This document shows, piece by piece, positions 1-39,967 of a stretch of DNA of 39,967 nucleotides. The translations under genes were made by a program, and so were the position numbers. The first letter of the stretch is position 1. Every line of letters begins with the position of its first letter. The DNA comes from Thermodesulfovibrio sp. (GTDB lineage Bacteria; Nitrospirota; Thermodesulfovibrionia; UBA6902), in the NCBI GenBank assembly GCA_026982355.1, contig JALSHG010000112.1:1-39967 (forward strand), given 5' to 3'. The notes below the pieces were generated by a model. The model was given only the letters and a program-made list of their open reading frames with translations. It did no database searches and was not told the DNA's origin.

Positions 1-181
1 CCCTCATGTTGGCAACCTTCACCTGCGGATACGTCCTGTATTTCGATGAAGCGGCGGCCTTGCCGCCCAACCCGCTTATGAGCAGGGCCGCGGCGCCCGC
101 GCAGCCTGCGGCCTTAAGAAGCCTGCGCCGGCTTATGCACTCATCAACCGTCTGTGAATCCTTCTCTTTGACATTATTCAT
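1..181 (-). CDS. Tat-exported protein, probably Rieske-type iron-sulfur subunit (partial)
   Basis: Only the first 60 codons lie in the window; the gene runs off the left edge. The ATG is preceded by a strong Shine-Dalgarno site (AAAGGAGG at about 189-196). The N-terminus reads SRRRLLKAAGCAGAAALLIS from about residue 16: a twin-arginine motif followed by a hydrophobic stretch and a small-residue cleavage region, typical of Tat-exported cofactor proteins. The mature start, YPQVKVANM, resembles the beginning of Rieske proteins and arsenite-oxidase small subunits, which have Y-P-x-V-x-V-A-N after the Tat signal. The cluster-binding Cys/His boxes would lie outside the window, so the Rieske assignment is an inference; the Tat signal is directly visible. 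Confidence 0.5.
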   Translation of the reverse strand, partial: MNNVKEKDSQTVDECISRRRLLKAAGCAGAAALLISGLGGKAAASSKYRTYPQVKVANMR

Positions 182-202
182 TGCGCTTCCCTCCTTTGTT
201 GA

Positions 203-252
203 CCTTACAGTTGCATAAAAAACATTGCCTGCGGGCTTATGCAACATTAAGG
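203..252. repeat. Family 1 palindromic intergenic element, copy 1
   Basis: The ends are CCTTACAGTTGCATAA on the left and, read as its complement, CCTTAATGTTGCATAA on the right, enclosing a short GC-rich middle. TTGA lies directly outside both ends (199-202 and 253-256), which looks like a 4-bp target-site duplication. The element sits between the Tat protein gene and the phosphatase gene. Confidence 0.75.
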
Positions 253-321
253 TTGATATTGCCGATCGGCTGAATTACGGCTCCGTACGGAGCCGGTCGT
301 GTCTATTCCTCCTGCGCCGAA

Positions 322-372
322 ACAAAAAGCCCGGCTGATTAACGGCGGAAGTATCCGCTAATCAACCGGGCT
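322..372 (-). terminator. Nested stem-loop with T-run on the minus strand
   Basis: The stem pairs AGCCCGG with CCGGGCT (328-334/366-372), TGATTA with TAATCA, and GCGGA with TCCGC around an AGTA loop. On the minus strand it is followed by CTTTTTGTTT, the layout of an intrinsic terminator. No gene upstream on the minus strand needs it, so it may be an attenuator in the leader of the Tat/Rieske gene or the end of a short RNA. A TATAAT on the minus strand at 415-420 could be a -10 box, but no convincing -35 was found. The rest of 253-521 shows only weak promoter-like AT-rich sequence. Confidence 0.5.
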
Positions 373-521
373 TCAAGAACCTGCCGAAATACAGGGTTAA
401 AGTGACCGTTATGAATTATAACCCAAACAGGAAAATTTTTGCAGGCGCAACCTGTTTGTAATGTTTATAAATTGAACACACATGTACTACAATAGATGAG
501 AGCAGGAGACGCTAACCCCTT

Positions 522-2369
522 ATGAGGAGAAACTTGAAAGTATACCGGAGAGTGCTTCTGTCATGTCTGCTTGCGCTGATGATGCTGAACTGCAGTGCGG
601 ATACGGGCGTGCCGGGGGCGGGAAAGGCCGAAAAACCGGAAGTCCTGAGCATTCCCGATGTTCCTGATGACAAGGTTATCTGTTTTGCCCTTTACACGGT
701 TCATGACAATATTCTGAAGCTTACCGCACAGCTTTATCCCCTTGACAGGTACGACGACAGAACGGTGCGCCTGGAGATCAGGAAAAACGGCAGGTGGACA
801 AAGATTGCCGAGACGCGGGTGATCGAACAGGGATGGACAGCGCCTTTCCGCATCGAGAACTGGGACTCGACCAGGGATTACGAGTACCGCGTGGCTTACG
901 GTAAGAACGCCTATTTCACAGGCACCATCCGCCGCGATCCCGTGGACAAGGAGGAAATCGTGGTAGCCGCCTTCACGGGCAATTCAAATAAAGACCGCCG
1001 CATGAAGCCGGATATAATACGCAACATCAAGTACCAGGACCCTGACCTGCTCTTCTTTTCAGGGGACCAGGTGTACGATCATGACAATCATCTCGCCGCA
1101 TGGCTGCTGTTCGGGCGCCAGTTCGGGGAGATCATCAGGGACCGTCCCACCGTCACCATTCCCGACGACCACGACGTGGGGCAGGGTAATCTCTGGGGAG
1201 AGGGCGGACGGAGACTGAAATACAGCCTTGACCCCATGGAGGGCGGATATATCATGCCCCCGGAGTACGTCAATGAGGTGCAGCGCGCCCAGACGAGCCA
1301 CCTGCCCGACCCGTATGACCCCACACCCGTGAAGCAGGGTATCGGGGTGTACTACACGCGCCTTACGGTCGGGCGCGTGGACTTTGCGATTCTTGAGGAC
1401 CGCAAGTTCAAATCCCGGCCCACATGCATACAGCCGGGCACTGTTCCCGAGGGACCGAATGCCTGCAATGTGGGCGGCCCCGAACTCCTTGGCGGCAGAC
1501 AGATGAAATTCCTCAGAGAGTGGGCCGCGGACTGGAGAGGAGCCGACATGAAGGCCGTGCTGTCGCAGACCATCTTCGCCAACGCCCAGTACAGCCGTGA
1601 GGGAGACCTGAAACGCGACTATGATTCCAACGGCTGGCCGCCCTGGAAACGCGACGAGGCACTGCGGGAAATCCGCAAGGCATTCGCCCTGCACATCGCC
1701 GGCGACCGCCACCTCGCGACCGTGATTCACTACGGCATCGACGACTGGGACGATGCAGGCTGGTCTTTCTGCGTGCCCTCGATCGTTAATTTCTGGCCGC
1801 GGTACTGGAATCCTCCGGATGACCCCGTACAGAAGATAGACGGCGTTCTGGATAAACTGGGACGCTACCGCGACGGCTTCGGCAACAGGATCACCATGCA
1901 TGCATACTACAATCCATCAAAGGATCTCCAGCCACTCTCGCACAAGGTCGACCCTGCGGATCCGCGGCGCGGCGCCGACGGTTACGGCATAGTGCGGTTC
2001 AACAAGAAAAGACGCACCATCACCATGGAGTGCTGGCCCAGACTCGTCGACGTCTCCCGGAAAGACGCAAAGCAGTGCCCGGGCTGGCCCGTTACCGTCA
2101 CACAGGAGGACAATTATGGGAGGAAGGCCGTCTCATACCTGCCCGTAATCGAGGTCAGCGGCCCGGTCAACCCTGTCATTCAGATCATAGACGAATCAAC
2201 CGGCGAGATAGTTTATACAATCCGCATCAAGGGCACATCCTACCGTCCCAAGGTCTTCAGGGAAGGTTCCTATACTGTACGGGTGGGGGAAGGAGAGTCG
2301 GCCAAAGTGCTGAAAAATATAAAATCCACAGGCTTGCACAGGATGCAGACCATCAAAGTGGTTTTCTGA
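522..2369 (+). CDS. PhoD-like metallophosphatase, exported
   Basis: This 615-residue protein has an N-terminal signal (basic start, hydrophobic residues about 11-22, Cys24 as a possible but non-ideal lipobox cysteine), so it is probably exported and may be membrane-anchored. The core resembles the PhoD/alkaline phosphatase D metallophosphoesterases: FSGDQVYDHDN near residue 180, IPDDHDVGQG near 214 and GDRHLATVIHYG near 395 supply the metal-binding Asp and His residues. PhoD family members hydrolyse phosphomono- or diesters outside the cytoplasm. The first 140 residues look like a beta-rich Ig/fibronectin-like domain, common in this family. The ATG has AGGAG 12 bases upstream; a TTG at 534 with GAGGAG is an alternative start. 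A family 1 repeat begins just after the stop codon. Substrate unknown. Confidence 0.8.
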   Translation: MRRNLKVYRRVLLSCLLALMMLNCSADTGVPGAGKAEKPEVLSIPDVPDDKVICFALYTVHDNILKLTAQLYPLDRYDDRTVRLEIRKNGRWTKIAETRVIEQGWTAPFRIENWDSTRDYEYRVAYGKNAYFTGTIRRDPVDKEEIVVAAFTGNSNKDRRMKPDIIRNIKYQDPDLLFFSGDQVYDHDNHLAAWLLFGRQFGEIIRDRPTVTIPDDHDVGQGNLWGEGGRRLKYSLDPMEGGYIMPPEYVNEVQRAQTSHLPDPYDPTPVKQGIGVYYTRLTVGRVDFAILEDRKFKSRPTCIQPGTVPEGPNACNVGGPELLGGRQMKFLREWAADWRGADMKAVLSQTIFANAQYSREGDLKRDYDSNGWPPWKRDEALREIRKAFALHIAGDRHLATVIHYGIDDWDDAGWSFCVPSIVNFWPRYWNPPDDPVQKIDGVLDKLGRYRDGFGNRITMHAYYNPSKDLQPLSHKVDPADPRRGADGYGIVRFNKKRRTITMECWPRLVDVSRKDAKQCPGWPVTVTQEDNYGRKAVSYLPVIEVSGPVNPVIQIIDESTGEIVYTIRIKGTSYRPKVFREGSYTVRVGEGESAKVLKNIKSTGLHRMQTIKVVF

Positions 2370-2370
2370 C

Positions 2371-2411
2371 CCTTGCGGTTGCATAAAAACACCGCTTATG
2401 CAACATTAAGG
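2371..2411. repeat. Family 1 palindromic intergenic element, copy 2
   Basis: Short copy of 41 bp: CCTTGCGGTTGCATAA on the left and TTATGCAACATTAAGG on the right. It starts one base after the phosphatase stop codon. TGAC occurs at 2367-2370 (including the TGA stop) and again at 2413-2416. Its hairpin could help terminate the phosphatase transcript. Confidence 0.75.
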
Positions 2412-2474
2412 TTGACGTGTGGGGAGATGGATCCGCCGTGCCGGCAGGATTAAACCCCGGGACGGCGCCCGGAT

Positions 2475-2999
2475 TCAGCGGATTATGGTGTCCGGCATCA
2501 GTTTTTTCTTGACGGCAAGGCATACGCTGCAGTGTGAATACAGCAGCCTTCTGATCTCCCTCGCCAGGTGTTTTATTTTTTTTCTTGTTGAATAAAACAG
2601 ATTCCCCGTAAAATCATCCGCGCGCGCGTAAAGCGTGTCCGCCTCGAATGTTTCGATAACTCCGCTTCCCCTTGCAGTTTTTATTCTGCCGTAAACAATG
2701 ATCTCGCTCGTCACCCCGGGGATTCGTCCGTTAGAATACACAACGGGGATGGTCACACAGGGAATCTTCTTTTCGCAGTCCAGCAGCAGAAAGGACGAAG
2801 AGTCTTCGCTGATGGAATACACCTCGCCCAATACCCCGATCCTCCCCCTGAAACTGTCCGGATACTTCTGTATCTCCCGGACATCCAGCACCTTCGGTAT
2901 CAGGAAATAGATTAATGTCACGGCGATTATGAACAAAACGACTGCAAGCGCCCCTGCCTTGAACAGCCGGAAAACCATTTTTAAAACCCTGTTGCGCAC
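2475..2999 (-). CDS. Membrane-anchored OB-fold-like protein (CcmE-like)
   Basis: From the GTG at 2999 this is a 174-residue protein with one N-terminal transmembrane helix (ALAVVLFIIAVTLIYFLI) and a soluble beta-rich part. The order V-R-E-I-Q-K-Y-P-D-S-F-R-G-R-I-G-V-L-G-E is reminiscent of CcmE and related OB-fold proteins, where a strand following the helix begins the barrel. The CcmE heme-binding histidine motif was not recognised, so a heme-chaperone role is not claimed. The GTG start is chosen because AAGGAGG lies 14 bases upstream; an ATG at 2978 is possible. The C-terminal third is basic with two Cys (HCSVC). It lies downstream of the TauE-like gene on the same strand. Function unknown. 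Confidence 0.6.
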   Translation of the reverse strand: MRNRVLKMVFRLFKAGALAVVLFIIAVTLIYFLIPKVLDVREIQKYPDSFRGRIGVLGEVYSISEDSSSFLLLDCEKKIPCVTIPVVYSNGRIPGVTSEIIVYGRIKTARGSGVIETFEADTLYARADDFTGNLFYSTRKKIKHLAREIRRLLYSHCSVCLAVKKKLMPDTIIR

Positions 3000-3125
3000 T
3001 GTTGTGTTCCTGTCCTCCTTCCCGAAATTACCGCCGGCCGGCCACGTCTGTCCTCGCCGTTCTTGCAGCATTGATATCCGTTATTGATATTATTATGACA
3101 TAAACTTCTTTGCGCCGTGAAATTT

Positions 3126-3884
3126 TCAGGACATCATGACCTTCCTGGCCAGGAGAATGATTGCCGCTATGATCACCGCCCCCAGGATTTTCTCCATCGT
3201 CCTTGGTGATAACCTGAACGAACCTATAAATGAACCCAGTGCGCCGCCGGCCAAAACAGCCGCCATCAGGGGGATATAATCAGTCAGGTCGATTGAATTG
3301 TGCTGAAGGCGGGATACCAGCCCTGAGAATGAATTGAGCCAGATGAATATGGCTCCGCAGGCGGCTGCCTCCTTCTCGGTGCCCAGGCCTAAAATGATTA
3401 TCAACGGGATAAGGTAGATGCCGCCGCCGATGCCGACTATGCCGGCAACCAGGCCGAGTATTGAACCGGCGATTAAAGAAATCATTATTTTCCCCTTTTG
3501 ACTGATGTTCAGCCTGACCGCCGTGTCCCGCCAGATATAGATGCGCAGCGCTACAAAGACCAGGGATATCAACAGTATCCAGTAGAACATCTTCCTCGGC
3601 AACTGAAGCGAACCCCCCAGGTACGCCATGGGGACTGAAGACACGAGAAACGGCAAGACAAGCCTTATCCTGGCATGTTTGTTCCGTATGAAGTTCAGGC
3701 TTCCAACCGAGGTGACAAGCACGTTGAGCGACAGGGAAACCATGGGTATTGCCAGTGCGCTTACCCCGAAGATGGCCATTAATGCCGTATAGGCCGAACC
3801 TCCCCCGAGCCCCACCGAAGAATAAACGAGCGCCACGACAAAGAACAGGCCGGCCAGAAAAAACGGAGATGTAACCAGTTCCAA
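3126..3884 (-). CDS. TauE/SafE-family sulfite/organosulfonate exporter
   Basis: A 252-residue integral membrane protein with about eight hydrophobic segments arranged as two related halves. Each half carries a glycine-rich motif typical of the TauE/SafE family: SSVGLGGGSAYTAL near the N-terminus and GIVGIGGGIYLIPLI near the middle. Family members move sulfite, sulfoacetate or other small anions across the inner membrane. In a sulfur-metabolising organism a sulfite-linked role is attractive but not proven, and the gene is about 9 kb from the sat-apr-qmo block. The start is placed at a TTG because GGGAGG lies 8 bases upstream; the open frame extends further upstream into a family 1 repeat, which is unlikely to be coding. 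Confidence 0.8.
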   Translation of the reverse strand: MELVTSPFFLAGLFFVVALVYSSVGLGGGSAYTALMAIFGVSALAIPMVSLSLNVLVTSVGSLNFIRNKHARIRLVLPFLVSSVPMAYLGGSLQLPRKMFYWILLISLVFVALRIYIWRDTAVRLNISQKGKIMISLIAGSILGLVAGIVGIGGGIYLIPLIIILGLGTEKEAAACGAIFIWLNSFSGLVSRLQHNSIDLTDYIPLMAAVLAGGALGSFIGSFRLSPRTMEKILGAVIIAAIILLARKVMMS

Positions 3885-3906
3885 AACAGCGCCTCCCGAG
3901 AGTCGA

Positions 3907-3970
3907 CCTTGCGCCGGCGTGAAAATCCCGCCGGCGGGGCAGAGTACACTGCCCTTCTGCAACTTTAAGG
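3907..3970. repeat. Family 1 palindromic intergenic element, copy 3
   Basis: The left end CCTTGCGCCGGCGTGAAAA matches the CCTTGCAGCGGCATGAAAA version seen at 27031, and the right end CTGCAACTTTAAGG matches the usual TGCAACATTAAGG with one change. It lies immediately upstream of the ribosome-binding site of the TauE-like gene, so it is in that gene's 5' leader or promoter region. No clear target-site duplication was seen. Confidence 0.65.
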
Positions 3971-4026
3971 TTGCGTTGGATTCGACGATTCAGCTACGAT
4001 TATATCAGAAGGGCATCAAGGTTATC

Positions 4027-4395
4027 TTACGGCAACTGGTTGCGGATCTCTGCAAGAATCTCGGCATGTTCAGCCATTTTCGAGATATAAACATTCTTTC
4101 CGCCACCGGCTGTTGCCGCCTCATTCTGCATAACCATGCTGGTCAGGAAGATAACTTTAATATGTCTTGTCTTCGGGGATTCCTTCAGCCTTGCGGCCAC
4201 TTCCCCGCCGTCCATCTCGGGCATGTCCACGTCACTGATTACAAGGTCCGGCTGTTCCTCGGCTGCTATGCGTATGGCGGCCTCGCAGTTGCTTGTTGCA
4301 AAAACCAGGTATCCTTCACCTGTGAGCAATTGTTTCATCGCCCTCAGAATCGCCCTGTTGTCGTCTATGAGGAGTATCTTTTTCTGGTCCGTCAT
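4027..4395 (-). CDS. Stand-alone CheY-like response regulator
   Basis: The 122 residues form one receiver domain with no output domain. The key residues are visible: acidic pair D11-D12, phosphoacceptor D55 in SDVDMPEMDGG, T85 in FLTSM and K106 in YISKM. It would receive phosphate from a histidine kinase, but no kinase or chemotaxis gene lies nearby. It sits between uvrA and the TauE-like gene on the same strand, separated from uvrA by a family 1 repeat. Partner and output unknown. Confidence 0.9.
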   Translation of the reverse strand: MTDQKKILLIDDNRAILRAMKQLLTGEGYLVFATSNCEAAIRIAAEEQPDLVISDVDMPEMDGGEVAARLKESPKTRHIKVIFLTSMVMQNEAATAGGGKNVYISKMAEHAEILAEIRNQLP

Positions 4396-4459
4396 ATCCC
4401 CGGTCCTGCTGACAGGTCTTTTTCATTGTTTTATCGGGGTAATGCGGAAAAAACTTTAA

Positions 4460-4495
4460 CGGGGGACAGCCTGCGCCGTTTATGCAACATTAAGG
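4460..4495. repeat. Family 1 element, copy 4, forming the 3' end of uvrA
   Basis: A shortened copy with only the TTATGCAACATTAAGG end intact. TTAA occurs immediately outside both borders (4456-4459 and 4496-4499). Read on the minus strand, AACCTTAATGTTGCATAA encodes the last residues N-L-N-V-A and the TAA stop of UvrA, so the reading frame ends inside the element. Confidence 0.65.
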
Positions 4496-7200
4496 TTAAG
4501 GTGTTCTCTCAGATACCGGCCGGTGCTGGATCTTTTCTGCCTTATTATTTCTTCCGGCGTTCCCTCGGCCACTATGTATCCGCCGTTGTCCCCGCCCCCC
4601 GGGCCGAGGTCTATGATCCGGTCGGCGCTTTTTATTACATCCGGGTTGTGCTCAACGACAAGCACGGTATTGCCTGCATCCACAAGGTCATTGAGGACCC
4701 CGAGCAGTTTCCTGATGTCATCGGGATGAAGTCCCACAGTGGGCTCATCAAGTATATAGAGGAAATCCCTCCTCTTCATCACCCCGAGCTCCGCGCATAT
4801 CTTGAGGCGCTGCGCCTCCCCCCCGGAAAGGGTTGTGGCCGGCTGGCCGAGCTTCAGGTAGCCGAGCCCCACATCCGCCATTGTCTTCAGTTTATTCACC
4901 AGCCGTGGAATGCGCCTGAAAAAATCCATTGCCTCATCAACGGTGAGGTCGAGAACATCGTGTATGTTTTTTCCGTTGTAGGTGACGGCGAGTATCTCCG
5001 GTTTATACCTCCTGCCCCCGCATTCCTCGCACCTGATGTACAGGTCCTCAAAAAAGTACATCTCAAGCCGTTGATAACCGGCTCCGCTGCATGCCTCGCA
5101 GCGGCCGCCCTCGGTATTGAAGGAAAAATGTCCCGGCCCGTACCCGAGCATCCCGGCCTGCGGCTGTTCCGCAAAGAGTTTCCTTATGTGGTCGAATGCC
5201 TTTATGTATGTGACGGGATTGGAGCGCGGGCTTTTGCCGATCGGTTGCTGATCTATGATCCCGGCTCCCCTGAGGTGTTCGAGGCCGTCGATGCCCTTAA
5301 ACGGCAGGGGCGTTGCAAACTCCGTCCTGAAGTGACGGGCCAGTGCCCTGTAAATGGTGTCATTGACAATGGTGCTCTTGCCCGAACCCGAGACACCGGT
5401 GATGCATGTAAGTGTCCGCAGCGGGATGTGGACGTCTATCCCCTTGAGATTGTTTCCGGAAGCGCCCCTGACGGAAAGCACCTTGCCGCTGCCTTTCCTC
5501 CTGTATGCAGGTACCGGTATTAATTCATGGTCACTCAGGTATTCAGCAGTCAGGGTGCCGGATTTCAGAAAATCCTCTCTTGCGCCGTTATAAAGCACCC
5601 TGCCGCCCTTCCTGCCGCCCCCGGGGCCGAGCTCCACGATCCAGTCGGCGGCGTTGATGACGGTTCTGTCGTGTTCCACGGCGACAACGGTGTTGCCGGC
5701 CCCGGCAAGCTCCCTCAGTATCTCCGCAATCCGGCTCACATCACCGGGGTGAAGACCGACGGTCGGTTCATCAAGGACATACAGTGTCCCCGTCAGTTTC
5801 GATGCAAGCTGATTTGCAAGATTTATCCTCTGCGCCTCGCCGCCCGAGAGGGTCTTCATCTCCCTGCCCAGCGTCAGGTACCCTATGCCCACCCGCATCA
5901 GGAAACCGAGCTTGAGGTTGATCTGCCTGAGTATCTCGGAGGACACCTCCTGTTCGTGGCCCGACAGGTCGATATCCGCAAAAAAACCGCTCAGCCGGGC
6001 AATGGGCATCCCGGCAAGCTCCGCTATATTGAGACCCCCGAGTGTAAATGCCAGGGCCGCGGGCCTGAGCCTGTCCCCCCCGCATTTTTTACAGGTCACG
6101 GCCTTGCGGTACCTGCTGAGAAAGACCCTTACATGCAGTTTATACCGCTTGCCTTCGAGCTCCCCGAAGAAATCATCCAGGCCGTAAAAATCCGGAGCGC
6201 CCCTGAATATCAGCCTCTTTGCCTTTTCAGGCAGTTTCTTATACGGCGTCTTGAGGCTGATTCCGTGCGCCTTTGCAGCCTCGGCAAACTGCCTGTACCA
6301 CCACCTGTATGCAGGCTTGGTCCACGGCTCCACCGCGCCTTCCTCAAGAGACAGTTCCTTGTCCGGTATGATGCAGTCTTCCGAGTATTCCAGCGTATTG
6401 CCGAACCCCTTGCATTCAGGACATGCGCCAAGGGGATGGTTGAAGGAAAACAGCAGGGGCTGCGGCTTTGCCGTTTCCGTATTGCACCGGGGACATTTCA
6501 ATTCCCCTTGAAAGCGGAGGACCGTGACGTCTTGCGGCGAGTCCCCGATTATCTCCACCTTTACGCTTTTGCCCCCGTGCTCCCACGCCGTCTCAACAGA
6601 GTCGGACAGCCGCGCCTCATCCTTTATAATGAGCCTGTCGAGGATCACTTCATACCGGTAATCATCGCGGTTTTCCGTATTTTCCCTGAACCGGTGAAAG
6701 CCCTTTTTCTGCAGTTCCTCAGGCGTGCTGTTCGTGAAGAATATCACCAGCGCTCTTCTTCCCGAATGGTTTGCGACCAGCTCCCTGACCGCGGAAGACG
6801 GCGTCCACGCCTTTAACGGACTGCGGCATTGCGGGCAGTGGGGCTCTGCAATCTTTGCATAAAGCAGCCGGATGTAGTCATATATCTCGGTTGCCGTGCC
6901 CACTGTGGAACGGGAACTCTTGACCGTGTTGCGCTGTTCAATGGCGATGGCCGGTCTTATGTTGCGGATCGCCTCAACATCAGGACGGTCGAGTTTTTCA
7001 AGAAAGAGCCTTGCATAGGTGGAAAGGGATTCGATGAACCTCCACTGGCCTTCGGCAAAGATTGTATCAAAGGCCAGGGACGACTTGCCAGAGCCCGATA
7101 CGCCGGTGACGGCGATAAACCGGTTGTGCGGGAGTCTGAGGCTGATATTCTGCAGGTTGTTCTGTTTAGCGCCTTCAATAACAAGCTCGTCAATAGACAT
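4480..7200 (-). CDS. uvrA: Excinuclease ABC subunit A (UvrA)
   Basis: UvrA is the damage-recognition ATPase of nucleotide excision repair; it loads UvrB onto damaged DNA in the cytoplasm. The 906-residue protein has two ABC ATPase modules: Walker A GVSGSGKSSL near residue 33 and GVSGSGKSTI in the second half, two LSGGEAQR signatures and two DEPTVGLHP Walker B motifs. Zinc-module cysteines are visible as CPRC/CPEC in the first half and CEAC/CEEC in the second. It is slightly shorter than the usual 940 residues. The segment IEQRNTVKSSRSTVGT differs from the more common IEQKTTSHNPRSTVGT, so it may belong to a separate UvrA subgroup. Its last five codons come from a family 1 repeat. The zinc-ribbon/Tudor-like gene lies upstream on the same strand. 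Confidence 0.95.
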   Translation of the reverse strand: MSIDELVIEGAKQNNLQNISLRLPHNRFIAVTGVSGSGKSSLAFDTIFAEGQWRFIESLSTYARLFLEKLDRPDVEAIRNIRPAIAIEQRNTVKSSRSTVGTATEIYDYIRLLYAKIAEPHCPQCRSPLKAWTPSSAVRELVANHSGRRALVIFFTNSTPEELQKKGFHRFRENTENRDDYRYEVILDRLIIKDEARLSDSVETAWEHGGKSVKVEIIGDSPQDVTVLRFQGELKCPRCNTETAKPQPLLFSFNHPLGACPECKGFGNTLEYSEDCIIPDKELSLEEGAVEPWTKPAYRWWYRQFAEAAKAHGISLKTPYKKLPEKAKRLIFRGAPDFYGLDDFFGELEGKRYKLHVRVFLSRYRKAVTCKKCGGDRLRPAALAFTLGGLNIAELAGMPIARLSGFFADIDLSGHEQEVSSEILRQINLKLGFLMRVGIGYLTLGREMKTLSGGEAQRINLANQLASKLTGTLYVLDEPTVGLHPGDVSRIAEILRELAGAGNTVVAVEHDRTVINAADWIVELGPGGGRKGGRVLYNGAREDFLKSGTLTAEYLSDHELIPVPAYRRKGSGKVLSVRGASGNNLKGIDVHIPLRTLTCITGVSGSGKSTIVNDTIYRALARHFRTEFATPLPFKGIDGLEHLRGAGIIDQQPIGKSPRSNPVTYIKAFDHIRKLFAEQPQAGMLGYGPGHFSFNTEGGRCEACSGAGYQRLEMYFFEDLYIRCEECGGRRYKPEILAVTYNGKNIHDVLDLTVDEAMDFFRRIPRLVNKLKTMADVGLGYLKLGQPATTLSGGEAQRLKICAELGVMKRRDFLYILDEPTVGLHPDDIRKLLGVLNDLVDAGNTVLVVEHNPDVIKSADRIIDLGPGGGDNGGYIVAEGTPEEIIRQKRSSTGRYLREHLNLNVA

Positions 7201-7240
7201 CCGAATATTTTAACAGGTCGTGCCCGCGGTTTGGAATATA

Positions 7241-7329
7241 CCCTGACGTTGCATCCGGGCAGGGGAGGTCCGCCGTGAAACCTCGGGACTCCCTTGCCAG
7301 CGGGGCGGTGTTTTTACGCCACTGTAAGG
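7241..7329. repeat. Family 1 palindromic element, long form, copy 5
   Basis: A long, degenerate copy that follows the layout of the 29567 copy: CCCTGACGTTGCAT at the left, an internal stem GGCAGGGGAG...CTCCCTTGCC, and TTTTTACGCCACTGTAAGG at the right. It fills most of the gap between uvrA and the zinc-ribbon gene. Confidence 0.65.
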
Positions 7330-7359
7330 TCTGCAAAGACAAAGAGAAGAGGAGATTCG

Positions 7360-7791
7360 CTATGGTTTCTGCACGGCAGGGGATTGTCTGTTCTGCGCGA
7401 GCAGCCGGGGGCCGTCCCGGAAGAGGGCTTCCACCTTGTCGGCCTGAATGACGGAAGAGACTATGCCGACTCCGAACGAAGGATGGTATATGATTTCGTC
7501 CTTTTCGAAGTTTCCCTCTATGCTGTACTTTCTTGCACGGGAGAGGTCACTGTCTGATAACCGGGATATGAGTTCTCCGTATCCTCTGTTGCGGGGTTTT
7601 GTCTTTCCGGTGGAAGGTATGCGTTTTTTCCCGGATGATTTTATACGAAAGTTGTGCTCCGAGTTACAGGTATTGCATTTGACCCTCCTGGGGGCATTGT
7701 CAACCATGGCGACAATCGTATGGCCCAGTTCCAGCCTGCACTTCGTACACCATGCCTCAATATAATCTCCTGCTGAATAATTCTCAAACAT
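7360..7791 (-). CDS. Zinc-ribbon protein with C-terminal Tudor/CarD-like segment
   Basis: A 143-residue soluble protein. The N-terminus has a zinc-ribbon pattern, CTKC near residue 15 and CNTC near residue 41. A lysine-rich linker follows (SSGKKRIPSTGKTKPRNRG). The C-terminus, YHPSFGVGIVSSV...KVEALFRDGPRLLA, matches the H-x-x-F-G-x-G-x-V small-barrel pattern found at the ends of UvrD/PcrA and in CarD-like proteins, where it contacts RNA polymerase or nucleic acid. A link to transcription or repair is therefore plausible, and the gene precedes uvrA on the same strand. The ATG at 7791 is chosen over an upstream alternative because the extra residues would run into repeat sequence. Exact function unknown. 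Confidence 0.7.
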   Translation of the reverse strand: MFENYSAGDYIEAWCTKCRLELGHTIVAMVDNAPRRVKCNTCNSEHNFRIKSSGKKRIPSTGKTKPRNRGYGELISRLSDSDLSRARKYSIEGNFEKDEIIYHPSFGVGIVSSVIQADKVEALFRDGPRLLAQNRQSPAVQKP

Positions 7792-7818
7792 ATTTTCTCT
7801 CTTGCCCCCGGCCGGTTG

Positions 7819-7876
7819 CCGTAACAGTTGCATAAAACAGCGCCAGGTCCCTCTGCCCGTTTATGCACAGCTACGG
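7819..7876. repeat. Family 1 palindromic element, copy 6
   Basis: Left end CCGTAACAGTTGCATAA; right end, read on the complement, CCGTAGCTGTGCATAA. TTG flanks both sides, a weaker sign of duplication. On the minus strand the right end supplies the last codon and stop (CCG TAG) of the 62-residue gene at 7871-8059. Confidence 0.65.
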
Positions 7877-8059
7877 TTGATTGCCGGTTGCCGCCCCGGA
7901 GGATCCAGCCTCCGCATCCCCCTTATCCGGGCCTTCAGTGTCTCGGGAGGAGGCTTTGATGTTGCCCTGTCGCCTGAGCCTCTTTTCTTCCTGTTTTTTC
8001 TGCCGCAACAGCTCCTTTTTCCGCTTGTTGCTCCTGTACATGGTGGAACGTCTTGCCAT
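7871..8059 (-). CDS. Small highly basic conserved-type protein, function unknown
   Basis: A 62-residue protein beginning MARRSTMYRSNKRKKELLRQ. The first 35 residues are rich in Arg and Lys with a helical RQKKQEEKRLRRQG stretch; the C-terminal part is polar and acidic and likely unstructured. The ATG is preceded by CGAGGG 5 bases upstream. Short proteins of this type (x-R-S-x-K-R-K-K-E-L-x-R-Q-K-K) occur in Nitrospirota and Desulfobacterota as uncharacterised proteins; that is recalled, not checked. An upstream in-frame extension to 8191 crosses a perfect hairpin and is unlikely to be translated. Nucleic-acid binding is possible from charge alone. Confidence 0.55.
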   Translation of the reverse strand: MARRSTMYRSNKRKKELLRQKKQEEKRLRRQGNIKASSRDTEGPDKGDAEAGSSGAATGNQP

Positions 8060-8101
8060 AGTTTCCCTCGCCTGGTTGATTCTTGCGGTTCCGGCCGCAC
8101 A

Positions 8102-8141
8102 AATCAGGGCCGCAAAGCTAAAAGTCTTTGCGGCCCTGATT
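8102..8141 (-). terminator. Perfect 16-bp stem-loop upstream of the small basic gene
   Basis: AATCAGGGCCGCAAAG pairs without mismatch with its complement at 8126-8141 around the loop CTAAAAGT. On the minus strand the 3' side has only TTTGTG, a weak T-run, so it may be a terminator for the lipoprotein cluster, an RNA-processing site or a leader structure of the 62-residue gene. Confidence 0.55.
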
Positions 8142-8285
8142 CTGACAAAAACCCTCAAACTCTCTCTGTAAAAGCGCTGATTTTTTTCCATCTCAAGAAT
8201 GGCATTTTTTGCCCTGAAAAGTCAACCTGGTGTTGTTTTTTCCTGCTTTTGCAGGAAAAGTTGTTCCGTGCAGGAAGCTATGGGC

Positions 8286-8328
8286 GGGCCGGCCGGCAAG
8301 GCCCTCCTTAACCGTTGCCGGCCGGCCC
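8286..8328 (-). terminator. GC-rich stem-loop downstream of the DUF4382 gene
   Basis: GGGCCGGCCGGCAA at 8286-8299 pairs perfectly with 8315-8328 around a 15-base loop. It lies 55 bases past the stop of the DUF4382 lipoprotein gene on the same strand. There is no long T-run, so it may protect the 3' end rather than terminate efficiently. Confidence 0.5.
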
Positions 8329-8382
8329 CTCAAAGTGTTCTAAATGCCGGCATCTCCCGTAGGCCGGCATATGAAGAACCGT

Positions 8383-9576
8383 CTACTCATCCTCAAACTC
8401 GATCTTGTAAGATATATACACCGGATTGTCTGAAGCGTCCAGGGCCTTGTAGTACTCGACCTCCACACTGCCTGATGAGGCCGGGATCTGGTCTGCACAT
8501 ATGATCCGGTCTGTGCCGCCTGTTTCATTTTCAATCCTTGTCTCCCGTGTAATAAGAATCGTCACGCCCGAGACCGTGATGGAATAGGTGTTGGAGTCGA
8601 TTGTGTATGCCGTGGCCTCCAGTTCAGGCTGCACTGTCAGGCCTGTGAACTGTGTCACGCTCCTGTCGGGCACATCACAGACCGCTGCGGCTATATCGTC
8701 GTCGCCGTCCACCTCAACCTTGGTGGCCAGGAACACGCTGCCGTTCCACGTTCCGTCCACCTCGACCTTCATGCCGACCTGCAAGTCAGCAATGCCGGAT
8801 ATGCCGCATGCCGCCCTCTCGTCATCGTCATCACAGGTGAACCGGACACTGTCTCCGGCCGATACAGTAACGACATTGCTGCCGGGAATGAAATCCGCCT
8901 TCAACACGGTCAGTTCGAACTCTCCGGTGGCGATGGACCGGATGATCCCCTTGAGCTCATAATCGTCTTCCTTGATCTCCTGATAGCTCTTGTACTCGGA
9001 ACCGTCGGCATCAAGCACCACCTTTGCCTTCACGGTGTTCGTGCCGGGGTCGTACACGAACTGCTTGAGATCGAAATCGAGGACCACCCGCTCTGTTCCC
9101 GCCACATTGGCTGCGCCCGGGATATCAATGACGCATGTGCCGCTGCTGCACGTTGTCCATGCATTCTCGCTGAAGGTGGGATTCGGGCTGATCTGCACAC
9201 CGCTCTTGTCGACGAGTATCAATTCCTCTCCAACCGTGATACGGACGCCGCTGTAGGTGCCCTCAGGCAGTGTGCCGAGCTTCTCGAGCACGCCGCTGAG
9301 CTCGCTCAGGTCATAAGTGAGGCCTTTCGCGGACTCAAACGCTGTCACCGCTGATTTGTCCGCAGCTTTCACGAACTCCACCTTGTAGATGGTCACGATC
9401 ACCTGACCATAAGCATCAGTGACGTCATCAGTGATGTAGACCCCGGCTGCAGGAGCTGTACTGCCTGCGGTCGTGGCGGTCTCACTGCCGCCGCACGAGT
9501 AAAGGAACCCTGCGAATGCCAGCAGAAATACTGCCAGAACACCCACCCTGAACCTTGTTGCCGTTAAGTGTTTCAT
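8383..9576 (-). CDS. DUF4382-type lipoprotein
   Basis: A 397-residue predicted lipoprotein: hydrophobic signal ending FLYSC-GG, with Cys28 as the likely lipidated residue. The segment after it, GVYITDDVTDAYGQVIVTIYKVEFV, is typical of DUF4382 domains (a beta-sandwich found in bacterial lipoproteins). The second half contains beta-rich stretches such as LQVGMKVEVDGTWNGSVFLATKVEVDGD that resemble DUF5666 units of the neighbouring protein. An acidic CDDDDERAACG patch might bind metal. AAGGAGG lies 7 bases before the ATG. It is the last gene of a three-gene group with DUF5666 and DUF6502 proteins. Biological role unknown. Confidence 0.75.
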   Translation of the reverse strand: MKHLTATRFRVGVLAVFLLAFAGFLYSCGGSETATTAGSTAPAAGVYITDDVTDAYGQVIVTIYKVEFVKAADKSAVTAFESAKGLTYDLSELSGVLEKLGTLPEGTYSGVRITVGEELILVDKSGVQISPNPTFSENAWTTCSSGTCVIDIPGAANVAGTERVVLDFDLKQFVYDPGTNTVKAKVVLDADGSEYKSYQEIKEDDYELKGIIRSIATGEFELTVLKADFIPGSNVVTVSAGDSVRFTCDDDDERAACGISGIADLQVGMKVEVDGTWNGSVFLATKVEVDGDDDIAAAVCDVPDRSVTQFTGLTVQPELEATAYTIDSNTYSITVSGVTILITRETRIENETGGTDRIICADQIPASSGSVEVEYYKALDASDNPVYISYKIEFEDE

Positions 9577-9605
9577 GCTTTTGTCCTCCTTTTGCTTCAG
9601 AGATT

Positions 9606-9625
9606 CTTTGCAGTAACCTGCAAAG
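9606..9625 (-). other. Hairpin between the two lipoprotein genes
   Basis: CTTTGCAG pairs with CTGCAAAG across a 4-base loop, starting right after the stop codon of the DUF5666 gene. There is no T-run, so it more likely tunes mRNA stability between the two genes than ends transcription. Confidence 0.4.
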
Positions 9626-11050
9626 TCAGTTGATTTTTTCTATCTCCACCTCCTCGGCAATGAAGACCCCGCCCTGATAGAGTCCTTCCACCTCGACGAT
9701 ATCGCCGGGATCCTTGACGTCGTCTATCGCGGCAAAGAATTCGGCTGCCGTGATGGCATTGCTGTTGTCATCCTCGAAGGTGACTGCCGGCCCGCTGACG
9801 TCGATCCGCACGCCGAGTATGGAGAAGGATGTTGCTGTCTCCGAGCCTGCATCCACCGGCCCGCTGAGCGAATATTCCGCCTCTGAGGAATCCATTCGTT
9901 CGACTTTGACTGCCACAACCCTGTCTCCGTCGACAAAACCTCCGATCTCTATCAGATCGCCGGTTCTGATGTCACCGAGAGAAAAAGACCTCAACTGCTG
10001 GCCTGATTCGTCATTGAAAATGGTGCTGCTGTTGACAGTGACACCGATACCAAACACCGTAACTGTTGATTTCTGGATATCCACACTCTCGACGGTCCCT
10101 TCTATACCGACCTCTGTCTCCCTGCGGGAGAGGAACTCGACCTTCTCTGCCACGAGCACTCCGCTGTCATTAACCGTACCCTTTATTTCAAGGAGCACAT
10201 CCAGTGCCACATCTCCCCGCAGGCCGTTCTCATATGCCGTGCTGCCGTCAGTATAGACCCGCAGGCCGTTGACCTTAAAGTCATGTGCAGATGAGAAGGA
10301 GGTCACAATCCCCTCCACCGCCATCTCATTGCCCGGAGCTGCAGTTTCAAGAGGTGCCTCAACGCTGACATGCGAGGCAACAAGCACATCTGCGGAGAAG
10401 GAGCCCTTGACTTCCACGAAATCACCGTTCCGAACCCGGGGGGAGGTTACGCCACTGTAGTCGACTGACAATCCGTTTATCTCAAACCTGCGCATGGCGG
10501 AATCAAGAGCTGATACCACACCCTTCACCTTCTCACCCGAAGCGGCAGGCTTCAGCTCTATGTACACAGCCCTTATATTTCCGACGGCGTCAAAAAATCC
10601 GCTCACGACCACGCTGTCTCCCCCGGCGAGATCCAATATGCCGCCGAAGCCTTTCAGTATGGTAGTGCCTTCAATAAACACGGTCTGCCCCATCACGACA
10701 ATACGGTCATTCACCGTATCTATGCCCTGCACCGGGCCGATCACCTCCGGATCAAAGTCTATGCTCAGGGCGGTGGTCCCGTCCGCCTTCACACGGACCT
10801 TCATCCCCACATCGAGGTTGTCCTCTGTAACAGCGGCGTCATCGGCGGTTATTGCAGCGTTGGCGGTATTGAACTCAATCCCGTTGACAAAAACACTGCC
10901 GAACGACGTTATGACACCATTGTAGAGCCCGGTTCCGCTGATCCCGCCTCCGGCAAAGTCCGATCCACCGTCACCACTGCACGAGCCCAGGAGCACCGCC
11001 GCCAGCAGAAATACAACAGTCGTCAAACCCTTCAATCTTGATATTGACAT
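9626..11050 (-). CDS. DUF5666-repeat lipoprotein
   Basis: A 474-residue predicted lipoprotein with a signal ending VLLGSC-SG (Cys24). The rest is a string of roughly six beta-rich repeats of about 65-70 residues with recurring elements such as VTSFSSAHDFKVNGLRVY, LEIKGTVNDSGVLVAEKVEF and IEIGGFVDGDRVVAVKVERM. This is the DUF5666 pattern (small barrel repeats), in which each unit ends with a statement like G-x-V-A-x-x-V-E. The early stretch GGGISGTGLYNGVITSFGSVFVNG is also typical. The ATG has GGAGGG upstream. Located between the DUF6502 gene (26 bases away) and the DUF4382 gene (49 bases away), so co-transcription is likely. Outer-membrane or periplasmic location inferred; function unknown. 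Confidence 0.75.
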   Translation of the reverse strand: MSISRLKGLTTVVFLLAAVLLGSCSGDGGSDFAGGGISGTGLYNGVITSFGSVFVNGIEFNTANAAITADDAAVTEDNLDVGMKVRVKADGTTALSIDFDPEVIGPVQGIDTVNDRIVVMGQTVFIEGTTILKGFGGILDLAGGDSVVVSGFFDAVGNIRAVYIELKPAASGEKVKGVVSALDSAMRRFEINGLSVDYSGVTSPRVRNGDFVEVKGSFSADVLVASHVSVEAPLETAAPGNEMAVEGIVTSFSSAHDFKVNGLRVYTDGSTAYENGLRGDVALDVLLEIKGTVNDSGVLVAEKVEFLSRRETEVGIEGTVESVDIQKSTVTVFGIGVTVNSSTIFNDESGQQLRSFSLGDIRTGDLIEIGGFVDGDRVVAVKVERMDSSEAEYSLSGPVDAGSETATSFSILGVRIDVSGPAVTFEDDNSNAITAAEFFAAIDDVKDPGDIVEVEGLYQGGVFIAEEVEIEKIN

Positions 11051-11075
11051 GCTACAAACCCTCCGTTATCGTTTG

Positions 11076-11876
11076 TCATTCCTCGAAATAAAAGACTCCT
11101 ATCCCCAATCTCTTCCGCCCCATGCCATCGATGGACGGATTTGCATCCCGGTCGTACTTCGAAATGAGCCTGTCCATGGACTCGACAAACTCCGCCGCCA
11201 TAGCCGAGATGCGGCTCCTGACCTCGTTGTATAACTCGAGGGGGATGTTGTCATATGAGACCTTTCTCTGAAAAAATGCATCAGACGGCTCGCTTGTAAT
11301 GTTATGATGTATCGTGGAGATGAATTCGCTCACATCCCTGCCCATGACGCCGAACTTCTCCACTTCTCCTTTCGTGACTATATAACCCCTCTTCAAAAGC
11401 CTCACCTGCCTGTCATCCATTTCGACGATACCGGCCCTGCACATCTCGTCCAGAATAGCCCTCGGGGGCACATCACCGCTGTATGCCTTGACAAGGGCTG
11501 AAAAGCTCTCTTCCCCGCCCTCAAACGGCAGGATGCGGGGCTCCCCTTTTTCGTTGGTGAACCCGGGGTCTTTCAGCCATCCGCTTATCACCCGTACCGC
11601 CCGGTTGTAGCGCTCGGCGGCACCGAGGTCATCCACTGGATCCATCTCCCTGAGCCTCCTGACCTCCTTGCGGGTAAGCCCGGTGATTGTGGCGATACGG
11701 GATATAGTCTGTTTCCTGCCGGGCACCCTGAACTCCCTTGAGGCGACATCCACGTAAACCCACCTGGCGATATCGGCAAACGTGCCGTAAGGTATATTGT
11801 TTTTCAGCAGTACCTGCATGAGCGGTCTCAGCAACCTCACCAGTGTCGAGACTATTGCCTGTTTTACACTCTCCAT
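11076..11876 (-). CDS. DUF6502 family protein, possible regulator
   Basis: A 266-residue cytoplasmic protein that matches the general features of DUF6502: N-terminal helices with LLRPLMQVLLKNNIPYGTFADIARWVYV, then RKQTISRIATITGLTRKEVRRLRE near residue 55, which reads as a helix-turn-helix, then a C-terminal helical part (LYNEVRSRISAMAAEFVESMDRLI). DNA binding is therefore a reasonable inference. The start is set at the ATG at 11876, because the longer in-frame TTG version would begin inside the -35 box of a consensus promoter. With this promoter the mRNA would begin at or next to the ATG and have no ribosome-binding site. It is the first gene of the DUF6502-DUF5666-DUF4382 group. Confidence 0.75.
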   Translation of the reverse strand: MESVKQAIVSTLVRLLRPLMQVLLKNNIPYGTFADIARWVYVDVASREFRVPGRKQTISRIATITGLTRKEVRRLREMDPVDDLGAAERYNRAVRVISGWLKDPGFTNEKGEPRILPFEGGEESFSALVKAYSGDVPPRAILDEMCRAGIVEMDDRQVRLLKRGYIVTKGEVEKFGVMGRDVSEFISTIHHNITSEPSDAFFQRKVSYDNIPLELYNEVRSRISAMAAEFVESMDRLISKYDRDANPSIDGMGRKRLGIGVFYFEE

Positions 11877-11883
11877 ATTTGGT

Positions 11884-11912
11884 ATTATATTCCCAAATTT
11901 TGTCTTTGTCAA
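11884..11912 (-). promoter_or_regulatory. Consensus sigma-70 promoter for the DUF6502 operon
   Basis: On the minus strand TTGACA (11907-11912) and TATAAT (11884-11889) are exact consensus hexamers separated by exactly 17 bases. Only 7 bases separate the -10 box from the ATG at 11876, so the predicted transcript start falls on or one base before the start codon, giving a leaderless mRNA. Confidence 0.85.
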
Positions 11913-11972
11913 GCAAAAAATGAATCTCGGCTTATCTTGTGCGGGTGGGGTTTCTGTTTTCAGATACGGACA

Positions 11973-12043
11973 CGGGGCACTTTGTAGGACTCAACGGGCG
12001 GGGCAGCTTGCCGGCGGACGGTGTTTTTTATGCCGTTGTAAAG
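11973..12043. repeat. Family 1 element, degenerate copy 7
   Basis: The right end GGTGTTTTTTATGCCGTTGTAAAG matches the GGCATTTTTATGCCGCTGTAAGG end of the 29567 copy over its length with several changes, and a GGGCGGGGCAGCTTGCCGGCGG middle resembles the long form. TTAA follows the right end. The left boundary is uncertain. Confidence 0.45.
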
Positions 12044-12128
12044 TTAAGTTGACTGCTGTGTTTTCCGATAATTAATCATGGAGGGTTCGATAAAACTGAA
12101 AACTTCAAACCATGAAAGGGGGAAATGA

Positions 12129-12458
12129 ATGAATGACTCCATCGGTAAGTGCAATATATGCAAGGATGTATACACGACAACGCATGTGGAAGTAGCGCCC
12201 GGCATATTCGTCTATGTCTGCGGCAGTTGCCTGGAAAAGGCCAAGGACAATTTCATCTGGCTGTGCATGAGCTGCGGCAAGGCATATCTCCGGCCGAAGA
12301 AACTCGTGATAAACAGAGTCAAGGACTACGAGCTGAAGAGGGCCTATATGTTGTGTGAGGACATGCAGATAATCCAGGGGATAGACATGTGCATCTCATG
12401 CAACCCGGAGAAAATACTTGATTACATGGAGGCCCAGCAGACTGCAATGGAATGTTGA
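12129..12458 (+). CDS. Small cysteine-rich zinc-ribbon-like protein
   Basis: A 109-residue soluble protein with four C-x-x-C pairs: CNIC (residues 8-11), CGSC (31-34), CMSC (46-49) and CISC (88-91), plus single cysteines at 76 and 109. The spacing suggests two zinc-binding units (C8/C11 with C31/C34, C46/C49 with C88/C91). The middle, LKRAYMLCEDMQIIQGIDMC, appears helical. GGGGG lies just upstream of several overlapping ATG codons (12125, 12129, 12133). It stands alone before the sulfate-activation block, separated by a repeat and a terminator-like hairpin. I recognise no characterised family; it could be a redox or metal sensor or an RNA-binding ribbon. Confidence 0.7.
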   Translation: MNDSIGKCNICKDVYTTTHVEVAPGIFVYVCGSCLEKAKDNFIWLCMSCGKAYLRPKKLVINRVKDYELKRAYMLCEDMQIIQGIDMCISCNPEKILDYMEAQQTAMEC

Positions 12459-12514
12459 CCTTGCTTTAATGTCGCATAAACGGGCAGGCTCACCAAAATA
12501 ATGCACCAGCACGG
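12459..12514. repeat. Family 1 element, copy 8, abutting a stop codon
   Basis: Begins CCTTGCTTTAATGTCGCATAA right after the TGA of the cysteine-rich gene and ends ...GCACCAGCACGG. TTGA flanks both sides (12455-12458, which contains the stop codon, and 12515-12518), a good 4-bp duplication. Confidence 0.6.
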
Positions 12515-12543
12515 TTGATGACGCCTGCCGGTGCATTATTTTG
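12494..12543 (+). terminator. 14-bp stem-loop after the cysteine-rich gene
   Basis: CAAAATAATGCACC at 12494-12507 pairs perfectly with 12530-12543 around a 22-base loop. The 3' arm ends in ATTATTTTG. It overlaps the family 1 element and probably separates the cysteine-rich gene from the adk promoter. The following 12544-12678 is AT-rich with no gene or clear signal. Confidence 0.5.
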
Positions 12544-12678
12544 CCGGTTTCTGCAAAAACGTTATTCCCGCCGCCGCGCCGCTCCTCCCCCGAGCATCCA
12601 ACATATTGAATTAATTGGATTTTTGCGATGCTAATTGCATTGATAAGCAAAAATTATATACTAATTTAAATTTTTATA

Positions 12679-12707
12679 TTGACTCCGTTAGAAACTCATT
12701 ATATCAT
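12679..12707 (+). promoter_or_regulatory. Promoter of the adk-sat-apr-qmo-hppA block
   Basis: TTGACT (12679-12684) and TATCAT (12702-12707) each match the sigma-70 consensus at five of six positions with a 17-base spacer, in AT-rich sequence. A start near 12714 gives a leader of about 157 bases before adk. The leader holds a T-rich stretch and a small GGGGGAACTCTATCCCC hairpin just before the ribosome-binding site; no known riboswitch was recognised. Confidence 0.65.
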
Positions 12708-12870
12708 ATCACCTTATTAAGACCTTCTTCTTGCTGTTTTTTACATAAACTGTTGTTTTTTTGCAGTAACGGTTAAATACCTCTAATCCATCTGGACAAT
12801 TGACGGGTACGTTTATCGTTGAGTTGAGAGGGGGAACTCTATCCCCAAACCATGTGAAAAGGAGACTTTT

Positions 12871-13524
12871 ATGAGACTTGTACTGTTAGGAGCGCCCGGA
12901 GCCGGAAAAGGGACGCAGGCGAAAAAACTTATTGAGAAGTACGGCATTCCACAGATTTCCACCGGAGATATCCTCAGAAAGGCCGTGGCGGACGGCACCC
13001 CCCTTGGAAAAGAAGCAAAATCCTACATGGACAAAGGCGAGCTTGTTCCGGATTCCGTTGTTATCGGGCTCGTGAAGGAGAGGCTTGCGCAGGACGACTG
13101 CAAGAAGGGGTATATCCTGGACGGGTTCCCGAGGAACACCGCGCAGGCCGAGACCCTTGACCAGGTGCTTGCGGACATGAACGCGCCCCTTGATGTCGCC
13201 CTTGTTGTGGATGTCGACAAGGACGACCTCATGAAGAGACTCACTGGGAGGCGCACGTGCCGGGGCTGCCAGCAGATGTACAATATACATTTCAGCCCAC
13301 CCCGGAAAGAAGGCGTATGCGACAAGTGCGGCGGAGAGCTTTACCAGAGGGATGACGACAAAGAGGAGACCATAAAGAACAGGCTTGATGTGTATGAAAG
13401 GTCAACAGCGCCGCTTATCGATTATTACGCCAAGAAAAACATTCTCAGGACCGTAAAAGGCGTGGGAAGTATTGATGACATATTCAACAACATCTGTTCA
13501 ATACTTGATTCTCAACAGTCATAA
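12871..13524 (+). CDS. adk: Adenylate kinase, zinc-lid type
   Basis: Catalyses AMP + ATP to 2 ADP in the cytoplasm. The 217-residue protein has the P-loop GAPGAGKGTQ (residues 7-16), the NMP-binding region ISTGDILR, DGFPRN (84-89) and a long lid whose four cysteines C130, C133, C150 and C153 bind zinc. Placed directly before sat, aprBA and qmoABC, it can handle the AMP released or consumed by APS reductase, which is why adk often joins this block in sulfate reducers. AAGGAG lies 8 bases before the ATG. The gene is read from the promoter at 12679-12707 and is 32 bases from sat. Confidence 0.97.
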   Translation: MRLVLLGAPGAGKGTQAKKLIEKYGIPQISTGDILRKAVADGTPLGKEAKSYMDKGELVPDSVVIGLVKERLAQDDCKKGYILDGFPRNTAQAETLDQVLADMNAPLDVALVVDVDKDDLMKRLTGRRTCRGCQQMYNIHFSPPRKEGVCDKCGGELYQRDDDKEETIKNRLDVYERSTAPLIDYYAKKNILRTVKGVGSIDDIFNNICSILDSQQS

Positions 13525-13556
13525 CGCATAACACGCGTTAAATTAAGGAGGAAAAA

Positions 13557-14771
13557 ATGGCACTGGTTAACCCCCATGGGAAAGAAAAAAAGCTCAAGCC
13601 CCTTCTGCTGACGGGAGAGGAACTCGCGGAAGCAAAGGAAAAGGCGAAAACACTCACTGAGGTCAGGATGTCTTCAAGGGAGACAGGCGACCTTATAATG
13701 CTCGGCATAGGGGGATTCACTCCCCTTGAGGGTTTTATGGGGCACGACGACTGGAAAGGCGTATGCGATGAATTCAAGATGGCGGACGGCACGTTCTGGC
13801 CCATCCCGATAACCCTTTCAACGACAAAGGGCAATGCGGACAGCATCAAGGACGGCGAGGAAGTGGCCCTTGTTGATGAAGAGAGCGGCGAGATAATGGG
13901 TATCATGACCGTCCGGGAAAAATACACGATTGATAAGGAGTATGAGTGCAAACAGGTCTTCAAGACAACCGATACCGAGCATCCGGGCGTCCTGAAGGTC
14001 ATGGAGCAGGAAGAGATTAACCTTGCAGGACCTGTAAAGGTGCTGAGCGAGGGGACGTTTCCCGCGGAATACAAGGGCATATACATGACACCGGCGGAAA
14101 CCCGCAAGCGCTTTGAGGAAAAAGGCTGGTCCACCGTGGCGGCCTTCCAGACGCGTAATCCCATGCACCGCTCGCACGAGTTTCTCGCGAAAATAGCCGC
14201 GGAAGTCTGTGACGGCGTTTTCATTCACATGCTTCTTGGAAAACTGAAACCGGGCGACATCCCCGCGGATGTAAGGCAGAGAGCCATTGACGCCCTTATC
14301 GAGAACTATTTCGTCAAGGATTCCATTATGGTCGGCGGTTATCCGCTTGACATGAGATATGCGGGTCCGAGAGAGGCGCTGCTGCATGCGGTTTTCAGGC
14401 AGAATTACGGCTGCAGCCACCTGATTGTCGGGCGAGACCATGCAGGCGTCGGCGACTACTACGGTCCGTTTGACGCCCATCATATCTTTGATGAAATTCC
14501 GAAGGGCTCTCTCGAGACCCAGCCGCTGAAAATCGACTGGACATTCTGGTGCCACAAGTGTGACGGAATGGCGTCCATGAAAACCTGCCCGCACGGAAAG
14601 GAAGACAGGCTTATCCTGAGCGGCACAAAGCTCAGAAAAATGCTTTCAGAGGGTGAAGAGGTGTCGGATAAGTTCAGCAGGCCCGAGGTGCTCAAGATAC
14701 TCAGGGAATACTATGAGGGTCTGACCGAAAAAGTGGAAATCAAGATGCACAAGTATGCCGAAGGCAATTAA
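13557..14771 (+). CDS. sat: Sulfate adenylyltransferase (ATP sulfurylase)
   Basis: Interconverts ATP + sulfate and APS + PPi, the activation step of dissimilatory sulfate metabolism (reversible in sulfur oxidisers). The 404-residue homomer-type enzyme contains [10 protein letters not shown] (residues 198-207), the adenylyl-transferase HxxH region, [12 protein letters not shown] near 292, and the C-terminal [12 protein letters not shown]. The cysteines in [18 protein letters not shown] probably hold a structural zinc, as in other bacterial ATP sulfurylases. AAGGAGG precedes the ATG. Directly follows adk and precedes aprB, as in sulfate reducers. The 168-base gap to aprB contains a short palindrome GGCTTAAGTTTAAGCC (14881-14896) and no gene that I can see. 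Confidence 0.97.
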
Positions 14772-14939
14772 TGTGCAATCCTGTTTCTCCGGGACTGCAT
14801 TCCATAAGCGGGAAGGGGGTGTAAAGCAGACAGGTTGCCCGTTTCACGATAGATGAAGAAGCAGATTGCTCAGGAAATACGGCTTAAGTTTAAGCCTTGA
14901 AAACCCCAAAAGGACATATTTTGGAAAGGAGGATGTAAA

Positions 14940-15359
14940 ATGCCAAGTTTTGTAATCGCTGAAAAGTGTGACGGTTGTAAGGCACAGGACAAGACTGCAT
15001 GCCAGTATATCTGTCCCAATGACCTTATGACCCTGGACAGGGACCTGATGAAGGCCTACAATCAGGAGCCCGAGCAGTGCTGGGAGTGCTACAACTGCGT
15101 AAAGATCTGCCCGCAGCAGGCAATCGAGGTCAGGGGATACCAGGACTTCTGTCCGCTGGGAGCCAGTGTTATCCCTCTCAGGGGAACCGACTCGATAATG
15201 TGGACGATCAAGTTCAGAAACGGAGTGCTGAAGAGGTTCAAGTTCCCCATCAGGACGACCCCTGAAGCTTCCATTGAACCATATGCCGGCAAGCCGGAAG
15301 CGGATATGTCAAAGATAAAAGAACCTGGATTCTTTAACTACGAAGCCAGGAAAGAATAA
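14940..15359 (+). CDS. aprB: APS reductase beta subunit
   Basis: Iron-sulfur subunit of dissimilatory adenylylsulfate reductase; passes electrons between the Qmo complex and FAD in AprA. The 139-residue protein has two [4Fe-4S] ligand sets: C10-x2-C13-x7-C21-x3-C25-P and C47-x2-C50-x2-C53-x3-C57-P. Trp48, between the clusters, corresponds to the conserved tryptophan described for electron transfer in the Archaeoglobus enzyme. The C-terminal tail (from about residue 100) is the segment that wraps AprA in known structures. GGAGG lies upstream of the ATG; aprA begins 16 bases after the stop. Cytoplasmic. Confidence 0.97.
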   Translation: MPSFVIAEKCDGCKAQDKTACQYICPNDLMTLDRDLMKAYNQEPEQCWECYNCVKICPQQAIEVRGYQDFCPLGASVIPLRGTDSIMWTIKFRNGVLKRFKFPIRTTPEASIEPYAGKPEADMSKIKEPGFFNYEARKE

Positions 15360-15374
15360 AAAGGAGGGATGACG

Positions 15375-17384
15375 ATGGAAAAAGAAACATGTACTTTTTC
15401 ATACTGTGCAAAGCCGGAAATCGTTGAGGTCGACACTGATCTGCTTCTCATCGGCGGCGGCATGGCATGCTGCGGAGCTGCTTATGAAGCGGTCCGGTGG
15501 GCGGCTCCGAAAGGCCTGAAGATCACAATGGTTGATAAGGCTGCGACAGACAGAAGCGGCGCGGTGGCAATGGGCCTGTCGGCTATCAACACGTACATCG
15601 GTGAAAATAAAGTCGAAGATTATGTGAGGTACGTAAGGGGCGACCTTATGGGTATCACAAGGGACGACCTTGTATTCGACCTCGGCAGGCACGTCGACAA
15701 CAGCGTGCACATGTTTGAAGAATGGGGCCTGCCGATCTGGAAAAAAGGCGACGACGGTTTCTCTCTCGACGGCTTCCAGGCAAAGGACGCAGGCAAGGCG
15801 AAGCTGGCTGACGGCGGAACTCCCGTGCGCTCCGGTAAATGGCAGATAATGATCAACGGCGAGTCCTACAAGGCGATAGTGGCAGAGGCCGCAAAAAAGG
15901 CGCTTGAGGAAAACAGGAAGGCCACCGGCGTTGACCAGAACCACTTTGAAAGGGTTTTCATTGTGAGGCTCTTTAAAGACGCCAATGATCCCAAGAGGGT
16001 GGCCGCGGCGGTCGGTTTCAGCGTCAGGGAACACAAGATGTACATATTCAAGGCCAAGGCAATGGTGCTCGCCGCCGGCGGCGCTGTTAACGTCTTCAGG
16101 CCGAGATCAACCAAGGAAGGCCAGGGCAGGGCGTGGTACCCTGTATGGAACTCCGGCTCAGGTTATGCGCTCGGCATGCAGGCAGGCGCGGAGCTGACGC
16201 TCATGGAGAACCGTTTCGTTCCCGCAAGGTTCAAGGACGGATACGGGCCTGTCGGCGCATGGTTCCTGTTCTTCAAGGCAAAGGCAACCAACAGCATTGG
16301 CGAGGACTACTGTGCAAACGAGGAATATGTTGCCGATGCAAAGAAGAAATACGGCGCATACGTGGACAAGATGGGCACTGCCATCAGAAACCACCTGATG
16401 ATGCAGGACATGAAGGCCGGTAAAGGGCCCATCATCATGAGGACACACGAGGCCATGGATGCCATCAACAAGTCTTTCATCGAGAAACTCGGTGAAAAGG
16501 AAGGCAAGAAGAAGGTCAAGCATCTTGAGGCCGAGGCATGGGAGGACTTCCTCGATATGTGCATCGGACAGGCGGGCCTCTGGGCGGCCAGGAACGTGGA
16601 GCCCGACAAGGTGCCGTCGGAGATCATGCCCACAGAGCCTTATATCCTCGGCTCGCATGCAGGCTGCGCGGGATTCTGGTGCAGCGGCCCCGGCGATATT
16701 CCGGGCACACCCGAGGACTGGCACTGGGGTTACAACAGGATGTCGACGGTTCCAGGACTCTTCATGGCCGGTGACATCTGCGGCGCATCAGGGCACAAGT
16801 TCTCTTCAGGTTCGCACGCAGAGGGAAGGATCGCCGGAAAGGCTGCAATAGCCTTTATACTGGATCATCCCGACTATGTGCCGACACCGAGGAAGACCGC
16901 CGACGAGATGGCGGCCGAGCTGTACCTGCCGTATGAAGTTTACGAGAAACACAAAACCTACTCCACCGATCCCGAAGTGAATCCGAATTACATCAAGCCG
17001 AGCCTGCTGCAGGCAAGGCTGCAGAAGATCGCGGACGAGTATTTCGGTGGAATCTCCACATGGTACATGACATCAAAGACCATGCTGGAAGAGGGTCTGA
17101 AACAGCTCGCTATGCTCAAGGAGGATTCCGCGAAGATGGGAGCAAGCAACCTGCACGAGCTCATGAGGTGCTGGGAAAACTACCACAGGATTCTCTCTCT
17201 CGAGGCACACGCCCGTCATATCCTCTTCAGGGAGGAGACCAGGTATCCGGGCTACTACTACAGGGGCGACCACGACTATATAGATGATGAGAACTGGAAG
17301 GTCTTCACGTGCTCCACATACAACATGGAAACCGGCGAATTCACAATGAGCAAGAGGCCGCACAAGAACGTATTCCCTGATTAA
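15375..17384 (+). CDS. aprA: APS reductase alpha subunit
   Basis: FAD-containing catalytic subunit that converts APS to sulfite and AMP (or the reverse). The 669-residue protein opens with the FAD-binding LLLIGGGMACCGAAYEA, followed by the fumarate-reductase-type fold. The substrate region carries NRFVPARFKDGYGPVGA and the GSHAGCAGFWCSGPGDI stretch, both characteristic of AprA, and the conserved C-terminus ends RPHKNVFPD. Start: the ATG at 15375 is 7 bases after AAGGAGG; an ATG at 15369 is too close to that site. Follows aprB and is followed by a strong hairpin. Confidence 0.97.
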   Translation: MEKETCTFSYCAKPEIVEVDTDLLLIGGGMACCGAAYEAVRWAAPKGLKITMVDKAATDRSGAVAMGLSAINTYIGENKVEDYVRYVRGDLMGITRDDLVFDLGRHVDNSVHMFEEWGLPIWKKGDDGFSLDGFQAKDAGKAKLADGGTPVRSGKWQIMINGESYKAIVAEAAKKALEENRKATGVDQNHFERVFIVRLFKDANDPKRVAAAVGFSVREHKMYIFKAKAMVLAAGGAVNVFRPRSTKEGQGRAWYPVWNSGSGYALGMQAGAELTLMENRFVPARFKDGYGPVGAWFLFFKAKATNSIGEDYCANEEYVADAKKKYGAYVDKMGTAIRNHLMMQDMKAGKGPIIMRTHEAMDAINKSFIEKLGEKEGKKKVKHLEAEAWEDFLDMCIGQAGLWAARNVEPDKVPSEIMPTEPYILGSHAGCAGFWCSGPGDIPGTPEDWHWGYNRMSTVPGLFMAGDICGASGHKFSSGSHAEGRIAGKAAIAFILDHPDYVPTPRKTADEMAAELYLPYEVYEKHKTYSTDPEVNPNYIKPSLLQARLQKIADEYFGGISTWYMTSKTMLEEGLKQLAMLKEDSAKMGASNLHELMRCWENYHRILSLEAHARHILFREETRYPGYYYRGDHDYIDDENWKVFTCSTYNMETGEFTMSKRPHKNVFPD

Positions 17385-17405
17385 TCCGGGGAGACGGTAT
17401 AAATT

Positions 17406-17432
17406 CTCCGGGCGCACCCGCGGCGCCCGGAG
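17406..17432 (+). terminator. GC-rich stem-loop between aprA and qmoA
   Basis: CTCCGGGCGC pairs perfectly with GCGCCCGGAG around a 7-base loop, followed by AGTTATTTAAG. With no solid T-run it may be a partial terminator that sets the ratio of Apr to Qmo, or may stabilise the upstream mRNA. The following 140 bases up to qmoA show no gene and only weak promoter-like sequence. Confidence 0.6.
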
Positions 17433-17575
17433 AGTTATTTAAGTTATTAAGGGCGGCAGATAAATCCTTTTAATCCCAATATAAAACACTGTCAAAAGCC
17501 GAGCCGGTTGTAGTAGACTATAGGGCCACACCCGCTTGATAACTTAAGTAACTCTGTCATAAATGGAGGCATAGC

Positions 17576-18841
17576 ATGTCAGAACAGGAAACAAACATTT
17601 TGGTTGTAGGCGGCGGTATAAGCGGACTGACCACTGCCGTGGAGGCGGCGGAAGCCGGCTACAATGTCGTGCTGATAGAAAAAGAGCCTTTTCTCGGAGG
17701 CAGGGTCGCAAGGATGAATAAATATTTCCCCAAGCTCTGCCCCCCTGCATGCGGTCTGGAAATAAACTACAGGAGGATAAAGTTCAGTGACCGCATCACC
17801 TTCCATACCCTTGCGGAAGTGGAAAAGATCACCGGGCAACCCGGCGACTACGAGGTAACGGTAAAGGCGGGGGCGCGGTATATTAATGACAAGTGCACCG
17901 GATGCAACGCCTGCACGGAGGTCTGTCCCGTGGAAACCCCCAATGACTTCAACGGAGGCCTTGACAAGAGAAAGGCCGCCTATATCTATCACCAGCAGGT
18001 ATTCCCCTTCCAGTATGTAATAGACGGCTCGGTATGCAAAAAAGAGGCGTGCGCCAAATGCAAGGAGGCGTGCAAATACGATGCGATCGATTTCACCATG
18101 AAACCCGAGAGCTTTGTCGTCAAGACCGGCGCCATTGTTCTGGCAACGGGCTGGAAGCCGTACGATGCCTCGAAAATGGACAATCTGGGCTTCGGCACGA
18201 GCAAAAACATAATCTCCAATGTGATGATGGAAAGGCTCGCCTCGCAGAACGGTCCGACCGGCGGCAGGATAGTAAGGCCGTCGGACGGAAAGGAGGCCAA
18301 AAGGGTTGCCTTTGTCCAGTGCGCGGGATCAAGGGATGAGAACCACCTTGCCTTCTGCTCCGCGGTGTGCTGCCTTGCATCACTGAAGCAGGCGACATAT
18401 GTCAGGGAGCAGTATCCTGACTCAAAGGCATACATGTTCTACATAGATATCCGGACACCCGGAACCTCGTACGAGAGATTCCTGAACAAGGTGCGGGAGG
18501 ATGAAAATATCTCCCTGATAAAGGGCAAGGTGGCAAAGGTCTATGAAGACCCCGCAACAGGCGACGTCATCGTCGAGGCTGAAGACATCCTTGCCGGGAA
18601 GAAAATAAAGGTTTCCGTGGATCTCTGTGTTCTTGCCACGGGCATGCAGCCGACGGTTTCCGAGATGAAGCTTCCCCCGGAAGTAAAGATAAACGAAAAC
18701 GGTTTTGTGGTTGCGGACAGCACCCGGAAGGGGATATACGCAGTCGGCTGCGCCAAGGACCCCGTAGATGTTTCGAAATCCGTCCAGGGAGCTACAGGGG
18801 CTGCTCTTAAAGCTATTCAGACAGTGGGGAGGAAAGCCTAA
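17576..18841 (+). CDS. qmoA: QmoA, quinone-interacting oxidoreductase subunit A
   Basis: A flavoprotein related to HdrA and part of the Qmo complex, which links the membrane quinone pool to APS reductase. The 421 residues start with an FAD-binding ILVVGGGISGLTTAVEAAEAG and carry FLGGRVARMNKYFPKLCPPACG, a Qmo/HdrA signature. Cysteine sets CTGCNACTEVCP (near residue 105) and CKKEACAKCKEACKYDAIDF indicate iron-sulfur ligands. GGAGG lies just upstream of the ATG. Its TAA stop overlaps the qmoB ATG by one base, so the two are translationally coupled. Cytoplasmic face of the membrane complex. Confidence 0.93.
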   Translation: MSEQETNILVVGGGISGLTTAVEAAEAGYNVVLIEKEPFLGGRVARMNKYFPKLCPPACGLEINYRRIKFSDRITFHTLAEVEKITGQPGDYEVTVKAGARYINDKCTGCNACTEVCPVETPNDFNGGLDKRKAAYIYHQQVFPFQYVIDGSVCKKEACAKCKEACKYDAIDFTMKPESFVVKTGAIVLATGWKPYDASKMDNLGFGTSKNIISNVMMERLASQNGPTGGRIVRPSDGKEAKRVAFVQCAGSRDENHLAFCSAVCCLASLKQATYVREQYPDSKAYMFYIDIRTPGTSYERFLNKVREDENISLIKGKVAKVYEDPATGDVIVEAEDILAGKKIKVSVDLCVLATGMQPTVSEMKLPPEVKINENGFVVADSTRKGIYAVGCAKDPVDVSKSVQGATGAALKAIQTVGRKA

Positions 18842-21081
18842 TGGAAAAGAAGATCGGAGTTTATATTTGCAAAGGCTGCGACATCGCAAATGCAGTTGAA
18901 ATAGAAAAACTCGAGGAAGTGGCTGTAAAGGAACATCAGATACCGGTGTGCAAATCGCACGATGCGCTGTGCAGTCCCGGGGGGCTCGACCTGATAAAGA
19001 ACGACATAAGCGCAGAGGTTGTGAACACTATAGTCATTGCCGCGTGCTCGCCGAGGGTGAAGTACAGGGAGTTCAGCTTTCCCGGCAATGTTGTTGAACG
19101 GTCGAATATAAGGGAATTTGTCGCATGGACGCAGGAGCCCAAGACCGAGGATACACAGGCGCTGGCTGAAGACTATATGAGGATAGGTATCACAAAGGCA
19201 AAAAACAGCGAACTCCCCGAGCCGTTCCTGCTTGAAGAAATGGACAAGTCGGTACTGGTTGTCGGCGGCGGCATATCAGGCATGACCTCCGCGCTCGGCG
19301 CCGCCGATGCCGGCTACAACGTCATACTTGTTGAAAAACAGGAAGAGCTCGGAGGCTGGGCGAAAAAGATGCACAGGCAGTTGCCCCGGAGCTATCCGTT
19401 TGAGTCACCGGAGAAACCCACGGTCAATGATACCATTGACAGGGTCAGGGCCCATTCCAATATAAAGGTCTTCACTTCCTCGGAGATAGAAAAGATTTCC
19501 GGAGTGCCGGGCATGTACGACGTCTCCATAAAGACCGCGGGCGGCACGGAGCAGGTCAAGGCAGGCTCCGTTATACTGGCTGCCGGCTGGAGGCCGTATG
19601 ACGCCTCCAAACTGGAGCACCTCGGCTACGGGAAGTGCGAGAACGTTATAACGAACATACAGATGGAGGAGATGGCCGCGGAAGGCGGTATCACGAGACC
19701 ATCCGACGGCAGGAAGGCAAAGAGGGTGGCATTTATCCAGTGCGCCGGTTCAAGGGACCCCGGGCACCTTCCTTACTGTTCCTCCGTATGCTGTCTCACG
19801 TCGTTAAAGCAGGCATCCTACGTAAGGGAAAGCGCCCCGGATGCAATCGCCTACATTTTATACAAGGACATGAGAACCCCCGGCCAGTATGAGCTGTTTT
19901 ACAAGAAGATGCAGGACGACCCCGGGATCATGCTCACAAAGGGCGAGGTCGTCGATGTCACGGAGGGTGCCAACGGCAATGTGGAGATCACGCTGAAGGA
20001 TACATTCCTTGGAGAGAGCATAAAGCTGGAGGCCGACCTGGTTGTGCTTGCCACAGGCATGGTTCCCAACACAACGATTGACTCCGACGTGCTTGGGGAG
20101 TGGAAAAAGAAGTTCGACGAGGAACTCGCGGCCTCGGGCGGCAAGCCGGACCCCAACGCCCCGCTTGAGCCTCACAAGGTGCCCAATATCCTTCATCTCG
20201 AATACAGGCAGGGCCCCGAGCTTCCGCAGCTTACAGAGGCATACGGTTATCCGGATTCGAACTACATATGCTTTCAGTATGAGACACGCAGAACCGGGAT
20301 TTATGCAGCGGGCAGCATAAGACAGCCCATGCACATGCTCGGCAGCATAGAGGACGCAATGGGCGCAAGCCTTAAGGCCATACAGTGTATCGAGGCCACG
20401 GCGAACGGCTATGCAGTGCATCCGAGGGCGTGGGACCAGACCTACCCCGAGGTCAATCTCCAGAAGTGCACCTCGTGCAAGAGATGTACGGAGGAGTGCC
20501 CGTTCGGCGCGATCGAGGAGGATGAAAAAGGCACGCCGTTTCACAAGATGACCCGCTGCCGCAGATGCGGCACATGTCTCGGCTCCTGCCCTGAAAGGGT
20601 CATCAACTTCAAGGACTTCAGCATCAACATGATATCATCGATGTTCAAGGCCCTGGATGTGCCGGAAGAGGGCCTGAGGCTCATCGGGCTTGCGTGTGAA
20701 AACGATGCTTATCCGGCGCTGGATTCGCTTGCGCTGGACCGCTCCAGGATGAACCCCGCGTACAGGTTTGTCCCGGTCAGATGCCTCGGCAACCTCAACC
20801 TCGCGTGGATCGCCGATGCCCTGTCCCGGGGGATCGACGGTATGATCCTGCTGGGATGCAAGTTCGGCGAAAACTACCAGTGCCATTTCGTACGGGGCAG
20901 TGAGCTTGCCAGCGAGAGACTCGGCAAGTTGCAGGAGACGCTCGGAAGGCTTATGCTCGAGCCCGAGAGGGTGAAACTGGTACAGCTTTCCATACAGGAA
21001 TACGACCTGCTGCCGGGGATACTGGATGAGTTTGCGGACGAGCTGGGCGAGATGGAACCGAATCCGTTTAAAGAGTTTTAA
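18841..21081 (+). CDS. qmoB: QmoB, flavin/iron-sulfur subunit with MvhD-like domain
   Basis: A 746-residue HdrA-like flavoprotein. An N-terminal HdrA-like region precedes the FAD site VLVVGGGISGMTSALGAADAG (near residue 139). Two ferredoxin motifs follow late in the protein, CTSCKRCTEECPFGAI and CRRCGTCLGSCPERVI, then a C-terminal MvhD/FrhD-like domain with LIGLACENDAY, RCLGNLNLAWI and LLGCKFGENYQCH, which in methanogens carries a [2Fe-2S] cluster between hydrogenase and heterodisulfide reductase. Together with QmoA it forms the soluble part of the complex. Translation is coupled to qmoA. Confidence 0.93.
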   Translation: MEKKIGVYICKGCDIANAVEIEKLEEVAVKEHQIPVCKSHDALCSPGGLDLIKNDISAEVVNTIVIAACSPRVKYREFSFPGNVVERSNIREFVAWTQEPKTEDTQALAEDYMRIGITKAKNSELPEPFLLEEMDKSVLVVGGGISGMTSALGAADAGYNVILVEKQEELGGWAKKMHRQLPRSYPFESPEKPTVNDTIDRVRAHSNIKVFTSSEIEKISGVPGMYDVSIKTAGGTEQVKAGSVILAAGWRPYDASKLEHLGYGKCENVITNIQMEEMAAEGGITRPSDGRKAKRVAFIQCAGSRDPGHLPYCSSVCCLTSLKQASYVRESAPDAIAYILYKDMRTPGQYELFYKKMQDDPGIMLTKGEVVDVTEGANGNVEITLKDTFLGESIKLEADLVVLATGMVPNTTIDSDVLGEWKKKFDEELAASGGKPDPNAPLEPHKVPNILHLEYRQGPELPQLTEAYGYPDSNYICFQYETRRTGIYAAGSIRQPMHMLGSIEDAMGASLKAIQCIEATANGYAVHPRAWDQTYPEVNLQKCTSCKRCTEECPFGAIEEDEKGTPFHKMTRCRRCGTCLGSCPERVINFKDFSINMISSMFKALDVPEEGLRLIGLACENDAYPALDSLALDRSRMNPAYRFVPVRCLGNLNLAWIADALSRGIDGMILLGCKFGENYQCHFVRGSELASERLGKLQETLGRLMLEPERVKLVQLSIQEYDLLPGILDEFADELGEMEPNPFKEF

Positions 21082-21180
21082 GCGCTTGAAATGAAGTGTC
21101 AGCGCTGATAAGGTGCAGTGAAAGCGAAAAACCCGACACTCACAAAAAATCTCTGGTCGAAAAGACTTATGGAGGAATAA

Positions 21181-22371
21181 ATGGTCGATGCAACATTAGT
21201 AAAACCCGATCTGGATTTCGTAAAGGGAGTTATCGCCGCAGGGGGCGAATCCCTGAAGAAGTGCTACCAGTGCGCCACCTGCACAGTGGTCTGTAACGTC
21301 ACTCCTGAAGAAAATCCTTTTCCCAGAAAGGAGATGGTCTGGGCCCAGTGGGGACTGAAGGAAAAGTTCCAGGGCAATCCCGACGTCTGGCTCTGCCACC
21401 AGTGCAATGACTGCACGGCTTACTGCCCGAGGGGCGCAAAGCCGGGAGAGGTGCTGGGCGCCATAAGAAAACAGAGCATCAGGGAGTATTCCGCCCCGGA
21501 CTTCCTCGTGGATTTGGTGAATGACAAAAAATTCATGGCCCTCCTGTTTATAGCGCCGGCCATCCTGTTGGCGGTGGTTATCGCAGCTTTCGGCAATTTC
21601 GGAATTCCCGGGGGAGAGGTGGTGTTTACAAAATTCCTGCCGGTTCTGCCAATCCAGTTGATATTCACGCCCGCGCTGATATTCGGGATCGCGGTGGGCG
21701 TGCTGGGGGTCAAAAAGTTCTGGGTTGATATGAAGCGGGCCAACGGCGTCAGGACAGGCGACCTGAAGGGCAGCGTTATAGAGACGGCGAAAGAGGTGCT
21801 TGCCCATAAGAAGTTCAAGAGCTGCGGTATAAACGCCGACAGATACGCATCGCATCTCCTCGTCTTTTACAGCTTTGTCGCACTGGGAATCGCCACACTG
21901 ATAGGCGCCCTTTACATCGATATCCTGCACATAGAGTCGCCGTTCTCCTTCGGCCGCGGCACACTCGTGAAACTCTTCGGAAATGCAGGCGCCATAGCCC
22001 TCCTTGTCGGTGTTACCATGATGATCACCAACAGGTTCAAACACCAGGAAAAATTAGGGCTGGGAAGCTATTTCGACTGGCTCCTCCTGTGTATCATCGC
22101 CACTGTCGCCCTCTCGGGGTTTCTCGCGCAACTGACAAGGATAGCGGGAGCCGCCGCCATAGCTTATCCCATTTATTTCATACATCTTGTGTTTGTGCTG
22201 TCCCTTTTCATCTATCTGCCGTTCTCCAAGCTTGCCCATATGTTCTACAGGGGAGCGGCGATGTGCTTCATGAAATATTCAGGGAGAGAGGCGCAGCAGG
22301 CGGCTGCTGTTTCAACCACGCCCGGGACAGGGCAGTCATCAGGGCCGGGCAAGGAAACAGGCAGTGAATAA
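21181..22371 (+). CDS. qmoC: QmoC, membrane cytochrome b/iron-sulfur subunit
   Basis: A 396-residue fusion: an HdrC-like N-terminus with CYQCATCTVVCNVTP (near residue 28) and CHQCNDCTAYCPRGAKPGEV (near 68) for two [4Fe-4S] clusters, then an HdrE/NarI-like membrane part with about six hydrophobic helices from residue 115 on, including histidines that could bind heme b. It anchors QmoAB and exchanges electrons with menaquinone. The low-complexity C-terminus (AVSTTPGTGQSSGPG) is likely flexible. GGAGG lies a few bases before the ATG. The 99-base gap after qmoB holds a minor AGCGCT hairpin only. Confidence 0.93.
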   Translation: MVDATLVKPDLDFVKGVIAAGGESLKKCYQCATCTVVCNVTPEENPFPRKEMVWAQWGLKEKFQGNPDVWLCHQCNDCTAYCPRGAKPGEVLGAIRKQSIREYSAPDFLVDLVNDKKFMALLFIAPAILLAVVIAAFGNFGIPGGEVVFTKFLPVLPIQLIFTPALIFGIAVGVLGVKKFWVDMKRANGVRTGDLKGSVIETAKEVLAHKKFKSCGINADRYASHLLVFYSFVALGIATLIGALYIDILHIESPFSFGRGTLVKLFGNAGAIALLVGVTMMITNRFKHQEKLGLGSYFDWLLLCIIATVALSGFLAQLTRIAGAAAIAYPIYFIHLVFVLSLFIYLPFSKLAHMFYRGAAMCFMKYSGREAQQAAAVSTTPGTGQSSGPGKETGSE

Positions 22372-22429
22372 CCAACAGATTTTGAATCTCGAAAACATTT
22401 AAATCCAGTAGAAAGAAGGGGGTAGAAGT

Positions 22430-24469
22430 ATGAGTAATATCATCTTATTTGCATTACTCTGCGGTGTTGCGGGCGTATTGTATGCCCTGATCACCGCAGC
22501 CTGGGTCTCAAAACAGGATGCCGGGAGCCAGCGGATGCAGGACATCTCGAATGCCGTCAAGGAAGGCGCGGAGGCATTCCTCAACCGCGAGTACAGGACG
22601 GTCGCGATAGTGGCCGTGGTACTGATCATACTGCTTTTCTTCCTCGGCAAGTGGACGGCCGTTGGCTTTATAATCGGCGTAATAGGCTCTGCGCTTACAG
22701 GATACATCGGCATGATGGTGACCGTGCGCGCAAACGTGCGCACCGCGCAGGCCGCGCATAAGGGTATACAGGAGGCGCTTTCCGTGGCCTTCAAGGGCGG
22801 TTCCGTGACGGGCATAATGGTGGTCGGTCTCGGACTGCTCGGTATCGCCGGCTACTATTATATTGCAAAGACATACGCCGGTGAGGAGGCCTTCCATGCG
22901 CTGGTCGGCCTTGGCTTCGGCTGTTCCCTCATGAGCGTGTTCGCCCGTATTGCAGGCGGCATCTACACAAAGGCGGCCGACGTCGGCGCCGACATCGTGG
23001 GCAAGGTTGAGGCAGGCATACCCGAGGACGACCCGAGGAACCCTGCCGTTATCGCCGACAACGTAGGCGACAACGTGGGTGACTGCGCCGGAATGGCCGC
23101 AGACCTTTATGAGACCTATACCGTTACGCTGGTTGCGGCGATGCTGCTTGCGAAAACGGTCTTCGGCGCTGAAAGCGCATGGGTGGAGTTCCCGTTGCTC
23201 CTGGGCGGTGTCTCCATTATAGCTTCTATTATAGGCACGTTCTTCGTAAAACTCGGAAAGAACGAGTATATCATGGGCGCCCTGTACAAGGGGCTTGCGG
23301 TTGCGGGCGGCCTGGCCGCTGTAGCCTTCTACTTTGTGGCCGCGGCATTCATAAGCGGGCTTTCCGGCGATGACGCATCAGTCTTTACAGCCGGCAGCGT
23401 CTTTCTGATAGCAGCAATAGGCCTCGCCCTTACCGGGCTGATCGTTATGATCACCGAGTACTTTACGGCGACAAAGTACTCCCCCGTCAGGCACATTGCC
23501 GCGGCGAGCCAGACGGGCCACGGCACAAACGTCATTGCAGGCCTTGCAGTCAGCATGAAATCGACGGGCATGCCCGTTATCGTCATAGTGGCCGCCATTC
23601 TCTCCGCATACGGACTGGGCGGCGGCTTCAGCGGCAACATGGGCGGCGGTCTTTTTGCAATCGCCCTTTCAGCGGTTTCCATGCTCTCCATGACCGGTAT
23701 CGTTGTTGCGATTGACTCCTACGGGCCCATCACCGACAACGCGGGCGGCATCGCGGAGATGGCCGAGCTTCCCGAAGAGATCCGCAACATAACGGACCCG
23801 CTTGATGCGGTCGGCAATACCACAAAGGCTGTCACAAAGGGCTACGCCATCGGCTCCGCAGCGCTTGCAGCGCTCGTGCTCTTTGCGGAGTATTCGAGGT
23901 CGTTTACGGAAACAATAGCATTTGATCTCTCGAACCCGAAGGTGCTGGCGGGCCTGTTTATCGGCGGTCTGCTTCCATACTATTTCGGCGCGCTTCTCAT
24001 GGAGGCGGTCGGAAAGGCGGCAGGCGGCGTCGTTGAAGAGGTCAGGAGGCAGTTCCGCGAGATAAAGGGCATCATGGAAGGCACGGCAAAGCCCGAGTAC
24101 GGCAAATGCGTTGACATTGTCACCAAGTCCGCGATAAGGCAGATGATGGTACCTGCGCTTATCCCCGTGGTGGTGCCGATCCTCGTAGGCGTATTCATCG
24201 GCAGGGAGGCGCTCGGCGGTGTTCTCATCGGGAGTATCGTTACAGGGCTGTTCCAGGCCATAGCCATGACCAGCGGCGGCGGGGCATGGGATAACGCCAA
24301 GAAATACATTGAAGACGGTGTATACGGCGGCAAGGGCTCAGAGACCCACAAGGCCGCGGTTACCGGCGACACGGTCGGCGATCCGTACAAGGACACGGCA
24401 GGCCCGGCCATCAACCCGATGATCAAGGTCATCAACATCGTGGCCCTGCTGATCGTGCCGTTGATATAA
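22430..24469 (+). CDS. hppA: Membrane pyrophosphatase, K+-independent H+-pumping type
   Basis: A 679-residue protein with about 16 transmembrane segments that couples PPi hydrolysis to ion pumping. Catalytic motifs are visible: [20 protein letters not shown] and [19 protein letters not shown] (near 183-225), [17 protein letters not shown] (near 434) and [18 protein letters not shown] near the C-terminus. The diagnostic segment [10 protein letters not shown] near residue 462 has Lys and Thr at the positions that separate K+-independent from K+-dependent pyrophosphatases, so H+-pumping is the likely activity. It lies after qmoC and before a terminator, matching a role in pulling the Sat reaction by removing PPi while saving its energy. 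Confidence 0.95.
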
Positions 24470-24501
24470 TAAAAGAATCTTTCGTCGGTGCAGGTGAGAG
24501 A

Positions 24502-24535
24502 AAGGCTGTCCCGGAATCAAGGGACAGCCTTTTTT
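24502..24535 (+). terminator. Intrinsic terminator of the sulfate block
   Basis: AAGGCTGTCCC pairs perfectly with GGGACAGCCTT around an 8-base loop and is followed by TTTT. This is the strongest terminator in the window and closes the adk-to-hppA block. Confidence 0.9.
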
Positions 24536-24542
24536 GTTCATA

Positions 24543-24655
24543 GAGCCTCTTGCAAAAGCATGAAAGTGCCCGCATATGTCATTTCGGCCGAAGGGAGAAA
24601 TCTTTTGATATCGATGAGTGGTAAGACCTCTCTCTCCGCTGCAGGTGACGGACAG
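24543..24655. repeat. Family 2 repeat (GAGCCTCTTGCAAAAG type), copy 1
   Basis: Starts GAGCCTCTTGCAAAAGCATG and runs through ATGTCATTTCGGCCGAAGGGAGAAATCTTT to a GACCTCTCTCTCCG... end. The same parts occur, inverted, at 28506-28639, and the leading motif again at 32009. It contains no gene. The conserved parts suggest a non-coding dispersed repeat. Confidence 0.7.
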
Positions 24656-24682
24656 AGGGGGTCCCTGATGAAAAGTGTATTT

Positions 24683-24714
24683 CTGCCCGCGGAGGGTGTT
24701 TTATGACTGTAAGG
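24683..24714. repeat. Family 1 element, half copy 9
   Basis: CTGCCCGCGGAGGGTGTTTTATGACTGTAAGG corresponds to the right half of the long form at 29567-29644. It lies 4 bases past the hemE stop codon. Confidence 0.6.
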
Positions 24715-24718
24715 CAAA

Positions 24719-25768
24719 TTATTTCCCGCTCAGATGGTGTACCGTCTCCACCAGCGCCACAACATTTTCAGGCGGGGTTTCGGGAAGAACACCGTGGCCG
24801 AGATTAAAGATGTGGCCGCGGGCCGAAGACGCCCTGCCAAGGATATCCTTTACGCGCTCCTCTATCCCGTGCCTTGGCAGAAACAGGGCCGCAGGGTCAA
24901 GATTGCCCTGCACCACAGCATCTCCGCCGAGCCTTTTCACGGCGTCGTCCAGGTTTATCCTCCAGTCGATTCCATACACATCCGCCCCGCATGACCTGAT
25001 CTCCTCCAGCAGGCCCCCGGTCTCGCCGACATAATATATGACGGGCACGTGCCCGGAGTTCCGGGATTCGAGCCAGTCCCTGAGTTCGCCGATAATCCCG
25101 GTAACATAAGGCAGCGCGTATTCCCTGAAATCCGCCGGTGAAAATATGCCGCCCCATGTATCAAAGAGCTGCACCGCCTGGGCGCCGGCCTCTATCTGTG
25201 CCTTTAAGTATGCGGTAAGGGTGCGGGTTACCTTTTCCATCAACGCGGCGTACAGTCCGGGAGAGCGGAATATCATTTTTTTCGTATTCAGGAAATTCTT
25301 TGATGTCCCGCCCTCTATCATGTAGGTTGCCGTCGTAAACGGAGCGCCTGAGAAACCGATGAGCGGCACCCTGCCTTCAAGCTCTTTCCGCAAAATCCGG
25401 ATTGTCTGCATTACAAAGCCCGTTTTCTCCCCGGGGTCGGCAACGGAAAGCCTGTTCAGGGAATCCTCATCACGTACCGGAGGAGACAATACAGGCCCCC
25501 TGCCGTCGATAAACTCAAGCTCCATCCCCATGGCCTCTACAGGTATCAGTATGTCCGAAAATAGAATGGCCGCGTCAACCCCGAGAATATCCACCGGTTG
25601 TATCGTCACCTCGGCGGCAAGCTCCGGTGTCTTGCAGAGCGCCAGGAAATCGACTTTCCTGCGCACGGCCTGATACTGCTCCAGATACCTTCCCGCCTGG
25701 CGCATGATCCATACAGGCGTGTACGGAACCGCTTCCCCGCGGCAGGCTTTCAGAAAAATATCGTTCAT
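24719..25768 (-). CDS. hemE: Uroporphyrinogen decarboxylase
   Basis: Removes four carboxyl groups from uroporphyrinogen III to give coproporphyrinogen III in the cytoplasm; needs no cofactor. The 349-residue protein has the family signature PVWIMRQAGRYLEQY (R23-x3-R27 near the N-terminus), LFSDILIPVEAMG with the catalytic Asp, GFSGAPFTTATYMIEGG, and the C-terminal FNLGHGVLPETPPENV. GGAGG lies upstream of the ATG. It is followed by half of a family 1 element and preceded by another; the radical SAM gene and hemW lie upstream on the same strand, forming a heme-synthesis group. Confidence 0.95.
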   Translation of the reverse strand: MNDIFLKACRGEAVPYTPVWIMRQAGRYLEQYQAVRRKVDFLALCKTPELAAEVTIQPVDILGVDAAILFSDILIPVEAMGMELEFIDGRGPVLSPPVRDEDSLNRLSVADPGEKTGFVMQTIRILRKELEGRVPLIGFSGAPFTTATYMIEGGTSKNFLNTKKMIFRSPGLYAALMEKVTRTLTAYLKAQIEAGAQAVQLFDTWGGIFSPADFREYALPYVTGIIGELRDWLESRNSGHVPVIYYVGETGGLLEEIRSCGADVYGIDWRINLDDAVKRLGGDAVVQGNLDPAALFLPRHGIEERVKDILGRASSARGHIFNLGHGVLPETPPENVVALVETVHHLSGK

Positions 25769-25804
25769 AAAACCTCCGTTGTCTGCGTTGCGTGTAACAC
25801 GTTA

Positions 25805-25869
25805 CCTTACAGCGGCATGAAAATGCCGCCTGCGGGCAGGGGAGTCCGGCGGGAAGTTCCCCCGCAGGC
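25805..25869. repeat. Family 1 element, copy 10
   Basis: Starts CCTTACAGCGGCATGAAAATG, then has a perfect 9-bp stem GCCTGCGGG/CCCGCAGGC enclosing GGGGAGTCC-like sequence. Its right end touches the stop codon of the radical SAM gene. The far inverted end is missing. Confidence 0.6.
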
Positions 25870-26946
25870 TCACCTGTCTTGTCTGTTCAATCTCCTGGGA
25901 ACATGCCCGCAGAAAGGGTCTTCATCAAGATAGTCGCCGCACATGGCGTATGCCCTTGCCCGGCAGCCGCCGCATACGTGTGTGTATTCGCAGGAGCCGC
26001 ACCTGCCCCTGTATTTCCTGAAGTCCCTCAGTTCCCTGAACAGGTCCGAGTCCTCCCAGATATCCCTGAAGGATTTCACCCTGATATTGCCTGCCGCTTT
26101 CGGGAAATAGCTGCACGGCAGGACATTGCCGTCAACGTCGATAAGCGCTATCATCTGTCCGGCGATGCAGCCCTTGGAGCCGCCGGTTGAAAACTTGAGA
26201 CTCCTGCGCTCGAACTTTTTCCCCTCCTCCTTCTGTTTCTGCAGCACGATCCTGTAATAATGGGGTGCACAGGTGGGCCTTACAAGCATTGTGTCCTCGT
26301 TTTTCTCCATTTGGTAATGCCACTCGAGTATCTCCTCGTAGTCCTCTTTCGGGATGAGCTCTTCCATGATATCCATGCCCCGGCCCGTGGGAACGATCAT
26401 GAACATATACCACGCCGCGGCCCCCAGGTCCTTTGCCAGCCGGTACACGGCGGCGATATCCTCCTGGTTGCGCCTGGTAAAGGATGAGTTGACAAGGAAC
26501 TCTATGCCGTGCTTCCTGAAAAGCCCTGCCGCGTTTATCGTGCCCGTGAATGCGCCTTCCTGCTTCCGGAAATCGTCATGCACCCTCCCGGAGGCGCCGT
26601 CAAGGCTGAGGGACACCATCCTGATGCCGGCCTCCTTGATTTTCCCGCATATCTCAGCGGTGACGAGGGTGCCGTTTGTGGCAAGGCACATCCTCAAACC
26701 CCTGTCGGTACCGTACCGGGCTATATCAAAGACATCCCCCCTCAGCAGGGGTTCGCCGCCGGAGAGGACGACCACGGGCATGGCATAACTTGAGATGTCG
26801 TCAATAATCCTGTATGCCTCTTCCGTGGAGAAATCAGGGTGCTCCCCGGCCTCCGTGCCGGAGGACGAGCGGCAGTGAACGCAGGCGAGATTGCACCTTC
26901 TCGTTATCTCCCACGCAATCCATTTCGGTTCAAAATTTCCGATCAT
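25870..26946 (-). CDS. AhbD-like radical SAM/SPASM heme-pathway enzyme
   Basis: A 358-residue radical SAM protein: [12 protein letters not shown] gives the C18-x3-C22-x2-C25 [4Fe-4S] site, [10 protein letters not shown] follows as the SAM-binding GGE motif, and the C-terminus has SPASM-type cysteines ([32 protein letters not shown]). The combination with [11 protein letters not shown] in the middle points to AhbD, which decarboxylates Fe-coproporphyrin III to heme b in sulfate reducers and archaea; NirJ-type proteins are close relatives and remain possible. It lies between hemE and hemW. Its presence beside hemE is odd because the AhbABCD route starts from siroheme and bypasses hemE. Confidence 0.7.
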
Positions 26947-27030
26947 TGTTTTTCCGGCGGAACACTCATAACATTAAGGTGCGCTCCTCTCCCCGCCGAT
27001 TCCTGCAAGCGGGACATATTCAACAATTAA

Positions 27031-27075
27031 CCTTGCAGCGGCATGAAAACACCGCATGCTCATGCAACATTAAGC
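27031..27075. repeat. Family 1 element, copy 11
   Basis: Left end CCTTGCAGCGGCATGAAAAC, right end CATGCAACATTAAGC. TTAA flanks both sides exactly (27027-27030 and 27076-27079), a 4-bp duplication. It begins 9 bases past the hemW stop codon. A fragment CATAACATTAAGGT at 26967-26980 may be a remnant of another copy. Confidence 0.75.
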
Positions 27076-27084
27076 TTAACTTAT

Positions 27085-28242
27085 TCAGATAAATTTCTCA
27101 AAGACCTCATTTGAAAGGAGAAGCCCTTTCCGCGTAAGCCTCAGGCTGGTTTCATACGAGCATGCCGCGCTCACCGTCTCCACCAGTCCGGCAGCCTCCA
27201 GCGTGCTTATCTCCTTACTGTAGCGGCTGAGGATGTTCTGCCCGTAGAGCTTCGCAAAAGACTCCAGGCACAGGCCCTCGGTTTTCCTTAATCCGAGAAA
27301 CACGGCCTCGGACAGGGCCCTGTCGCCGCTTACGTCTTCTGCATTACAGGCAGGACGCCCCTCTTCCGCCACGGCCCTGATATATTCATCGAGGACGGGT
27401 GTGTTGCAGTATCTTTTTCCGTTTAAAAACGAGTGCGCCCCCGGGCCGGCGCCGTAATACTCCCCCCTGTCCCAGTAATTCAGGTTGTGCCTGCACAGGC
27501 AGCCGGGCACGGCAAAGTTGGATATCTCATAGTGGACGAATCCCTCGGACTTTAAATAGTCGATCGTGTATTCATACATCTCAACAACGGTTGCCTCCTC
27601 CGGGAGCCTGAAACCGTTTTCCGCCCGGGGGGCGCCGGCATTCAACTGTTCATAAAGCACGGTCCCCTTCTCCACGCTCAGCTCGTATGCGGAGATATGC
27701 TCGGGCATCAGGCTCACCGCCTTCCGGAGGGTTTTCTTCCAACCGTCCATATCCTGGCCCGGAATCCCGTATATCAGGTCCATGCCTGTATTGTCGAACC
27801 CCGCATCCCGCGCGATGCGCACCGCCTGTTCAGCCTCTCCCGGGGAATGTATCCTGCCCAGAAACTCAAGCTCGGCCCTGTTGAAGGACTGAACTCCTAT
27901 GCTGATCCTGTTTATGCCCGATGACCGGAGCAGGACGGCCTTCTCCGTGTCCAGTGTGCCCGGATTCGCCTCGACAGTGGCCTCATAATCCTCTGTGAAC
28001 CTGAAGCGGCTGAAGATGTGCCCGAGCAGCTCAGCAAGCAGGCGGGCCGGAAGCACCGTGGGTGTTCCGCCGCCGATGTAAAGGGTTGACAGTGCGGTGC
28101 CGTCCGGTATTCCGGCAAGCTCTTTCCGCAGCGCTTTTATGCACGCATCCGCCTTTGCAGGATCATACACGCCGGATACGAAATCGCAGTAAATGCACCT
28201 TTTCACGCAGAAAGGGATGTGGATGTAAAGTGACCCGGGCAT
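27085..28242 (-). CDS. hemW: HemW-type radical SAM protein (HemN paralog)
   Basis: A 385-residue protein. LYIHIPFCVKRCIYCDF gives C12-x3-C16-x2-C19 followed by D-F; true HemN has a fourth cysteine there, so this is the HemW type, proposed to insert heme into proteins rather than make coproporphyrin. Other family marks: YIGGGTPTVL, EANPGTLD, GINRISIGVQSF, GMDLIYGIPGQ and HNLNYWDRGEYYGAGPGAHS. The ATG at 28242 is preferred; a longer TTG start at 28290 would translate through a perfect hairpin and add 16 residues absent from the family. Lies upstream of the AhbD-like gene on the same strand. Cytoplasmic. Confidence 0.88.
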   Translation of the reverse strand: MPGSLYIHIPFCVKRCIYCDFVSGVYDPAKADACIKALRKELAGIPDGTALSTLYIGGGTPTVLPARLLAELLGHIFSRFRFTEDYEATVEANPGTLDTEKAVLLRSSGINRISIGVQSFNRAELEFLGRIHSPGEAEQAVRIARDAGFDNTGMDLIYGIPGQDMDGWKKTLRKAVSLMPEHISAYELSVEKGTVLYEQLNAGAPRAENGFRLPEEATVVEMYEYTIDYLKSEGFVHYEISNFAVPGCLCRHNLNYWDRGEYYGAGPGAHSFLNGKRYCNTPVLDEYIRAVAEEGRPACNAEDVSGDRALSEAVFLGLRKTEGLCLESFAKLYGQNILSRYSKEISTLEAAGLVETVSAACSYETSLRLTRKGLLLSNEVFEKFI

Positions 28243-28258
28243 AAATAATTTTAACAGA

Positions 28259-28287
28259 CCCGGAGGTGTTATAAAAAGACCTCCGGG
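28259..28287 (-). other. Hairpin in the hemW leader
   Basis: CCCGGAGGT pairs perfectly with ACCTCCGGG around an 11-base loop, 16 bases before the hemW ATG. It contains AGGAGG-like sequence in the stem, so it could affect translation or be a terminator remnant. The rest of 28288-28450 shows no gene or clear signal. Confidence 0.4.
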
Positions 28288-28450
28288 CAACAGACGGAGA
28301 AACGCTCAGATGTGCGGAATTTCATCGCATGGAGGTCTATTGTGAGCCGCGGGGACATCAAGGCCTGTTGAGAGGGGAAGGAATGCGGTCTCATGAAAAG
28401 ATCCGGGCGCTTTTGCAAATGACCCTCTTATGGGATATAATCTCGGTATA

Positions 28451-28498
28451 CCTTAATGTGGCATAAACGCGCAGAGGAGTCTGCCGTAAAATTTTTAT
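28451..28498. repeat. Family 1 element, copy 12
   Basis: CCTTAATGTGGCATAAACGC on the left, a short GAGGAGTC middle as in the long form, then ...CCGTAAAATTTTTAT. The right end is degenerate. Confidence 0.5.
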
Positions 28499-28505
28499 AA
28501 TCGGG

Positions 28506-28639
28506 AGGCGGTTGCAAAAGTCGTCTCACTGTCACCTCGAACGGAGAGAGAGGTCTTTGCAACTCACCGCTGCCGAAAGATTTCTCCCTCCGGTCGAAAT
28601 GACATATACAGGCATTTTCATACTTTTGCAAGAGGCTCT
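28506..28639. repeat. Family 2 repeat, copy 2, inverted
   Basis: Ends with CATACTTTTGCAAGAGGCTC, the complement of the start of the copy at 24543, and shares GAGAGAGAGGTCTTTGCAAC, AAAGATTTCTCCCTCCGG and AAATGACATATAC segments with it. It fills the region just upstream of gnd, so the gnd promoter may lie within it. Confidence 0.7.
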
Positions 28640-28669
28640 CGGGAAAACAATTATACAGGAGAAAATATA

Positions 28670-29572
28670 ATGAAGACGGGTTTCGTAGGTCTGGGTAAGA
28701 TGGGTATGAATATGGTTCAGCGCCTGCTGAACGGCGGCCATGCAATTGTTGCGTATGACCGGACGCCTGAAACAGTGAAAAAGGCGGAGGAAAAGGGGGC
28801 GGAAGGTGCAGGGTCGCTCGGGGAACTGGTGAACGGACTGGAAAAACCGCGCATTGTCTGGCTCATGGTGCCCGCCGGGCGGCCCACCGAGGACACCCTC
28901 ATGCAGCTTGCAGGGATGATGGATGAAGGAGACATGCTCATCGACGGGGGCAACTCCTTTTACAAGGACTCCATGCGCAGGGCGGGGGAACTGAAAAAAC
29001 GCAATATCTCTTTCCTTGATGCAGGCACCAGCGGCGGCATATGGGGGCTGGAGGCAGGCTACTGCCTGATGGTCGGCGGAGACAGGGATGTCTTCGATAG
29101 AGCCGAGCCCCTCTTTGCGGCCCTGGCCCCTGAAAACGGATATGCGCATGTGGGACCGCACGGCGCGGGGCACTTTGTGAAGATGGTCCACAACGGCATT
29201 GAATATGCAATGCTGCAGGGATATGCCGAGGGATTCGATATCATGAACGCGAAGAGAGAGTTCAATCTCGACCTGCATAAAATCGCGAGGCTGTGGAATC
29301 ACGGCAGCGTGATACGTTCGTGGCTGCTGGAACTTGCAGAGAACGCCTTCAGCAGGGAGCCGGGGCTTGATTCGGTCCGGGGCTATGTTGAAGACTCCGG
29401 TGAGGGGCGCTGGACGGTTGCGGAGGCTGTTGAGAATGATATACCCGCCCCTGCCATTACATTGTCGCTGCTTGAGAGATTTCATTCACGGCGGCAGGAA
29501 TCTTTCGGCGCAAAGGTCATTGCGGCGCTTCGCAATGAATTCGGTGGGCACGGGGTGTTAAAGAAACCTTAA
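28670..29572 (+). CDS. gnd: 6-phosphogluconate dehydrogenase, short form
   Basis: Oxidatively decarboxylates 6-phosphogluconate to ribulose 5-phosphate, the third step of the oxidative pentose phosphate pathway. At 300 residues it is the short (GndA/YqeC-like) form rather than the 470-residue one. Visible motifs: dinucleotide site VGLGKMGMNM (residues 6-15), substrate-binding LIDGGNSFYKDS and the catalytic GHFVKMVHNGIEY. AGGAG lies 7 bases before the ATG. The last codon and stop, CCT TAA, are the first bases of a family 1 repeat. zwf and pgl follow on the same strand. Confidence 0.92.
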   Translation: MKTGFVGLGKMGMNMVQRLLNGGHAIVAYDRTPETVKKAEEKGAEGAGSLGELVNGLEKPRIVWLMVPAGRPTEDTLMQLAGMMDEGDMLIDGGNSFYKDSMRRAGELKKRNISFLDAGTSGGIWGLEAGYCLMVGGDRDVFDRAEPLFAALAPENGYAHVGPHGAGHFVKMVHNGIEYAMLQGYAEGFDIMNAKREFNLDLHKIARLWNHGSVIRSWLLELAENAFSREPGLDSVRGYVEDSGEGRWTVAEAVENDIPAPAITLSLLERFHSRRQESFGAKVIAALRNEFGGHGVLKKP

Positions 29573-29644
29573 TGTTGCATAAGCCGGCAGGGGAGTCCGC
29601 CTGACTCCCCTGCCCGCGGGCGGCATTTTTATGCCGCTGTAAGG
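29567..29644. repeat. Family 1 element, long form, copy 13 (best preserved)
   Basis: Left end CCTTAATGTTGCATAA; right end, read as its complement, CCTTACAGCGGCATAA. The internal stem is GGCAGGGGAGTCCGCC paired with GACTCCCCTGCC. GAAA flanks both sides exactly (29563-29566 and 29645-29648). Its first six bases form the last codon and stop of gnd. Confidence 0.8.
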
Positions 29645-29680
29645 GAAACCTTCAACTGCAGACCGAAATGGGAGGGTGGT

Positions 29681-31231
29681 ATGCCGGATATTAATGCGCA
29701 AGTTTCCGGGGAGTCGCAGACATGCAGAATCTTTCCGGAGAGGGTTGATATAGAACCGTTCATCATGGTGATCTTCGGCGGCTCCGGAGACCTCAGCAGG
29801 AGAAAACTGCTGCCCACGCTCTTTCACCTGTGTCATGATCAGAACCTTCCGGATGACTTTGCGATTATCGGCTTTGCATCATCCGGAAGGTCCGATGAGG
29901 AGTACCGTGCGCTGGTCAAAAAGGCCCTTGAGGAATTCAGCACGGACCCTGTTCAGTCCGGGTGCTGGGATAGGTTCAGCAGGAACCTTTTCTATGTCTC
30001 CGGGGGCTTCGAGGATGAAAACAGCTACCGAAGGCTGTCCGCCAGGCTGGAAGAGCTTGCCGGGCCTGCGGGGAAACCGCCGAAACAGATTATCTATTAC
30101 ATGGCCGTCCCCCCGCACTTCCTGCCCGCGATCGTGAAAAGACTGCCGTACTGCGGTTTCTGCAGGACGGCGGCTGACGAGAGGCTGATTATAGAGAAGC
30201 CGTTCGGCAGGGACAGGGCGTCCGCGGCTGAGCTTAACAGGCTGGTTTCACAGGCCTTTGACGAAAGCCAGATATACCGGATAGACCATTACCTGGGAAA
30301 AGAGACCGTGCAGAACATCCTGTTTTTCCGTTTTGCCAACAGCATATTCGAACCCCTGTGGAACCGCCGCTATATCGACCATGTGCAGATTACCGTGGCC
30401 GAAACCCTCGGTGTCGAGAACAGGGGCAGGTTTTATGAAGAGGCGGGTGTTGTCAGGGACATTGTGCAGAATCACATGATGCAGCTCCTTGCGCTTGTGG
30501 CCATGGAGCCGCCCACGGGCTTTGAAGCGGATTACATCCGCGACGAAAAGGTAAAGGTCTACCGCACCATACGTTCAATGGACGAGGACTACATCAGGAA
30601 GTTTACGGTTGCCGGGCAGTACGGTCCGGGACGTATAAACGGGCATGCCGTACCTGCCTACCGCGAAGAAAAAGACACCTCGCCCGGGTCAACCACCCCG
30701 ACGTTTTTTGCCGGCAAGTTCTATATAGACAACTGGCGCTGGGCAGGGATACCATTTTACCTGAGGACGGGGAAGCGTCTCAAAAAGCGTATCACGGAGA
30801 TCAGCATCCACTTCAGGCAGCCGCCGCTGAGGCTGTTCGGCACAACGTGTGAACTCAGGGACCGCAACATCCTCGTGCTCGGGGTTCAGCCCGCTGAAGA
30901 GATAACCCTGCATATCGGCGTAAAGCATCCGGGGGTCGGCAACCAGTTGTTCCCGGTCAACATGGTCTTCAACTATGAGAGGGATATTCACGACAACGTC
31001 CATTTCCCACTTGCGTACGAGCGGCTGCTGCTTGACTGCATGAAGGGGGATCATACGCTTTTCGCCCGCCAGGACGGCATTGAGGCCATGTGGTCGGTGG
31101 TGGACCCCATTATTCAACAGTGGGAAAATACCCCGGTAAAGGAGTTTCCGAATTACAGCGCCGGCACATGGGGGCCTGCAGCGGCAAATGACCTGATGTA
31201 CAGTGAGGGCCGGCGGTGGCGCACATGGTGA
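29681..31231 (+). CDS. zwf: Glucose-6-phosphate 1-dehydrogenase
   Basis: Oxidises glucose 6-phosphate to 6-phosphogluconolactone with NADP or NAD. The 516-residue protein has the dinucleotide-binding [15 protein letters not shown], the catalytic [22 protein letters not shown] near residue 200 and a typical C-terminal sugar-phosphate dehydrogenase fold ([14 protein letters not shown]). GGGAGG lies 8 bases before the ATG. The end of zwf overlaps the pgl start by 16 bases, indicating translational coupling. Together with gnd and pgl it makes a complete oxidative branch. Confidence 0.95.
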
Positions 31232-31983
31232 AGGAAATCCTGATTTTTGGAGATGGGGGCCTCATGGCCGGTCATGCCGCCCGTGAATGGGCCGCGATCG
31301 CCGCAAGGGCGGCGGGAGACAGAGGCCGTTTTACCGCGGCGCTGTCAGGGGGAAAGACACCCGTGGGCCTCTACGGGAAACTCTCCGGCATCAAAGACCT
31401 CCCGTGGGATAAGACCCATATCTTCATTGTTGATGAACGGTTTGTGCCGTTTGAACATGAGGCCAGCAATTACGGCATGATAGAGCGGACATTGCTGCGG
31501 CATACCGCGATTCCGCGGGAGAATATTCATCCGGTCCCGACGGCAGTGGATACGCCCCGTGAGGCGGCCCGGAGGTATGAAGAGGAACTGGTATCCTTTT
31601 TTGGCCTGCCGCATCCGCCGGCCGGGAGGATGCCTCGCTTTGACCTTATCCTGCTCGGCCTGGGCGCGGACGGCCACACCGCGTCTCTTTTCCCAGGCGC
31701 TCCCGCCCTTGAAGAAACCTCGCGGCTGGCGGCGGCGGTTTCGCCGTCAGGTCCTGCTGAGAACGAGAGGATAACCCTCACATTCCCGGTGATCAACAAC
31801 GCGGAAAATGTCATGATCCTCGCCGCCGGGGACAACAAGGCTGCTGCGGCAAGGGATGTCATTACGGAGAAAAGCAGCCCGCTGCCGGCTGCAATGGTCA
31901 GGCCGGAGCAGGGGAGGCTTGTTTTCCTGCTGGACAGGAGAGCCGCCTCGCTTTTATCATGCCCCTGTCGGCCCCGACGCTGA
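31216..31983 (+). CDS. pgl: 6-phosphogluconolactonase
   Basis: Hydrolyses 6-phosphogluconolactone to 6-phosphogluconate. The 255-residue protein (DevB/SOL type) shows [39 protein letters not shown] and [18 protein letters not shown]. The GTG at 31216 is used because GAGGG sits 6 bases upstream; an ATG at 31225 is possible. It overlaps the 3' end of zwf. Its end is followed by a family 2 repeat. Confidence 0.93.
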
Positions 31984-32008
31984 TACTGCGGAATCACTTT
32001 TATTTCTC

Positions 32009-32088
32009 TGAGGCTCTTGCAAAAGTCCTTATTTGTCACCCTGAATCCGTAAGAAACGGTTTAAGAAGAGTTGCACAAGGGGAGCCTT
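32009..32088. repeat. Family 2 repeat, copy 3 (diverged)
   Basis: Starts GAGGCTCTTGCAAAAGTCC, continues TTATTTGTCACCCTGAATCC and ends near AGAGTTGCACAAGGGGAGCC, an imperfect complement of the start. It lies between pgl and the lysS promoter. Confidence 0.55.
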
Positions 32089-32115
32089 TGGAAATTAAGG
32101 TTTTTTGTTGAATTG

Positions 32116-32124
32116 TGATATAAT
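32116..32124 (+). promoter_or_regulatory. Extended -10 promoter of lysS
   Basis: TGATATAAT is an exact extended -10 element (TGn followed by TATAAT). No good -35 is seen at 17 bases, which suits an extended -10 promoter. A start near 32131 gives a leader of about 37 bases containing GGAGG before the GTG start codon. Confidence 0.55.
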
Positions 32125-32167
32125 TGGTGTCTGTTTATACATCAACGCTGCTGTTCGGAGGATAACC

Positions 32168-34066
32168 GTGTCTGACAAGCCGCTCACAGAGTTCAGAAAG
32201 ATTCGCATTGCCAAGGCCGAAAAACTGGTGGAGATGGGTTTCAACCCATACCCCTCGAAGTGTTCGCGCACACACTATGCAAAAACCATAACAGATAATT
32301 ACGACGCCCTTGAAGGAAAGACCGTCACGGTCGCCGGCAGGCTGATGTCATGGAGAAAACACGGGGCTCTCACCTTCGGCCACATACAGGACCAGTCAGG
32401 CCGCATACAGTTGTATATACGCAGGGACATCCTTCAGGATACGGATCAGTCGCGCGGAAACATAGGGTATGCACACCTGAAATTAATAGAGGTCGGCGAT
32501 TTTGTCGAGGCAGCCGGCAGGGTGACCAGGACCGAGCGCGGGGAGATCTCCGTCCGGCCCGATACCATCCGGCTGATTACAAAGTCCATACGCCCCCTGC
32601 CCGAAAAGAGGTCGGGGCTCAAGGACAGGGAGGCCGTGCTGAGGCGGCGCTACCTGGACACCACCATGCAGCCGCATAAAAGAGAGGCCTTTGAGAACAT
32701 ATCCCGCATGCTCTTTGCCATCAGGACATTCTTCAATGAGAGGGGTTTCCTGGAGTTCCATACGCCGGTGCTGCAGCCCCTGTACGGAGGGGGCACGGCA
32801 AAGCCCTTCACCACGCACGTAAACGCCCTCGGCTGCGATGTCTACCTAGCCATATCTCACGAGTTATACCTCAAGAGGCTTATCGCCGCGGGATTTGACA
32901 GGGTTTACACGATCGGCAAGTACTTCCGCAACGAGGGAATCGACAGGAGCCACCACCCCGAGTTTTCCATGATCGAGACAATGACCGCTTATGAAAACTA
33001 CGAATACAACATGGACCTGGTCGAAGACCTCTTCCGCTATGTTGCGCAGAACGTGTTCGGCAGGACGGTGTTCAGGGTCAACGGCCGGGAAGTGGACTTC
33101 GGCAGGCCGTGGAAGAGGATCTCAATGGTTGACGCGGTGCGGGAGGTCACGGGAGTGGATTTCAGCAAATGCACATCTGTTGATGAGGCCAACGCGCGCC
33201 TGTCCGCCATGGGCATCAACGAGCCGCAGGCGAGCGCCGGGCTGTGCCTTGTAAAGGCGTTTGAGGAGAAGGTGGAGGCCACCCTCATAAGCCCCACCCT
33301 TGTCTACGGGCATCCCATGGATATCTCACCCCTTGCAAAGCCCATGGACGACAATCCCGATTATGCCGAGCGTTTTGAAATCTTCATAGGCGGTATGGAG
33401 TGCGGGGACAACTGGTCCGAGCAGAACGACCCGGTGAGGCTGCTGGAAACCTGGAAAAGCAAACAGCAGTCGCTGATGCTTGCGGCCGAGGAGATTCACC
33501 CGCTTGATTATGACTTTATCGAGGTGATGGAATACGGCATGCCGCCCACCACGGGCATAGGCCCGGGGATTGAACGTATGGCCATGCTCTTTACAGAGCA
33601 GGACAATATCGACGACGTGATATTTTTCCCTCTCATGAGGCCCGTGCTCTCCCCGCTGAATGCCGAGATATACGGGATCGACGAACGGGTGTACGTCGAG
33701 CGGGTCGCCGAAGGGGACATCCTGATAACCATGGATGAATTTGTCTCTCTGCTTGAGGACGGAATCATATCACCACCCGCATCGCGGGTCACCGTCAGGC
33801 CTTACCTCCGCTTCTGGGGGGACCTGGGCAGGGGAAGAACGAGCGGTTACCTTGAAATTGAAGGCCTTATCAAAGACAAGAGGCTGAGAGTCGTGGGATT
33901 TGCCCCCGCGCCGGGGAAGGCGCTGCACGATCTGACGGACACAAGGAAGCTCCGGGCCGTCATTGAATCATCCGTCCGTGACGGCATCGGCGGGTATTTC
34001 CCGGATTGCGAGATCAGGATACACGGCGTCATACTGCTGCATGACCCGCGCCTGCACGCAGGATAG
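32168..34066 (+). CDS. lysS: Lysyl-tRNA synthetase, class II, with C-terminal extension
   Basis: Charges tRNA-Lys with lysine. The protein has an N-terminal OB-fold anticodon-binding part (VTVAGRLMSWRKHGALTFGHI) and a class II core with motif 2 FRNEGIDRSHHPEFSMIE and motif 3 GIGPGIERMAMLFTEQDNID. From the GTG at 32168 (GGAGG 6 bases upstream) it is 632 residues; the usual length is about 500. The excess is a C-terminal segment of about 140 residues after FFPLMRP that I do not recognise. The segment GGMECGDNWSEQNDP replaces the usual E-x-A-N-G-F-S-E-L-N-D-P pattern, so this is a divergent subgroup. A longer ATG start at 32105 would precede the promoter start and is rejected. Confidence 0.9.
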   Translation: MSDKPLTEFRKIRIAKAEKLVEMGFNPYPSKCSRTHYAKTITDNYDALEGKTVTVAGRLMSWRKHGALTFGHIQDQSGRIQLYIRRDILQDTDQSRGNIGYAHLKLIEVGDFVEAAGRVTRTERGEISVRPDTIRLITKSIRPLPEKRSGLKDREAVLRRRYLDTTMQPHKREAFENISRMLFAIRTFFNERGFLEFHTPVLQPLYGGGTAKPFTTHVNALGCDVYLAISHELYLKRLIAAGFDRVYTIGKYFRNEGIDRSHHPEFSMIETMTAYENYEYNMDLVEDLFRYVAQNVFGRTVFRVNGREVDFGRPWKRISMVDAVREVTGVDFSKCTSVDEANARLSAMGINEPQASAGLCLVKAFEEKVEATLISPTLVYGHPMDISPLAKPMDDNPDYAERFEIFIGGMECGDNWSEQNDPVRLLETWKSKQQSLMLAAEEIHPLDYDFIEVMEYGMPPTTGIGPGIERMAMLFTEQDNIDDVIFFPLMRPVLSPLNAEIYGIDERVYVERVAEGDILITMDEFVSLLEDGIISPPASRVTVRPYLRFWGDLGRGRTSGYLEIEGLIKDKRLRVVGFAPAPGKALHDLTDTRKLRAVIESSVRDGIGGYFPDCEIRIHGVILLHDPRLHAG

Positions 34067-34081
34067 CCGTGCGGCGCTATC
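34062..34081. terminator. Small hairpin between convergent lysS and giant gene
   Basis: GATAGC pairs with GCTATC around an 8-base loop and overlaps both stop codons in a 10-base convergent gap. It is short and lacks T-runs, so a bidirectional terminator role is only a possibility. Confidence 0.3.
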
Positions 34082-37000
34082 GCGTTCCGGCAACACCATA
34101 ATAAGACCTTTCCTCCCATATCCTGAGGAGGCCGTCCACCAGCAGCCGTGCTTCTGCTATATCCGCGCTTGTTATGGAGACAAGGGAGTCTATGGCTTTC
34201 AGTATGTCATGTATGTTTTTGTCTGTGTCCTCTTTTGTGGCCGGTTCTCTGTCTTGGGTGTTCTGTATGTATCTTATGGCATTGTCCAGTTTTTGTCTGT
34301 CTCTGTCTGATACTGAAAGGTTCTTCAGGGTATCAAGGATGTTATTTGTTATTGTGGCTATATCTCTGTCAATGATTATATCTAAATTGAGGCTCTGGTA
34401 GAATTTGTAATCCCCTTCTTCAAGATATTCTACTTCTGTCTGAAGTGTGTATGTGCCTGTTTTGTCAGGTGTGAGGGCATAGTAAAGAATGCTCTTTGTT
34501 TCATCTGGCTCTAAGTGCAGCTCTGTCTGCCATGGGTTTTGTGTTATCCATTGGCCTGTGGTGGGGTCAAGGAGTTTGAGTTCTACAGGGTATGTCTCTG
34601 TTATTCTTAGGTCAAAGGCTGCTCCAAGGCTTCTGAGTTTTATCTCTACTGGAATCATTTGATAGGGGTAAAGGGTATTTGTGTCTATGGGCTTGTGTAT
34701 ATATGTGATGGAGTTCTTTATGAGTTCCGAGAGTTGCTTAAGGTTCTGTTCTGTAATGGATTTCCCTAAATCAAAGGCATAGAAGATTGTTCTGCCATTA
34801 CCATATTCATTGAGGATTATTGCAGGATATTTTGCTTCTTCATCTTTGTATCCTGTATCCTGTCTTCTATGCTCTGTCTTACTTGTCCATCCTGCTATTA
34901 TGGTGTCTTCTTTTGCCTCTACTTTTATTGCTTTTCCTTTGGCTTCAAGTGTCCCTGCCTCTGAGATCGGGCTGTCAAGTAGTTCAATTTCATGTTCATC
35001 TCCTGATAGGTATCCCTTAAATCTAATGCCAAATAGCGGGTCATAATCCTCTCTATGATGTTCCCCATGTTTTACCCGGAGTATTGATATAAGCCCTTTG
35101 CCTGAATATATCTGTTCTCTGAGTTCTTTGTAGTAATGGTCTTCCAAGGGATGATGATTACCGATAATCAGGAAGTCGGTGTAGTAGGGGTTTCTCAATT
35201 CTCTCTGAAAGTCTTTTTTGTCATAGACTATGTGGTAGCTTGTGGATGCCTCTGTGAGTATGTCTTTTAGCAGGTCAAGCCTGAGGCGTTTTTCATCAGT
35301 GCATTTTTTCTGTTCACTGTCTCTATAGTGTTTCTCCTGTCTCCTGTCTTTTGCCTCTTGCCTCCTGCCTCCTTCACATTTCTCATTCACCCATACAAGG
35401 AGATTGGTGACATCAGGGATTGTCTTTGTTACTTCTATGCCCGGTTTTACTTCAAAGGTTGTGCTTGCTAAGGTCCTGGGTTCTGGCATTGAGGATGTGG
35501 ATGCCTGAAGAATAGCTAAATAGATTTTAGGTGAAAGGTTTAAGGTTGATATGGTGCGTATCTCTGTAATCGTCTCTTCTTTGTTTAATGGATACTGACT
35601 GCTGAATTCTGTCTTTGTCTCCTGTGTATCCGGGTCAACTATGAGAACCTTTGCAGTGAGGTTGTCAATGTCTTCATTGCCGTTGTTTGTGATTGTGTAA
35701 GTGATGGTCTCTTGTTTTCTCTGATAACCCGGGTCCGGTGAGGCTGTGATTGTGCCTGTTATGCCTTCACCTGTCTGAGATGTGCCGGGGATTTCAAAGG
35801 TTGTTTGGGATGTGCTGAGGGTTGTCGTGCCTTCAAGAACCTCAAGATTTACTGTATATGTGCCTTTGGGGTTTTGGGATGTATTCCAGTAGGTTTTGGT
35901 TTCTGTCAGTTGGTTTGGGGTAAGGATTGGTATGGTGTTTGTCTCGGTATAAAGGGTTTCTCCCTGACTACTGACTACTGATACCTCTGCTACCAAGTTT
36001 TCAAAGATGTAATTCGGGCTTGTGCTCTGGATGGTGGAGGTGATGGTAACTGTCTGGTTTGGGTTATATTGTGTTTTGTCTGTGGTGACTTTTGAAGTTA
36101 CTGTCTTTTCTGGAAGTATTGTGAAATTGGCTGTATCCTCTGTAAGGAATATCCCGTCTTCATATAGCTCTGCTCTGACAAGGTAATCTCCTGAAAGGGT
36201 TGTGCCTGTGTTCCATGTGAATGTGAAGGTCTGGGTTGAGAATGGGCTAAGGTTGTCTACCTGGAATTCCGCCACTTCAGCTACAATGTCGCCTTCTGTG
36301 TCTTCTATGGTAATCCGTGCCGTCATGTCCATCGCCTGAGGGCTGATGTTGGTTATGGTGGTTGTTATGTCTACATCTTCATTTGCTGTGTATTCTTCTT
36401 TATCTGTGGTCACATCTATTGATACAGGAGATATGCCTGTAACAGTTGGTATCTCTATGGGAATGGTTATGGTCTCTCCTGTATATGTGTTTGTGAAGGT
36501 TAACTCTGCAGATGCAGCAACCTTTCTTGTCTCGCCAGGCAGGAGGGAATTAAGGATTAAATCAAGGGCTATATCTTTGCCTTCCTCCATGACTCCAAGT
36601 AACTTCCAGTGGTAATTGCCATCACTTGAATCTGTGGGAATAGGGTTGGAGGAGTTAAGGGCTACATCATCAGGAAAGGTAAGATATATATCTGTGTCTA
36701 TTCCACCAATCCTTTCAAAGGCAATTGGTAATGAAATTATTACCCAGGTGGTTGTGGCGAGTCTGGTGTTTAATATGCCGTTCTGGCTATACCAGGAACC
36801 ATCTGGCGCCTGATTGTTCAAGAGAAAGACCGTGGCATTTCTCAGCGCTGTATCTTCCTTACTTACATCAGCCTTTGCCATCGCATAAAGTACCTTCGCT
36901 GTGACCAGAGAGTCACTTACATTGCTGGTATATCTACCCCACCCTCCATCTGCTCTCTGGGAGGTCTTCATCTGAGAAATGGCTGTGTTGATGACATTAG

Positions 37001-39967
37001 TGATCTGCTCCCTCAAGGTCGGCTCTGTAATAACCGATAAAGCAGCTTCAAGACCAATAACCTGATGAGCCATGAGCATATTATTGGTGTTTGACACAAG
37101 GTTAGGTGTCAAAAGATATTGAACAGCCTTTGTAAGGGATGTAAGATACTTAGTGTCTTTGCTTAAACTATAAGCCTTTGAAATGCCAATTACAGTAATT
37201 GCTGTTGCAGAAGTCCTTGAGCCCCACCAGCCGGAACAATGGTCGCATGTCCATGAACCATCAGATGACTGCTTGCTTAGCAGATAGTCCGCAGATTTGA
37301 GGATATACGGCGTTGCTTCGTTTTCATCATGCCATGAGGTGTAAGCCCAGAGAGCAAGCTGCGTCTGCGTGTTTACATAGCTGTAAATGTATGGAGATGA
37401 TGTTACTGAGCCATTAGGTTTCTGCCATCCCTTGAAGGCATTAAATAGAGTTTGGGTCACACTTGAGTCAATCGTTGCCTTTGCACTTGAAATTTCGAGC
37501 CCATAAAGTGCCTGGCTTTGCACATGACAACCATAACATTTCTTTGTATTATGCCATGTCATAACAGCTGGTTGTTCATAATTGACCCCTCTCTGTATCG
37601 CATCCTTTATCAACGGCACTAAGGGGTCATGTGTTGTGCCTGTGGCTGCTTTGATTCCTGTTATGTGAATGTTTCCTTTTATTTTTACATCTCCAGGGAA
37701 TGCTTTATCAGGGGTTACTGTGAATGTGGCGGTTGCATGGGGACCTACATAGAGGACTGTTGAGATGTCTGATGTTATTGTTTCATCTGCTGGTTTAAGG
37801 GTTATGAGGTAGTTGCCACCTTCTTGCGGTATGAAGCTTCCAAAACCAATCTCTTGTATGTTATTCACCTGAAGTCCTGTTATTGCTGCTTCTGCTGAAT
37901 AAACTGTTGTTTCGTTTAAGGATGCCTCAAGTGTGAGGGTTGTGGTTATCGGTATATTCCCTGTATTTCTTATGGCTGCTGTGATTTCTACAGGTATCTG
38001 CATGTCTGCCTGGGTTACTGGTGGACTCAGGGCTATTGAGCCTCTGATTGCTGGTGTTGGAGTTATGGTTACAGATACTGCCCTTTCAGCAAGCACATCG
38101 CCTGTAGGGTTTTGACGGCTGACTGTTTCAGGGTCTGTGACCATTAATGTTATGAGATACTCTGCCGGTGAGAACTGTCCTGTGTTCCATTGTATTTCAG
38201 CTTGAATGCTCTCTGAAGGGGCAAGGGTTATGTCAGGCTCTGTGGATGATACAAGGGCTATTACATTGCCTCCAACATCCTGTATCTCTGCCATTACAAT
38301 GCCCTGTGCTTCTGTGTCTGCCTGATTCTCTATTGTTGCTGTAATGATGACATTTTCATTAGCCTGATAGCTCTGTTTGTCTGTGCTTAAAGACGTTATT
38401 CTCAGGTCACTCACCTGACTTGGTGTCAGCTCAAAGTCTACTGTGTATTCTCCATAAGCAGTTGTACTGATGCTATATGTGAGGCTGTCATAACCCGTGG
38501 CTGATGCCTTTATGGTAAATTCTAAAAGGGTTATACCTGAAATGGTGTATGTGCCATCAAAATCTGTCTTTGTAGATAGCTCTGTCCCTATCACTGCTAC
38601 ATCTGCATTTGCTATTGGTTCGCCAGTTGAGGCATCTGTGACTGTTCCTGTTATGGTTGTGCTCGTTGGTGAAGGCGTAAGATAGATTGTCTGCATGTCT
38701 GTTGTAACACCTGCTATTATTATCACTTGATAGCTCTGGCTTATGTATCCTGAGGCTGTAATAGCTACCTCATATGTGTCAGGTGTTATGTCTTCTATAA
38801 GGAAGACCCCTTGTGTATCTGTGCTTGTAGATATTTTGTCTGTAAGGGAGATTGTTGCACCTTGAATTGGCTCGTTTGTAGAGCTATCAAAGACCCTTCC
38901 TGTAAGATTGCCTGTTGTTGGCGGAGGAGGTTGTGTGCTTAACTGAGGATTAAAGAACAATATACCTCCTGCCACAATTTCACCTGTGCCTGCAACTGTG
39001 TAGTAGCCTGTCTTTTCTGCTGTAATGGTTACACTGCCAGGGGTTACATTTGTAATGATAAAGCTTCCATCTGTATCTGTAATAGTGCTGCCACTAAATG
39101 AGCCTGTTACGGTAATTGTCACTCCTTCAATAGGCTGAGCAGTGTCTGCATCGGTTACTGTGCCTTTTATGATGCCTGTTATTGGCTCTGGTGTTGTTGT
39201 GCTTAGTGTTGGGTTGAAAAATAGTATGCCCCCTGCTACTACCTCTCCAGTCCCTGTGACTGAATAGTAACCTGCCTTTTCTGCTGTTATGGTTACACTG
39301 CCAGGAGTGATATTTGTAAAGATAAAACCTCCCTCTGTGCCTGTTGTTGTGCTTCCACTGAAAGAGCCTGTTACGGTGATTGTCACTCCTTCAATGGGCT
39401 GACCAGTGCCTGCATCGGTTACTATGCCCTTTATTATGCCTGTTGTCGGGTCTGTTGAAAGTGGTATGGTTCCAATGTCTGTTATAGAGCCTGCTACAAT
39501 GTCCACCGTTACTGTAGCTGTTGTGTAGCCTGTTAAACTGAACTCTATTGTCTGGCTTCCTTCTGGAATATCAGAAAGGGTAAAGTCTCCAGTAGCTGTT
39601 GTAGTTGCTGACAACTGACCACTGACTACTGACACTCCTTCTAACGGCTGATTTGTGGATGCATCCACAACTGTGCCTGTCACTGTTCCTGTGGTTGGCT
39701 CTAATGGCGGAGGGGGTTTGCTTTCTGAAAGATAAAGTGCCCTTATGGCTAAGGCTGTTGAATAAGGGTCGTCATTCCAGCTACCATTAGGCAATTGAGA
39801 AGTTGTCAGGTAATTAACTGCATTTCCAAGCACCGTTGCATCTGTTATTTCACCAACCAAAGCTATATATGCTTGTGAGTGCCGTTTTTTTACCAAGCAA
39901 GACTTTCCCCTGGGCCCTTTTAAAATATCATATAAACCATAAGAAACAGCGATGAAATACAATAAAA
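34077..39967 (-). CDS. Giant mosaic extracellular-type protein with cyclase-like and CxxCH domain (5' partial)
   Basis: At least 1961 residues, open at the right edge. Residues counted from 39962: one squalene-cyclase/prenyltransferase-like repeat at 40-78 (TSQLPNGSW); five carboxypeptidase-regulatory-like modules at about 92-169, 174-254, 262-342, 350-429 and 436-513; Ig/CARDB-like repeats to about 760; a larger alpha-helical cyclase-like domain at about 765-1110 with QW-type motifs (KQSSDGSW, SQRADGGW, NQAPDGSW) and a c-type heme motif C809-YG-C812-H813; further Ig-like repeats; a glutamine-amidotransferase-like segment around 1505-1720; and a helical C-terminus. It is probably secreted or surface-bound, but the signal peptide would lie outside the window. 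The first 30 visible residues fit poorly and might reflect a frameshift near an A-run at 39888-39894. Base composition is clearly AT-richer than its neighbours. Function unknown. Confidence 0.75.
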   Translation of the reverse strand, partial: LLYFIAVSYGLYDILKGPRGKSCLVKKRHSQAYIALVGEITDATVLGNAVNYLTTSQLPNGSWNDDPYSTALAIRALYLSESKPPPPLEPTTGTVTGTVVDASTNQPLEGVSVVSGQLSATTTATGDFTLSDIPEGSQTIEFSLTGYTTATVTVDIVAGSITDIGTIPLSTDPTTGIIKGIVTDAGTGQPIEGVTITVTGSFSGSTTTGTEGGFIFTNITPGSVTITAEKAGYYSVTGTGEVVAGGILFFNPTLSTTTPEPITGIIKGTVTDADTAQPIEGVTITVTGSFSGSTITDTDGSFIITNVTPGSVTITAEKTGYYTVAGTGEIVAGGILFFNPQLSTQPPPPTTGNLTGRVFDSSTNEPIQGATISLTDKISTSTDTQGVFLIEDITPDTYEVAITASGYISQSYQVIIIAGVTTDMQTIYLTPSPTSTTITGTVTDASTGEPIANADVAVIGTELSTKTDFDGTYTISGITLLEFTIKASATGYDSLTYSISTTAYGEYTVDFELTPSQVSDLRITSLSTDKQSYQANENVIITATIENQADTEAQGIVMAEIQDVGGNVIALVSSTEPDITLAPSESIQAEIQWNTGQFSPAEYLITLMVTDPETVSRQNPTGDVLAERAVSVTITPTPAIRGSIALSPPVTQADMQIPVEITAAIRNTGNIPITTTLTLEASLNETTVYSAEAAITGLQVNNIQEIGFGSFIPQEGGNYLITLKPADETITSDISTVLYVGPHATATFTVTPDKAFPGDVKIKGNIHITGIKAATGTTHDPLVPLIKDAIQRGVNYEQPAVMTWHNTKKCYGCHVQSQALYGLEISSAKATIDSSVTQTLFNAFKGWQKPNGSVTSSPYIYSYVNTQTQLALWAYTSWHDENEATPYILKSADYLLSKQSSDGSWTCDHCSGWWGSRTSATAITVIGISKAYSLSKDTKYLTSLTKAVQYLLTPNLVSNTNNMLMAHQVIGLEAALSVITEPTLREQITNVINTAISQMKTSQRADGGWGRYTSNVSDSLVTAKVLYAMAKADVSKEDTALRNATVFLLNNQAPDGSWYSQNGILNTRLATTTWVIISLPIAFERIGGIDTDIYLTFPDDVALNSSNPIPTDSSDGNYHWKLLGVMEEGKDIALDLILNSLLPGETRKVAASAELTFTNTYTGETITIPIEIPTVTGISPVSIDVTTDKEEYTANEDVDITTTITNISPQAMDMTARITIEDTEGDIVAEVAEFQVDNLSPFSTQTFTFTWNTGTTLSGDYLVRAELYEDGIFLTEDTANFTILPEKTVTSKVTTDKTQYNPNQTVTITSTIQSTSPNYIFENLVAEVSVVSSQGETLYTETNTIPILTPNQLTETKTYWNTSQNPKGTYTVNLEVLEGTTTLSTSQTTFEIPGTSQTGEGITGTITASPDPGYQRKQETITYTITNNGNEDIDNLTAKVLIVDPDTQETKTEFSSQYPLNKEETITEIRTISTLNLSPKIYLAILQASTSSMPEPRTLASTTFEVKPGIEVTKTIPDVTNLLVWVNEKCEGGRRQEAKDRRQEKHYRDSEQKKCTDEKRLRLDLLKDILTEASTSYHIVYDKKDFQRELRNPYYTDFLIIGNHHPLEDHYYKELREQIYSGKGLISILRVKHGEHHREDYDPLFGIRFKGYLSGDEHEIELLDSPISEAGTLEAKGKAIKVEAKEDTIIAGWTSKTEHRRQDTGYKDEEAKYPAIILNEYGNGRTIFYAFDLGKSITEQNLKQLSELIKNSITYIHKPIDTNTLYPYQMIPVEIKLRSLGAAFDLRITETYPVELKLLDPTTGQWITQNPWQTELHLEPDETKSILYYALTPDKTGTYTLQTEVEYLEEGDYKFYQSLNLDIIIDRDIATITNNILDTLKNLSVSDRDRQKLDNAIRYIQNTQDREPATKEDTDKNIHDILKAIDSLVSITSADIAEARLLVDGLLRIWEERSYYGVAGTR
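34847..34880. repeat. Heptamer tandem array inside the giant gene
   Basis: On the plus strand: TGTATCC TGTATCC TGTCTTC TATGCTC TGTCTTA, a 7-base period. It encodes a charged stretch EHRRQDTGYKDEE within the amidotransferase-like segment. Confidence 0.55.
35334..35373. repeat. Heptamer tandem array inside the giant gene
   Basis: On the plus strand: CTCCTGT CTCCTGT CTTTTGC CTCTTGC CTCCTGC CTCC, a 7-base period. It encodes GGRRQEAKDRRQEK, a basic stretch that interrupts the amidotransferase-like segment. Confidence 0.65.
35964..35986. repeat. Heptamer tandem array inside the giant gene
   Basis: On the plus strand: CTGACTA CTGACTA CTGATAC, a 7-base period. It encodes VSVVSSQ in an Ig-like repeat. 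Confidence 0.5.
39608..39636. repeat. Heptamer tandem array inside the giant gene
   Basis: On the plus strand: CTGACAA CTGACCA CTGACTA CTGACAC, a 7-base period. It encodes VSVVSGQLS in the first carboxypeptidase-regulatory-like module, nearly the same residues as the array at 35964. Confidence 0.6.

Follow-up and report, generated by a model that had tools for sequence, protein, structure and literature searches.

Besides the toroid-bearing giant proteins of the same class (described further below), three kinds of described proteins come closest to the domain reported here. Squalene-hopene cyclases and class II terpene cyclases (PF13243, PF13249) resemble it in being alpha/alpha toroids with QW motifs, but the domain lacks their DxDD, consists of a single toroid, carries a CxxCH at its N-terminus and, with 48.5 of 322.7 bits, stays well short of the curated cyclase cut-offs. 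The TED domains of A2M and complement proteins (PF07678) are likewise 12-helix toroids lying beside Ig-like or MG-like domains, and the CxxCH falls roughly at their thioester position in an alignment that is itself non-significant; their CxEQ is missing here and the neighbouring domains are different. With the c-type cytochromes the domain has in common the CxxCH, signal-peptide-like starts (seen in relatives) and the presence of the assembly machinery, whereas its fold is a toroid, it matches no cytochrome fold and none of the cytochrome c families in Pfam or NCBIfam, and a conserved distal ligand is absent. A search of the literature for CxxCH or heme together with squalene-cyclase-type domains returned nothing relevant.

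Architecture of the giant protein

The window, i.e. the whole stretch of DNA that was analysed (39,967 nucleotides), is an entire contig (C112) of a 2.6 Mb genome of Thermodesulfovibrio sp. The domain lies in a giant reading frame at one end of it. The features are listed below, with residue numbers counted in the open-ended frame; G082, G104 and other such labels denote further Nitrospirota genomes.

34077..39965, minus strand: open-ended giant ORF of 1962 codons, truncated on its 5' side by the edge of the contig
39870..39967, minus strand: 98 bp identical to contig C66 of the same genome (repeat or assembly-graph overlap), making ORF residues 1-32 unreliable
39720..39872, minus strand: last part of an N-terminal QW toroid that has no CxxCH; in G104 this toroid is present in full and follows a signal-peptide-like start
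38418..39689, minus strand: about five carboxypeptidase-regulatory-like repeats (PF13620, 5 stretches, 2.5e-60)
37761..38408, minus strand: CARDB/Ig-like domains preceding the toroid, boundaries approximate (Pfam; ~70% identical to G082)
36699..37631, minus strand: CxxCH alpha/alpha toroid, residues 779-1089, 12 predicted helices (Pfam and predicted structure)
37524..37538, minus strand: CYGCH (C810, C813, H814), a candidate site for heme c attachment, where helix 2 begins
36816..37493, minus strand: mosaic block, the toroid body (~41% identity to G082 vs ~70% in the flanks; synonymous sites saturated)
35445..36635, minus strand: CARDB/MG2-like Ig array (Pfam; part ~36% identical to other giants of the class)
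34689..35447, minus strand: ThuA/class-I-amidotransferase-like domain, residues 1507-1759, a weak match

The listed start of the frame, a TTG giving 1961 aa, is not the true N-terminus of the giant gene, since the frame continues past the end of the contig and its terminal 98 bp are common to C66. The C66 copy (15222-15319) lies near the end of that contig and diverges from the window on the gene side, and the identity could reflect a repeat, a mobile-element end or an assembler k-mer overlap. Because of this shared stretch, ~32 codons at the start of the frame cannot be safely assigned to the gene; homology of the relatives begins at residue ~32. A search of the other contigs for the missing N-terminus did not find it.

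A preliminary description had placed a CxxCH heme motif at the start of a cyclase-like segment with QW-type repeats, in a chain that also contained carboxypeptidase-regulatory-like modules, Ig-like repeats and an amidotransferase-like fold. Most of this was borne out. C-Y-G-C-H is encoded exactly at 37538..37524 on the minus strand (the residues then numbered 809-813 are 810-814 in the open-ended frame), four QW-like motifs are present in the toroid (at approximately residues 848, 899, 1003 and 1052), and Pfam assigns it to the squalene-cyclase type (SQHop_cyclase_C, 1.8e-13; TED_complement, 6.7e-8), besides recovering the five regulatory-like repeats and the CARDB/Ig-like domains. The amidotransferase-like fold fared less well: a ThuA match does exist, but it is weak both in the window (E=0.048) and in the G104 homologue (E=0.004), below the Pfam cut-off in each case.

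Structures were predicted with AlphaFold2 from three-row alignments, a procedure in which the heme is not placed. Twelve helices were obtained for the window toroid (pLDDT 87, pTM 0.88) and also for its relative in G243 (pLDDT 80, pTM 0.85), and in both models the CxxCH forms the start of helix 2, which by the general plan of such toroids would be the mouth of the ring. The best PDB matches of the window model were drimenyl diphosphate synthase and squalene-hopene cyclases, those of the G243 model complement C5/TED domains. Neither identity could be retained: a terpene cyclase was ruled out by the absence of DxDD from all three toroids (window, G082 and G243), and a thioester domain by the absence of CxEQ (the sequences read CHVQ, CHVQ and CHVT). 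A search of the window's genome for an A2M domain gave no match.

The CxxCH motif and its candidate heme

The 1962-residue frame contains just seven Cys, and a CxxCH arises in 1e-4 (about 1 in 10,000) of composition-preserving shuffles of its residues. Profile searches covering 396, 270 and 230 genomes (overlapping draws) gave matches through the CxxCH part in G082 (49% identity over the toroid) and G243 (24%, from another class) and in no other of those genomes, with a profile match of E=2.5e-16 among the members. The reverse search, from the G243 protein against 395 genomes, returned only itself and G082 (4.9e-13) at E<=1e-8. Scans of genome contigs added a single hit, WGEZ01000057 of Nitrospirae isolate S146_64, which appears to be identical with the G082 contig, and searches of plasmids and viral contigs found no CxxCH relatives. 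Three members of the CxxCH toroid, all from Nitrospirota and from fragmented assemblies, are known from these searches.

Conservation in homologues was an obvious check on the motif, and C, C and H are kept in 3/3 of the full-length members found in this phylum, including the distant G243 protein; a V after the CxxCH and a Gln four residues past the His are also retained in both relatives. Among residues of ligand type (Cys, His, Met, Lys, Tyr), only C810, C813, H814 and Y894 are invariant. A distal ligand conserved in homologues, which had been expected to support heme binding, did not appear: the three aligned sequences share no invariant His, Met or Lys apart from H814, so that nothing supports a six-coordinate heme whose distal ligand is common to the members. 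Five-coordinate hemes do not require a conserved distal ligand.

Export was the other natural check. The window's own N-terminus lies off the contig, but Sec-like starts could be recognised by eye in two relatives. In G104 the N-terminal toroid is complete and is preceded by MKRVLLTLTLSVVLLIAIAATAYG, which looks like a typical signal peptide, and the start of the G243 protein is similar; the giant protein is probably exported. Proteins of the Cytochrom_C_asm family are present in 4/4 genomes (the window's and those of the relatives), and on C66 of the window's genome a CcsA-like gene adjoins a ResB gene, an arrangement of the System II type; other cytochrome c assembly proteins are encoded there in addition. 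Heme attachment by bacterial CcsBA in vitro depends on a short sequence that includes CXXCH and requires nothing beyond it (PMC8112865). Any CxxCH that is exported is therefore a likely substrate, and the toroid, if exported, would be expected to acquire heme. The conservation of C, C and H together with the assembly proteins of the genome favours a single, covalently bound heme c in the toroid, which is our best reading of the candidate site and, on the sequences at hand, a moderately probable one.

The same residues could instead form a zinc half-site, or a redox-active or structural CxxC disulfide at the mouth of the barrel, and we regard this as unlikely. The missing distal ligand would agree with it, as would a second CxxC in the window (C907-D-H-C910, in the loop between helices 5 and 6), but this second pair is missing from both G082 and G243. 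An adjacent His conserved together with both Cys is a heme c signature, and an exported CxxCH in a cell with cytochrome c assembly proteins again speaks for heme rather than for metal or disulfide.

Some copies appear damaged, and the toroid and its gene might be decaying, as what remains of a giant adhesin-like protein whose CxxCH no longer has a use. A Mutator-family (IS256-like) transposase gene (L022, G082:C57, 4378-5619) splits the frame of the G082 homologue in two. In G104 the second toroid is present only in its C-terminal half, fused out of frame to the point where the Ig domain before it ends, the frames joining at 'YVG' / 'AAQYL' with a frameshift (L023, around 10784, minus strand); the CxxCH half is missing either through a real deletion or through an assembly error. 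The contig also ends within the window's gene. Such decay is nevertheless improbable, as the window frame stays open over all 1930 reliable codons and its pre-toroid part, at dN 0.21 against dS 1.02 in comparison with G082, is under purifying selection.

A thioester-like role, with C813-H-V-Q816 standing for the CxEQ of A2M/complement TED and making covalent bonds to targets, shares the fold class, the complement C5 match of the G243 model, the TED_complement match in Pfam and a profile alignment that sets C813 and Q816 on the Cys and Gln of the class's A2M thioesters, but it is very improbable and was rejected after that comparison, made against A2M proteins from the same class, the profile match being non-significant (probability 0.2%, E=0.3), the Glu absent, the Gln replaced by Thr in G243, the first Cys and the His invariant though a thioester needs neither, and the genuine A2Ms of the class carrying C[LM]EQ.

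If the toroid does bind heme c, an exported six-hairpin alpha/alpha toroid, with the fold of squalene cyclases and the complement TED, would hold one covalent heme, attached via C810 and C813 and ligated proximally by H814, where helix 2 begins and hence towards one opening of the ring. The toroid would be a module of a giant surface or periplasmic protein laid out as a conserved N-terminal toroid, carboxypeptidase-regulatory-like and Ig arms, a variable middle, and a conserved Ig and C-terminal part. The heme would serve electron transfer or redox sensing, and the variable body of the toroid may be the part that binds a partner or ligand. The combined proposal, a heme c domain built on a squalene-cyclase/TED toroid, with the heme at the ring mouth at about the place of the TED thioester and the whole a module that is exchanged among mosaic giant surface proteins, is a tentative one. 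The earlier suggestion of an extracellular redox or adhesion protein with the barrel as binding scaffold remains plausible, but the evidence points rather to an exchangeable module of a mosaic giant.

Were the heme attached, a common helical ring fold would have gained a covalent redox cofactor, something unrecorded in the Pfam and NCBIfam models and PDB sequences searched. CxxCH-bearing toroid proteins may occur also in Planctomycetes and Verrucomicrobia, in which case the domain would be more widespread, and less of a novelty, than these searches show.

Mosaic structure and variation among the giants

Amino acid identity between the window and G082 is 70% before the toroid and 73% around the CxxCH, drops to 41% over residues 825-1035 (the body just after the CxxCH), and rises again to 63% at the end of the toroid and 72% after it. 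Synonymous difference increases from 0.56 outside to 0.83 within the block, where 17% of four-fold sites are identical vs 50% in the flanks. In G082 the GC3 of the block is 0.70 vs 0.48 in its flanks (Fisher p = 1.8e-9; for the window, p = 0.02). Faster evolution of the protein would by itself leave synonymous change and GC3 unaffected, so the simplest reading of this pattern is that the toroid body was exchanged by recombination between relatives, with the replacement most likely on the G082 side. The mosaic illustrates how a block can be exchanged within a giant bacterial protein, a putative cofactor site being kept while the ring body is replaced. The GC3 of the window's giant gene (~0.3-0.5) is lower than that of its neighbours (0.66-0.72), which suggests acquisition from elsewhere, although the composition of repeat-rich proteins can also differ.

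Other giants of the class, in G001, G562 and G077 (frames of 2,300-3,030 aa), have like the window an N-terminal toroid ending in NGSWNxxPYSTA and an Ig block ~36% identical to the window's. Their middles are different: G077 and G562 have a second, large toroid that lacks CxxCH, and G001 has repeats that by eye resemble FG-GAP/VCBS. No CxxCH was present in the stretches read from these three. As related giants keep their ends and vary their middle, the CxxCH toroid appears to be one rare option among exchangeable middle modules. The distant G243 protein has another architecture altogether, with 678 aa comprising the signal-peptide-like start, the CxxCH toroid, a weak DUF4215 match and HYR.

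An exported transglutaminase-like protein (PF01841) is encoded next to the G104 giant gene (L023, G104:C9:75000-89527, 3843-6998, minus strand), and a frame near the G077 giant (L089, G077:C13, 12436-14976, minus strand) has the same GW[T]GCGYI motif, so that transglutaminase-like and giant toroid genes are possibly a recurrent pair. We do not claim a conserved pair, because the window's genome has only a weak relative of the transglutaminase-like protein, located elsewhere than the giant gene. On the same contig as the giant gene, positions 13557-22371 of the window carry genes of dissimilatory sulfur metabolism, namely ATP sulfurylase, the APS reductase beta subunit, and FAD/Fe-S subunits resembling APS reductase alpha and the Qmo complex (all by Pfam).
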